Virus record (IMG/VR): IMGVR_UViG_3300036806_000145
Location: 1-44,565 of that record
Source: a virus
Strand: one strand, 5' to 3'
Length of the DNA: 44,565 nt
Shown: positions 1 through 44,565 of the stretch, piece by piece
Position numbering within the stretch: the stretch's first letter is position 1
Layout: every line of letters begins with the position of its first letter
Made by a program: the position numbers and the translations under genes
The notes under the pieces: model-generated
The model's database searches: none
What the model was told of the DNA's origin: nothing
The model's input: the letters and a program-made list of their open reading frames with translations, nothing else

Positions 1-104
1 TAAGTTCCAGAGTCCTCAGGAATGACCGTGCCCTTCGGCAGAGTCGTCTGCGTGGTAGCCAGTGTCACTAGTGCGGCGGCGAAGCCAGCGAATAGTTTGG
101 TCAT
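1..104 (-). CDS. N-terminus of a putative secreted protein, cut by the window edge
   Basis: The gene starts with ATG at 104 and runs off the left edge, so only about 34 residues are visible. They begin MTKLFAGFAAALVTLATT: a short basic start, then a hydrophobic stretch of about 14 residues and small polar residues, which fits a Sec signal peptide or single membrane anchor. A purine-rich GGAGAGGA lies about 14 bases before the ATG, which is rather far for a ribosome binding site. It follows the Zn-binding gene at 140-499 after a 35-base gap. The function cannot be told. Confidence 0.55.
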   Translation of the reverse strand, partial: MTKLFAGFAAALVTLATTQTTLPKGTVIPEDSGT

Positions 105-139
105 CGTCTAGTTCCGTCCTCTCCCGTAACGGGTGTCGG

Positions 140-499
140 TCATCGCTTCTCCCAATCGTGCGCGGCCGCCAGCTTCGGATCGAAACTGTCGGCCATCGCC
201 GCCGCGGCGGTCATCGGTCGACGGTGTGGCACGTGGCGATAGCGCGGCGCCGGGAGCACGGCCGGCGGGGCGGCCGCGTCCGCGGCTTCGCGCTCCAACC
301 GGAAGCGCTCCAGGTCGATCTCGACCGGATCGGCCAGCTGCCCGACGCAGACCTCGCAGCGCGGCAGCCCGCAGAGTTTCAACGGATCGCCCGGCCGGAC
401 GCGGCCCGCCATCAACAGCGCGATCGGCGTGCCGGGCGGGATGAGGATGCCGCACGAGCCGCACGGGACCTCAGCGGTGAGATGGAGGGTCCAGCGCAT
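140..499 (-). CDS. Hypothetical Cys-rich, probably zinc-binding protein (119 aa)
   Basis: The start is the ATG at 499, in an ATGA overlap with the stop of the replication-like gene upstream, indicating translational coupling. The N-terminal half carries two Cys clusters, CGSC near residue 14 and CGLPRCEVC near residue 45, in the arrangement of a small zinc ribbon. The rest is charged and Ala/Pro-rich with no recognised fold. It is one of several small Cys-pair proteins in this genome. Zinc binding is inferred from the Cys pattern only; the function is unknown. Confidence 0.6.
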   Translation of the reverse strand: MRWTLHLTAEVPCGSCGILIPPGTPIALLMAGRVRPGDPLKLCGLPRCEVCVGQLADPVEIDLERFRLEREAADAAAPPAVLPAPRYRHVPHRRPMTAAAAMADSFDPKLAAAHDWEKR

Positions 500-1197
500 C
501 ACGATCTCCGCTGCGTGGCGTTGTGCAGCGCCGACTCGTACGCCTTGTGCACGTCGAACTCGTAGCGGATCCCGGCGCGAGCGGCGCGGGTCTTGATCTC
601 TTCCTTCACGTCCGAGGGGTGCGCGTGGACGCCGCGCTCGGCGATGACGTCCTTCGCGATGAGGTAGACCGCTCCGGGGTTGTCCTCAGAGGGCGCACGA
701 CGTCGCGCGGCCGTGGTCGGCGTGAGGGCCTCGCTGTTCGTGCCGCGCGGCTGCTTTTGATCTTGGTCTTCTGATTCTTCTGTCTCTGTCTCTGATCGCG
801 TTAGCAAATCGTTTCCTGGCGTTACCGGTGCGTTTCGCCTGCGTTGCCGGTGGGCGCGGACGCGGGCGCGCGTCTGCTCCCGGCGGACCTCGGACGTGGC
901 TAACTCTCGGTATTTCAACGCGTTGAGGACCATCCAGCCCCCTGGGACGCGCTCCAGGCGGCGGCCTTCATGGTCGGGATCCCCGGAATCGGGATCGGGC
1001 GATTCGAGCTTCCGGACGGCCGCGCGGGCCTCCGGGAGCGTCACGTTCGCCCGCTGCGCGACGTTACCCACCGAGGCGAACTCCACAAAGCCGTCTTGGT
1101 CCATCGCGGCGATGAAGGTGACCCACACGATGCGCGTTGCGTGCGCTTCGAGCCAGATGGACGAGTCGAGGATCTTCGAAAAGAGTTTGTTGTACAT
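499..1197 (-). CDS. Putative phage replication initiator-like protein (232 aa)
   Basis: The N-terminal 100 residues (KLFSKILDSSIW at residues 4-15, then a helical region around FVEFASVGNVAQRANVTL) look like the winged-helix-type N-terminal domain common in phage replication proteins of the O/DnaD-like kind. It is followed by a basic, Arg/Gln-rich linker and a polar C-terminus. The start is the ATG at 1197; no good Shine-Dalgarno sequence is visible. Just upstream are three 7-base iterons at 1214-1239, which would suit binding by an initiator or by the adjacent HTH protein. The replication role is inferred from N-terminal resemblance and context. A plain DNA-binding protein is the alternative. 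Confidence 0.6.
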   Translation of the reverse strand: MYNKLFSKILDSSIWLEAHATRIVWVTFIAAMDQDGFVEFASVGNVAQRANVTLPEARAAVRKLESPDPDSGDPDHEGRRLERVPGGWMVLNALKYRELATSEVRREQTRARVRAHRQRRRNAPVTPGNDLLTRSETETEESEDQDQKQPRGTNSEALTPTTAARRRAPSEDNPGAVYLIAKDVIAERGVHAHPSDVKEEIKTRAARAGIRYEFDVHKAYESALHNATQRRS

Positions 1198-1213
1198 CGG
1201 CTGCCGCGAAGGC

Positions 1214-1239
1214 GCGTTACAGTAACGCAATGGCGTTAC
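1214..1239. repeat. Three alternating 7-base iterons (GCGTTAC/GTAACGC)
   Basis: GCGTTAC at 1214-1220, its reverse complement GTAACGC at 1222-1228, and GCGTTAC again at 1233-1239. The spacers are 1 and 4 bases. The third copy overlaps the stop codon of the wHTH gene, and the cluster ends 17 bases before the replication-like gene. A further GGCGTTACC occurs in coding sequence near 819. It is a candidate operator or replication-origin iteron set. Confidence 0.5.
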
Positions 1240-1535
1240 CGCATGCAAGTCTCGCGCGGATGATGGTCGTCGGGCAGGTCGAGCAGCGCCAGCCAAGACT
1301 GACGGTCCAGACGGTACTCGATGGCGTGACCCGTGCGCGGCCGCCGCGATCGCACGTCGGCGCCCGCGCGCTGCAAGACGTAGACGTACCGGCGCGCGGT
1401 GCGCGGCGAACAGTGCAGCCGATCGGCCAGCGTGTAGAGGGTCAGCCATGCGCTGGCCAGCGTGCGGGCGGTGAGAAATAGCCGATAGAGCTGAGCGTGG
1501 CGAACGTCATCGATCGAGTCATACGTGCGCTTCAC
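1236..1535 (-). CDS. Winged-helix/HTH DNA-binding protein (99 aa)
   Basis: Residues about 30-85 show a helix-turn-helix followed by a wing: TLYTLADRLHCSPRTARRYV as the HTH, then an Arg-rich turn and EYRLDRQSW. This resembles the small wHTH regulators and Crp/DeoR-type reader heads. The start is the ATG at 1535, in an ATGA overlap with the stop of the upstream gene at 1532. It lies between the recombination genes and the replication-like gene and its 3' end touches the iterons. Regulation of, or assistance to, replication is an inference from this position. Confidence 0.65.
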   Translation of the reverse strand: MKRTYDSIDDVRHAQLYRLFLTARTLASAWLTLYTLADRLHCSPRTARRYVYVLQRAGADVRSRRPRTGHAIEYRLDRQSWLALLDLPDDHHPRETCMR

Positions 1536-1768
1536 ACGGCCTCGAAGACGTCGCAGGGAATCCAGCCGCGGCCCGCGCTGGGCGCGTCGAGGCGCTGCAC
1601 GAGGTAGCAGGGCACGTCCGTCCGGCGGCGCTGGAGCTCGACGTTCGTCACGCTGATGCGCCGGTCGAACCCGTGGACCTCGTAGAGCGCGCCGAGCGGG
1701 ACGTCGTCGCGGATGAGCTCCCAGGCCGGATCGTCGGAGAACGTGTGTCGAATCAATCGGACGTGCAC
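1532..1768 (-). CDS. Hypothetical protein (78 aa)
   Basis: GTG at 1768 was chosen as the start because a strong GAGGAGG ribosome binding site lies 4 bases upstream (1773-1779). Longer in-frame reading would run into the neighbouring gene. The product is a mixed-charge globular-looking protein with no recognised motif. It overlaps the upstream gene by 16 bases and is coupled by ATGA to the wHTH gene downstream. The function is unknown. Confidence 0.6.
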   Translation of the reverse strand: MHVRLIRHTFSDDPAWELIRDDVPLGALYEVHGFDRRISVTNVELQRRRTDVPCYLVQRLDAPSAGRGWIPCDVFEAV

Positions 1769-2085
1769 CGGACCTCCTCGGACAACATCGCCGCGATCAT
1801 CGCGTTTACGATGCGACGCCGGCGGGAAAAAAGAAACCTGTGCGGGGCGTCGCGTCTCTGCGTGAACAGATTGAAGAGCAGGGTGCCAAATGGCGACGCG
1901 GCGATGTCGAGGACGGCGGTCTCGGTCACGCCCTCGCCGCCGAGCCGGCGGATCTCCGTGGCGGCCCACATGAGGAGATCGGCGTGGTACGGGTCCGCGC
2001 TCTGACTGGCGGCCGCCTCGATTTCCCGCACCGAGTACGGCGGTCCGAAATCGTTGGCGGTCTTCGTGGGGCCCTCAGTCGACAT
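1753..2085 (-). CDS. Hypothetical protein (110 aa)
   Basis: The ATG at 2085 has GGAG 4 bases upstream and overlaps the 3' end of the SbcC gene by 11 bases, as is typical of this operon. The sequence is helical and mildly acidic at the N-terminus, with an Arg-rich stretch (FSRRRRIVN) near residue 90 that could contact nucleic acid. No family was recognised. Co-transcription with sbcCD-like genes suggests a role in DNA metabolism, but this is only context. Confidence 0.6.
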   Translation of the reverse strand: MSTEGPTKTANDFGPPYSVREIEAAASQSADPYHADLLMWAATEIRRLGGEGVTETAVLDIAASPFGTLLFNLFTQRRDAPHRFLFSRRRRIVNAMIAAMLSEEVRCTSD

Positions 2086-4609
2086 GGGACTCCGCGAACG
2101 GCGGCAGCGCGACGGTCACGGTCCCGTCCTCGAACCGCAACTGCACGTCGGCCAGGGCGGCGGCCGCCAGGTTGTGCGTGATGAAGTACACGCGCCGGAA
2201 CCCGCCGCGCTGCTGGAGGCGCCGCAGCATGGCGACGTACTGCGGCGCGGTCTCGGGATCGAGGGCGCCGATCGTCTCGTCACGCCAGCACGTGCGGATG
2301 GGCAGCTGATTGCGCTGATTCAGGTGCAGCGCGATGGCCGAGCGCAGCGCCTCCTCGACGATGACCTCTTCGCCGCCGGACAGCAGGCCGAGATCTTTCG
2401 CCTCGCCGCCGTCGCGATGGTCGTAGACCGAGACGCCGAAGATCTCTTTCGAATCCTTCCCGTCCGTCGTCGCTTGCTGCGTGATGAGCTCGACGGAGAA
2501 GCGCCCGCCCGAGCACGTCTCGAGCAGGTCATTCGCGAGCGCCGAGACACCGGGCCCGGCCGCGTCGATTTCGAGCGTCTGCAATCCTTCCTTCCCGAAG
2601 ATCCGCGCGAGGGCCTGCCACTCGATCACGTCCTGCTCCAGCGCGCCGGCGACGGTCTCGTAGCGCGTGCGCTGGTCTAGTTGGATCTGGAACGCGTCGC
2701 GCTCGCGACGGAAGGCCGCCGCCTCGGCATCGAGGCGCGCGGCCGTGGCGCGGGCCTCGGCGAGCGCCGCCGTCGCGGCGGCCAGGGTCGTCTCGGCCTC
2801 GCGCGCGGCGGCGGCCGCCGGCAGCTCGGCCTCGACGATGGCGGCCTGCGCGGTCAGCTGCGCCTGGACGTGATGGCTGCGGTCGGCCGCCGTCTGCGCC
2901 TGCGCGCGGAGGTCGAGCAGCGTCTGCACCAGCCGATCCGAGATGGCCGTGCGCTTGGCGGCCGCGTCGGTCTTCGCCTTGTCGATGGCCGCGCTGGCCA
3001 GATACCGCGCTTCGCTCACGGCCTGCGCGCGGCGGTCCGCTTCGGCGTGCGCCGCGCGCCGGGCGGTCGTGGCCTCGGCTTCGATGGCCTCGATTTCCTG
3101 TTCGTAGTCCGTGACGCGCCCCTCGGCCGCGTTCAGGTCCGCCAGACGGCCGGCGAGCGGGCGGGCGGTGTCGAGCGCCGAGAGAATGGTGCGCTGCTGC
3201 CCGATCGCGTCCTGGTGCGCCGTGTGGGCCGCCGTGACCGCTGCGGAGAGCGATGCCAGATCCACGGGCGGACGGGTGAGCAAGGCGATCCGGGCCGCCT
3301 CGGCGTCCTGCAGAAACTGGCAGGCCGCGAACGCCCCCGCGCCCCCGCAGGGCACCGAGCCGAGCAGGCCCGCCTGTCGGTCGAGCATCCCCCGATGCAG
3401 CTCCGCGTACCGGCCCTGGCCCTCTCGGTCGGCCGCCTGCTGGTGCGCGGCGCGCGTGTCCTCCACGCGGCGCCGGGCGGCGTCGAGCGCGGCCGTCTGT
3501 GCGTCGACCGTGGCGGCGGCCGCGCGGATGGCGGGCGCTTGGTCGAGCAGCTGCTGATTCGCCGCGATGCGGCGCCGGCGGTCAGCCGTCTTCGTCGACG
3601 CCTGGTCCGTGAGGTCTGCGAGCTGATCGTTCAGCCAGGTCGCCAGCTGCGCGGCGGTTTCGAGTCGCGCCTTCGCGGCCTCTCCGTGCGCGAGGCCGGT
3701 CCGCTCGGCGTCGTCGACGAGCGCCGTCTCACGGTGACCGGCGGCCGTGGCCTCGTCGACGCGGCGCTGAAAGTCCGTGAGCGTCTGCTGGCAGGACTGC
3801 CATTCGCGTTCGGCGTCGCGCAGCGCCTGACTGGCGGCGGCGTACTGTTCGGCGCGCTGCCGCAGGCCGTCGAGCGTCGACGACGCGTCGGCCTGGTCGC
3901 GCGCGGCCGCGCGCTCGGCCAGCTGCGCCTCGCACACGAGCGTGGCGAGGCGGTTGCCGTCCTGGTGATGCCGCTCGGCCAGCGCGTCGGTGGTCAGCGG
4001 CCGCAGATGGTCGAGGAGCGCCCGCAGGCGCGTGAGCCGTTTGTCGAGGACCAGGCCCGCGCGCCGCGACGTGTCGGCGTACGTCTCCAGATGCCGCAGC
4101 CCGAGGAGCTCGGCGAAGAGTTCCCGCCGGCCCGCGCGGTCGAGTCGCGCGAAGGATCCGGTCCGCTTCTGGCACGCGAAGGCTGAGGCGAGGAGCACGC
4201 GCAGCGTCGGCAGGTGGTGTTTCACGGCCGCGCGGAACGTCAGCACTTTGCCGTCGTTCAGCCGCGTCACGGTGCCGTCCGGCGTGGTGAGTTCGAGCAG
4301 CGCATCCGTCGCGCGCGCGACCTGGTCGACGTTCACGCGGGCCCGGTAGCGGCCGCGGTCGAGCGCCAGCACCACATCCAGAAACGCCGAGCGGCCGTCG
4401 AACGCGTCGACGAAGGCGCCCGGGCGCGACGGCCACTCGCCGTACAGCGCGGCCGGAACCGCTTCGAAGAACGTCGTCTTGCCCTGCCCATTCCGGCCGA
4501 CGACGGCAACGAGGCCCTCGGGCAGCGTGTCGAGTGAGACGTCGAGGCCGCGATCCCCGAAGAGCGCGAAGCCTTTGGCGCCGCGCGCCGTGAGGCGAAC
4601 CAGATCCAT
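2075..4609 (-). CDS. sbcC: SbcC/Rad50-like SMC-type ATPase subunit (844 aa)
   Basis: It is the ATPase partner of SbcD in an exonuclease complex that processes DNA ends and hairpins. Visible features are: Walker A GRNGQGKTT at residues 38-46; long Ala/Arg/Glu-rich coiled coils at about 180-400 and 450-670; an apex with Cys421 and Cys430; the ABC signature LSGGEE near 742; and Walker B with DET..ALDPE near 780, followed by the ITHN switch motif. The Cys pair is spaced CX8C rather than the classical CX2C zinc hook. The start ATG shares one base with the sbcD stop (TGATG), implying tight coupling. The length fits the phage SbcC family. The assignment is firm. Confidence 0.92.
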   Translation of the reverse strand: MDLVRLTARGAKGFALFGDRGLDVSLDTLPEGLVAVVGRNGQGKTTFFEAVPAALYGEWPSRPGAFVDAFDGRSAFLDVVLALDRGRYRARVNVDQVARATDALLELTTPDGTVTRLNDGKVLTFRAAVKHHLPTLRVLLASAFACQKRTGSFARLDRAGRRELFAELLGLRHLETYADTSRRAGLVLDKRLTRLRALLDHLRPLTTDALAERHHQDGNRLATLVCEAQLAERAAARDQADASSTLDGLRQRAEQYAAASQALRDAEREWQSCQQTLTDFQRRVDEATAAGHRETALVDDAERTGLAHGEAAKARLETAAQLATWLNDQLADLTDQASTKTADRRRRIAANQQLLDQAPAIRAAAATVDAQTAALDAARRRVEDTRAAHQQAADREGQGRYAELHRGMLDRQAGLLGSVPCGGAGAFAACQFLQDAEAARIALLTRPPVDLASLSAAVTAAHTAHQDAIGQQRTILSALDTARPLAGRLADLNAAEGRVTDYEQEIEAIEAEATTARRAAHAEADRRAQAVSEARYLASAAIDKAKTDAAAKRTAISDRLVQTLLDLRAQAQTAADRSHHVQAQLTAQAAIVEAELPAAAAAREAETTLAAATAALAEARATAARLDAEAAAFRRERDAFQIQLDQRTRYETVAGALEQDVIEWQALARIFGKEGLQTLEIDAAGPGVSALANDLLETCSGGRFSVELITQQATTDGKDSKEIFGVSVYDHRDGGEAKDLGLLSGGEEVIVEEALRSAIALHLNQRNQLPIRTCWRDETIGALDPETAPQYVAMLRRLQQRGGFRRVYFITHNLAAAALADVQLRFEDGTVTVALPPFAESHVD

Positions 4610-5775
4610 CAGTCCTCCGAAAGTCCGCCGAGGATAGCATCAGCGTCTTGATTTTGAATAGACGAAAGTTTGTCGAGCAGGCCCGGCGTGACCGCGACGC
4701 CCTGGAGCGCGGCGCACCGCGTGACCTTCTCCTCAAGCGTGAGGGCGGCCGCAATCTCGGGCGCGCGGACCTGTTGCTCGAGCTCGGGGATCCCTTCGAG
4801 TTTGAGATGGCGGCAGCCGGCGACGGCCGCGTGAATGTGGGCGACGTCGAGCACGCCGATCTCGGCCTTGACGAAGTGATACCGCACGCGCACGTCGGCG
4901 CCGCGCACGTCGGGCAGCGGCGCCGCGGGCGTGAAGCCCTGTCGGGTCAACCGGCCTTCGATGCTGAATTGATCCGGGATGAGCAGCGGGCGAAACTCCC
5001 ACCCGAGCCAGGCGCGGCGCGCCGCGTCGTACGTCCATTCGAGGACGCCCTTCACGTCGGTCTCGCCGTAGTCCATCCGCGCGATCGATCCCGCGTAGAC
5101 CACGCGGCCCACGGTCTGCTGGAGATGAATGTGGTTCGCCAGGATCGGGACGCCGGGCGGGAGGCGGTCGAGGAGCGCCGGCGTCAGTTCGATCTCGCGG
5201 CCAATCTGCGGCTGCCCGACCGAGGACCGCGCGCCGCCGACGTTCAGGTGCATCGCCATCAGCGGAATGTCGGGCGGCGTGCATTCGCGGAGTTCCTCGG
5301 CCGCCGTGAGAAAGAGGGGGTCGAGGAGCGCCGCGGCGGCGGCGCCGAGGTCCGCGTGCTGGACGCCGAGGCCGACGAGCGCCGACTTGAAGACGTACGG
5401 CAGCGCGAAGCACCGCACGTCGCCGGCGATCGTCGAGAACAGGACGACGCCGGGCCGCTGCGCGACGAGGACCGCATGCGCGCATCGGATGCGGCCGAAA
5501 ATCTCCAGGTCGCGCGGCGCGTCGTGATTGCCGGGGACGATGAGGACCGGCGCGATACCGGCGAGGGCCTCGACGACGTCGGCGATCGTCAGCCGGTCCT
5601 CTGTGCCGCTCAGGCCGTCGAACAGGTCGCCGGGCCAGATGACGGCCGCCAGCCGATCCGGCCCGAGCGCGCGGGCGCGGGCGACGATCTGCTCCAGCGC
5701 CGACACGCGGTCGGGATTGCGCGCGTGTCGGCTGTCCAGGTGGGTATCGCCGATATGCAGGAAGGTAAACGTCAC
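4609..5775 (-). CDS. sbcD: SbcD/Mre11-like metallophosphatase nuclease (388 aa)
   Basis: It has the calcineurin-type phosphodiesterase motifs in order: HIGDTHLD at residues 7-14, GDLFDG at 49-54, GNHD at 82-85, MH at 175-176 and NHIH at 214-217. The last motif is normally GHxH; here the Gly is Asn while both metal-binding His residues remain. With SbcC it should form a nuclease acting on double-strand ends. It starts at 5775 in an ATGA overlap with the putative annealing-protein gene and its stop overlaps the sbcC start, so the three genes form one translational block. The assignment is firm; substrate details are inferred from the family. Confidence 0.92.
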   Translation of the reverse strand: MTFTFLHIGDTHLDSRHARNPDRVSALEQIVARARALGPDRLAAVIWPGDLFDGLSGTEDRLTIADVVEALAGIAPVLIVPGNHDAPRDLEIFGRIRCAHAVLVAQRPGVVLFSTIAGDVRCFALPYVFKSALVGLGVQHADLGAAAAALLDPLFLTAAEELRECTPPDIPLMAMHLNVGGARSSVGQPQIGREIELTPALLDRLPPGVPILANHIHLQQTVGRVVYAGSIARMDYGETDVKGVLEWTYDAARRAWLGWEFRPLLIPDQFSIEGRLTRQGFTPAAPLPDVRGADVRVRYHFVKAEIGVLDVAHIHAAVAGCRHLKLEGIPELEQQVRAPEIAAALTLEEKVTRCAALQGVAVTPGLLDKLSSIQNQDADAILGGLSED

Positions 5776-7157
5776 AGCGCCTCCGTCCCCGGCAGATGGG
5801 GCTGTCGCGGGTCTAACACAGTCAGATTCGAGATTGTATCGTCATACTCCGGGTTGCTGTTGGGTTCCGTCGTCACGCGCACGGGCCAGCCCTTGCTCTT
5901 CGCCTCGTCGAGCCGCGCCTGGGTCTCGGCGTCGAACGTCGAGCCGATGACGCCGTTCGCGAACGTCGCGGTCACGAGGCGCCACGGCCGGCCCTTATTC
6001 GGGCCGCTCTTGGCCGTGCCGCTCTTCGGTTCGAGTTTCTCGATGAGCGTCGCGTCGGCCGGGACCGTGGTCGTCGCCTCGGCGAACGGGTTGCGCTTCG
6101 TCGCCGGCGCGGGCGCCGGGTCGAGATCCTCGTCGACGAGCGCCTCGGTCATCAGCGGCGGCGGCGGGAGCTGCGGCGCCGCTGACCCGAAGAGCGTCGA
6201 CAGGCTGGCCATCGCTTGCGTCGTGACCAGTTTCTTGATCTCGGGATCGGCCATGTCGGGATTGAAACTCCAGCGGACCATCACGAACGGCTTGGCCAGG
6301 TCCGCCGCCTTGTACACCTGCTGAATGCCGAGCATGCGGATCGCGCGGAGCATCGCCTTCGTCTCGCAAATCTCATTGCCCTTCGACCGCTGCTGCTTCG
6401 TCTGCGCGTCGCTCCAGCCTTTGATCTCGTCGGACCCATCGCGCAGGTCGAGCTCGGCCGAGCCCATCAGCGGCTGGAGCTGGCCGTCATGGACCCGATA
6501 CGCCCCGTAATAGCTCCAGCGCCAGAGATTGCGCGTGCGCCCGTCGTCGGTGCGCCGGCAGTGATCGGGCGACCACACGACGCCGGCGGCCTGGCTGATG
6601 CGGAGGAGCGCGATCTTGTTCAGCGCCCGCTCGTCCGCTTTCATGATCTTGAGGTTGCAGTAGGTATCGACGCCGCGCCCGTTGCGGTCCATGTCGACGG
6701 TGGGATCCATGACGACGACCGAGAGATTCGCGCCGTAGCCTTCGGCGATCTGCGCGATCTGAATCGCCGGCGACAGGACGTGATAGCTCTCGCGCAGCCG
6801 CAGGAGCTGCTCGTGCAGGACCGCCGGCGACTTGATGAGGCCATCCGGCACCACCGGCCGCACCGCGATCGCGGCCGAGGACGGCGGCGCCTGGGGCTTC
6901 GCGGCTGCGGGCGTCGACGTCGGCGCCAGCGTGAGCTCGGTGAGGACCGGCCGCTTACCCGCCGGGCGATCAATCGTGACGGTGAAGGATCGGCCGTGCA
7001 CTTTCGCGGCGGCGGCGGCCGTCGCGATTTCGTCGCTGCTCGTCTCGACGACTTCGCCGCCGTCGAGCGTGAGGATGTAGAGGTCGCCGTCCATGCGCCC
7101 ATTGAGGAGCGTGCGCGGGCGTGCGTCCGCTGGCGTGCTAGACTGTTCGCTGTTCAC
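5772..7157 (-). CDS. Putative ssDNA-annealing/recombination protein with OB-like C-terminus (461 aa)
   Basis: GTG at 7157 was taken as the start because AGGAG sits 7 bases upstream. The core (about residues 105-310) contains a phage-recombinase-like stretch ending in ICETKAMLRAIRMLGI and AADLAKPFVMVR, the arrangement seen in several phage recombination/annealing proteins. A Pro-rich linker follows. The last 100 residues (GTAKSGPNKGRPWRLVTATF onward) look like an OB-fold, which often binds single strands. It is followed directly by sbcD and sbcC, so an exonuclease-annealing module is likely. The family assignment is tentative; a replication accessory protein is the alternative. Confidence 0.5.
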   Translation of the reverse strand: MNSEQSSTPADARPRTLLNGRMDGDLYILTLDGGEVVETSSDEIATAAAAAKVHGRSFTVTIDRPAGKRPVLTELTLAPTSTPAAAKPQAPPSSAAIAVRPVVPDGLIKSPAVLHEQLLRLRESYHVLSPAIQIAQIAEGYGANLSVVVMDPTVDMDRNGRGVDTYCNLKIMKADERALNKIALLRISQAAGVVWSPDHCRRTDDGRTRNLWRWSYYGAYRVHDGQLQPLMGSAELDLRDGSDEIKGWSDAQTKQQRSKGNEICETKAMLRAIRMLGIQQVYKAADLAKPFVMVRWSFNPDMADPEIKKLVTTQAMASLSTLFGSAAPQLPPPPLMTEALVDEDLDPAPAPATKRNPFAEATTTVPADATLIEKLEPKSGTAKSGPNKGRPWRLVTATFANGVIGSTFDAETQARLDEAKSKGWPVRVTTEPNSNPEYDDTISNLTVLDPRQPHLPGTEAL

Positions 7158-7235
7158 GGTGGGTCTCCTGAAAAGTGGGCCGCGTGGCGTTTCCTGGCGC
7201 CGCGCGGCCCGTGTTGTTTCCGTCGTCAAGTCAGA

Positions 7236-7265
7236 ATCATGCGCGCCGTCGCGCGCCCCTGTCAA
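7236..7265 (-). promoter_or_regulatory. Candidate promoter for the recombination operon
   Basis: On the minus strand, -35 TTGACA (7260-7265), an 18-base spacer and -10 CATGAT (7236-7241). The -35 overlaps the stop codon of the upstream small gene. The -10 is immediately followed by the shared CNNGAWTSTGACY-type motif (within 7225-7241), a possible operator. The leader to the GTG at 7157 would be about 75 bases. Confidence 0.45.
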
Positions 7266-7408
7266 TTCTTTTTGGCCTTCCGCCGCTGCCAGTAGCGGCG
7301 CATCCCCTCGCTCATCGCCGCCCGGGCAGCCGCGTTCGGCCGACGTCGCTGTCGTCTGAGGCCGCGGCCGGCGTCGGGATACGCACGAAGGATCGCCGTG
7401 GCGATCAT
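7262..7408 (-). CDS. Small basic hypothetical protein (48 aa)
   Basis: A short ORF with ATG at 7408 in an ATGA overlap with the preceding small gene. The product is very basic, with an Arg cluster in the middle and a C-terminus MRRYWQRRKAKKN, suggesting nucleic-acid contact. It is the third of three overlapping tiny genes behind the promoter at 7710-7738. The coupled overlaps and clean boundaries are the evidence that it is real; the function is unknown. Confidence 0.5.
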   Translation of the reverse strand: MIATAILRAYPDAGRGLRRQRRRPNAAARAAMSEGMRRYWQRRKAKKN

Positions 7409-7560
7409 GGGCGGCCGCTCTTCGTGAGCCGGGCCAACCGATCCAGCGCGGCCCGGCGCCGCCGGGCGCGCGGCGTCAGCGGCAGACTCCAGAGGCAGGC
7501 ACAGGCGGCGGCGATGAGCGCGCAGCCGCTGAGGAGCGCGACGGCGGTCCCGTCCGTCAT
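7405..7560 (-). CDS. Small membrane protein (51 aa)
   Basis: ATG at 7560 overlaps the stop of the previous gene (ATGA), and its stop overlaps the next start in the same way. Residues about 5-27 form one hydrophobic Ala/Leu/Cys-rich helix, followed by a strongly basic tail with several consecutive Arg, so a single-pass protein with a cytoplasmic C-terminus is likely. No family was recognised. Confidence 0.5.
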   Translation of the reverse strand: MTDGTAVALLSGCALIAAACACLWSLPLTPRARRRRAALDRLARLTKSGRP

Positions 7561-7673
7561 CGCGCCCCTGCCAGGACGGCGACGGTGTCGACCCGAGCCG
7601 TTTCGACCATTTGGTACGCCGTCAGCGCGCAGAGGCCGACGAAGAGCGCAACCGCGAAAATGACTTTCAGCAT
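7557..7673 (-). CDS. Small single-pass membrane peptide (38 aa)
   Basis: The ATG at 7673 was chosen because AGGAGG lies 7 bases upstream; the longer in-frame reading would include the promoter. The peptide is MLKVIFAVALFVGLCALTAY followed by a short polar tail: one transmembrane helix. It is the first gene after the promoter at 7710-7738. The function is unknown; small hydrophobic phage peptides of this kind can act in host takeover or superinfection control, but nothing specific is shown. Confidence 0.55.
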   Translation of the reverse strand: MLKVIFAVALFVGLCALTAYQMVETARVDTVAVLAGAR

Positions 7674-7686
7674 GGCGTGACCTCCT

Positions 7687-7703
7687 GTCAAGTCACAATC
7701 AAG
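7687..7703 (-). promoter_or_regulatory. Putative operator, copy of a shared 13-base motif
   Basis: On the minus strand it reads CTTGATTGTGACTTGAC, positioned at the expected transcription start of the promoter at 7710-7738. Closely related sequences occur at 7225-7241, 40238-40250 and 42698-42709, each in the 5' region of a minus-strand gene. A repressor or activator site is inferred from position and recurrence. Confidence 0.4.
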
Positions 7704-7709
7704 TTGGAG

Positions 7710-7738
7710 AGTGTAGGCGCCTGGCCCCAGGATGTCAA
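7710..7738 (-). promoter_or_regulatory. Strong sigma70-like promoter
   Basis: Minus strand -35 TTGACA (7733-7738), a 17-base spacer and -10 TACACT (7710-7715). It lies between a strong terminator for the upstream unit and three tiny coupled genes, so it starts a new transcription unit that probably continues into the recombination and replication genes. It is the best consensus match seen in the window. Confidence 0.7.
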
Positions 7739-7754
7739 ATCGCGCGGAAACGCG

Positions 7755-7794
7755 GTGTAAAAACAACGGCCCGGCCGGAGGCGATCCGGCCGGG
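7755..7794 (-). terminator. Strong rho-independent terminator
   Basis: Minus strand: an 11-bp GC-rich perfect stem (7784-7794 pairing with 7766-7776), a loop of about 7 bases, then a run reading GTTGTTTTTA. It lies 26 bases after the gene at 7821-8132 and ends the tail/lysis-side transcription unit just before the promoter at 7710-7738. Confidence 0.85.
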
Positions 7795-7820
7795 CCGAGG
7801 GAGTGCGCGCGTGGCGGGGG

Positions 7821-8132
7821 TTACGACGGACCGGCGCCCGAGGGCGGCGGCGGCGCGAGACTCGGATCGTCGGCGACGCGGGTCGCGATGATGTCGAGCG
7901 CCACGGCGTGATTGCCCGCCGCGATCGCGGCGAAGTCGTCATCGCTGTACGGCGTGCCGTCCGCTTTCCGCGGCAGCGCGGCCGTCGCGGTCGCGACGAA
8001 GTTCTGCGCGGAATTCTTGATGGCCTGGAGCTGCGGATCGTTGCTCGCGATGCCCTGCTCGAGCGCGGCCAGATCTTGCAGGGCCTTGAGGAGCTGTTGA
8101 TTCGTGACGGTAACGCCGGCGACTGTGACCAT
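7821..8132 (-). CDS. Hypothetical protein, last gene of the late unit (103 aa)
   Basis: The ATG at 8132 has AGGAGG about 9 bases upstream. The product begins MVTVAGVTVTNQQLLKALQD and is helical, Ala-rich and soluble, ending in a Pro-rich tail. No motif was recognised. It follows the membrane protein at 8162-9112 and precedes the terminator. Confidence 0.6.
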   Translation of the reverse strand: MVTVAGVTVTNQQLLKALQDLAALEQGIASNDPQLQAIKNSAQNFVATATAALPRKADGTPYSDDDFAAIAAGNHAVALDIIATRVADDPSLAPPPPSGAGPS

Positions 8133-8161
8133 GACTGCGGGCCTCCTGGGAAACCTGAACG

Positions 8162-9112
8162 CTACCGCGCGAACGCGCACGTCGTGCCGAGCATCGGATC
8201 GCCGCCGCCGAATCCCGGCGACGTGATGTCCATCAGCAGATTGACGATGCCGGAGATGAGGCCGGTCCAGTTGAACCCGCCGCTCTTCGAGAGGCCGAGC
8301 AGCACGTTCAAATCGGCGAGGATGGGATCGACTTCGGCCTTCACGGCCGCATAGGTCGTCAGCACCTTCGTCAGAATCTTTGTGTTGGTGCGATCGAGAC
8401 CTTGCGCGGCCTTGATGATGCCGGCGCCGAACGTGTGATGCACGTCGGCCGGCACGGCGCCGGTCTTGTTCAGGGCGAGCTCGTAGAGGTTGACCTGCTT
8501 CAGCAGGTCCAGCGCGCCGCCGATGTCCTGATACGCGCGATAAATGGACGCGCGGACATCGAGGTCGGTCGTCGCCGTGACGGTCGGCAATGCCGGCGGG
8601 ATCTGCGTGGTCTTCGAACAGCTCGAGGCCAGGCCGCCGGCGAGGCCCACGCACGTCACGAGCACGACGATCTTCGCGGCGCGAATCGCGCCGGCCGTCG
8701 CCGACATCGGCGTGGTCAGCCCGTTGGACACCCACGAGTAGACGCCCGAAGCCGAGGCGCCGTTGTACAGGGCGTTGAGGACCAGCGTGGTCGTGGTGCC
8801 CGGCAGCGTGTGGAGCAGCTTGTTCGCGATGAGCGTGAACACGATGGTCCAGAGCTCCGTGTAGATCCACAGCGGACACCAGCCAAACCACTTGTGCGTA
8901 CCGACGGCGCGCTGCGTGAACGCGGTCGCGCCAATCGACAAGGTGATGATGCCGGTCACGCTGCCGAGGAGCGACAGCAGGCCGGGATCGAGACCATCGG
9001 TCGGCGCCGCTCCCGCCGAGGCCACGGCCTGGGCGAACACGACCGATCCGCCAATGGCGCAGAGGAGCAGGAGCAGGGCGAGCACGAAGCGGAGCCAGCG
9101 AGTCACAGCCAC
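8162..9112 (-). CDS. Multi-pass membrane protein, holin-like N-terminal half (316 aa)
   Basis: GTG at 9112 was chosen because GGAGG lies 5 bases upstream; the longer reading adds only a non-typical N-terminus. Predicted membrane segments are at about residues 9-29, 45-65, 82-100 and 147-163. The fourth ends in LAGGLASSC, which looks like a small lipoprotein signal placed inside the chain. The last 150 residues are soluble and helical. The position near other membrane and lytic-type genes makes a holin-like role possible. The arrangement looks like a holin-like protein fused to a lipoprotein-like one. Family unknown. Confidence 0.5.
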   Translation of the reverse strand: MAVTRWLRFVLALLLLLCAIGGSVVFAQAVASAGAAPTDGLDPGLLSLLGSVTGIITLSIGATAFTQRAVGTHKWFGWCPLWIYTELWTIVFTLIANKLLHTLPGTTTTLVLNALYNGASASGVYSWVSNGLTTPMSATAGAIRAAKIVVLVTCVGLAGGLASSCSKTTQIPPALPTVTATTDLDVRASIYRAYQDIGGALDLLKQVNLYELALNKTGAVPADVHHTFGAGIIKAAQGLDRTNTKILTKVLTTYAAVKAEVDPILADLNVLLGLSKSGGFNWTGLISGIVNLLMDITSPGFGGGDPMLGTTCAFAR

Positions 9113-9148
9113 GGGAGCCTCCAGGGAAAGCGGGCGACAGTCTAGCAT

Positions 9149-10681
9149 TTACGCGGCCGGCCGGAGCGCGAACGTCAGCGCCGCCGGGAGCGGCCAGGAC
9201 GCGACGGTCGGCACACTCACGAGCTGGTAGCCGAGGCCACTCAAGTACTTGCCGTTGGCGAGGATGGCCGCCGTCGTCGTCTGGCCGTGCGTCCAGCGAT
9301 AGGTCGCCGTCTCGAACGCGTTGAAGACGGTCTCGGCCGGCAGGTCGACGGTGTAGCGGGTCGGGGTGCTGACGTCGGCGAAGACGCACGCCGTCGCCCC
9401 ATCCTGCGGACCGCCGGTGACCGGGACCATCGCCGCGAGGCCGAGGCTGCACTTGCCGGACGTCGGCATGTCCGCCGGTTCCGTCCAGGTCGGCAGCAGC
9501 CGATCGGCGATCTGCCACACCTGCATCCAGCTGGTGGCGTCGCGCGCGAACGTCGGGGCGTAGTCGTTATGTTCGGCGTCCCAGGTGCCCGACACGATCG
9601 CCGGCGTCGGCACCGCGCCCGGATCGTCGTCGGCGAATTCTTCGAGATAGACGTTGACGGTCTTTCCCGCGTCCGACTGGAACCAGCCCGCGCCGGAGAG
9701 ATCGCCGCCGCCGGCGAATGCCCACCCGTTCGGGAGTTCAAGATTGATGACGCAGGTCGGACAGGCCGCGCGGTCCGCCAGGAGGAGATTGACGAGCGTT
9801 TGATTGCTGGTCTGGTACGGCGCCGCGTTCGCGATCGGAATGATGGAGTCGAAGCCGGGCCCGAGCTGGATCCATTGCGTGAGGTCGCCGCTCGGATAGG
9901 CGCGCAGCGCGGCCATCTGCGGGCCGACTTGCTGCGCGACGGTGCCGAAGTCGATCTCGTCGGCGCCCTGCATGTAGAAGACCATCAGCCCGGCGCGGGC
10001 GGCCTCGGCGACGCGCGCGACGATCGTCGACGTGTCGCCGGTCGCCGCGTACGGCGTCGCGCCTGGAAAGCGCGCCGTCGTGTCGGTCCAATCGTTGTTA
10101 CAGGCGGTGCCGTCTGGATAGGCGACGCCGTCCTCTGTGTAGTGACAATCGATCGCGAGGACGATCGCATTGCAGCCGGCGGCTTTGATGCTGTCGTAGA
10201 CGGCTTGTCGGTCGGCGGGATCGCTCAGCATCCCGGTTTCGGCGCCGCCGAACGACGGCACCGCGCCGAGCTGCTTCGTCGTCACGGTCACGCCCTGGAA
10301 GCACGGGCGCGCGTGTAGGAGCTGGTCGCGCGACGGCGGCGGCGGGAGCGGCAGCGTCGCGGGCGGCAGTTTCTCGATCGCGAGCGTGACGTGGTTCGAG
10401 AGCAGTGACGCCGGCGCTTGGGTGGCCAGCATGTAGCCGTCGCACTGCGCCGTCGCCCGGTCCGCGTTGACGAGCGCCTGCGGCGTGGTGAAGGTGGCCG
10501 ACGCGACCCCGGTCGACGACACCATCACATTGCCGGGAATCGCCAGGGTGTATTGGCAACTCGTGGCGCCCGACGAGTTGTCGACCGTCACGACCGATGT
10601 CGGCAGCGGTTGCGGCGTCTTGACGACGCACGCCGAGAGCGCGAGAGCACAGAGGACGACGAGCAGGGATCGCGCACGCAT
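9149..10681 (-). CDS. Putative secreted lipoprotein (510 aa)
   Basis: ATG at 10681 has AGGAG 8 bases upstream. The N-terminus MRARSLLVVLCALALSAC is a classical lipoprotein signal with lipobox LSAC and the lipidated Cys at residue 18. A beta-rich region (to about 100) is followed by a Pro linker and a region of about 350 residues. That region contains AGCNAIVLAIDCHY and alternating strand/helix character, suggestive of a TIM-barrel or hydrolase-like domain, though no catalytic motif could be fixed. It sits between a small gene and the holin-like gene. Surface display on the infected host, cell-wall action or receptor masking are possibilities; none is shown. Confidence 0.65.
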   Translation of the reverse strand: MRARSLLVVLCALALSACVVKTPQPLPTSVVTVDNSSGATSCQYTLAIPGNVMVSSTGVASATFTTPQALVNADRATAQCDGYMLATQAPASLLSNHVTLAIEKLPPATLPLPPPPSRDQLLHARPCFQGVTVTTKQLGAVPSFGGAETGMLSDPADRQAVYDSIKAAGCNAIVLAIDCHYTEDGVAYPDGTACNNDWTDTTARFPGATPYAATGDTSTIVARVAEAARAGLMVFYMQGADEIDFGTVAQQVGPQMAALRAYPSGDLTQWIQLGPGFDSIIPIANAAPYQTSNQTLVNLLLADRAACPTCVINLELPNGWAFAGGGDLSGAGWFQSDAGKTVNVYLEEFADDDPGAVPTPAIVSGTWDAEHNDYAPTFARDATSWMQVWQIADRLLPTWTEPADMPTSGKCSLGLAAMVPVTGGPQDGATACVFADVSTPTRYTVDLPAETVFNAFETATYRWTHGQTTTAAILANGKYLSGLGYQLVSVPTVASWPLPAALTFALRPAA

Positions 10682-10692
10682 GGGGAGCACTC

Positions 10693-10959
10693 CTATCGAA
10701 ACTTCACGCCGTTCGAGAGCGGCGGATGGCCGCCCGTGTTCGAGTCGACCATCGTCATCCGGCCGAAGCGCGAGCCCGCCATGCGCGGCTGTTCGATCCA
10801 CGCCTGCTGCTGGAAGGCCCGGCGATCATTGACGAGCGTGGGCCGCGTCCACCAGGAATCCGGCGGCGCGGTCGCGCGCCGCCGGTCCTCGAGCTCCGCA
10901 TTGCTGACGTCGCGCGCCACGACGTCGGTCGCCTCGCGCGGCCGCGCCAGCCGGCTCAT
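10693..10959 (-). CDS. Hypothetical protein (88 aa)
   Basis: The ATG at 10959 is in an ATGA overlap with the stop of the DUF5675 gene. The product is Arg-rich and polar, with a Trp-containing middle (PPDSWWTRPTLVNDRRAF) and no membrane segment. It ends 11 bases before the lipoprotein start. No family was recognised; coupling with the DUF5675 gene suggests they act together. Confidence 0.55.
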   Translation of the reverse strand: MSRLARPREATDVVARDVSNAELEDRRRATAPPDSWWTRPTLVNDRRAFQQQAWIEQPRMAGSRFGRMTMVDSNTGGHPPLSNGVKFR

Positions 10960-11426
10960 GCGGTCGCCGCCGGATCGCGCACGTCGATAAACACCGGCCG
11001 GCCCGCGAGCAGCGCCTTCTCGACTTCCGGCTGCCATACTTCCTGCGCTGAGACACTCTGCCATACGCCCGTCGCGTCGGCCGTCATGCCGGACATCACG
11101 CAGCCGCGCACGTCGGCGATGGTGTTGCCCGGGTGCATCTCGATCGCGTCGCGGCCCGGCACCGCCAGCACATGCGGGAGCGCCCGACGAAAATGATCCG
11201 AATAGAGGACGACCAGGGGATAGTGGCCCGCGAGGATCGCGCACTGGTCCGGCACGTTCACGCGGCCGTCAACGGTCTGGCGCGGCAGTTCGAGCGTCTT
11301 ATACGTCGCGGCCGCGAACGGGGTATCGACGCCATACGCGTCGAGGGCCGGCACGGTGAGCGTCCCGAAGGTCGGCGCCTTCGGATCTGGCGTGCTGCGT
11401 TGCAGGGTGAGGTAGTACGGCGTCAC
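10956..11426 (-). CDS. DUF5675-family protein (156 aa)
   Basis: GTG at 11426 overlaps the upstream stop (GTGA). Family hallmarks are visible: an N-terminal strand pair with FGTLTVP; a cytidine-like CAILAGHYPLVV; then a VPGRDAIEMHPGN block at about residues 95-107 and a conserved GC (RGCVMSG). DUF5675 proteins are widespread near phage tail and lysis genes and their activity is not settled. The location among membrane-anchored late genes agrees with that. Family assignment is good, biochemical role unknown. Confidence 0.75.
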   Translation of the reverse strand: MTPYYLTLQRSTPDPKAPTFGTLTVPALDAYGVDTPFAAATYKTLELPRQTVDGRVNVPDQCAILAGHYPLVVLYSDHFRRALPHVLAVPGRDAIEMHPGNTIADVRGCVMSGMTADATGVWQSVSAQEVWQPEVEKALLAGRPVFIDVRDPAATA

Positions 11427-11761
11427 TTGAGCAACCCCAGTGTGTGCAGCAACCACACGAACCCGACGACCGCGCCCGTCGCAATGCCGATGTAGAGCCG
11501 CAGGCTTTTGACCGTGACGGGCGTGCCCTGCAGGACCAGCGAGCGAATGTCATGCGTGTGGCCGGCGACCGTGCCGCTCAGCGTGGTCGCGGTCGCCATG
11601 AGCGAGCGGATGTCGGTATCGAGCCGACCGAAGTTGCCGATATTCTGCGAATGTCGCTCCGTCTGCTGTTCCTTTTGGTCGTCCAGGCGGCGATGGACGT
11701 CTTGAAAGCCTCGCGCGATCTGGTCTCGCAAAATTTCCACCGTGGGATCTCCTGGTGACAT
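11423..11761 (-). CDS. C-terminally anchored coiled-coil membrane protein, XhlA-like in layout (112 aa)
   Basis: ATG at 11761. The first 80 residues are polar and heptad-like (IARGFQDVHRRLDDQKEQQ). The last 23 form a hydrophobic helix (IGIATGAVVGFVWLLHTLGL). This layout, soluble coiled coil plus C-terminal anchor, resembles XhlA-type accessory proteins that work with holins, but sequence identity to that family is not obvious. It is coupled by GTGA to the DUF5675 gene. Confidence 0.5.
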   Translation of the reverse strand: MSPGDPTVEILRDQIARGFQDVHRRLDDQKEQQTERHSQNIGNFGRLDTDIRSLMATATTLSGTVAGHTHDIRSLVLQGTPVTVKSLRLYIGIATGAVVGFVWLLHTLGLLK

Positions 11762-11785
11762 AGCAGCGACTCCGTGAAGGCGTTT

Positions 11786-12298
11786 CTACTTTTTCGGCGC
11801 GTCGACCAGTTTCCACGTCGACGTGTCAAGCGTCTTGCCGGGATTGGCCTTTTCGACCTGGCTCTTCACTTGCGCGACGACCACGGCCGGAGCCTGGAGC
11901 TGGCCCTTGAGGAGCTCGCCCTGCAGATCGCCAAGGTCCGCGCGACAGTGGCCCAGCGCTGCGATCTGATCGCCGAGTGTCGCGCGCAGCGCGGCGATCG
12001 TCTGCTCCGGGTTCGCCGGCAGCGCGCGCAACTCTGGCAGATCGGCGCAGATTGGGGATCCTCCAGTGCCCTCGAGGCAGACCTGCGCGACGGACGAATC
12101 GGCTGGGATCGTCACGATCTTGCCGTCGGCCGAGAGATGTACCGCGACCACGTGGTCTGGCAACGGCACGATCTCGAAGTCGCCAGCCGGTTTGATGCCC
12201 TGCGCGTGCAGGTGTGCGATCAGAAAACAGGCGGCCGCGAATAGCCAGGCCGCGATCAATGCGTATGGCGCCCACCGAAGTTCTCGCGATCGTGTCAT
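11786..12298 (-). CDS. N-terminally anchored periplasm-facing protein (170 aa)
   Basis: ATG at 12298 has AAGGGAG 5 bases upstream, inside the intergenic gap after the adhesin stop. A basic start is followed by a membrane segment at about residues 11-32 (YALIAAWLFAAACFLIAHL), then a soluble domain with a Cys pair and a helical, Gln-rich C-terminal third. The type II membrane layout would suit an inner-membrane spanin or other envelope protein. No outer-membrane partner or nested gene was found, so spanin is only one option. Confidence 0.5.
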   Translation of the reverse strand: MTRSRELRWAPYALIAAWLFAAACFLIAHLHAQGIKPAGDFEIVPLPDHVVAVHLSADGKIVTIPADSSVAQVCLEGTGGSPICADLPELRALPANPEQTIAALRATLGDQIAALGHCRADLGDLQGELLKGQLQAPAVVVAQVKSQVEKANPGKTLDTSTWKLVDAPKK

Positions 12299-12308
12299 GT
12301 CTACTCCC

Positions 12309-15299
12309 TTACTGCCCGAACGCCCACCAAAGAATCTTGTCGCTCGTGACTGTCGTCGCCGAGATAGTACACCCCGTCGTCGAGGTCGCCGTCTGCGTGA
12401 AGAACACCGGGGTCGTGATGTCCTGCGCCACGCAGATGTAGCCGTTCGCGACCGTGGGCAGTCCGCTCACCGCGACCGAACACGTGCCCGTCGCGCCCGA
12501 GAGGAACTGGCCGCCCGTCGTGCCGCCGGCCTGCGACGTGAAGCTGCAGCCGGTGAGCGTCGGGCCAGTGCCCGTGGCCGTCAGCGTCGAGCCGACGACG
12601 CGGATCAGGCCGGCGCCGCCCATCATCCGCAGGCGCTCGGTCGAAGACGTCTGGAAGATCACATCGGCGTCGGTGCCGTTCGCGCTCGCGCCCGTGCCGC
12701 CGATGCCGCCCGCGATCGTCAGCGCGGCGCCGTTGCCGCCCGTTCGCGTGCCGGACGCCCCGGTCGAGGCACCGCCGTTTCCACCGCGGATCGTCGTCCC
12801 GGCGCCGTCGCCGCCTGTGCTGCCCGTGCCGGACGCGCCGCCGCCGTCGCCCCCTTGGAACGTGGACACGCCGCCGTTGCCGGCCGTGCCCGAGTTGACC
12901 GAGTTGGCTTGGCCGTTCCCGCCGCCGAAGACACCCGTGCCCGCCGCACCGACCGTCGTCGTTCCGGTCGTCGTGCCGCCCATACCGCCGCGCGCGGTGA
13001 GATTGCCTCCTGCGCCGCCCGTGCGCGTGCCTGCAGCACCCGAGGAGTTGCCGCCGTTGCCGCCGCGCACCGTCAACACGGCACCAGCGCCGCCGATCTG
13101 CGTGCCGCCGGTGCCGGACTCGTTGCCGCCGTCGCCGCCGTTGAGTGTCGCCGCCCCTCCGGGGCCGCCGTTCTGGCTGTTAAACGTGTTGTTGAAGCCC
13201 GTGCCGCCGCGCAAGGTCATCGGGCCGCCCTTGCCGATCGTCGTGGTGTCGATCCCGTCGCCGCCAGCAACCACGACCGATCCCGATCCGGACGTGTTAT
13301 CCGAGGAGCCGCCTTGCAGCGTGACCGTGCCCGGTGTCGTCAGATTCCCGGTCGTGCCGCTCGTGATCGTGATCGCGCCGGTGGACCCTGACGAACCCAC
13401 GCCCGCTCCGGTCTTGATCGAGACGGCCCCGCTTGCGCCGCCATTCGAGCCGGCGATCCCCGTGATCACCCCAAACGTGCCACCGGCACCCGCGCCCGAG
13501 GCTCCGGTGCCGGTCGTCATGGTAATCGCGCCGCCAGCATTCCCTGCGCCGCCGCCACTGCCGCCAGCGTTGCCGGCTGTGATCAACACGGGCGATCCCG
13601 TCGCACCGACGTTGGTCGCCCCGGCTGAATTGCCGGCGGTAATCGTGATCGTGCCGCCCACGGCCGCGCTGCCTCCTGCGACGCCCGCGCCGGACGTCAT
13701 CGTGATCGCGCCGCCGGTGTGGCTCGTGCCGTTGCCGCCCGAAGCCGTGATCGTGATGGCGTTGCCGTTCGCACTCGACGGCGTGCCGGACGCGATGGCG
13801 AGCGCGCTCGCCACGTTCGAGCTGATCGTGTTGGCGAACAGCGTGCTGGAGCTGTAGGTCAGGACACCCGTGTCGCACGCGCCAAAGGCGCTCGACACGT
13901 TGCACTGAACGTCGCCGCTTGATCCGCCTGGCGAGCCGCCCCCGCCGCCACAGGCCGATCCGGCGTCCACCAGGTTTCCGCTCGCGTCGATCGAGACGCA
14001 GTGGCCGGACGTCAGCGCGCCGCTCGTGGTGCCGAACGTGGTCGTGTTCCCGCTCGCCGCGCCGATCGTGATGTCCGCGGCGCCGTTGCCGATGACCGGC
14101 GCGTTCGCCGTCAGCGCGCCGGCCGTATGCGTGACGGTCCCGCTGCCCGAGCCGCAGGCCGACCCGGCGTCGACGAGGTTGCCGCTGACGTCGAACTGCA
14201 CGCAATCGCCGGACGTGAGCGTGCCCGTCGTCGTGCCCAGGACGGTCGTGCTGCCGGAGAGCGTCGCTGAGAGCTTCGATAGCGCGATCGATCCGGCCAG
14301 CATCGTGTTGGTGACCTTGCCGGCGCCGATCGTGGTCGCCAGCGTGCCCGACGTCGAGACGTCGCCGCTGAGATCGCCATTCGTGATCGAGCCGATGCCC
14401 GACCATTTCGTCAGGTTGCCAGACGCAGGCGAGCCGGTCGAAGAGACGCCGCCGGCGGCCGGCCCAACGCCGCAGGCCGCGGTCCATGACAGGACGCCAG
14501 CGCTGTCGGTGATCTGACAGTCCGAGGCCCCGTTGATGAGATGAATCTTGCCGCTCGTCGGGCTGCCGCCCGTGCCGACGCCAGCTGGGCCGGCCTCGAC
14601 GATGGCGTCGGCGCCGTTCCCGCCAGGATTGCCGCCACCGTCGCCGCCCTGGCCACCGATGAGGTAGGCGTTGCTTCCCGTTTCACCAGGAAAGATCGAT
14701 CCGCCGGTCGCGCCCTTGGCGCCCTGCAGCGTCGCGGTGCCAGGCGTGCCGCTCAGGCCCGTGGTGCCTGGCTTGATGAGAATGGACCCAGAGATCGCGT
14801 TGATCTGCGTCCCGCCGCTCGCGATGGTAATCGCCCCTGACCCGTTGCCAGATCCGGTATTCGATCCTGACGTAATGGACAGCGCACCGCTGGGGCCGCC
14901 GGAGGCGCCGCCTGACGTCGTCATTGTGAGCGCGCCGCCGGATCCGTTCACGCCGGCGCCGCTGCCGGTCGTCAGCGTGATCGCGCCGCCAGTTGTGTTC
15001 GCGCTGCTCGGCGCAATGGCATTGCCGGCGGTGATGCTCACCGAGCCGCCGACCGCGTTGCCGCTGGCGCCTTGAGCGTTGCTGCCGACGATCGTCACGT
15101 TGTTACCGGCATTGGCCGAGCCGCCGCCGGCCGGTGTGCCGCCGGCGATCGCGAGGGGGCTGGACGGGTTCGAGTGAATCGTGTTCACGAACATCGTGCT
15201 CGAGCTGTAGGTGAAGACGCCGCTGTCGCAGGCGGCCAGCGCCATCGACACATTGCACTGGACGTCGTTGCCGGAGCCACCCGCGGCGTTCGACCCCAC
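12309..15299 (-). CDS. Large Gly/Ser/Thr-rich polyglycine-type tail adhesin, main reading frame
   Basis: This is the main body (996 codons from GTG at 15299) of a tail-fibre or adhesin-like protein. It holds two homologous modules beginning VQCNVS.A..ACD.GV.TYSSST, then many GG(A/N)(I/L)T(M/I)T.G units. From about residue 700 come GGxGGxx stretches resembling the polyglycine-II sandwich of phage S16-type adhesins. The C-terminus (GPTLTGCSFTS onward, with several Cys) resembles the C-terminal domain of other tail fibres. The frame is open upstream of 15299 but has no start codon. The true N-terminus is probably the signal-peptide frame at 15541, one base out of register. Host binding is inferred. 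Confidence 0.7.
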   Translation of the reverse strand: MGSNAAGGSGNDVQCNVSMALAACDSGVFTYSSSTMFVNTIHSNPSSPLAIAGGTPAGGGSANAGNNVTIVGSNAQGASGNAVGGSVSITAGNAIAPSSANTTGGAITLTTGSGAGVNGSGGALTMTTSGGASGGPSGALSITSGSNTGSGNGSGAITIASGGTQINAISGSILIKPGTTGLSGTPGTATLQGAKGATGGSIFPGETGSNAYLIGGQGGDGGGNPGGNGADAIVEAGPAGVGTGGSPTSGKIHLINGASDCQITDSAGVLSWTAACGVGPAAGGVSSTGSPASGNLTKWSGIGSITNGDLSGDVSTSGTLATTIGAGKVTNTMLAGSIALSKLSATLSGSTTVLGTTTGTLTSGDCVQFDVSGNLVDAGSACGSGSGTVTHTAGALTANAPVIGNGAADITIGAASGNTTTFGTTSGALTSGHCVSIDASGNLVDAGSACGGGGGSPGGSSGDVQCNVSSAFGACDTGVLTYSSSTLFANTISSNVASALAIASGTPSSANGNAITITASGGNGTSHTGGAITMTSGAGVAGGSAAVGGTITITAGNSAGATNVGATGSPVLITAGNAGGSGGGAGNAGGAITMTTGTGASGAGAGGTFGVITGIAGSNGGASGAVSIKTGAGVGSSGSTGAITITSGTTGNLTTPGTVTLQGGSSDNTSGSGSVVVAGGDGIDTTTIGKGGPMTLRGGTGFNNTFNSQNGGPGGAATLNGGDGGNESGTGGTQIGGAGAVLTVRGGNGGNSSGAAGTRTGGAGGNLTARGGMGGTTTGTTTVGAAGTGVFGGGNGQANSVNSGTAGNGGVSTFQGGDGGGASGTGSTGGDGAGTTIRGGNGGASTGASGTRTGGNGAALTIAGGIGGTGASANGTDADVIFQTSSTERLRMMGGAGLIRVVGSTLTATGTGPTLTGCSFTSQAGGTTGGQFLSGATGTCSVAVSGLPTVANGYICVAQDITTPVFFTQTATSTTGCTISATTVTSDKILWWAFGQ

Positions 15300-15541
15300 C
15301 CATCCGGTGTTGGTCGCGACGCCGGTCGCCTTGACCCACAGGAAGCCAGTCGTGCCCGTGTTCTGCAGGTAGAGATCGCAGGGCGAGCCGACCTTGGCGC
15401 CGTTCGGCGCGACGCTGTCCGGCGCGAGGTCACGCCGATCTGGCCGAGGAGAATGTCCGTGAACGCGCCGGGCGCCTGAGCCTCCGCGCGAGCCGGGATG
15501 AGCGAGACGAGCAGCAACGCCAACCAGAAGATGCGTCTCAT
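15185..15541 (-). CDS. Signal-peptide N-terminus of the adhesin, out of frame with its body
   Basis: ATG at 15541 has GGAGGG 9 bases upstream. The first residues MRRIFWLALLLVSLIPARAE form a textbook Sec signal, followed by AQAPGAFTDILLGQIGVTS. Near 15428 the sensible sequence moves to the -1 frame, where LAPDSVAPNGAKVGSPCDLY and onward joins the adhesin body without interruption. The remainder of this frame down to 15185 is Arg/Ser-rich and looks non-coding. A single missing base near 15428 would explain it: sequencing error, real mutation or recoding. Confidence 0.55.
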   Translation of the reverse strand: MRRIFWLALLLVSLIPARAEAQAPGAFTDILLGQIGVTSRRTASRRTAPRSARPAISTCRTRARLASCGSRRPASRPTPDGWGRTPRVAPATTSSAMCRWRWPPATAASSPTARARCS

Positions 15542-15542
15542 G

Positions 15543-18542
15543 TTACGAAGCCCTCCGCACGCGGACCGAAAAGACGAACCCGGTGCTGCTCGCGATCTTT
15601 GCCTTGATGCCGTAGTTCTTCGCGACGCCAGGCGCCGCCAATCCGACGCCCGCAGACAAGATCGTCACGCTGACCGCCCGGTCGCGCGTCGTGTTCGAGA
15701 AACTCGCTTCCGCGATCGGCACGTTCGGCGCGTCGTCGAGATTGAAGAGGCCGACCGTGATGAGTGCGCCACTCGGGGAATAGCCGTCGAGTTCGAAGGC
15801 GTACGTGCCGAGCAGGTTGGTCGAGTCGACGAGCCACTTGTTCGAGTCGGGGAGGCGCACGTCGCCCGTGGCATAGGCGGCGTTCGACAGCGGATTGGCC
15901 TCGCTGCCCCCGAAGAACCACGTCACTGCTGCCAGCATGACAATCTCCGAATCATTGACCGCGGTGCCGCGGACTCCGAGCGAGACGCGGTACGCGTCCC
16001 AGTCGGTCGTGATGCTCCGCACCTGTAAGAGTTCGCCGGACCAGCCGCCCGCGCCGGCGCCATCGGGGCTGCTGACGGGGACCAGGTCGCCAAATTTATA
16101 GCCCGCGCCGCCGACGCCAAATAGCCCGGTCGAGACGCGCGCGTCGCGTGGCGCCGGCGCCGCGCGCGCCATCAGGCGCGTCGCGAGGGTGAGGACCGTG
16201 GCCGTGTCGCGGCGCGCGAAGAAGATCAGATTTTCCGCGCTGGTGATCGTCAGGCCGCGCGCGTTCGAGACGCCGGCGGTGTTGGTCAGCGTGAAAGTCT
16301 GCGGATTGCCGAGCGTGCCGCTCGCGTCGAAGGTCGGCGCCCAGGTATAGGTCAGCTGGTTGAAGAAATGATCCGGCGTGACTTGGTCTTCCCAGGAGAG
16401 CGACAGCTTTTCGATCTCAAGGGCCTCGGTCAAGGGTAGGTCGGATCGAATGGGCGCGGCGGGGTTCGGCGGCTCGCCCACGAAGACCAGCGCGCCATCG
16501 TCGTCGAACCCTTGGGCACAGTCGCACTCGGTGGCGAGAAACGAGATTAGATCGGCGCAGGCGATCGGCGCCGTGAGCGCCCACACGCCGACGTCGGCCG
16601 GCAGCACGGCCGCATTGAACGTCAGCACATTCGAGAAGCTGGTCGCGTTGCGCGAGGCCCGGCCATCCCCGTAGGCCGGGATCGCGGCGGCCCACGGCCC
16701 GCCGGCGTAGACGGGGAGGCCCAGTGCGAGCGGCCCGATCTCGTTGTCCCACACGTGCGCGGCCTGGTCGGCCAGGCGCGTGAGGAGCGTGCCGCTGCTG
16801 TCGCCCACGGATTCGACGCCATCGAAATTCGCCCACAAGCTCACGGTGCCGGCGGCGAGCGCCATCGCGAGCGCATCGGTCGCATAGACCAGCGTCCACG
16901 GTCGACCGTTGATGACGCGATAGGGCGTGGCGCCCCACCGCGCGACGAAGCCGGTGCGGCCTGGCGCCGAGATCTGCGTGTCGTCGAGGGCGGCGAGCGG
17001 GGTCACGAGGCCGCTGCTGTCGCGGCTGTACAGCGTGAAATTGCCCTTGACCGCATTGGCCGAGACTTCAAAGGCCAGGGCCCACGGCTGCCCCGTGAGA
17101 TCGACCCACGGGCCGCCGACGTTGATGAGCGGGACCATACCTTTCGCTGGCGCCGTACTCGGGGTGGGTGCCGAGCCGTTCAGCGCGAAAAACCACGCGA
17201 GCAACCCGCTCCCGCCCCAGGGCGTGATCGTCGCGGTCTGCCCGTTCTGATACGGCGCGCCGACCGCCATGTGGTACACCTCGTTGGCCTGCGCGAAACT
17301 GGTGCCCGCCATCGTGTACGTGCCCGTCTCGTTGCCGGCGTCGTAGAGCTGCACCAGGCCATCGGAGGAGGGCGTGAAGACGGACCCATCGATCGGGAGC
17401 GTCGTCGGCGCCGACCAGGTCGATCCGTTCGTGAACGGATAGAGGGTCGCCACAAGTCCGGATCCGCCGGCCGTCGTCACGTGTCCGGTCAGCCCCGCGA
17501 GATAGGGCGCATTGGCCGAGGCTCCGGTCCCGGGCACGGGGAAGGTGAACGACGAGACGACTTCCGCGTAGTCGACGCCGCCGAGCGTGTAGATGCCGCC
17601 CTGGCTGCCGGGGTTGTACAGCAAGAGCATGCCATGCGCGACATTCGAAAAATCGACGTCCAGCGAAATCGGGACCTCCGCGCCCCACGTGTCGCCGACG
17701 AGGCCGAAGAACCAGGCGAGCAACCCCGATCCGCTACTCGTGATGAAGTGCGCGGTCTGGCCGGCCGAGTACGGCATGCTCACGCTGTGCCCTTGCGTGA
17801 TGACGACTTCCCCCTTTGTCACGCCGTTGATCTGAATCTGGCACGGCTGGTCGCCCGAGTTGTACAGCGTCAGCAGCCCATCGGTCGGCAGGGTGAAATC
17901 CGCATTGAACGTCGAGAGCGAGACGGCCGACTGCCACTGCGTCGGCGTGCCGGGCCCGCCGCCGCTCGCCGGCTCGTCGGACCAATGCCCGTAAAACCGG
18001 CGCCCGGGCAGATCGAGCGACGAGCTGGGCGCGTTCCGAAAGAAATCGCCGAGGCGCGGCTGCGGTACGGTGGTCGTGCTCAGCGAGGCCAGTAAATCCC
18101 ACGAGTCGAATTGCAGCAGGCCGCCCGCGAGCGCGCGATAGGACTTGATGAGCCCGTGCCAGTTGGGCGCGGGCGCGATGCCGTTGAGCCGATCGGTTGT
18201 GAGGCTGAAATCGATCGAGACCTCGAGGCCGAAGGCATTTCGCAGCCGCGCATCGGTGAACCAGGCGCGGAGGACGCCGGTCGGGTCGGCGACGGTGATC
18301 GACATCGCCGCCGCTTCGGATCGGCCCTTGATGTCACTCAGCGTGCGCGAGTTCTGCCCGAACTTCTGCACGCGCGCCGGCTTCGGACCGCCCGCGTAGG
18401 TGCTGGGATACGGGATGACCTCAGCGGCCATCTGCACGACGATCGGCGTGCCGGTGCCATCGAGATTGCGAATGGTCCACCACGGCAGCACGCCGACGCT
18501 CGCCGCCCAGGCCATCCCCTTCGTGATCGTCGAGATCGCCAT
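15543..18542 (-). CDS. Tail-tip/baseplate hub protein with tandem repeat insertion (999 aa)
   Basis: ATG at 18542 directly follows the distal-tail gene, the usual place of the hub or central-tip protein. The N-terminal 240 residues and the C-terminal half (ADLISFLATECDCAQGF, then a strand-rich region ending in YRVSLGVRG) look like a tail hub. Between them, at about residues 205-465 (nt 17150-17930), lie three imperfect repeats of about 85-90 residues. Each has a DGLL.LYN-like strand, a (G)PY..GQTA-like turn and GSGLLAWFF. These are beta-sandwich-like and may be carbohydrate-binding. Receptor contact is inferred. Confidence 0.7.
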   Translation of the reverse strand: MAISTITKGMAWAASVGVLPWWTIRNLDGTGTPIVVQMAAEVIPYPSTYAGGPKPARVQKFGQNSRTLSDIKGRSEAAAMSITVADPTGVLRAWFTDARLRNAFGLEVSIDFSLTTDRLNGIAPAPNWHGLIKSYRALAGGLLQFDSWDLLASLSTTTVPQPRLGDFFRNAPSSSLDLPGRRFYGHWSDEPASGGGPGTPTQWQSAVSLSTFNADFTLPTDGLLTLYNSGDQPCQIQINGVTKGEVVITQGHSVSMPYSAGQTAHFITSSGSGLLAWFFGLVGDTWGAEVPISLDVDFSNVAHGMLLLYNPGSQGGIYTLGGVDYAEVVSSFTFPVPGTGASANAPYLAGLTGHVTTAGGSGLVATLYPFTNGSTWSAPTTLPIDGSVFTPSSDGLVQLYDAGNETGTYTMAGTSFAQANEVYHMAVGAPYQNGQTATITPWGGSGLLAWFFALNGSAPTPSTAPAKGMVPLINVGGPWVDLTGQPWALAFEVSANAVKGNFTLYSRDSSGLVTPLAALDDTQISAPGRTGFVARWGATPYRVINGRPWTLVYATDALAMALAAGTVSLWANFDGVESVGDSSGTLLTRLADQAAHVWDNEIGPLALGLPVYAGGPWAAAIPAYGDGRASRNATSFSNVLTFNAAVLPADVGVWALTAPIACADLISFLATECDCAQGFDDDGALVFVGEPPNPAAPIRSDLPLTEALEIEKLSLSWEDQVTPDHFFNQLTYTWAPTFDASGTLGNPQTFTLTNTAGVSNARGLTITSAENLIFFARRDTATVLTLATRLMARAAPAPRDARVSTGLFGVGGAGYKFGDLVPVSSPDGAGAGGWSGELLQVRSITTDWDAYRVSLGVRGTAVNDSEIVMLAAVTWFFGGSEANPLSNAAYATGDVRLPDSNKWLVDSTNLLGTYAFELDGYSPSGALITVGLFNLDDAPNVPIAEASFSNTTRDRAVSVTILSAGVGLAAPGVAKNYGIKAKIASSTGFVFSVRVRRAS

Positions 18543-18546
18543 CTGC

Positions 18547-19356
18547 TTAGATCGTCCCCCACGGGCGACCCTTGGCGACTTCAATGAAGCCCATGAGCAG
18601 CGACCGGATCCCAGTCTCGACGTCGGTGTACAGATAGTCGGCACTGTTGGCCGTGTTCCAGCGCACGAGCCACGAGTCACTGAGCGTCGTATCTTTCGGC
18701 ACGATCGGCGTGGCCAGGTCGATACCGCCGGTCGCCTGTTGCCAGGCATCGACGGCATCGGCGACGGTCTGGTCGTAGAGCACTGTGCCCGCGAAATGCC
18801 GGCGGCGGCCGTAGCTCCGCATGCCCATCTGGACCTCGGCGGCGGTGACGATCGGCGCGATCCGCGGGCGATGCGCGCCCCACTGCGACCCGAGGCTGAC
18901 GTGGTGCGGAAAGACGCGCGTGATCGCGCTGGCCTTCAGCGCGCCGCCGATGAGGTTGTCCGTGTTGCCGGTCAGCGCGAGGCGCTCGTACCGCCGATCG
19001 GGGCCGCCGCTCGTGTCGACCCACAGGCCGGGATAGTAGCCCTCGGTGTCTTTGACGCCCACCGTGAAGGCATAGGTCTCGAACGTGCCGAAGGCCACGT
19101 CATCGCTGCGGAGCCAAGTCGCCGCGCCCTGGACGTTCCAGTGAATGAGGTTCACGAGGCCGCCGGGCGACGCGATGGTCCGGTCCCATTGCAGGGTCAG
19201 GGCCGTGCTCGGCGTCATAAATGGATTCGCCGGATTGTCGTCGAAGAGATTGGGGTACGGGAAATTGGCATCCGGCGCGCCGACGACGAACGTCGGGACG
19301 AGGCTATGAATCCAATCGTCGGACGGGAACGCGTAGAGCAGGCGCGGGTCAGCCAA
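18547..19356 (-). CDS. Distal tail/minor tail protein (269 aa)
   Basis: The start is TTG at 19356, overlapping the tape-measure stop by 8 bases, with AGGGGAT upstream; an internal ATG start would lose a conserved-looking N-terminus. The protein is beta-rich with many Trp and aromatic residues (WGAHRPRIAPIV, FETYAFTVGV). It sits between the tape measure and the hub, where the distal tail protein belongs. No specific motif was identified, so the name rests on synteny. Confidence 0.65.
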   Translation of the reverse strand: MADPRLLYAFPSDDWIHSLVPTFVVGAPDANFPYPNLFDDNPANPFMTPSTALTLQWDRTIASPGGLVNLIHWNVQGAATWLRSDDVAFGTFETYAFTVGVKDTEGYYPGLWVDTSGGPDRRYERLALTGNTDNLIGGALKASAITRVFPHHVSLGSQWGAHRPRIAPIVTAAEVQMGMRSYGRRRHFAGTVLYDQTVADAVDAWQQATGGIDLATPIVPKDTTLSDSWLVRWNTANSADYLYTDVETGIRSLLMGFIEVAKGRPWGTI

Positions 19357-22300
19357 GTTTGATCCCCTGCTGAGTGAAAATCGGCTTCACCACGCGATTG
19401 ACGACGGCGGTCTTCAGCCGGCTGCTGGCGATGATGGCATCGACCACTTCCTCGGCCGCTTCGAGTGGCGTCTTGCCCTGGTCGCTCACGGTCACGTTGT
19501 CGAGATGCACGTGCAGGTGGATCTCGTCGCCGCTGCCGCCGCCGGCGTTGGCGAGCGGCGTCGCCGTGGCCCCGATGCCCGCCGTCAGCTTCGGCATGCC
19601 GTAGATGTCACCCGGCCGCAGCAGGACCGCGCCGGGCCCGGTGACCGCCATCAGCGGCGAGTCGCCGACCGGCAGGCCCCAATCGTTGCTGTCGGGATCG
19701 AGCGGCCCGCCGGCGCCGCCAGTGACGTCGCTCGCGCTCGCGCCGCCCTTGGCCGGCGCGCCGTTGTCGCCGCCGCCGTTCACGGCGTAGTTGACGGTCA
19801 CGGTCGGCGACGGCAGGCTATTGAGCGCCGGCGTCAGGCTGTTCGTCAGCTTGTCGACGAGCGTGTCGATTTTGTCGATGAGGGTTTGGAACTGCTCATC
19901 GAGCGTGGCCGAGAAGCTCACGCCGCTGAGGTCAGTGATCTTCTTGCCGTTCGAGTCGACCGCGTCGCCCATGTCGATCATTTTTTGGAGGATCGGCTTG
20001 AACTGGTCCGGCAGCGAGGCGCCGGTCGCGATGGCGTCGTTCAACAGCTGATTGAGGCCGGTCGCGTTGCCCGCCGCGTCGAGGAGCTCGCCGCTCATAT
20101 CGCTGACGGTGTCGTTCATGGTCACGCCGGCCTTCGTCAGCCGCGTGTAACTGCTGATCAGATCTTGCGCTTCGGCCGTGAGGTTCTGCTGTTTCCACGC
20201 GGGCCCCAGCTGCTGGATCGTGACGTGGTACTTCGAGATGTCGGCGTTCAGATCCTGCTGCGTCTGCGCGTTGTCGGCCTGGTCCTGCGCGAGCTTCGCC
20301 GCGGCCGCGTCGGCCTTGTTCAAATAGTCCGTGACCTGGCCGATGATGGCCTTGGCCTGGTCGGCATTGCCCTGCCCGACCTGGCCGAGTTTCATCCACA
20401 TCGTTTCGCCGGCGTCGCCCGTCGCGTCGAGCTTCGCGTGCAGCGCGTCGTACCCGCCCATCGAGTTCGCGAACGCGGTGACCGCGTCGCGGCCCGCCGT
20501 CGAGCCGATGCCGAGCGCGCTGCCGATGGCCTTCCCGATCGAGACAATCGAGCCGACGATGCCGATCACGCCGCCGATGGTGCCGAGGAGCGACGTCGCA
20601 TCGTGGACGTCTTGCAGACTCTTGACGAGCTGGCCGCTCGCCGAGATCGCATCGCCCATGCCCTTGACGAACGAGCCGACGAAGCCCGGCAGGTCCGCGC
20701 CGATGCTGGAGACTTCCGACCCGATCTGCGCGAGGCCCGAGGCCCACTGTTGAAAGCCGGCGTCGGCCTTCGCGCGCTGCTCGAGCTGGTCGACCTCGAT
20801 CAACGCGATGGCGTAGTCCTCGGCGCCGAGCTGGCCCGAGGCCCACGCCGCGGCCAGCGCCGCGCGCTGCTGATTCGCCTTCACCGTGATCTGATCGGTC
20901 ACGGTCGTGAAAACGGCGCCCCATTGCTGCCCGAGATTCACGAGCTGGTCGAGGCCGGTCTTCATCGAGTCCCACGCGTGACTCGCGGCGAGATCCGTGG
21001 CCTTCTCATTGATCCCGACGAAGTGGGTCTCGGCCTTTTGCGCCTGCTCGTTCAGCTTGGCGATGGCGTCCGCGATCGTGGCCGACTTGAACGCGTCGTC
21101 GATGTCATAGACGCGATTCGGAATCGCGGCGAGCGGGATGTCGAGGTTCGTCGCTTCGACCGCGGCCTTGTGGGCGGCCGCGCCGAATTCGTCGGTCACT
21201 TCCCGCAGGCTATCGCCGTGCTCAAGCGCGTTCTTGATCTCAATGTCGAGCAGGCCGGTCGCTTTTTCCCATTCGCCGATCTTGAGCGCCCGTTCCTGGT
21301 CGGCGGCGCTCGCCTGCGCGGTCGCGCCGACGCCGGCGTGCACGGCCGCCGTGTGCTCGGTCTCGACGGCCGTCGCGTTCTGCATCTTCGTGGCGAGGTC
21401 TTGCAGCGTCTTCGCCCAGCTGGCGGCCTTCGTGTCCCACGCGACGCCGGCCGCGATGTCTTGCGCGGTCGCGTCGGCGTGCGACTTCACGCCGGCCGTC
21501 ATCGCCTTCAACGCATCCGTGACGAGATTGGCCGCGAAGACCGACGTCTTGCTGAAGCCGTCAGTAATTTCGTTGGCGATGGCCATCGCCTGCGCGACTT
21601 CGAGCACTTTCTGGACGAGCAGATCCTGGGCGACCGTGACGACGTTGTCGGCGGCCGCGATGTAGTAGAGGGACGTGCCGAGGTAGTCCAGCGCCGTGAC
21701 CGACACGCCGGCGCCCTTCACCAGCCCGATCGCGAACTTGTCGATATAGCCGGCGAGCAGGTTGACCGTCTGCTGGCGGTCCGTCCCGAACGTCTGCAAC
21801 AGCGCTTGGTCGATGGCCTGGAGGGCCGTGTTCAGCGCGGGGCTCTTCGCCGCGGCTTCCGAGAGCGCGTCGACAAAATTCGTGAGGCCGACCTTCGCGA
21901 GCGTCAGGCGGTCTTGGAAATTGAGGGATTGGGCGCCGGCCTCCTGGATTTTCTCGCTGAGGGTCTTGAGGAGCGCCGCGCGCCGATCTTCGACGCCGGC
22001 CTCCGTCTGCATCGACGAGCCGAGCGCTTTGGTCGCGCCGCCGAGCGCATCGGTCGCCGTCGTCAGATCGACGAAGACGCCGAGCTCCGGGCCGAGGCCA
22101 CGGGTGCGCCCCGTGGTCATGGCCTCCATCAAATCCTTGTACGCCTGCGCGGTCCCGCCCTCGAGGCCGACGCGCTTCGCCAGCACGACCGCGGCCTCGC
22201 CGACCGTGGCCATGTCGGAAGCGGTCGCTTGCCAGCCGGCCGACAGCGCCTTGTTCGCGCTCTGCATCAGCGTGAGATCGCTGACGAGGCCCATCGTGCT

Positions 22301-22615
22301 GGTCCGCAGCGCGTTGATGGCCTGGCCGTTCGTGCCCATCGACGCCGTGAGCGACGTAAAGTTGTTGCTGATGTCCTCGACTTCCGAGCCGTGCGCGCCG
22401 AGCTCGACGATCGTCGCCGTCAATCCGGCGATGACGACGGCGCCGGCGGCGATGGCGGCGCCGCCGATCTCGACGGCGGCCGGGATCTCCAGGCCGAACA
22501 GATCGGTAATCTGGCCGCCGACGTCCTTCGCGAGGTCGGCCGCGCGGCCGAGGCCCGCGCTGAAGGTGTCATTCAGCGAGAGCGTGCTGGTCAGATCGCC
22601 GACGGAGATGGCCAT
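19349..22615 (-). CDS. Tail tape measure protein (1088 aa)
   Basis: The length sets siphovirus tail length; 1088 residues predicts a tail of roughly 150-170 nm by the usual 1.5 angstrom per residue rule. It begins MAISVGDLTSTLSLNDTFSA and has hydrophobic, membrane-prone helices at about residues 50-75 and 690-725 (GTIGGVIGIVGSIVSIGKAI). Between them are long Ala/Gln-rich helices. It lies directly after the gpG/gpGT pair and before the distal tail gene, the canonical order. The assignment is firm. Confidence 0.9.
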   Translation of the reverse strand: MAISVGDLTSTLSLNDTFSAGLGRAADLAKDVGGQITDLFGLEIPAAVEIGGAAIAAGAVVIAGLTATIVELGAHGSEVEDISNNFTSLTASMGTNGQAINALRTSTMGLVSDLTLMQSANKALSAGWQATASDMATVGEAAVVLAKRVGLEGGTAQAYKDLMEAMTTGRTRGLGPELGVFVDLTTATDALGGATKALGSSMQTEAGVEDRRAALLKTLSEKIQEAGAQSLNFQDRLTLAKVGLTNFVDALSEAAAKSPALNTALQAIDQALLQTFGTDRQQTVNLLAGYIDKFAIGLVKGAGVSVTALDYLGTSLYYIAAADNVVTVAQDLLVQKVLEVAQAMAIANEITDGFSKTSVFAANLVTDALKAMTAGVKSHADATAQDIAAGVAWDTKAASWAKTLQDLATKMQNATAVETEHTAAVHAGVGATAQASAADQERALKIGEWEKATGLLDIEIKNALEHGDSLREVTDEFGAAAHKAAVEATNLDIPLAAIPNRVYDIDDAFKSATIADAIAKLNEQAQKAETHFVGINEKATDLAASHAWDSMKTGLDQLVNLGQQWGAVFTTVTDQITVKANQQRAALAAAWASGQLGAEDYAIALIEVDQLEQRAKADAGFQQWASGLAQIGSEVSSIGADLPGFVGSFVKGMGDAISASGQLVKSLQDVHDATSLLGTIGGVIGIVGSIVSIGKAIGSALGIGSTAGRDAVTAFANSMGGYDALHAKLDATGDAGETMWMKLGQVGQGNADQAKAIIGQVTDYLNKADAAAAKLAQDQADNAQTQQDLNADISKYHVTIQQLGPAWKQQNLTAEAQDLISSYTRLTKAGVTMNDTVSDMSGELLDAAGNATGLNQLLNDAIATGASLPDQFKPILQKMIDMGDAVDSNGKKITDLSGVSFSATLDEQFQTLIDKIDTLVDKLTNSLTPALNSLPSPTVTVNYAVNGGGDNGAPAKGGASASDVTGGAGGPLDPDSNDWGLPVGDSPLMAVTGPGAVLLRPGDIYGMPKLTAGIGATATPLANAGGGSGDEIHLHVHLDNVTVSDQGKTPLEAAEEVVDAIIASSRLKTAVVNRVVKPIFTQQGIKLG

Positions 22616-22618
22616 CGG

Positions 22619-23421
22619 CTAGTGGGTCGTCGGCAGGACGGCGCCGAACGCGAACTGCTGGAATTTCTTATGGAGATCGTCGGAGGTCTGCGCGGCGGTC
22701 TTCGCTTTCGGTGTGAGGATGCCGCCCATGAAGTCCTCGCCGAGCAACTCGACGAGCGTCGTCGGGCGTGACTTCTCGGGGTCCCGGTAGACGTTCGTCA
22801 GCGTCGTGTGAAGTCTCGCGCTCCACATCTCGCGGTGCCAGTCCGCGAAATGGCTGATTGCTTCGAACGCGCGCCACTCGGCGTATTCCTCGGCCGAGAG
22901 GCGCGCATTGAGTTCGCCGACCGTGCACCCGAGCGCGAGCGCTAGCTGGAAGCGGAAGAGCCGCTCGGGGGAGCGGCTGAGACTTCCCCCAGTTGCTTCG
23001 CTGCCTCCGGCGTCGCGTTCGACAGCTTCAACACCGCGTCGCAGATGCGCCCGATCGGCGCCGAGCTCTTCTCGTTCAACGCGTCGACGTCGGCGTCGGT
23101 CAAGATGCGTTTGCCGTCCTGGTCGACGACCGCGATCGACGTCATCCTCGCGCGCGACTTGCCGTCGTTCGTCTGGAACTTGAGCACCGTCTTGTCGATG
23201 ACCCGTTCGGACCACAAGGAGTTTTGGTAGGTCTCGAGCTCGCCAGCCGTGAGGCTGCGGACCCGCACCCCGCTGCCCTCGCCCCATTCCGGCGTCGCCA
23301 CGATGTCGTACTTCGTATCCGCCGGCGCCAAGATCTCCGCGCGTCCGAGCAATCGCAATGCCGTCATGACTCGTTTCCGCTCCTCGCGCAGCTGCTCCAG
23401 GGACATCCAGGGACCGGCCAT
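22619..23421 (-). CDS. gpGT-like tail assembly chaperone made by -1 frameshift (about 267 aa)
   Basis: This is the extended form of the gene at 22942-23421. After a shift to the -1 frame near 22986-22990, translation continues with SLSRSPERLFRFQLALALGC and a helical domain (SAEEYAEWRAFEAISHFADW) to the stop at 22619. That domain resembles the T extension of lambda-type GT proteins and has no start codon or ribosome binding site of its own. In the family, the T part contacts tail tube and tape measure during tail assembly. Confidence 0.7.
22942..23421 (-). CDS. gpG-like tail assembly chaperone (159 aa)
   Basis: ATG at 23421, 12 bases after the tail tube gene; the ribosome binding site is poor, and an ATG at 23406 is an alternative. 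The sequence has the acidic, helical character of tail chaperones (LTAGELETYQNSLWSERVID, then TDADVDALNEKSSAPIGRIC). In phages of this type it coats the tape measure during assembly and is absent from virions. Position between tube and tape measure is canonical. The last codons overlap the frameshift signal. Confidence 0.75.
   Translation of the reverse strand: MAGPWMSLEQLREERKRVMTALRLLGRAEILAPADTKYDIVATPEWGEGSGVRVRSLTAGELETYQNSLWSERVIDKTVLKFQTNDGKSRARMTSIAVVDQDGKRILTDADVDALNEKSSAPIGRICDAVLKLSNATPEAAKQLGEVSAAPPSGSSASS
22960..22990 (-). promoter_or_regulatory. Candidate -1 programmed frameshift signal
   Basis: On the minus strand: GGGGGAA (22984-22990, read as GG-GGA after the shift), a 6-base spacer GTCTCA, then a perfect 6-bp hairpin GCCGCT-CCCCCG-AGCGGC (22960-22977). 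The heptamer is not a canonical X-XXY-YYZ, because A-site repairing is imperfect. The order slip site, spacer, stem-loop and the correct -1 frame are as expected. Confidence 0.6.
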
Positions 23422-23433
23422 CGCGGCCCCGGA

Positions 23434-23874
23434 CTATACCAGAGTCGGCGTCCCGGTCAGCTTGATCTCGACGTTGGCGGTCACTTCGGCGTCGACCTTC
23501 TCCACGTTCTCGACCTTCACGACCCAGCCGGCGAACGCATAGGTCGCCGAGCCCGCGATGTCGTTCGTGAAAATCAGCTTGAAATTGGTCTTGATGTTGT
23601 CGTGCCATTTCTTCATCAGGCCGGTGACAATGCCGTGCGTGGCGCTGCCCGGAATGAGATTCAGATTGAACGTCAGCGACCCGGTGCGCGCGACGCCGCC
23701 CGCCAGGATCTGCTCGAACGTCGCATCGATCGGCGTCACGTCGTTCGACTTGCGCGTGAACGACGGCCCCGTGATGTCGCGGACCTCCGCGATCGTCGTG
23801 AAGGTTTCCGGGCCCCCGCCGTCGCCCATCTTGAGCAGCGTGCCCTGGGACTGGATCGCGTTCGAGTCAGCCAT
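23434..23874 (-). CDS. Major tail tube protein (146 aa)
   Basis: ATG at 23874 with GAGGAG 6 bases upstream. It begins MADSNAIQSQGTLLKMGDG and shows the tube-protein pattern: FTTIAEVRDITGPSFTRK, an ID..F.Q.L.GG.. loop, and alternating beta strands ending in a VTANVEIKLTGTPTL-type C-terminus. In the family it polymerises into the hexameric tail tube. It lies just upstream of the chaperone genes as usual. Confident from pattern and synteny. Confidence 0.85.
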   Translation of the reverse strand: MADSNAIQSQGTLLKMGDGGGPETFTTIAEVRDITGPSFTRKSNDVTPIDATFEQILAGGVARTGSLTFNLNLIPGSATHGIVTGLMKKWHDNIKTNFKLIFTNDIAGSATYAFAGWVVKVENVEKVDAEVTANVEIKLTGTPTLV

Positions 23875-23877
23875 CGT

Positions 23878-24096
23878 CTACTCCTCTTGTGCGGCCTGCG
23901 GGCCGCTCGGTTCCGTCGTCGTCGCCGGCGCCGCGGCCGCGTCGGCCGCATAGAGCGCGCGGATGTACTCGTCCGGGTGCGCGCGCTGCTCGTGCGCCTC
24001 GACGTCGTCCGGGTGGTCGAGGCGATCGAACTGGCACCACCGGCACTGATACTGCGGATGGTTCGCCCACCGCCCGCTCGGTTGCCGCTCAGCCAC
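23878..24096 (-). CDS. Small C2H2 zinc-finger-like protein (72 aa)
   Basis: GTG at 24096 overlaps the upstream stop within GTGGCTGA, so it is translationally coupled. Residues about 18-40 read CRWC, then 14 residues with two His (HPDDVEAHEQRAHP): a Cys2-His2 arrangement like a single zinc finger or the gpC-type finger domain. The C-terminus is Ala/Thr/Glu-rich. It is inserted between the tail completion and tube genes, an unusual place for a finger protein. Function unknown. Confidence 0.6.
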   Translation of the reverse strand: MAERQPSGRWANHPQYQCRWCQFDRLDHPDDVEAHEQRAHPDEYIRALYAADAAAAPATTTEPSGPQAAQEE

Positions 24097-24493
24097 GCGC
24101 CTGCCCCATGACGTTGAAGCCGACTTTCGCAAAGCCCTCGTCCTGGCCCATGTCGAACGGCGATTGCCGCGGCCGGATGGACAAGTAGTACGTGCCGTTG
24201 ATGGTCCGGTTGACGAGGCCCTGCTTCACGACGTCGAAGAGCGCGCGGGCCTGGACCGCCGCGGCGTCGAAGGTGGCCGCCCGCGCGGACACTTGCGCCG
24301 ACAGCCATTCGCGCCACGGGGGCGCCTGCGTGTGCGTGTAGTCGACGCCGGCGCCCGCGGTTTCGATGACGTAGGTGAACGGGCCCGCGCCTTGCGGCCG
24401 CTTCGCCTGCGAGCTGGTAAACGTGTCCGTGCCCGGCGTCACGAGGGACGCCTGCTGAAACACGAGGACCAGATCGGCAGAGAGCGACGGCAC
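24089..24493 (-). CDS. Tail completion/terminator-like protein (134 aa)
   Basis: GTG at 24493. It has the layout of minor-tail or tail-terminator proteins: an N-terminal helix (LVLVFQQASLVTP), a central strand pair, a helix (AAAVQARALFDVVKQGLVNR) and a C-terminal strand with YYLSIRPRQSPFDMG and FNVMGQ. Such proteins cap the tail tube and join it to the head. It sits between neck and tube genes. The name is by synteny and general pattern. Confidence 0.6.
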   Translation of the reverse strand: MPSLSADLVLVFQQASLVTPGTDTFTSSQAKRPQGAGPFTYVIETAGAGVDYTHTQAPPWREWLSAQVSARAATFDAAAVQARALFDVVKQGLVNRTINGTYYLSIRPRQSPFDMGQDEGFAKVGFNVMGQARG

Positions 24494-24494
24494 G

Positions 24495-24845
24495 TTAGTT
24501 CGCGCGCAGGACCGCGAATTTGATCGTCGCGTCGTCGCAGGTGAAGTGCAGCGTCCCGTCGCTCGGTTGCTGCCAGCCGGGGAAATCGATCGGCCCGAAG
24601 ACGGCGAACGCGCCGGCGAGCAGCGCTTGCGCGGTCACGTCCTGGCTGCGGCCGTACACGTCGGCGACCGACGTCAGCGTGAAGTGATGCGTGCCGACGT
24701 CCGAATTCCAGATGATGAGGATGTCGCCTTTGACGAGGACGAACTGCATCCCGTTGCCGGGATCGCCGGCGGTGAACGGCAGCGCCGGGATCGGCGTGCC
24801 GTACGGACCCGTGAGCTGCTGCGGCGGAACGGCGGTACGGGACAT
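24495..24845 (-). CDS. Hypothetical virion-associated protein (116 aa)
   Basis: ATG at 24845 with GAGGAG upstream, overlapping the stop of the gp10-like gene region. A beta-rich, low-charge protein (DILIIWNSDVGTHHFTLTSV, FAVFGPIDFPGW) of compact domain type, found between neck genes. No motif for catalysis is seen. It is probably a small structural or decoration protein; the function is unproven. Confidence 0.6.
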   Translation of the reverse strand: MSRTAVPPQQLTGPYGTPIPALPFTAGDPGNGMQFVLVKGDILIIWNSDVGTHHFTLTSVADVYGRSQDVTAQALLAGAFAVFGPIDFPGWQQPSDGTLHFTCDDATIKFAVLRAN

Positions 24846-24847
24846 CG

Positions 24848-25276
24848 TTACTCCTCGGTCGAGGTCGAGGCCGACGTCGTGCCCGGGCTCTTCGTGAGCT
24901 GCATCCGGGCTGCGAGTCGGCTCGCCAGATACGGGCGACTCTCGTTGACGACGGACTCGAGGTATTTCGCCTGGCCGGGCGGCGTGTGGTGCGCCTCAAG
25001 ATTTTCGTGGACCGGAATCGCGTAGCTGACCGCCGGGCCGCCGAAACTCATCGTCACGCTGATGTCGCTGCCGCTGATGACGGGATCGGCGACGGTCCCG
25101 GTCCCTCGCAGCGCGCCGGTCAAGACCGGCGTGCGGCGCTTCGCCTCGGTCATCTCGATCTGCGCCTCGGTGTAGAGCGCCGCGGCCGCGCGGCTCGGCG
25201 TGTTCCGTGCGATGGTCCGCAGGTTCGCGACCAGGCCGTCGAGTCCCTTCACCAGCAACCCCTCAGCAGCGTTCAT
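24848..25276 (-). CDS. HK97 gp10-like neck/tail component (142 aa)
   Basis: ATG at 25276; no Shine-Dalgarno sequence is visible. The pattern LDGLVANLRTIARNTPSRAA, then Y.EAQIEMTEAKRRTPVLTGALR, is typical of the HK97 gp10-like family, which act at the head-tail junction. The final third contains a Pro-rich, exposed segment and an acidic end. A 33-bp repeat lies 36 bases upstream. Family assignment is good. Confidence 0.75.
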   Translation of the reverse strand: MNAAEGLLVKGLDGLVANLRTIARNTPSRAAAALYTEAQIEMTEAKRRTPVLTGALRGTGTVADPVISGSDISVTMSFGGPAVSYAIPVHENLEAHHTPPGQAKYLESVVNESRPYLASRLAARMQLTKSPGTTSASTSTEE

Positions 25277-25312
25277 GCTGGCGGCAGGGCTGGATACGGT
25301 CGAGCGTCTGCT

Positions 25313-25345
25313 GACTAGAGATCGGGCGGTTGCCGGAGATTGCCG
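25313..25345. repeat. 33-bp intergenic direct repeat, copy 1
   Basis: Identical over 33 bases to 31468-31500, in the same orientation; it starts GACTAGAGATCGGGCGG on the plus strand. It lies between the minor head protein stop (25356) and the start of the gp10-like gene (25276). The flanks share a further CGAGCG 6 bases to the left in both copies. No hairpin is apparent. Confidence 0.9.
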
Positions 25346-25355
25346 AGACGGGGCG

Positions 25356-26210
25356 TTACTCCTCGGTCGCCTCGCCGGTGCGTTCGTTCTGAATGCCCAC
25401 CGTGCACTCGCAGTTGGGATGCGCCGGCGGCGTGTCGAGGGGCCCGTCCGGGCCGTCGAACGCGTCGAGGACGCCGACGACCTGGCCGTCCAGGTCCTCG
25501 CAATCGGGACACGGATCGCTCGCGGTGATCCAGACCTTTTCGCTGTCGTCCGAGAGGAGGCCGGTCGACACGGCGTGGTCCCACAGCGCCTGCTGGCCGG
25601 CGTGGCTCGCCTGCATGATCTCGGTGCGGGCGATCGTAGTCGCGCGGCGATTGAGCAGCGTCTGGCCGTACCGCGCCGACCGCGTCGCGATCGTCGCGGC
25701 GTCGACGCCATCGTCGGCCAGCTGCGCCGTGAAGTTCGCGAGCGCGCGGACGTCGCGCGGGCCGAGGCCGACGACCGACCGAATCATCCGCGCGGTGTCT
25801 TGCACCGTCACGCCTTCGTCGAAGGCCGTCACGATGAGATCGGCGACCGCGTCCTTCGTGTCGAGGTCGACCGCCACAATGCGCTGGCCGGCGAACGCGG
25901 CCGCCTGCGTGGCCAGCGGGTTCGTCTGTTGGAGCGCGGCGAGGAGCTGCACGTGGGCCGACTGCAAATCGACCGCGCCCTCGACGGCGCCGGCGAGAAA
26001 GGATTCCGCGATCGGCGTGGCGGCCGCGCCGAGATCCGGGGCGGCGGCGTCGAGGATCCCGATGAGCGCTTGAACGTCTTTCGCTTGAATGGCGGCGAGC
26101 AACTGCACGTCGAGGAGGCGCGTGTCGGCGCCGGCGATGGCCGCGAGAAACTCACGCCGGAGCGCCGGCTGCCATGACCGCAGCAGGCGCTGAAGATCGC
26201 CGGCTCTCAC
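25356..26210 (-). CDS. Minor head protein, Mu F-like/SPP1 gp7-like (284 aa)
   Basis: GTG at 26210 overlaps the upstream stop (GTGA); longer in-frame reading gives Arg-rich nonsense. The C-terminal third is diagnostic: RATTIARTEIMQASHAGQQA, then SDPCPDCEDLDG and PPAHPNCECT, the Cys/His pattern of Phage Mu protein F-like minor head proteins. The N-terminal half is helical. Such proteins take part in head assembly or DNA injection. Here it lies after the connector genes rather than next to the portal. Confidence 0.8.
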   Translation of the reverse strand: MRAGDLQRLLRSWQPALRREFLAAIAGADTRLLDVQLLAAIQAKDVQALIGILDAAAPDLGAAATPIAESFLAGAVEGAVDLQSAHVQLLAALQQTNPLATQAAAFAGQRIVAVDLDTKDAVADLIVTAFDEGVTVQDTARMIRSVVGLGPRDVRALANFTAQLADDGVDAATIATRSARYGQTLLNRRATTIARTEIMQASHAGQQALWDHAVSTGLLSDDSEKVWITASDPCPDCEDLDGQVVGVLDAFDGPDGPLDTPPAHPNCECTVGIQNERTGEATEE

Positions 26211-26545
26211 CCCAACACCACGACCACGTGATGCAGCGAGCCCTCGTCCATTTCGGTTTGCACGGCGAGAATCGGAGGGACCTGCGGATCGTAGCCGGCC
26301 GGCAAGGTCAGTTCGTCCGCGTCGCTCGGCACGTCGGCCAGGCTGGCGATCGCGAGATAGGCGAGGCCGCGCGCGACCACTTCGCGTCCGTCCTTCAGCC
26401 GGACCATCGTCGATTTCAACTGGATGCGCGCGGGGAACGTCTGCGCGACGGGATTGTACGAGGGCGCGCCGCTGGGGGTCTGCGCGATCCACGTGCGGAT
26501 CGAGACCGTCTCCGTCATCAGCTCGAGCAGCTCGGGCTCGAGCAC
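26207..26545 (-). CDS. Head-tail joining/stopper-like protein (112 aa)
   Basis: GTG at 26545 shares its last base with the upstream TAG (TAGTG). The protein is beta-rich with an FPARIQLKSTMVRLKDGREV strand segment and a loop DVPSDADELTLPAG, characteristic of small head-tail joining proteins. It is coupled on both sides. Named from pattern and position between connector and minor head gene; not from a unique motif. Confidence 0.6.
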   Translation of the reverse strand: MLEPELLELMTETVSIRTWIAQTPSGAPSYNPVAQTFPARIQLKSTMVRLKDGREVVARGLAYLAIASLADVPSDADELTLPAGYDPQVPPILAVQTEMDEGSLHHVVVVLG

Positions 26546-27003
26546 TACGGCACCCGGACCAGCGGACTCGTCGGCGCCAGCGTCGACGGCGACGGCGCCG
26601 CCGGATTGTCATCCAAGCCGATCGCGAAGGCCGGCGACACGGCGTCGGTGTCGTTCTGGTTCGCCTCTTTGCCGCTGATGGATTGGCCGCCGAAAAACGG
26701 AATCTGGTCGCTCGCGCCGCGCGCGCGCAGCGTCGCCGCGAGCTCGCGATAAAACTTCGGATCGTAGGTGAGCGTGAGGTCGCCGACCTTGCGGGTCTGG
26801 ACGCCGGCGGCGCGGGCGACGAGGCTGTCGCAGATGTCGGCCGCGGCGGTATAGACGTTGGCCGCTTGGCTCAACGTCCAGTCGATTTCCTCGTCCTGCA
26901 CGAGCTGACGATTCGTGTTCGTGTCTTGGACCAGGAAGCGGACTTGATAGCGCGGCCCGAGCGTCGCGTCGGAGAGCTTCGAGAGATCGTAGGTCCAGGC
27001 CAT
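26545..27003 (-). CDS. Head-tail adaptor/connector-like protein (152 aa)
   Basis: ATG at 27003. The first 90 residues show the adaptor pattern: LGPRYQVRFLVQDTNTNRQL, then VQDEEIDWTLSQ, A..ICDSLVARAAG and YRELAATLRARG. This matches small all-helical head-tail connector proteins (gp6/gp15-like). A Pro/Ser/Asp-rich tail follows. It lies first in the neck cluster after two capsid-associated genes. Reasonably confident. Confidence 0.7.
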   Translation of the reverse strand: MAWTYDLSKLSDATLGPRYQVRFLVQDTNTNRQLVQDEEIDWTLSQAANVYTAAADICDSLVARAAGVQTRKVGDLTLTYDPKFYRELAATLRARGASDQIPFFGGQSISGKEANQNDTDAVSPAFAIGLDDNPAAPSPSTLAPTSPLVRVP

Positions 27004-27046
27004 CGGTCACTCGAAGAATACAGGATCCTCGGTGGGCGCGTCGGGG

Positions 27047-27445
27047 TTATGCCGCCTTCGCGATCCCGTCCACGCGCAGCGTGCTGGCCGCGTAGGTGCC
27101 CACGATGACGGTCTTCGTGCGGACGCGGTCCCCGATGAGGCCGGAGAGGATTGTCCCGCTGGCGAGCGACCCGTCCGTGACCGCGGCGCCGGCGGCGAGC
27201 GCGGTCGTCGCGACGACGGCCGACGCCTTCGCAAAGCTCGCCGTCGTCATGTGGAAATTCATCACGTCGATCCAGGACGCGCCGCCATCGACGGACGTTT
27301 GCACGTACACGTCGATGGTCGTCCCGCCGGACCCGTACACCAGCTGCGCCTCGACGACGAGGTAGCTGATGGCGGGGTCCAGACGGACGACCGGGCCGAG
27401 ATAGGTCCCGGCGGCCGGGACGGCGGCGAGGGCGCTGAGCTGCAT
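27047..27445 (-). CDS. Hypothetical structural protein (132 aa)
   Basis: ATG at 27445, 5 bases after the previous stop, without a visible Shine-Dalgarno sequence. The product is Ala/Val/Thr-rich and beta-sandwich-like (ISYLVVEAQLVYGSGGTTID, QTSVDGGASWIDV). The latter element recalls bacterial neuraminidase-type BNR or decoration folds. It lies between major capsid and connectors, so a minor capsid or decoration role is plausible. Confidence 0.55.
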   Translation of the reverse strand: MQLSALAAVPAAGTYLGPVVRLDPAISYLVVEAQLVYGSGGTTIDVYVQTSVDGGASWIDVMNFHMTTASFAKASAVVATTALAAGAAVTDGSLASGTILSGLIGDRVRTKTVIVGTYAASTLRVDGIAKAA

Positions 27446-27449
27446 CGCG

Positions 27450-27902
27450 CTACAGCTTGATGATCGTGGTCTCGGCGTAGAACTTCGCGGTGCCGTCGCC
27501 GGCCGCGAAGTCGCCCGTCGCCGCGACCAGGTCGATGCCCTGGTTCGACGGGACCACGATGCCGCCCGCCGTGTTCGCCGGCTCGAAGCGCCACGTGCCA
27601 TTGGCCGCGGCCTGAATCGAGGCGGCCGCGAGCGTCGCGGCCAGGATGTTCGTCGAGGTCGTGTGGTACTGCGCGGAGATCGCGCCGCCACCGGTGTACT
27701 GGACGGTGCCGAAAATGAATCGGATCGTCAGCTGGTCGAGCAGGACCGCGAGGCCCGTGCCCGGCGCCGGAATGAAGCCGAGCAGGCCGACCGAGTTCAG
27801 CAGCAGGATCTGCGCGGCGGAAATCTTGCCGGTAAGGATCTGCTTCTTGCCGCCTGGGTAGAGCAGGCTGGAGACTTTCCACTGACCGCGTGCGCCCTGC
27901 AT
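27450..27902 (-). CDS. Hypothetical capsid-associated protein (150 aa)
   Basis: ATG at 27902 with AAGGGGAG about 6 bases upstream. Mostly beta and hydrophobic (ILLLNSVGLLGFIPAPGTGL, LDQLTIRFIFGTVQYTGGG), with Ala-rich loops. There is no charged enzyme-like site. The 69 bases between it and the preceding gene contain two GC-rich hairpins without a U-run. Structural role inferred from context. Confidence 0.55.
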   Translation of the reverse strand: MQGARGQWKVSSLLYPGGKKQILTGKISAAQILLLNSVGLLGFIPAPGTGLAVLLDQLTIRFIFGTVQYTGGGAISAQYHTTSTNILAATLAAASIQAAANGTWRFEPANTAGGIVVPSNQGIDLVAATGDFAAGDGTAKFYAETTIIKL

Positions 27903-27971
27903 AGTGCTCCCCTTCCCATCAGCGGCTGCGCCGCCGCTGCCATCCGGAGGCCCGCACGCCTGTCGTGCGAG

Positions 27972-28157
27972 CTACGTCGAGCTCGGCGAGGCCGGCTCGA
28001 GACGTCTGAGGTCCAGCAGCTGCCGAACCTTCTGCGCGGACAACGTCGAGACGTCGACGACGTCGCCGGGCTGGTACTCGTGACCGTCGATGGTCTGCAC
28101 GCGCGTGGACACGAGCGAGCCGATCGGGGCGACAGTCGGGGCGGGCGGTCGTGGCAT
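27972..28157 (-). CDS. Small hypothetical protein (61 aa)
   Basis: ATG at 28157. A Pro-rich start is followed by a small domain, YQPGDVVDVSTLSAQKVRQL and LDLRRLEP, a pattern common in short proteins encoded beside major capsid genes. No Shine-Dalgarno sequence is visible, but TGGCATAAT lies 9 bases upstream and may be an extended -10, giving a leaderless message. Function unknown. Confidence 0.55.
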   Translation of the reverse strand: MPRPPAPTVAPIGSLVSTRVQTIDGHEYQPGDVVDVSTLSAQKVRQLLDLRRLEPASPSST

Positions 28158-28165
28158 GGCCGCAG

Positions 28166-28174
28166 ATTATGCCA
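28166..28174 (-). promoter_or_regulatory. Possible extended -10 promoter (TGGCATAAT)
   Basis: Minus strand TGGCATAAT; CATAAT differs from the consensus at one base and is preceded by TGn. No -35 element is seen. The predicted start would be at or within a few bases of the ATG at 28157, which lacks a ribosome binding site. Confidence 0.35.
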
Positions 28175-28193
28175 CGGCCGCCCGCGCGGTGCT

Positions 28194-29195
28194 TTAGGCG
28201 ACGACCGACGAGAAGAACGCGCCGAGGTCGGAGCCGATGACTTCGTGGACGAAGGCGACCTCGGCCTCGATCCGGACCGTGTTCCGGCCGAGCCAGGGCA
28301 TCGGGATCGTGTACGCCGCGATGGTCTCGCCCATCCCGTCGCTGACGCCGGTCCAGAAGAACGAATACATCGCGGACGGCATCATGATGCCGGGCTCGTT
28401 CGCGACGTAGGCGAGCAGCGCGTTCTTGCCGGCGATCATCGAGCCGGCGAACGTCGCGCCCGCGGCCGCCGTGTTCTTGACGGCCTTCGAGACGAGGACC
28501 TCTTCGACGCCGAAGATCTTGGCGAGCGCCTCTTCGTTCGCGATGGCCGGGTTGCCCGGGCCCGCGCCGTACTTGATGAGGTCGATGACGTCCGGGTGGC
28601 GGACCAGCTTCTGATAGACCGCGAGGCCGATGATGAAGCGATTCGGCTCGAAGCCCGTCAGCTGGAGCATCGCCAGCTGCTGCGCCTGCACGTCTTCGAT
28701 CGGCGTGGAGTTCGCGTCGTCCCAGGTCAGATTGAACCCGGCGCCGATCGTGAGGTCCGTGGCCGTCGATGAGCCGACCCACACACCGGTGGTGAAGAAG
28801 GTCGACGCCCACTGCACTTCCTGCCGGAGCAGCAGCTTGCGCGTGACGAACTTCGTCGCGTCGCGCCGCATGTTGAGCGGCACGTCCGCGTTGGCGTCGA
28901 TCTGCTGGTCGAGATCGAAGTGATACGCGTACGGGATGCACGAGAACGACGGGGTGTTGTCGATGTCATACCCGCCGCCCGACGACTCGGTCGCGGGTGC
29001 GCGCGACTGCGCGTCGTCCCGGAACCACTCGTCTTTCGTGTACTTGAAGTACCGATCAGACTTCTTGTCGCTGGGGATGTACGGCGCCGCCTTCCCCGCG
29101 ATGAAAGCCGTCTGGTCCTGGATGTAGGCAACCGAGATGTTCGTCAGCGGCCGGTCGACGTGGACCTGTGGAAGATAGGGGGCAGCTCCGGGCAT
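28194..29195 (-). CDS. Major capsid protein (333 aa)
   Basis: ATG at 29195 with GGAG upstream. The protein has the HK97-type major capsid pattern found after protease, scaffold and decoration genes: an N-terminal region with VDRPLTNISVAYIQDQTAFI, a DLDQQIDANADVPLNMRRDA helix, a TWDDANSTPIEDV loop, and a C-terminal strand block with EAEVAFVHEVIG. Size and position fit. No cleavage site can be assigned from sequence alone. Confidence 0.85.
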   Translation of the reverse strand: MPGAAPYLPQVHVDRPLTNISVAYIQDQTAFIAGKAAPYIPSDKKSDRYFKYTKDEWFRDDAQSRAPATESSGGGYDIDNTPSFSCIPYAYHFDLDQQIDANADVPLNMRRDATKFVTRKLLLRQEVQWASTFFTTGVWVGSSTATDLTIGAGFNLTWDDANSTPIEDVQAQQLAMLQLTGFEPNRFIIGLAVYQKLVRHPDVIDLIKYGAGPGNPAIANEEALAKIFGVEEVLVSKAVKNTAAAGATFAGSMIAGKNALLAYVANEPGIMMPSAMYSFFWTGVSDGMGETIAAYTIPMPWLGRNTVRIEAEVAFVHEVIGSDLGAFFSSVVA

Positions 29196-29272
29196 GGACG
29201 TTCAGCTCCTCGCGCGCACGCGGCGCGCATCGACTTCGACCCTCGATCGCGAACCTGCTCCGACGTCGGCGC

Positions 29273-29683
29273 TTAGGCGCCGCGCGCCGGGCTGACGCAG
29301 TTCACCGTCGCCGTGATGAAGTTGCCGGCCGACGTCCCGCCGGCGACGCGCTTCACCTGGCCGACGATGTACTTCGTCGTGTCGGTGCCGGGCACGTAGT
29401 GCGCGGCCTGACCATCGGCGCTCGTGCCGATGAGCTGCCCCGCCGTGAGCGACGCGTCGGCCTGCAGCTGCGTCTCGCCGATCGCCACGACCTCGGCCGG
29501 TTCGCCGGCGAGGCACGGCGCCTGAATGACGCCACACGGCACGTCCGTCACGGCCGAGCACAGCGCGACCTTGTTGTCGCCGGTGTACTTCACGAACTTG
29601 AAGACTTCGGCGACGGCGATCGTCACGTCGGCGAACGCGCCGGAGAGCTTGAGGGGCTGCTGACCAAACACCGTTGAAGGCAT
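29273..29683 (-). CDS. Capsid decoration/cement protein, DUF2190-like (136 aa)
   Basis: ATG at 29683 with GGAG 7 bases upstream. The repeated motif GDNKVALCSAVTDVPCGVIQ and ADASLTAGQLIGTSADGQA is typical of DUF2190-type capsid cement proteins that bind outside the head. It lies between scaffold and major capsid genes. The 76-base gap to the capsid gene includes a perfect GCGCGC hairpin just before the ribosome binding site. Confidence 0.75.
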   Translation of the reverse strand: MPSTVFGQQPLKLSGAFADVTIAVAEVFKFVKYTGDNKVALCSAVTDVPCGVIQAPCLAGEPAEVVAIGETQLQADASLTAGQLIGTSADGQAAHYVPGTDTTKYIVGQVKRVAGGTSAGNFITATVNCVSPARGA

Positions 29684-29739
29684 GCTCTACTCCGTGAGGG
29701 CGGACCCGGTTCCTTCGCTGACCTCGACGCCGCGCGGGC

Positions 29740-31008
29740 TTACTGCTGCGAGCGGTAATACTCGTTGACGATCTTCGCGTTCTTCGGATCCGAGCACACC
29801 TTCTCGATGGCCTTGTGCTTCGTCAGCTTGCCGTCTTTCTCGACGAGCTTGGCCGCGAGCGCTTCGATCTTCGACCAGGCGTCGCCACCGTCGCCCTGGG
29901 CCCCGGTCCCGAAATTCTTGAACATCGCCGAGTTCTTGACCTGCTCGTCGGCGGCGCCGAGCGTGGCCACCAGGCGCGTGTACGCCTCGGGGTTCGCGGT
30001 CTTCAGCGCGACGAAGTGCTCCAGGTCCTTCTCGAGGTCGACCGACACGCCGCGGAAGGCGGACAGGTCCGACTTGACGACGTCACGGGCGCGCGCGGTC
30101 TTCTCGACGTCGGCGGCCTTCTCGAGCTCGGTCGCGCGCCGGGTGGCGTCATCGGCCGTCTTCTTGAGCTCGGTGATCGACGCCGAGTACTTCTTCTCGA
30201 CGGCCTCGGTGACCGTCTTGATGAGGCGCTTCTCGACGCTCTTCGTCATCTCGTCCTCCGGATCGCAGTCGTCCAGGCCGTCGCCCTCGCCGTCGTCCAT
30301 GGCCGGCGCCGCGGCCGCGATCTGCGCCTCGTGTTCGCCGATCGACTTGCCCATGTCGGCGTGCAGCTTTTTCAAGCCGTGCACCGGGTGGTCGGCCGGC
30401 AGCTTGCTGTCGTCGCCGTAGCCGGCGATCACTTTGCCGAGCGTCTCGTGATGGGCCTTGAGCGCCGCGAGGTCTTCGGCGGCCTTCGCCATGTCCGGCG
30501 CCTCGGTCTCTTCGGCCTTCGAGATGAGCGCGACCAACCGCTTGAGGAGGGACGTCTTCGCCTGCTTACCCACGCTGTGCTCCTTTGCGGCGGCTTGCAG
30601 TTTGGCGCGCGCCGCGCTCGTGACTCGGTCCGGGATCTGCGTGTGCGGCTGGGCAATCCGGCTCAGCGCGCCTCGCAGGTGCACCAGGTCGATCGACCCG
30701 TCCCGGTGTTTGTACGGCAGCTTCCGCTGCTTCTTCCCACTCGCGTCCGTCCACACCGCGGCAAAGGCCGCATCCGGCAGGGCGTTCCGCGTGGCCGACG
30801 ACAGCGTGGCTTTCTCGTACTCGTCCCGCTGGTCATCGGCGCCGGCGACGGGCACGTGCACGTCGCCCAAACTCGGACCGGCGCTCTTCGTCAGGTCGCG
30901 CTTGTAGAGCAGGATGTGCGCGCCGTCGCCGGTCTCGGCGTCGAAGTTCGCGCCCTTGTCGACGATGGCCACGCGCTTGATCCGCAGGTTGCGGAGAACC
31001 GTGGACAT
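29740..31008 (-). CDS. Scaffold-like protein with XkdF-like N-terminus (422 aa)
   Basis: ATG at 31008 follows the protease stop by one base. The N-terminus MSTVLRNLRIKRVAIVDKGA resembles the part of PBSX XkdF-type proteins that follows the protease, and ATRNALPDAAFA with RKLPYKHRDGSIDLVHLRGA is a known accessory domain there. Residues 170-330 are highly charged, acidic and coiled-coil-like, as in scaffolds. The C-terminus (AIEKVCSDPKNAKIVNEYY) is like the end of other scaffold proteins. Head assembly role is inferred. Confidence 0.65.
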   Translation of the reverse strand: MSTVLRNLRIKRVAIVDKGANFDAETGDGAHILLYKRDLTKSAGPSLGDVHVPVAGADDQRDEYEKATLSSATRNALPDAAFAAVWTDASGKKQRKLPYKHRDGSIDLVHLRGALSRIAQPHTQIPDRVTSAARAKLQAAAKEHSVGKQAKTSLLKRLVALISKAEETEAPDMAKAAEDLAALKAHHETLGKVIAGYGDDSKLPADHPVHGLKKLHADMGKSIGEHEAQIAAAAPAMDDGEGDGLDDCDPEDEMTKSVEKRLIKTVTEAVEKKYSASITELKKTADDATRRATELEKAADVEKTARARDVVKSDLSAFRGVSVDLEKDLEHFVALKTANPEAYTRLVATLGAADEQVKNSAMFKNFGTGAQGDGGDAWSKIEALAAKLVEKDGKLTKHKAIEKVCSDPKNAKIVNEYYRSQQ

Positions 31009-31009
31009 C

Positions 31010-31420
31010 TCACTCGACCTCGACGCGATCCGCTTCGCCCGCAATCGAAAACATCCGCCGTTCGCCCGACTTCACCAACTTGGCCGCCTTCGGATCGAGT
31101 TTCATGCCGATCCACCAGCGCGTCGGAATGGCGTCTTCGGGGAGGCCCAACGCCTTCAACTTCTCTGGCGTGAAGACCATGCTCTCGACGATCGTCCCGA
31201 CCGCCGGCCCCTCGTGCATGTCGTCGCCCTCGCGGGAGTGCAGGACGTAGTCGTAGGCCGCCTTTTCGAGTTCCTCGGGCGGGACGATGTCGCCTTGCAG
31301 GTCGTCGATCAGCTGGCCATCCTTGCCGATCGACACGTTCGCGAAGCCGAAGGCGATCCCTTGCTCTCGGTCGACCTTCGCGAATTCGATTTCGAATTGC
31401 GCGATGACCGCGACCGCCAT
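31010..31420 (-). CDS. XkdF-like prohead protease domain (136 aa)
   Basis: ATG at 31420 without a visible ribosome binding site. The sequence IVPPEELEKAAYDYVLHSRE, then HEGPAVGTIVESMVFTPEKL, then RWWIGMKL and SIAGEAD, matches the XkdF/peptidase S78-type domain that cleaves scaffold and capsid proteins. It is split from the scaffold-like gene by a stop. A 33-bp repeat lies 47 bases upstream. Family resemblance is clear; the catalytic residues were not assigned. Confidence 0.7.
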   Translation of the reverse strand: MAVAVIAQFEIEFAKVDREQGIAFGFANVSIGKDGQLIDDLQGDIVPPEELEKAAYDYVLHSREGDDMHEGPAVGTIVESMVFTPEKLKALGLPEDAIPTRWWIGMKLDPKAAKLVKSGERRMFSIAGEADRVEVE

Positions 31421-31467
31421 GCCGGCCCACGATGCGGCCGCACGCGCGGACGTGTCGAGCGACGAGC

Positions 31468-31500
31468 GACTAGAGATCGGGCGGTTGCCGGAGATTGCCG
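31468..31500. repeat. 33-bp intergenic direct repeat, copy 2
   Basis: Identical to 25313-25345 and in the same orientation. It begins one base after the stop of the HTH gene (31502) and ends 47 bases before the protease start, so both copies occupy a short intergenic gap in front of a minus-strand gene lacking a Shine-Dalgarno sequence. Confidence 0.9.
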
Positions 31501-31501
31501 C

Positions 31502-31714
31502 TTAGAGCTTCGCGCCGGCGACGGGCGTGAAGTGCCGCGCGGCTTCCTGCCGGGAGATCCGGACGGCGCGGAATGGGCCGATGAGGTAGTGCGCGATGAC
31601 GCCCTTCTTCACCCAGGTCCGCACGGTCTCGACGTTGACGTCGAACGCGTGCGCGACCTGCGACGGCGTGAGGAGGCGGTCGGCTTTGCGCCGTTCGTTT
31701 GCGCGGGTGGGCAT
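31502..31714 (-). CDS. Excisionase-like HTH protein 1 (70 aa)
   Basis: ATG at 31714. Residues 15-60 show the MerR/excisionase-type HTH: LLTPSQVAHAFDVNVETVRT as the recognition helix region, then WVKKGVIAHYLIGPFRAVRI. The IGPFR element recurs in the second HTH gene (VGPFR), so the two are likely related. It lies inside the head gene cluster between a small protein and the protease, an unusual site for a regulator. DNA binding is inferred. Confidence 0.7.
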   Translation of the reverse strand: MPTRANERRKADRLLTPSQVAHAFDVNVETVRTWVKKGVIAHYLIGPFRAVRISRQEAARHFTPVAGAKL

Positions 31715-31719
31715 GGGGC

Positions 31720-32007
31720 TCAGTCGAACGGCATCCCCGTGCGGGGATCGATGATGACGCGCTCGGCGGTTTGTTTCCGCAGCTGCTGCTCGCTGTAGCC
31801 GATGGGTGTCTGGAGATGCTTCGGGACCTGCAGCGTCCCGACGTCGCGCTGCGATCGGGTCTTCCGCAGCGTGTCGAGCACCTTGCGCGTCTCGTCGTTC
31901 TGGCGCCGGCGTTCGCCGACCATCACGCGCGTGGCCGCGCGTTGGTCCGCGCGGGCCTGCTCGAGGCCGGCTTGCGGTTTCGCCTGTTCGTTCTGGTGGT
32001 GTTTCAT
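31720..32007 (-). CDS. Hypothetical charged protein (95 aa)
   Basis: ATG at 32007 in an ATGA overlap with the upstream HTH gene. The product is rich in Gln, Arg and Glu and helical (QAGLEQARADQRAATRVMVG), without a recognised motif. It separates two excisionase-like HTH genes. Charge distribution would suit protein-nucleic acid contact; function unknown. Confidence 0.5.
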   Translation of the reverse strand: MKHHQNEQAKPQAGLEQARADQRAATRVMVGERRRQNDETRKVLDTLRKTRSQRDVGTLQVPKHLQTPIGYSEQQLRKQTAERVIIDPRTGMPFD

Positions 32008-32498
32008 GACGACTCCCCGCGCGCCGGGATGCGGGTCTCCACCGTCGCGCGCTCGACGTACTTGATGCGGAACGGACCGACCATCACGTACGGGATGAGC
32101 CCCTTCTGAATCCAGTCCCGCACGGTGCGCTCGGCGATGTTGTACTCGCGCGCCACGTCGCCCAGGCGCAAGAGATCATCGGGCCGGCGCGGGCTGAGGA
32201 CCGGCACGCGCAAGGGCGCCGAGTCGTCGACGCGCAGCACCGCGGCCTTCGCCATATGCCCGCGCATCCAGCGCCCCGGCACGTCCGCGATCGCGAGGGT
32301 TTCGCGGCGCTCGTCGCAATGGCCGCACGTCCACGGGCCGTCCTGATGAAAGACGCCATTGGTCTCGTGGCCGGTCGGGCTCCAGTCGTGGGCGCACGGC
32401 GTGGCGGCTGGCGGCGCCGATGCGGTCGTGCGCGCGGGCGGCGTCGCCGGCGGCGTGCGGCTGGAGGTCGATCGCTTTTCGAGCGCGGACTTGCCCAT
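32004..32498 (-). CDS. Excisionase-like HTH protein 2 with Cys pair (164 aa)
   Basis: ATG at 32498. A Pro/Thr-rich N-terminus is followed by WTCGHCDERR (a zinc-ribbon-like Cys pair), then the HTH region DLLRLGDVAREYNIAERTVR, DWIQKGLIPYVMVGPFR and IKYVERATV. The (I/V)GPFR turn is shared with the gene at 31502-31714. It is the larger of two related DNA-binding proteins inside the late head operon, right after the portal. A role in late gene control or DNA packaging is possible. Confidence 0.7.
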   Translation of the reverse strand: MGKSALEKRSTSSRTPPATPPARTTASAPPAATPCAHDWSPTGHETNGVFHQDGPWTCGHCDERRETLAIADVPGRWMRGHMAKAAVLRVDDSAPLRVPVLSPRRPDDLLRLGDVAREYNIAERTVRDWIQKGLIPYVMVGPFRIKYVERATVETRIPARGESS

Positions 32499-32501
32499 CG
32501 C

Positions 32502-32807
32502 TTAGCCTCGCAGCATGTCCCGGCCGCTGCGCGGCTGGGCCGTGGCGTCGTCGAGCCGTTTGCAGACTTCGGCGAGCGCGGTGCCCAGCTGGAGAATGAG
32601 CCAGCGATGCGGATTGTTCGTGCTCATCTTCGCGAGGGCATCGTTCGTGCGGTCGATGAGCTCGTCGACGCGGATCTCGGTCTGCTCGCGCGTGACGGTC
32701 TGCGGCGGCGTCGTCGTGGTCGACGGCGCGGCTTTCGAGGCGGCGATGAGGCCGCGCACGAGCGAGGACCGCGCGGCCGGATCGAAGACGAGGAGCTTGC
32801 GCGTCAT
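32502..32807 (-). CDS. Hypothetical protein after the portal (101 aa)
   Basis: ATG at 32807, in an ATGA overlap with the portal stop. The first 24 residues (MTRKLLVFDPAARSSLVRGL) resemble the start of GroEL, but the rest does not continue that fold, so this is probably chance. The body is helical with a Thr-rich linker and an Ala/Leu helix (WLILQLGTALAEVCKRL). Function unknown. Confidence 0.5.
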   Translation of the reverse strand: MTRKLLVFDPAARSSLVRGLIAASKAAPSTTTTPPQTVTREQTEIRVDELIDRTNDALAKMSTNNPHRWLILQLGTALAEVCKRLDDATAQPRSGRDMLRG

Positions 32808-34423
32808 GCGGCGGTCTTCGCGGCGCGCATCGCCGCACGGAACGCGCGCCGGCGTTTGTCGAGGCTGTCGGCCGAGGCCCGCCGCGGCAGCGCGGCCCGC
32901 GGCCGCGGCGGCCCGCCGGGCGTCGTCGGATCGTCGACGACGTCGCCATCGCCGAGCGGATTGCTCTCGAAGCCGCCGGGATCGTAGCCGAGATTATCGG
33001 TCGGCGAATCGGTGATGCCCGCCGTTGGCAGCTTCGCCGCATGCAAGAGCGCCTCTTCCAGATCGTGATTCGGGAAGAGGGACATGCCCGACCCGGACAG
33101 GTTCTTGACGTAGGCGCCGAGGTCCGCGAGGTCGATCGTCTCGACGTCGCCCTTTGTCATCGTCGGCGCCAGCCGCTGCGGGATCCCGTTCGCGCGGAGC
33201 AGCACCGGCACCGCAAAGCGATTGATGACCGCGCACACGTTGTCGAGGAATCCCGTCAGCGCCTGGGAAAAGAGCGACGACTTCGTCGACGCGAGCGCCT
33301 TGGACCCGACCGCGTCGTGGCCCAGCATGATGAGATCGAAGAGCACCGACTGCGCGATGCGCTGGTCGTACCGCGTGATGATCTGATTCGTGTCGAACTG
33401 GCGTCGCGCGCCGCCGCTCGAGGCAAGGACCAGCTTCGCCCACGGCGGCATCACGGCGCCTTCCTGCTCGTCGCGCCGAATCCGCGAGACCATTTGCTTG
33501 AGCGCCGCGAGCATCGTGACCATCTTCGGATCCGCGGGATTGAACACATCCGGGGTCCGCATGAGCTCGGTCGGGGGTTCCAGCTGAATGACCGGATAGC
33601 CGGCTAGGTCGCGCTCGACGCCGATGGCTTCGAAGACCTGGATCTTTTTCTTGAAGTAGTACGAGGTCCAGCCATTGCGGAGGACCGAATAGCCTTCCGG
33701 GTTGTTCTTGTTCAACCGCGTGCGGAAGAGGAGCGCCTTCGGCATCGGAATGCGCCGCAGTCGATAATCGGGCGGCGCCATCTGCTGCATGACGGTGGCC
33801 GTCGAATTCTCGTTGAACTCCCACATAAAGAGCGTTTCCTGGGAGCGCAGCGACCAATCCCGAAACCCGATCTTGCCGTCATTGAATTTCGACGGCGCGA
33901 AATCATCTTCCGGGACGCCTTGCCCGGTCGGGCCGAGCGAGGCCGACGTGCTAGCGTACGGCTGGTCGACGACGGCCTGGACGCGATCCGCTTCGCTCTG
34001 CCCGCCGGTGCGGCGCGGCGGTTCCTGCCCGAGCCGGCGCTTAAGGCGCCACTCGAAGAGCGCCCAGCCAAACGGCAGCATCGACATGATTTCCGTGAGT
34101 GTGTCCGGCCAGGTCTGGCCCATGTCGTCAATGATGGCGCCCTTGACGAACTCGGCGGCCGCTTGCGCTTCCTGTGAGCTGTCGACCGCGTCGAAGCGAA
34201 ACGTGACGGACTTGGCGAGGTTCTGACACGCGAAGATGATGGCGCCCGCGATCGGATCGTTCTCCGAAAACTCGCGGTAGTTTTTCATGCCCTGCGGGCC
34301 TTGGAGCTCGCGAAGAAACTCCTCGTACACCCGGCTGACGGGGCCGTACCGCGTGAGGCCGGAGATGCCGATGTCGGCGAACTCGTAGCTTTGCGCTTGG
34401 CCTTTGGCGTGACGTGAGGGCAT
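32804..34423 (-). CDS. Portal protein (539 aa)
   Basis: ATG at 34423 with no Shine-Dalgarno sequence; the upstream promoter predicts an almost leaderless start. The portal pattern is visible: EFLRELQGPQGMKNYREFSE, then ENDPIAGAIIFACQNLAKSV near residue 55, PFGWALFEWRLK, a central region with RTRLNKNNPEGYSVLRNGW, and DQRIAQSVLFDLIMLGHD. The Pro/Arg-rich C-terminus is typical. It forms the dodecameric DNA entry ring and is followed by a small gene, HTH proteins and the protease. Firm. Confidence 0.88.
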   Translation of the reverse strand: MPSRHAKGQAQSYEFADIGISGLTRYGPVSRVYEEFLRELQGPQGMKNYREFSENDPIAGAIIFACQNLAKSVTFRFDAVDSSQEAQAAAEFVKGAIIDDMGQTWPDTLTEIMSMLPFGWALFEWRLKRRLGQEPPRRTGGQSEADRVQAVVDQPYASTSASLGPTGQGVPEDDFAPSKFNDGKIGFRDWSLRSQETLFMWEFNENSTATVMQQMAPPDYRLRRIPMPKALLFRTRLNKNNPEGYSVLRNGWTSYYFKKKIQVFEAIGVERDLAGYPVIQLEPPTELMRTPDVFNPADPKMVTMLAALKQMVSRIRRDEQEGAVMPPWAKLVLASSGGARRQFDTNQIITRYDQRIAQSVLFDLIMLGHDAVGSKALASTKSSLFSQALTGFLDNVCAVINRFAVPVLLRANGIPQRLAPTMTKGDVETIDLADLGAYVKNLSGSGMSLFPNHDLEEALLHAAKLPTAGITDSPTDNLGYDPGGFESNPLGDGDVVDDPTTPGGPPRPRAALPRRASADSLDKRRRAFRAAMRAAKTAA

Positions 34424-34436
34424 GGGGCCGCCGGAG

Positions 34437-34466
34437 AGTCTGCGGTCTAAGTGCTCGCGCTGTCAA
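34437..34466 (-). promoter_or_regulatory. Portal promoter, near-leaderless
   Basis: Minus strand -35 TTGACA (34461-34466), an 18-base spacer and -10 CAGACT (34437-34442). The transcript would begin about 7 bases before the portal ATG. The -10 variant matches those at 39019-39024 and 40252-40257. Confidence 0.5.
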
Positions 34467-34568
34467 GACTTCGCGCGGCCACCGCCACGATCGGAAATAG
34501 AAAAGGTGCCGGCGCGGTCGGCCGCTCGATGGCAGGTTCCGACCTGGGAAGAACGTCCCCGGACTTCC

Positions 34569-34588
34569 GAGGGCACTGCGGTGCCCTC
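34569..34588. other. Perfect 8-bp hairpin
   Basis: GAGGGCAC, loop TGCG, GTGCCCTC. It lies 9 bases beyond the terminator T-run on the transcription side. It has no U-run of its own; it may be a second stop structure or a protein-binding palindrome. Confidence 0.4.
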
Positions 34589-34597
34589 CCGCCGACG

Positions 34598-34638
34598 TAA
34601 ACAAAACGGGCCGGAGCGAGTCGCCCTCGCCCCGGCCC
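34598..34638 (-). terminator. Rho-independent terminator of the packaging unit
   Basis: Minus strand: GGGCCGG-G-GCGAG-loop GGCGA-CTCGC-T-CCGGCCC (34608-34638), a stem interrupted by one mismatch. It is followed by GTTTTGTTTA (34598-34607). It is placed 138 bases after the Ig-like gene and just before the portal promoter. Confidence 0.85.
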
Positions 34639-34775
34639 TGGTCGCCGGGCTTATCCTCCCGACGACGCCATCAGCACTACGGTCGACTCGGCAGCATTGC
34701 CACGTGCTCGTTACGGATGCACCCGAGGTTTGTCGGTCGTGTGACCGCCGTCGACCTGTCCGCTGTTTTAGATCC

Positions 34776-35096
34776 CTACTGCGAGCTCGTGTCGCCCGCG
34801 ACGAGCGCGATCTTCGCGGCCGCGCCGACCGTGACGGTCACGTCGTCCTGACCCGCGAACGCCTGGCCGCCGATCGCGGCGCTGACGCTGACGGTCGCGA
34901 CGCCGGGCACGCCGGCGACGACCTGCGCGGTCTTGCCATCGGGCGCGACGGTGAGCGGCGCGACAGCCGGGTTCGAGCTCGTCCAGACCGGCGGCTCGTC
35001 GAAGGTGATGTCTCCGTTGTCGATGGCGGCGCCCTTCGCGTCGGCCTCGCTCAACGAATACGTGAACTGCTCTGAGTCTTTCAGGGTCTTCGGCAT
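34776..35096 (-). CDS. Ig-like (BIG2-type) domain protein (106 aa)
   Basis: ATG at 35096 with AGGAG upstream. The region from about residue 30 reads as a bacterial Ig-like fold: PPVWTSSNPAVAPLTVAPDG, then VVAGVPGVATVSVSAAIGG and DVTVTVGAAAKIAL. Such domains decorate capsids or tails and can bind carbohydrates on cell surfaces. It is the last gene of the terminase unit. Fold recognition is by pattern; attachment to the virion is inferred. Confidence 0.65.
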   Translation of the reverse strand: MPKTLKDSEQFTYSLSEADAKGAAIDNGDITFDEPPVWTSSNPAVAPLTVAPDGKTAQVVAGVPGVATVSVSAAIGGQAFAGQDDVTVTVGAAAKIALVAGDTSSQ

Positions 35097-35104
35097 GCGG
35101 GCTC

Positions 35105-35260
35105 CTATGGTTGTGGTTCGGTTGGACCCGGGACCAGGATCAGCGTGCCGATCGTCGGCGGTGGCGGCGTGGGCGCCTGGCGTCGGGAACTACGACCGAC
35201 GCGGACCAACGTCGCGATCTGCAGCGCGATGATGACCAGTCCCAGGACAAGAACGATCAC
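35105..35260 (-). CDS. Single-pass membrane peptide (51 aa)
   Basis: GTG at 35260 overlaps the upstream stop (GTGA); a longer in-frame reading gives Arg/His-rich nonsense. The peptide is VIVLVLGLVIIALQIATLVR, one transmembrane helix, then a basic and Pro-rich tail. It stands between a Cys-cluster protein and the Ig-like gene. Possibly a small holin-like or host-modifying peptide; no evidence beyond topology. Confidence 0.5.
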   Translation of the reverse strand: MIVLVLGLVIIALQIATLVRVGRSSRRQAPTPPPPTIGTLILVPGPTEPQP

Positions 35261-35655
35261 GGCGCGCCGAGTGTAGCACGCCGTCGTCGCAAAATTTCTT
35301 CGCGGATGCGTCGCTTGGTTTCGAGCCGGTACCGCGAGGCTCGAAACCCGCAATGGGTGCAGGTCCGTTCGCCGCTGTAGCGCGGATACGTGCGGCAGGC
35401 CACGGGGCGGCGGGTGTAGATGCCGCAGCGTTTCGTCACGGGGTCGTGCTCGCAACAGTTGAAGAGCGTATACGGCCGCCCCTGGTCGTCGACCTTGTCC
35501 TCGAGCGGCAGGACGAGCGCGACCAGGCCGCCCCAGCCCGCCGCGCGGAACGCGGCGACCCGCGCCCGCGTCATCGGGCCGCCCGGTTCACTGAGGACAA
35601 ATCCCTCGCAGCACGCGCCCGTGCAGCGGCCGCTGGTGTCGATCTCGCGCGTCAC
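35257..35655 (-). CDS. YkgJ-like Cys-cluster protein (132 aa)
   Basis: GTG at 35655 overlaps the terminase stop (GTGA). Cys residues at 11, 15 and 16 (CTGACC), 67 and 68 (NCCEH), 77 and 87 (CGIYTRRPVACRTYP), 99 and 102 match the YkgJ-family cysteine cluster, which binds zinc or an iron-sulfur centre. Family members are usually encoded by bacteria; the role in a phage is unclear. It is directly coupled to the large terminase. Cofactor is inferred. Confidence 0.7.
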   Translation of the reverse strand: MTREIDTSGRCTGACCEGFVLSEPGGPMTRARVAAFRAAGWGGLVALVLPLEDKVDDQGRPYTLFNCCEHDPVTKRCGIYTRRPVACRTYPRYSGERTCTHCGFRASRYRLETKRRIREEILRRRRATLGAP

Positions 35656-37223
35656 AGCGTCCAGTCGTGGGCGCCGGGCCCGCTGCGTTCGATCCCGACC
35701 GGCCCGCCGTACTCGATCGCACCGGAGGATTCATACGGCAGAAAGGCCAACATCAGCGCGTCCGCGCGGTCCGGGCTCGGCACGCCGCGCGCCCGCATGT
35801 CGATCTTGGATTCGATCACCGTCTGGCCTTTCGAGTTCGTCGTGTACCGGAGATTGCCGAGCTGCGAGGCCAGGACGTCATCGGCCGGATCGATGGCGAT
35901 GGTCCCGGCTTGGAACCGCTGCCGCAGCAGCCAGTACCCGTACGCGCGGAGGTTGAGATACCGCTTGCGGTACGCGTCGAGCGGCAGCGGGTCCGGCGCA
36001 TCGGGCGCGGCCTCGCCGACGTTCACGCCTTCGAACGGCCGGCCGAGCTCGCGGCCGCGGTCGACGACCCCGTGGCCGATCCCGATCATGTCCACCTTGA
36101 TGACGCGCGCCCGCGTGACGTCGAGGCACTGCACCATCCGCCCGCACGTCTGCATCGTGTCGGGGCTGGAGTTCTCTTCGATCAACCGGGCCCACTCGCC
36201 GAGCCGTTCAAAGACGGTGCTCTTGTCGTGGCCGCCGCCGACGTCGCCGCCGAGCTCGTGTAGCCAGGTGGCCATCGCGCGCCGCAGCTGCTCGCCGGCC
36301 TCGTCGTCGGTCGGCGCCGGCCATCCGTCTTGCTCGCGCCACTTGTCCTGCGACCGCCGAATCCACGCCATCGGGATCAGCGCGTCCTCGCGCGACTCCG
36401 GGAATTCCCCGAGCACTTTCGCGATGTAGAGCGGCGAGGTCTCGCCCCATTCTTTCTTGGCGTCCTCGACGTAGGTCGGGCCGACCAGGTCGAGCGCGAG
36501 CGCCGGCGGCACGGCCTCGCCGGTGAAGTTCGGCGAGTCGAAGACGGAAATCCGCATCACGAACCAGCCGGACCCCGGACGGCACACGCGCTCGAACCGC
36601 GCGGTCGGATCGTCGGGGTTGCCGATGGCCAGCATCCGGCTGTTCTCGTTCGACGTGATGCCCATCGCCGCGTCGAACAGGGACGACGCCACGCCGCACG
36701 CCTCGTCGATGATGACGAGCACGTACGGCGCATGAATGCCCTGAAAGGCCGAGGGCGCCAGGTCGCCCGGCTTGCGGCCGAGGCCGACGAGCTCCTCGAT
36801 CTTGCCGGGCGGCGTCATCAGCCACTCGGTTTGATTCACGCGGCCGCTGAGGCTGCCGCGCGTGTGGGCGCGGCGGATGTAGCGCCAGAGGACCGTCTTC
36901 ACCTGCGGCGCGGTCGGCGCCGTCGTCAGCACGAACGCCTCGCCGGGTTCGTGGCTCTCGAGCCACCACGCGGCTGCGTCGGCCGCCGTGAAGGACTTGC
37001 CGACGTTGTGCGCCGACTGGACCGCGACCTTGCGATGGTCGCGCAGCGCGGTCAGGATCTGGATCTGTTTCGACCACAGATGATCGCCGAGGCGGACGCG
37101 ACAGAAGAGCGCCGGGTCCGCGCGCCATTCGGCGCGGCGCGCCGCTTCGGATTCTTTCCGCTGGATAATCTCGTCGATCGTCGCTAGCGGAATCGAGGCA
37201 AGGGCCTGCGGCGAGAGGTTCAC
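35652..37223 (-). CDS. terL: Terminase large subunit (523 aa)
   Basis: GTG at 37223 overlaps the upstream stop (GTGA). ATPase: Walker A SAHNVGKS at residues 70-77, Walker B YVLVIIDE at 167-174, coupling motif AIGNP at 199-203. Nuclease: Asp327 in GGDVGGGHDKS, Asp378 in VDMIGIG, and SPDRADAL with Asp485 and Asp488. It drives DNA into the head through the portal and cuts it. It is followed by a YkgJ-like gene instead of the portal, which lies in the next unit. Firm. Confidence 0.93.
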   Translation of the reverse strand: MNLSPQALASIPLATIDEIIQRKESEAARRAEWRADPALFCRVRLGDHLWSKQIQILTALRDHRKVAVQSAHNVGKSFTAADAAAWWLESHEPGEAFVLTTAPTAPQVKTVLWRYIRRAHTRGSLSGRVNQTEWLMTPPGKIEELVGLGRKPGDLAPSAFQGIHAPYVLVIIDEACGVASSLFDAAMGITSNENSRMLAIGNPDDPTARFERVCRPGSGWFVMRISVFDSPNFTGEAVPPALALDLVGPTYVEDAKKEWGETSPLYIAKVLGEFPESREDALIPMAWIRRSQDKWREQDGWPAPTDDEAGEQLRRAMATWLHELGGDVGGGHDKSTVFERLGEWARLIEENSSPDTMQTCGRMVQCLDVTRARVIKVDMIGIGHGVVDRGRELGRPFEGVNVGEAAPDAPDPLPLDAYRKRYLNLRAYGYWLLRQRFQAGTIAIDPADDVLASQLGNLRYTTNSKGQTVIESKIDMRARGVPSPDRADALMLAFLPYESSGAIEYGGPVGIERSGPGAHDWTL

Positions 37224-37399
37224 CGGAAGGACAGCCGAAAGCGAATCGGCCCCGTGATGCGGACGCCCATGCGTCGCTCCGCGCGACGCCGGGCCAGCTG
37301 CACGCTGATGACGCGTAGCGCCGTCCAGTACGGCAGCGGATCATCCTGCCGCCAGACGTCGCGTTCGCGGAGCTGCGCGCGCCGCGCTCGGCCGGCCAT
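37220..37399 (-). CDS. Small basic hypothetical protein (59 aa)
   Basis: ATG at 37399 overlaps the upstream stop (ATGA). The product is strongly basic (MAGRARRAQLRERDVWRQDD; RRRAERRMGVRI) and ends at the terminase start. Basic charge and coupling to both small and large packaging genes suggest DNA or terminase contact. Unknown family. Confidence 0.5.
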   Translation of the reverse strand: MAGRARRAQLRERDVWRQDDPLPYWTALRVISVQLARRRAERRMGVRITGPIRFRLSFR

Positions 37400-37791
37400 C
37401 ACTTCTCCAGCAGGTCCGGCGTGGGAATGACGCCGTCATTCAGCCGCGCGAGCGCGGCCGAGAGATCCTGACGGCGCATGGACAGCCGATCGCCTTTGCC
37501 GTCGTCTTCGCACCGCACGATGGGGCAGCGCGTCAGCGCCTGGAAGACCTCCACCAAGATTTCGAGGCGCTGCGTCTTGAGCTGCGCGCGGACCTGGTCG
37601 TACGATTCGAGGCGCCGCGGCGCCGGCGAGCCGGTGCCCGGCGTGTTCCGGGTTTCCTCGGTGCACAGCTGCGCGTACTCGAGCGCGGTGATGAGGCCCG
37701 AGTCGAGGAGCTCCGCGCGTTGTTGTCGGACGAGATCCCACATGCGCTGATAGTCGCAGGCGAACGCCGGCGGCCGCTCTGGTGTCGTCAT
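37399..37791 (-). CDS. Hypothetical protein between terminase subunits (130 aa)
   Basis: ATG at 37791 in an ATGA overlap with the upstream gene. Helical, with a DYQRMWDLVRQQRAELLDSG region and an acidic middle; one Cys pair (CPIVRC) near residue 85. It lies between small and large terminase genes with overlaps on both sides. No family was recognised. Confidence 0.5.
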   Translation of the reverse strand: MTTPERPPAFACDYQRMWDLVRQQRAELLDSGLITALEYAQLCTEETRNTPGTGSPAPRRLESYDQVRAQLKTQRLEILVEVFQALTRCPIVRCEDDGKGDRLSMRRQDLSAALARLNDGVIPTPDLLEK

Positions 37792-37973
37792 GATTTTTTC
37801 TCCGGGGTCGTCCTGGTGGGAAAACCCTTGACCCACTCGATCTGCTCGAGTGCCGCAAGCCTGGCATTGACGTCCCGCAGGATCGCCAGCACCTGCTTAT
37901 TGAATTCGGACTGTTTGAGGTTGATGTCGACCTGGTCGCGGAGAATGCTGCGGTCGAGCGGGCTTGTCGTCAT
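37788..37973 (-). CDS. Small coiled-coil protein (61 aa)
   Basis: ATG at 37973 in an ATGA overlap with the small-terminase stop. The middle (LRDQVDINLKQSEFNKQVLA; LRDVNARLAALEQ) has a heptad-like pattern, with a basic C-terminus. It is coupled to the terminase genes. Function unknown. Confidence 0.5.
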   Translation of the reverse strand: MTTSPLDRSILRDQVDINLKQSEFNKQVLAILRDVNARLAALEQIEWVKGFPTRTTPEKKS

Positions 37974-38587
37974 GCTTTTTTCTCCGTGTGTTGGGCCTTC
38001 GCGACGAGCTGGCGGAATTGCTGGAGTTCCTCGACGCTGAGATTCTCCAGCCGACTGAGGACCGGCTGCAACTGAATCGGCCCGCCGTCCGCGCCCGTGT
38101 GTTCGTGGCGCTCGCGGTACCGCTCGGGCATCGCGCCCTTGGCCGCGAAGATGAGCAGCAGGTCCGAGAACTTCCGGATCGTCCCGACCATCCGGCCTTG
38201 CTGATAGACGGGTTCCTCGACGCCCTCCATCGCGCGCCGATAGATCTCGGCTTCGAGGCGGTCGCCGGCCAGGCCGCGCGCCATCGTGAGCGCCGCCTGA
38301 AAGTCCGGGTCGGGCGCGTGGCGCCAGTTCCAGCCGGTGCGGAGCGTGATGTCGGCGGCCGCGGCCGCGTCGGCGAAGCGACCCGTCAGCGAATACGCCG
38401 CGAGGTACGCGCGCTTTTTCGGATCGGCAATCTCGGGAAATTCTGGCGCCGGCAACTCGACCGTCCGAGCGACCGAGAGCGTCGCGCCGCGAATCGGTCC
38501 GGGCGGCGGCGCCGGCGGCCGACCCTGGCGTCGAGGCGCGCGGGTGCGGCGGCGAGGCTTCGGCTGGGGGCGACGTCGGCGAGGCAC
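37970..38587 (-). CDS. terS: Terminase small subunit-like protein (205 aa)
   Basis: GTG at 38587, just after the RHH gene. A Pro/Arg-rich N-terminus is followed by the TerS-type helix-turn-helix: RAYLAAYSLTGRFADAAAAA then DITLRTGWNWRHAPDPDFQA. Next comes a helical oligomerisation region with LAGDRLEAEIYRRAMEGVEE and FSDLLLIFAAKGAMPERYRE. This order is typical of many small terminases. It recognises the packaging site and activates TerL. Confident on family, not on the site. Confidence 0.8.
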   Translation of the reverse strand: MPRRRRPQPKPRRRTRAPRRQGRPPAPPPGPIRGATLSVARTVELPAPEFPEIADPKKRAYLAAYSLTGRFADAAAAADITLRTGWNWRHAPDPDFQAALTMARGLAGDRLEAEIYRRAMEGVEEPVYQQGRMVGTIRKFSDLLLIFAAKGAMPERYRERHEHTGADGGPIQLQPVLSRLENLSVEELQQFRQLVAKAQHTEKKA

Positions 38588-38594
38588 GGCCGGT

Positions 38595-39008
38595 CTAGCG
38601 GGTCAGCCGTGGCGCGGTCGTCGAGCGGCCCACCGGCCGAGCCGGAAACGTGGTGGTCGCGCCGTACTGCCGCACGAGCGCCTCCCCAAGATCGGAAAAG
38701 CTTTTGCCGGTCCGCGCCTTCGCGGCGCGCAGCCGCTTGCCGACGTCGGCCGGCATCCGAATCGACAACACGTCCGAGCCCTTGCCGGGAAAGAGCACGC
38801 CGTCCTCGTCGGCCGAGACGGACAAGCTCTCGACATGGCACAGCGTCAGATGGGCGAGGATGTTGTTCCGACTGAGGCCGGTGCGCGCCTGGAGCGCGTC
38901 CAGGAGCCGCCGAGCGGGCGGGGTGAATTGCATCGGGAAGGACTGCATATCCAGACCGGGATACGCTGACTTACGGCCCGCGTTGTCGCGGGCGCCGCCG
39001 TGGGGCAT
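38595..39008 (-). CDS. Tandem ribbon-helix-helix (RHH) DNA-binding protein B (137 aa)
   Basis: ATG at 39008, no Shine-Dalgarno sequence. It shares the layout of the paralogue at 39830-40237: a glycine/lysine-rich lead (GGARDNAGRKSAYPG), a first RHH unit (FTPPARRLLDALQARTGL, NNILAHL) and a second unit (VLSIRMPADVGKRLRAAKAR, TGKSFSDLGEALVRQYG). Two RHH units in one chain would form a TraY-like single-chain dimer. The gene follows a near-leaderless promoter and precedes terS. Repressor or packaging/transfer accessory are both possible. Confidence 0.65.
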   Translation of the reverse strand: MPHGGARDNAGRKSAYPGLDMQSFPMQFTPPARRLLDALQARTGLSRNNILAHLTLCHVESLSVSADEDGVLFPGKGSDVLSIRMPADVGKRLRAAKARTGKSFSDLGEALVRQYGATTTFPARPVGRSTTAPRLTR

Positions 39009-39018
39009 CGCGCCGCGC

Positions 39019-39048
39019 AGTCTCGCACGGCCGGCGCATGGTAGTCAA
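39019..39048 (-). promoter_or_regulatory. Near-leaderless promoter of RHH gene B
   Basis: Minus strand -35 TTGACT (39043-39048), an 18-base spacer and -10 GAGACT (39019-39024). The expected start is about 4 bases before the ATG at 39008. It matches the promoter at 40252-40280 in element and geometry. Confidence 0.5.
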
Positions 39049-39118
39049 TTTCATGGACCGCCCGCGCTCGCCCGGCGGCCGGCGGTCGGGTGGCACCCTT
39101 CCTGCACCATCGGAGGGC

Positions 39119-39202
39119 ATGGCGCTGCTCCTGCTGTTCGCGCTGCTCTACTGCCTGGAGGCGTTCGGCCTCTGGCACGGCGGCGCCGCGCTCACGCGCT
39201 GA
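39119..39202 (+). CDS. Possible small plus-strand membrane peptide (27 aa, or up to 54)
   Basis: ATG at 39119 encodes MALLLLFALLYCLEAFGLWH and a short tail: one hydrophobic helix. It lies in the intergenic gap between two minus-strand genes. In-frame ATG codons upstream (39053 and 39038) would lengthen it to 49 or 54 residues with an Arg/Gly-rich start. A GGAGGG is only 2 bases from the 39119 ATG, too close to be a good site. It is the only plausible plus-strand gene seen; low confidence. Confidence 0.25.
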   Translation: MALLLLFALLYCLEAFGLWHGGAALTR

Positions 39203-39205
39203 GGT

Positions 39206-39493
39206 TCAGCCCCGCCCGTCGTCCTCGTGCATGCGTGGCCAGGGCGGTTCGTGTTCCAGTGACGCGACCGGGTGATCGTCGCACCCGAATTTGACGGGAC
39301 CCACGGGCGCGAATTCCGCGAACGTCTGATCGTGCTGGACGATGCGAAGGATGTCCACGGCCGAGTGCGTCGCGGTCTTGCCGCAGGTGCTGCACTTGGG
39401 CAGATGGCACGCGCACGGGCAGTCGTCCGACTCCTGATAGCGCGCCATCTCGCGGTCGGGCTGGCTGTAGTGGTGACAGGTGAGGCAGAACAC
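39206..39493 (-). CDS. Small Cys/His-rich protein (95 aa)
   Basis: GTG at 39493, 2 bases after the upstream stop. Cys clusters CLTCHHYS at the start, CPCACHLPKCSTCGKT near residues 25-41 and CDDH near 71 give seven or more ligand-type Cys and several His, consistent with one or two zinc sites. No fold was recognised. It is the last gene before the intergenic gap at 39009-39205. Confidence 0.5.
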   Translation of the reverse strand: MFCLTCHHYSQPDREMARYQESDDCPCACHLPKCSTCGKTATHSAVDILRIVQHDQTFAEFAPVGPVKFGCDDHPVASLEHEPPWPRMHEDDGRG

Positions 39494-39494
39494 G

Positions 39495-39833
39495 TCAGCC
39501 CTCGCTTTTCTTTTCGTAGCTCAGTCCGCGGCCGGCCCGCTCGACGTAGCCCTCGCCCTTGGCCTTGATGCCGCTCATCCCGGCCGACGTCACGTCCCGA
39601 AACGCCTCGGGATCAAAACAGGCGAGGCAGCCGACCGAGGGCACCTTCGTGAGATCGCCGCCGGTGCGGGCGTGGAGGTCGCGCGCGGTGCATGCCTGGA
39701 AGAGCGCGATCTGCGTCATGATGATCGCCGCCCGCCACGGGCCTTCGGGCCCGACCTGCAACCGCCGCACGGTCTCGACCTGATGTCGCCGACAGAGCGA
39801 GGGGACTTCGATTCGGGTGGGTTCCTCGCTCAC
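39495..39833 (-). CDS. Hypothetical protein with Cys pair (112 aa)
   Basis: GTG at 39833 overlaps the stop of RHH protein A (GTGA). The product contains SLCRRHQVETVRRLQVGP and GCLACFDPEAFRDV; the two Cys regions might form a metal site. It is translationally coupled to the RHH gene, which suggests a joint task, but no function can be given. Confidence 0.5.
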   Translation of the reverse strand: MSEEPTRIEVPSLCRRHQVETVRRLQVGPEGPWRAAIIMTQIALFQACTARDLHARTGGDLTKVPSVGCLACFDPEAFRDVTSAGMSGIKAKGEGYVERAGRGLSYEKKSEG

Positions 39834-40237
39834 GCGATGCTCCTGGCCAGCGCGGCGATCTCACGCGCGTGGCTGCGCCCGTAGCGCCGCACCAGGGTTT
39901 CGCCGAGGTCCGAGTAACTCTTCCCGGTGTGCGCGTGCGCGTCGCGCAGCTGCCGGCGCTCGGGCGGCGGGAGCCGGATGGTCACGACGTCGCCGCTCTT
40001 GCCCGGCCACACCACGCCATCGACGTCGGCAAGCTCGCGCAGCTCGATCGCGTGGCGCCGCACCAGGTGCGCGAGGATGTCCGAGCCGCTCGCGCCGGTG
40101 CGGTCGCGTACGGCGTCGAACGTGGCGCGGCCCTCCGGCGTGAAATCGATCCCGATCTGCGCGTCGAGGTTCTTGCCGGGATATAGGCTCTTGCGTCCGG
40201 CGCCGGCGCGGCGGCCGCCGTGCGTGCGGGTTCGCAT
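39830..40237 (-). CDS. Tandem RHH DNA-binding protein A (135 aa)
   Basis: ATG at 40237; a GTG at 40243 is possible but would sit in the shared 5' motif. It is a paralogue of the protein at 38595-39008. A basic lead HGGRRAGAGRKSLYPG is followed by RHH unit 1 (IGIDFTPEGRATFDAVRDRT, GSDILAHLVRRH) and RHH unit 2 (VVTIRLPPPERRQLRDAHAH, TGKSYSDLGETLVRRYG). No Shine-Dalgarno sequence; its promoter is near-leaderless. It may be a regulator of its own and related promoters. The RHH assignment is by pattern. Confidence 0.65.
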   Translation of the reverse strand: MRTRTHGGRRAGAGRKSLYPGKNLDAQIGIDFTPEGRATFDAVRDRTGASGSDILAHLVRRHAIELRELADVDGVVWPGKSGDVVTIRLPPPERRQLRDAHAHTGKSYSDLGETLVRRYGRSHAREIAALARSIA

Positions 40238-40250
40238 GGTCACAATCGAG
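40238..40250 (-). promoter_or_regulatory. Copy of the shared 13-base 5' motif
   Basis: Minus strand CTCGATTGTGACC, one base before the ATG of RHH gene A and between it and its -10. Related copies lie at 7687-7703, 7225-7241 and 42698-42709. Possible operator. Confidence 0.4.
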
Positions 40251-40251
40251 G

Positions 40252-40280
40252 AGTCTCGACTGGCGGGCGCCGCTTGTCAA
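40252..40280 (-). promoter_or_regulatory. Near-leaderless promoter of RHH gene A
   Basis: Minus strand -35 TTGACA (40275-40280), a 17-base spacer and -10 GAGACT (40252-40257). The predicted leader is about 8 bases. The -35 begins 3 bases after the DUF5131 stop, so the promoter restarts transcription within the cluster. Confidence 0.55.
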
Positions 40281-40283
40281 GGA

Positions 40284-41021
40284 TCATCGGGCCCTCGGAT
40301 AGTCGCGGGCGATGACGCCGTCGAGACGGATGCCCATCTCGGTGCGGTACGCCGCGGACTGTTTGAAGAAAAACGCGCGGTGCTCCGCGAGGCAGCGGTT
40401 CCGGAGCTGGCGCGCCCACTCGTGATCCATCGGCCGATAGCCGGGTCCGGATTCGCCGCCGACGATGACCCACTCGATATGGTCGAGGTTCAGCGAGGGC
40501 AGCGGGCCCAGGAGCGGCTCGGCCGAAATGAAGTGGACGACGGCCGGGACCTCGCGCAGCGCGTCGGCGCGGTGCACGTGGCGGTCGTTCTCAATGCTGG
40601 TGCCGAGCCAGACGTTCGGATAGCGCGGCAGCGACCAGTCGGCCGGCAGCATGCGCGGCAAGTTCTCCGGGCGCTTCGTGAGGATCTGCCAGTCGAGCAT
40701 TGGCGTCGCGCGGATGAGCTCGAAGACCTTGGGCCGGATGTCGTTCGCGACCGGATGGTCCTCGAAGAAATCCCCGAGGCTCATGCAAAAGACGCGATGC
40801 GCCGTCCGCTCGAGCGCGGCGGCCTTGTGCCATTTGGCGACGTTGCTCCAGACGCCTTGCACCGGCTGGCGCGTGCCGTCCTTCCCCCACACCGAGATCC
40901 CCATCCGATTCTCGGTGAGGGTTTCGGCGTAGCAGTGGGCGCAGCCGGGCGACACCTTCTCGCAGCCCATCCAGAAATTCGCGGTGTGATCGGTCCAGGC
41001 GATTGCGGTCTGTTCAGCCAT
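40284..41021 (-). CDS. Gp37/Gp68-family (DUF5131) protein (245 aa)
   Basis: ATG at 41021 with AGGAG about 6 bases upstream. The family start is clear: IAWTDHTANFWMGCEKVSPG with Cys20, then Cys27 and Cys30 (CX6CX2C). Later blocks are WGKDGTRQPVQGVWSNV, FCMSLGDFFEDHP, ILTKRPENL, WLGTSIEND and VGGESGPGYRPMDHEW. The Cys cluster suggests a metal or iron-sulfur, radical-SAM-like centre. DUF5131 genes are common in phages, often next to TcmP partners; no TcmP gene is seen here. Function not established. Confidence 0.85.
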   Translation of the reverse strand: MAEQTAIAWTDHTANFWMGCEKVSPGCAHCYAETLTENRMGISVWGKDGTRQPVQGVWSNVAKWHKAAALERTAHRVFCMSLGDFFEDHPVANDIRPKVFELIRATPMLDWQILTKRPENLPRMLPADWSLPRYPNVWLGTSIENDRHVHRADALREVPAVVHFISAEPLLGPLPSLNLDHIEWVIVGGESGPGYRPMDHEWARQLRNRCLAEHRAFFFKQSAAYRTEMGIRLDGVIARDYPRAR

Positions 41022-41023
41022 CG

Positions 41024-41197
41024 TCAACTCCTGTCGGCGCCGGCGACCGGCGCGGCCTTCACGCCGACGCCCCGGCACGTCGGGCACTGCACGAAGTACA
41101 CGAGCGTCTCGACCGGTGTCCGGGCGGCGACGACCCGGAGCGTCTTCGCGCCGCGACACTCCGGGCAGGTGATGAGCGTCCGACGTGGCGCGCTCAT
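41024..41197 (-). CDS. Tiny zinc-ribbon protein (57 aa)
   Basis: ATG at 41197 in an ATGA overlap with the upstream stop. CPECRGAKTLRVV and, 28 residues on, CPTCRGVGVK form a two-CXXC zinc ribbon like a DnaJ-type knuckle. A short strand region lies between. Upstream of and adjacent to the DUF5131 gene. Likely metal-binding; role unknown. Confidence 0.6.
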   Translation of the reverse strand: MSAPRRTLITCPECRGAKTLRVVAARTPVETLVYFVQCPTCRGVGVKAAPVAGADRS

Positions 41198-42198
41198 GCC
41201 GTGGCCTGCTGACGGGCGGCCGCGTCGAGCCGGGCCCGGCGCGTGGCGGCCGCCTTCAGTCCGGCGGCGCGCCAGTCCACGATGCGGCGGACGGTCGGCG
41301 AGGCCGAGGGCGCCGCCGTGGCCATCCGGACGGCCGGAGGCTTGCCGAGCCGGGCCCGGAGGCGGTCGTTGTCCCGTTCGAGGCGCCGCTTGTCCTGTTC
41401 CAACTCTCGGATTTGGGCCCGATAGGACGCCTCCGGAGTGGGCGGTGTGGCGGCCGGAGTGGCCCGGAGAGGCGTCGAAACTGACTGGACGGGTGTGGGG
41501 AGGGTCTCCAGATAGGCCCCCGCCGTGGCGTCGCCAAGGCGGTCGGCCAGATCGGCCCAGGTTCGCCCGTACGTCCGAAGTCGGACGGCCGTCTGACGGT
41601 GCGCGGGGCGTTCCTTGCCGGCGGCCGTGATGTCGTCGAGGAGCGCGGACCAGTGCGCGCGGAGGACGGCCGGCAGGGGCCGGAAGAGATCGAGCGCGAA
41701 CCGACAGGCGCCCGTGACCTCGTGCGCTTTCCAGTATCCGCGCGCCTCGGTGTCCGTCATGCCGTTCGTCGGATTGATGGACGCGTGCCACTCCGGCAGC
41801 CGGAATGGGCCGCAGCTGACGAGCTCCAGCGCGGGAGGTTCCGCCGGCGGTTCGTGGTCGCTGCCGTCGTTGTCGTCGCCGCTGTCGTCGTCCTGGTCCG
41901 CGAGCGCCTCCGCGAGTGCGTCCAGCGCGTCGGGACTCGGCGCGTCGTCGGGCTCGCGGTCGTCGGGCGCTGATGACACGGGCTGAGCCGTATCAACACG
42001 GGTCTGGACGGCCGGGCCCGTGCGGCGCAGACGATCGCGCGCGATCTGCGCGGCCGCGCGGCTGGCAAACCCGCCTTCGATCTCGACGGGCTTCTCTCGC
42101 TTCGGCGCTGCCTCGCCGTAGAGCGCGGACTTCAGCGCGAACACGGCCCACGCGCGGCGGCCGGACTTGCGAATCGAAAACTTGGGATCGGTGGTCAT
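41194..42198 (-). CDS. Large hypothetical protein with acidic linker and coiled coil (334 aa)
   Basis: ATG at 42198 with CAGGAG 9 bases upstream. It has an N-terminal basic domain (SIRKSGRRAWAVFALKSALY), an Asp/Ala-rich acidic linker, a central domain (INPTNGMTDTEARGYWKAHE; RTYGRTWADLADRLG), a coiled coil (YRAQIRELEQDKRRLERDND), and an Arg/Ala-rich C-terminus (VDWRAAGLKAAATRRARLD). No family was recognised. It is coupled to the zinc-ribbon gene. A nucleic-acid or replication scaffold role is conceivable only from charge. Confidence 0.55.
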   Translation of the reverse strand: MTTDPKFSIRKSGRRAWAVFALKSALYGEAAPKREKPVEIEGGFASRAAAQIARDRLRRTGPAVQTRVDTAQPVSSAPDDREPDDAPSPDALDALAEALADQDDDSGDDNDGSDHEPPAEPPALELVSCGPFRLPEWHASINPTNGMTDTEARGYWKAHEVTGACRFALDLFRPLPAVLRAHWSALLDDITAAGKERPAHRQTAVRLRTYGRTWADLADRLGDATAGAYLETLPTPVQSVSTPLRATPAATPPTPEASYRAQIRELEQDKRRLERDNDRLRARLGKPPAVRMATAAPSASPTVRRIVDWRAAGLKAAATRRARLDAAARQQATA

Positions 42199-42259
42199 CG
42201 TCCTGGTCTCCTGGAAATCCTGGGTTCCGAAACCGAGAAAAACATTTCCGGTTGTGGCG

Positions 42260-42667
42260 TCAGTCCCACTCGACGCTGACGTCTTCAGGCAGCTGCGACT
42301 CCTGCATGCAGTCGGCGCACCACAGGTGCTCGTCGTCGGCCGTCTCCTCGTAGATGGCCCGCGCGACCGTGCTGAACGTGACGATGGTCTCGTCGTTCGC
42401 ACCAGGGCGCTCCACGATCGCCACGCCCTTGACGCCGGTCGTCTGGTCGATCGTTTCCTCGTGTCGGAGGTTCGTCGACCAGCAGTGCGGACAGTGCAGC
42501 GCCAGCGGGAGGCCATCGACGCCGGCCTCGGGGCCGACGATGGCGTGGATGCGCGTCGCGCGGTTCGCGGCCAGCTGCGTGAGCAGATCGTTCTCGCGGC
42601 GCAGCCGGTCGGTCTCGGCCTCGCGCTCGGCGTCCGTGAGTTTCGGGGATCGGGTGTCGGTCGTCAT
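42260..42667 (-). CDS. Zinc-binding hypothetical protein (135 aa)
   Basis: ATG at 42667 with CAGGAG upstream. CPHCWSTNLRHEE and WCADCMQE give two Cys pairs about 65 residues apart, a split zinc ribbon. An N-terminal helix (AEREAETDRLRRENDLLTQL) is coiled-coil-like. It lies after a promoter at 42690-42718. Function unknown. Confidence 0.6.
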   Translation of the reverse strand: MTTDTRSPKLTDAEREAETDRLRRENDLLTQLAANRATRIHAIVGPEAGVDGLPLALHCPHCWSTNLRHEETIDQTTGVKGVAIVERPGANDETIVTFSTVARAIYEETADDEHLWCADCMQESQLPEDVSVEWD

Positions 42668-42689
42668 CGCGTGTCTCCTGGAGTGTGGA

Positions 42690-42718
42690 AGTGTATGGTC
42701 AGATTCAAGTGAGCGCAA
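42690..42718 (-). promoter_or_regulatory. Candidate promoter with embedded 13-base motif
   Basis: Minus strand -35 TTGCGC (42713-42718), a 17-base spacer and -10 TACACT (42690-42695), the same -10 as the promoter at 7710-7738. The spacer contains CTTGAATCTGAC (42698-42709), related to motifs at 7225-7241, 7687-7703 and 40238-40250. The -35 is only a weak match. Confidence 0.45.
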
Positions 42719-42724
42719 CCGAAA

Positions 42725-43030
42725 TCAGATCGTCCCCGCTTGCGAGACGGTCGTCCGTTCGTGGATCGCGTAGGCGTCGAGGATCGTCGCGGTCAGCGCG
42801 GCGTGGCCGTCCGCGTCCACGGACGGCCGCAGCAGGGCGAAGCTGCGAACCTCCCCGTTGATCTTGTAGCTTCGGGCTGGGAAGGTGACATTCCGCCCGC
42901 CGCTCTTGCGTTCCCACACGCCGAAGCCGACGAGCTTCAGGCCCTTGAGCGGGCCGTGCGAGAAATGTAATTCCGCGTCGCAGACTTTTCCAGTCGTGTT
43001 GCGCACGGGCACGAAGTGAATCGTCATCAT
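42725..43030 (-). CDS. Hypothetical, weakly SpoVG-like protein (101 aa)
   Basis: ATG at 43030 with AGGAG 9 bases upstream (a second ATG follows immediately). The sequence LKLVGFGVWERKSGGRNVTF, then PARSYKINGEVRSFALLRP and LTATILDAYA, faintly recalls SpoVG-type proteins and similar short phage proteins. DNA or RNA binding would fit but is not shown. It stands first after a 134-base gap in which no gene or clear promoter was found. Confidence 0.5.
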   Translation of the reverse strand: MMTIHFVPVRNTTGKVCDAELHFSHGPLKGLKLVGFGVWERKSGGRNVTFPARSYKINGEVRSFALLRPSVDADGHAALTATILDAYAIHERTTVSQAGTI

Positions 43031-43164
43031 GGGTTGAGACTCCTGGCCTGCCCGCTCACGAGGCTCCGGACTTGGCACCGGGGCTGTGGGTTACGGCCGC
43101 GCGGCGACGAGCGCCACGCGGCTGCCTCACCGACTCACTTCTTCCGAGGCCCGAAGGTCGCAGG

Positions 43165-43509
43165 TCATGGCCGGCGCTCCCGTGCGGCACGCGCGTCCGC
43201 GTCCCGAATCCCCTCGCGGTCGTCCGGCGTCGGATCGTCGTCCAGGTCCGGCTCACGGTCGCACGCGCTGCAGTACGCCGGCTCGTCGAGCAGCTCGCCG
43301 GTCTGGTCCGGGACCTCGCGGCGCGTGGACAGGTCGAGCTCGGTCCCGCAGTCGGGGCAGAGTGGGACGGCCTTCACGCACTCTGATCGCGCGTGGACGA
43401 TATCCCGATCCGAGATGGCGGCCTCGGCGTGGTCGGCCGACGTGCTGTCGAGTTCGTAGACGGCCGTGCGAGTGATGACGACGCGATAGCGGAGGGTTAT
43501 GTTAGCCAC
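43165..43509 (-). CDS. Zinc-ribbon-like acidic protein (114 aa)
   Basis: GTG at 43509 overlaps the upstream stop within GTGGCTAA. CPDCGTELDL and CSACDREPDL, about 27 residues apart, form a two-CXXC ribbon; the rest is acidic (DLDDDPTPDDREG). N-terminal strands (ITLRYRVVITRTAVYELDS) suggest a small beta domain. Function unknown. Confidence 0.6.
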   Translation of the reverse strand: MANITLRYRVVITRTAVYELDSTSADHAEAAISDRDIVHARSECVKAVPLCPDCGTELDLSTRREVPDQTGELLDEPAYCSACDREPDLDDDPTPDDREGIRDADARAARERRP

Positions 43510-43720
43510 GGGACCCTCCCTCGATCATTCCGAGCTCGCGCGCCGCTTGCAGCATCACCAGCGCGGCGCCGTCGTGCGAGTAGTACCCGGCCTCGACGAG
43601 CTGCTCATTGCCCGTCGCGGAAAAGCCGACGATGTCCCACTGCTGGCGGCCGCGAAGGCCGAGGCGCTGCCGGAGTGCGAGTCCTGATCCGTTCGGGGCG
43701 GTGATCTTCATGGTGGTCAT
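43502..43720 (-). CDS. Hypothetical protein (72 aa)
   Basis: ATG at 43720 was chosen over the longer reading because GGAGG is 11 bases upstream. Small mixed alpha/beta protein (WDIVGFSATGNEQLVEAGYY; HDGAALVMLQAARELG). Overlaps the next gene by 8 bases. No family was recognised. Confidence 0.55.
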   Translation of the reverse strand: MTTMKITAPNGSGLALRQRLGLRGRQQWDIVGFSATGNEQLVEAGYYSHDGAALVMLQAARELGMIEGGSRG

Positions 43721-43782
43721 GGTGTCGTGTCCCTCCATGCGGCGCACGGCCGAGCCGTGCGCCGGTAGCAGGGGCCGAGGCC

Positions 43783-44202
43783 CTACAGCGCGCGGACTGC
43801 GGCGCCGGATGGCGGCAGGACCGGCACCGGGCGACGCAGCAGCGCGCCTTGCGGTCCGGGCCCCTTGGTCGTCGGCGCGGCGGCCGCGACGGCCTGCCGT
43901 TCGGCGACACGCTCGGCGATGGCCGCCTCGCGATGACGCCGATGGAGCGTCGTCGAGATCTCCAGGCGCGTCGCGTGGATCGCCTCGCGGGCGGGCGCTG
44001 CCATCTCGCGGGCCGCGACGATGGGCTGACTGGCCAGCAGCGCGAGTTCGAGCGTGTCGGTCTCGAGCAGCAGGGACAGCCCGCGCTCACCGAGCAGGTA
44101 GCGGAAGGCGCGCATCCCAAAATCGAAGGCGCTCTCGGTCATCGTGCGCGGGTCCAGCATCGGAACCATCGGATACGTGGCGGCGGTCGCGGTCGGGGTC
44201 AT
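43783..44202 (-). CDS. Hypothetical helical protein (139 aa)
   Basis: ATG at 44202 has AGGAG about 8 bases upstream; a longer reading from 44235 lacks one. Mostly helical (FDFGMRAFRYLLGERGLSLL; REAIHATRLEISTTLHRRHR) with a Pro/Arg-rich end. It follows the DUF932 gene after 69 bases with a hairpin. Function unknown. Confidence 0.5.
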   Translation of the reverse strand: MTPTATAATYPMVPMLDPRTMTESAFDFGMRAFRYLLGERGLSLLLETDTLELALLASQPIVAAREMAAPAREAIHATRLEISTTLHRRHREAAIAERVAERQAVAAAAPTTKGPGPQGALLRRPVPVLPPSGAAVRAL

Positions 44203-44237
44203 CGGGGTGTCTCCTGAGTCTGGAAGGTTGAACAAGT

Positions 44238-44262
44238 GGCCGGGCCCGCAGGCGGCCCGGCC
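44238..44262 (-). terminator. Possible weak terminator/attenuator after the DUF932 gene
   Basis: A perfect 9-bp GGCCGGGCC stem with 7-base loop, starting 9 bases after the DUF932 stop. The following sequence ACTTGTTC has only a poor U-run, so partial termination or an attenuator is more likely than a strong stop. Confidence 0.4.
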
Positions 44263-44271
44263 GGGAGTCGC

Positions 44272-44565
44272 CTACGCTGCGACGAGCTCGCGCGCGGCGC
44301 GCAGCGCCAGCAGCGAGACTTGCAAGTTCGCCCCGAAGAGCGCCGAGGAGTTCGCCGCCTGCGCGCGGTCGCCGTCGAGCGTGGCCGGGAGGACGTGTTG
44401 GAAGTACTCGGTCACCGCGTTGTAGCAGGCCCACGCGGTCGTACCGTTCGCCGTGCTGCCCGCCAGGTCGGCGCCGACGCCGGTCCAGACGAGATCCGCG
44501 ACCTGCGCGCGACGCGTGGCCAGCGGCTTCGATGCCTTGCCGTCCTTCGCATCCTTCGGAGTGGG
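44272..44565 (-). CDS. DUF932-family phage/plasmid protein, C-terminal part
   Basis: Open to the right edge, so the start is outside the window; 97 residues are visible to the TAG at 44272. The C-terminus has the DUF932 hallmark: TTAWACYNAVTEYFQHV and DGDRAQAANSSALFGANLQV. These proteins are widespread in phages and plasmids and their function is not settled. Family resemblance is strong, but only the end is present. Confidence 0.75.
   Translation of the reverse strand, partial: PTPKDAKDGKASKPLATRRAQVADLVWTGVGADLAGSTANGTTAWACYNAVTEYFQHVLPATLDGDRAQAANSSALFGANLQVSLLALRAARELVAA

Follow-up and report, generated by a model that had tools for sequence, protein, structure and literature searches.

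The window analysed here is a whole stretch of viral DNA of 44,565 nucleotides (IMG/VR record IMGVR_UViG_3300036806_000145, positions 1 to 44,565). Positions 12309-15541 hold two open reading frames (ORFs), of 118 and 996 amino acids, which both lie on the minus strand but in different frames; the shorter begins with a Sec signal and the longer is glycine-rich (Table 1). They stand behind a tail hub-like gene in the late operon, that is, in the position of a tailed-phage fibre, and the ATG of the signal ORF (15541) is one base past the stop codon of the hub gene. Elsewhere in the window, all on the minus strand, we noted an SbcC-like and SbcD-like nuclease pair (2075-5775; PHROG, 7e-29 and 4e-8), a 510-aa protein with a lipoprotein-type N-terminus (MRARSLLVVLCALALSACVVKT) and no family match, downstream of the fibre-like gene (9149-10681), a DUF5675 protein in the presumed lysis region (10956-11456; Pfam, 4.6e-17), and the major capsid protein (28194-29195), which shows ~43% identity to Roseobacter phage RDJL types and 91% to the IMG/VR contig L003. 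The nearest phages by major capsid (L003-L007) stop short of the slot or, in the case of G004, hold a different, signal-less protein of 225 aa there. The capsid-related phage G004 (L008) further encodes two small signal-bearing proteins downstream of its tail genes (10559-11077 and 11346-11816, both minus strand), each with a close Cys pair by eye.

Table 1. Features at and around the fibre-like gene of the window. Frame A is the frame of the ATG at 15541 and frame B that of the 996-aa ORF; L068, L077 and L078 are records compared in the text.
Feature	Position	Strand	Basis or remark
Tape-measure-like protein	19349..22615	-	homologous to L078 tape measure, E 5e-18
Tail hub-like protein, next gene upstream	15543..18758	-	homologous to L077 hub, E 7e-8; true start probably internal to ORF
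118-aa ORF	15185-15541	-	ATG 15541; begins with Sec signal MRRIFWLALLLVSLIPARAEAQ
Frame A: Sec signal peptide (MRRIFWLALLLVSLIPARAEA|Q) and linker start (APGAFTDILLGQIGVT)	15432..15541	-	
Coding switch from frame A to -1 frame B (frameshift)	15427..15438	-	codon log-odds, optimal switch point
Conserved ~45-aa phage tail module (PNG..VG.PCDLYLQNTGTTGFLWVKATGVATNTGW), in frame B, for the most part ahead of annotated GTG	15291..15431	-	alignment, AF2, BFVD
996-aa ORF, fibre-like protein body	12309..15299	-	GTG 15299 to stop 12309; 14 Cys in 7 close pairs
Internal repeat, first copy (GNDVQCNVSMALAACDSGVFTYSSSTMFVNTI)	15168..15272	-	sequence
Internal repeat, second copy (GDVQCNVSSAFGACDTGVLTYSSSTLFANTI)	13815..13916	-	sequence
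Gly-rich repeat region, residues 700-880	12660..13202	-	GG.GG and interspersed short strands
C-terminal beta domain	12312..12659	-	two Cys pairs; by eye like C-terminal end of signal-bearing L068
170-aa protein, next gene downstream	11786..12298	-	N-terminal membrane segment
112-aa protein, holin-like by position	11423..11761	-	C-terminal membrane segment

The Sec signal is in frame A, while the 996-aa ORF is in the -1 frame relative to it. Codon log-odds, trained on the large minus-strand ORFs of the window with the body of the studied gene included, strongly favoured frame A from 15541 to ~15432 and frame B from ~15430 on, and third-position GC changed frame at the same place. A two-frame model scored 58, while frame B on its own scored 26 and frame A on its own -52. 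The stretch of frame B ahead of the GTG at 15299 (DLAPDSVAPNGAKVGSPCDLYLQNTGTTGFLWVKATGVATNTGW) codes for a conserved module, described below; therefore the true gene exceeds 996 aa, its start being the signal peptide. Neither a slippery heptamer nor a homopolymer of at least four bases was found near the switch point. The locus is thus one gene split by a -1 frameshift just past the signal, arising from a real mutation or an assembly error. Because signal and body are in different frames, the window copy may be dead or the contig sequence may be wrong. The original prediction was of a single protein with an N-terminal Sec signal; the signal and the Gly-rich ORF are both real, but they have no common reading frame here. 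Gene callers will misplace the starts of such genes when a frame break parts signal from body.

Signal peptides were graded with a home-made heuristic rather than with SignalP. By this score the window signal was the best Sec-type N-terminus of the late region (4.69, compared with 4.39 for OmpA, 3.12 for MalE, and -0.79 for T4 gp37 as controls), and 9 of 296 background ORFs scored at least 3.0. The window signal (sequence ARAEAQAPG) has no Cys, and a lipobox with a +1 Cys is absent from it. The N-termini of the signal-bearing forms described below have the properties of signal peptides in common (a K/R n-region, a hydrophobic core, small-x-small, and Gln near +1), not a common sequence.

The conserved module was predicted by AF2 as a confident small beta domain (pLDDT 90.8). 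Its top structural matches in BFVD (E 0.012 to 0.037, probability 1.00) were a phage pectate-lyase-family protein, an uncharacterised phage protein, and a protein of Acinetobacter phage IMEAB3, and no credible match was found in the PDB. A degenerate DNA pattern for the last part of the module identified 61 IMG/VR stretches, 37 of which align with the window module at 28-53% identity; with that of the viral contig L078 the identity is 41% over 44 aa (pairwise E 5e-6). The module is also present in tail-region proteins of cultured phages, with no signal in the annotated examples checked.

A signal peptide and the module stand in one frame in the independent uncultured viral contigs L019, L077, and L078/L079, the last two being closely alike. 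L019 was found by the module pattern alone. When an Ala-Gln codon pattern was required 66-96 bases before the module, exactly three viral contigs were returned (L077, L078, and L079), all with signal and module in one frame; being preselected by these codons, they give no frequency. Scans with the GCCCAG and GCTCAG codon patterns gave no additional cases, and the genome-contig matches of the pattern were set aside since, by eye, they had another architecture. Signal-like N-termini were also seen in L023/L069, L064, L068, and L057, with the module near the C-terminal end or in mid-protein. In a set of 48 module-bearing ORFs, collected with no requirement for a signal, ~6 carry one, compared with 9 of 296 background ORFs (p 0.01). 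In addition to the homologies in Table 1, the tape measure of the window matches that of L077 (3e-9), and the hubs of L019 and L077 match each other (1e-9). The signal-bearing gene follows the hub directly in the window and L078, and after one gene of ~165 aa in L019 and L077. In L019 and L077, the interval from the hub to the lysis genes shows no separate fibre gene of the ordinary kind, which rather speaks for a role in the virion.

The L077 protein matches the Mtd second domain (Pfam, 2e-9), FGE-sulfatase (Pfam, 7e-8), and a PHROG tail protein (1e-18). This gene (6870-8549, plus strand) places a signal peptide on an Mtd-like, C-type-lectin-type phage protein. As for a DGR, no reverse transcriptase and no long repeat were detected in the 32-kb L077 contig, and reverse transcriptase PF00078 was absent from eight records, mostly fragments. 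The L078 protein carries Laminin_G_3 (4e-14), a LamG-like lectin domain. In L095, a hub of the lambda J type (PHROG central tail fibre J, 3e-11) is followed by two consecutive signal-bearing fibres (4795-11400, plus strand), the second of which has the module at ~residue 906 and matches to tailspike/tail fibre PHROGs. L095 is one contig of a genome selected from the same phylum (Acidobacteriota) as a Candidatus Solibacter MAG; because a MAG contig can be a mis-binned phage, its link to an Acidobacteriota host is tentative. The C-terminal parts vary, from the Mtd second domain and FGE/C-type-lectin part of L077 to LamG in L078, a tailspike type in L095, and Gly-rich repeats with a Cys-paired beta domain in the window. 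Phage receptor-binding proteins vary in this way. A type-I signal peptide at the N-terminus of the body's own frame was found in L019, L077, L078, and L095, and not in the window. A fibre-type protein bearing a Sec signal is a real architecture, in frame in L019, L077, and L078/L079 and also seen in L095, but not in the window copy itself.

A working signal would have the protein fold in an oxidising compartment. Of the 15 Cys of the window body, one of which is in the module, 14 lie in seven close pairs (p 0.0002). The cut-off for the gap was picked after the window had been viewed, and the test was redone on nine other signal-bearing fibres with several cut-offs. At a gap of <=20, these nine fibres had 76% of their Cys in pairs, where 36% was expected (reached in 0 of 2000 shuffles), whereas in 33 signal-less module fibres 36% were paired, versus 32% expected (p 0.23). 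The two sets differed in pairing by Fisher's test (5e-7) and, per protein, by the Mann-Whitney test (p 0.003, gap <=22); the difference was present at cut-offs of 16-40 and gone at 8-12. Mean Cys content did not separate signal-bearing from signal-less fibres (p 0.27), and pairing alone did. The paired Cys support genuine export into an oxidising compartment.

The GGxGG-rich stretches of the 996-aa ORF had been likened to polyglycine-II receptor-binding tips. Their enrichment is genuine, with 12 motifs versus 4.0 expected, a number reached in 2 of 2000 composition-preserving shuffles, and Gly makes up 25% of the ORF overall and 34% of residues 700-930. The polyglycine-II assignment is not supported. 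Gly peaks at 31 of 73 residues (42%) in any 73-aa stretch and its longest run is G5, at residue 451, outside residues 700-996; the sandwich of S16 gp38 has >50% Gly and runs up to G8 (PMC6851490). Hydrophobic strand motifs lie between the GG turns of the Gly-rich region, and by its sequence this arrangement looks more beta-solenoid-like than polyglycine-II. A PDB sequence search with the 996-aa body, including the solved gp38, gave no match at E<=1, and a single-sequence AF2 model of residues 700-996 (pLDDT 45) was too poor for use. The window body is Gly-rich, and a polyglycine-II fold is not demonstrable in it. No homologues of the body were found in PHROGs, Pfam, PDB, INPHARED, or IMG/VR, and a match to a Cylindrospermopsis phage was weak (E 8). 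As no family matches the body, the case that it binds a receptor is built on its position, the module, and the relatives.

We favour, with about even confidence, the interpretation that a single late phage gene fills the tail-fibre slot at this locus and encodes a modular receptor-binding-type protein with a cleavable Sec signal; this gene is frameshifted here, and the protein of its relatives is exported and acts outside the cytoplasm. The structure of the gene, its change of frame, the recurrent architecture, the place behind the hub, the receptor-binding-type domains of the relatives, and the pairing of Cys were all observed, whereas the export, the disulfides, and the biological role are what we infer. 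In the intact relatives the protein would be made together with the tail proteins, exported through Sec, and oxidised in the periplasm into disulfide-linked beta modules. Its action outside the cytoplasm would most likely take place at the envelope of the host or in the lysate, where it might bind the surface receptor or debris that the virion also binds, so that receptors would be masked or loss of progeny prevented. Display on the host surface or the blocking of receptors, as in the original prediction, may be its role.

The main alternative, in our judgement somewhat unlikely, is that the protein is the virion's own receptor-binding fibre, exported through Sec, folded with disulfides in the periplasm, and joined to the tail hub at lysis. 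In its favour are the fibre slot behind a homologous hub, the Mtd-like, LamG, or tailspike-type domains of the relatives, the Cys pairing, which fits periplasmic folding, and the fact that L019 and L077 show no further fibre gene from the hub to the lysis genes; however, the hub itself could hold the receptor-binding part, the contigs are incomplete, and we know of no precedent for a tailed-phage fibre assembled after lysis. We consider unlikely an extracytoplasmic maturation of tailed phages, in which some of them (one case in an Acidobacteriota genome contig) would route their virion receptor-binding fibres through Sec, with disulfide-linked folding in the periplasm and attachment to tails only at lysis. 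An ordinary tail fibre assembled in the cytoplasm, with a hydrophobic N-terminus that serves as a virion-attachment or oligomerisation helix and resembles a signal, is more doubtful still. It would explain the fibre slot and the fibre modules, and the module proteins Loki gp21, Sour gp22, and C171 are signal-less and lie in tail regions, but the N-termini share the properties of signal peptides and not a sequence, and the paired Cys are confined to signal-bearing forms.

Taken literally, the ORF table contains two unrelated products, an exported 118-aa protein (15185-15541) and a signal-less 996-aa protein from the GTG at 15299. We regard this as very unlikely: the codon bias of frame A collapses after ~15432, frame B is coding from there, long before the GTG, and includes the conserved module in this upstream part, and the relatives have both parts in one frame. 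A programmed frameshift yielding a short and a long product has the least to commend it and seems extremely improbable, for although the shift is -1 and falls in the linker between signal and body, there is no slippery heptamer near the switch and the relatives need no shift.

The cytoplasm is where tail fibres are expected to be produced and put together, and we found no report of signal-bearing tail fibres in the open-access PMC literature. A recurrent signal-bearing, Cys-paired class of receptor-binding-type proteins in the fibre slot would mean either that these phages secrete copies of their own adhesins, or that the assembly of some virions ends outside the cytoplasm.

In phage lambda, lom adjoins the central fibre gene J, and Lom is a small exported outer-membrane barrel. 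The protein described here would likewise be exported and its gene lies directly downstream of a hub/central fibre gene, but it is a modular fibre rather than a small outer-membrane barrel. Cor-type proteins are superinfection-exclusion lipoproteins that act on the phage's receptor. Llp of T5 is an exported phage protein for which receptor masking is established (PMC9586334). Llp and Cor, as phage-encoded exported proteins acting on the phage's receptor, provide a model for receptor masking; they are short lipoproteins, whereas a type-I signal and a modular protein of ~1,070 aa are found here. The gp38 polyglycine-II adhesins of T2/S16-type phages have a Gly-rich distal part and GG motifs, as does the window protein, which differs from them in its Gly content (42% at most), the lack of long Gly runs and of a sequence match, the interspersed strands, and the signal peptide. 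Acinetobacter phage Loki gp21, Gordonia phage Sour gp22, and Pseudomonas phage C171 carry the same P-E/N-G...LYVKESG..NTGW module; in proteins of this type the module is usually at the C-terminal end, there is no signal, and Cys are unpaired in the signal-less set. The L077 protein is akin to the major tropism determinant (Mtd) of Bordetella phage BPP-1, and to further phage receptor-binding proteins of the C-type-lectin kind, in its Mtd second domain, its FGE/C-type-lectin C-terminus, and its fibre slot. The differences are the signal peptide, the lack of a reverse transcriptase in these contigs, and, for the window protein, the lack of an Mtd or lectin match. Phage DGR target proteins were without signal peptides in a survey, which counted this absence in favour of a phage origin for variable receptor-binding proteins (PMC6199706). 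The signal-bearing fibre-type protein recurs, in intact form, across several uncultured phages.
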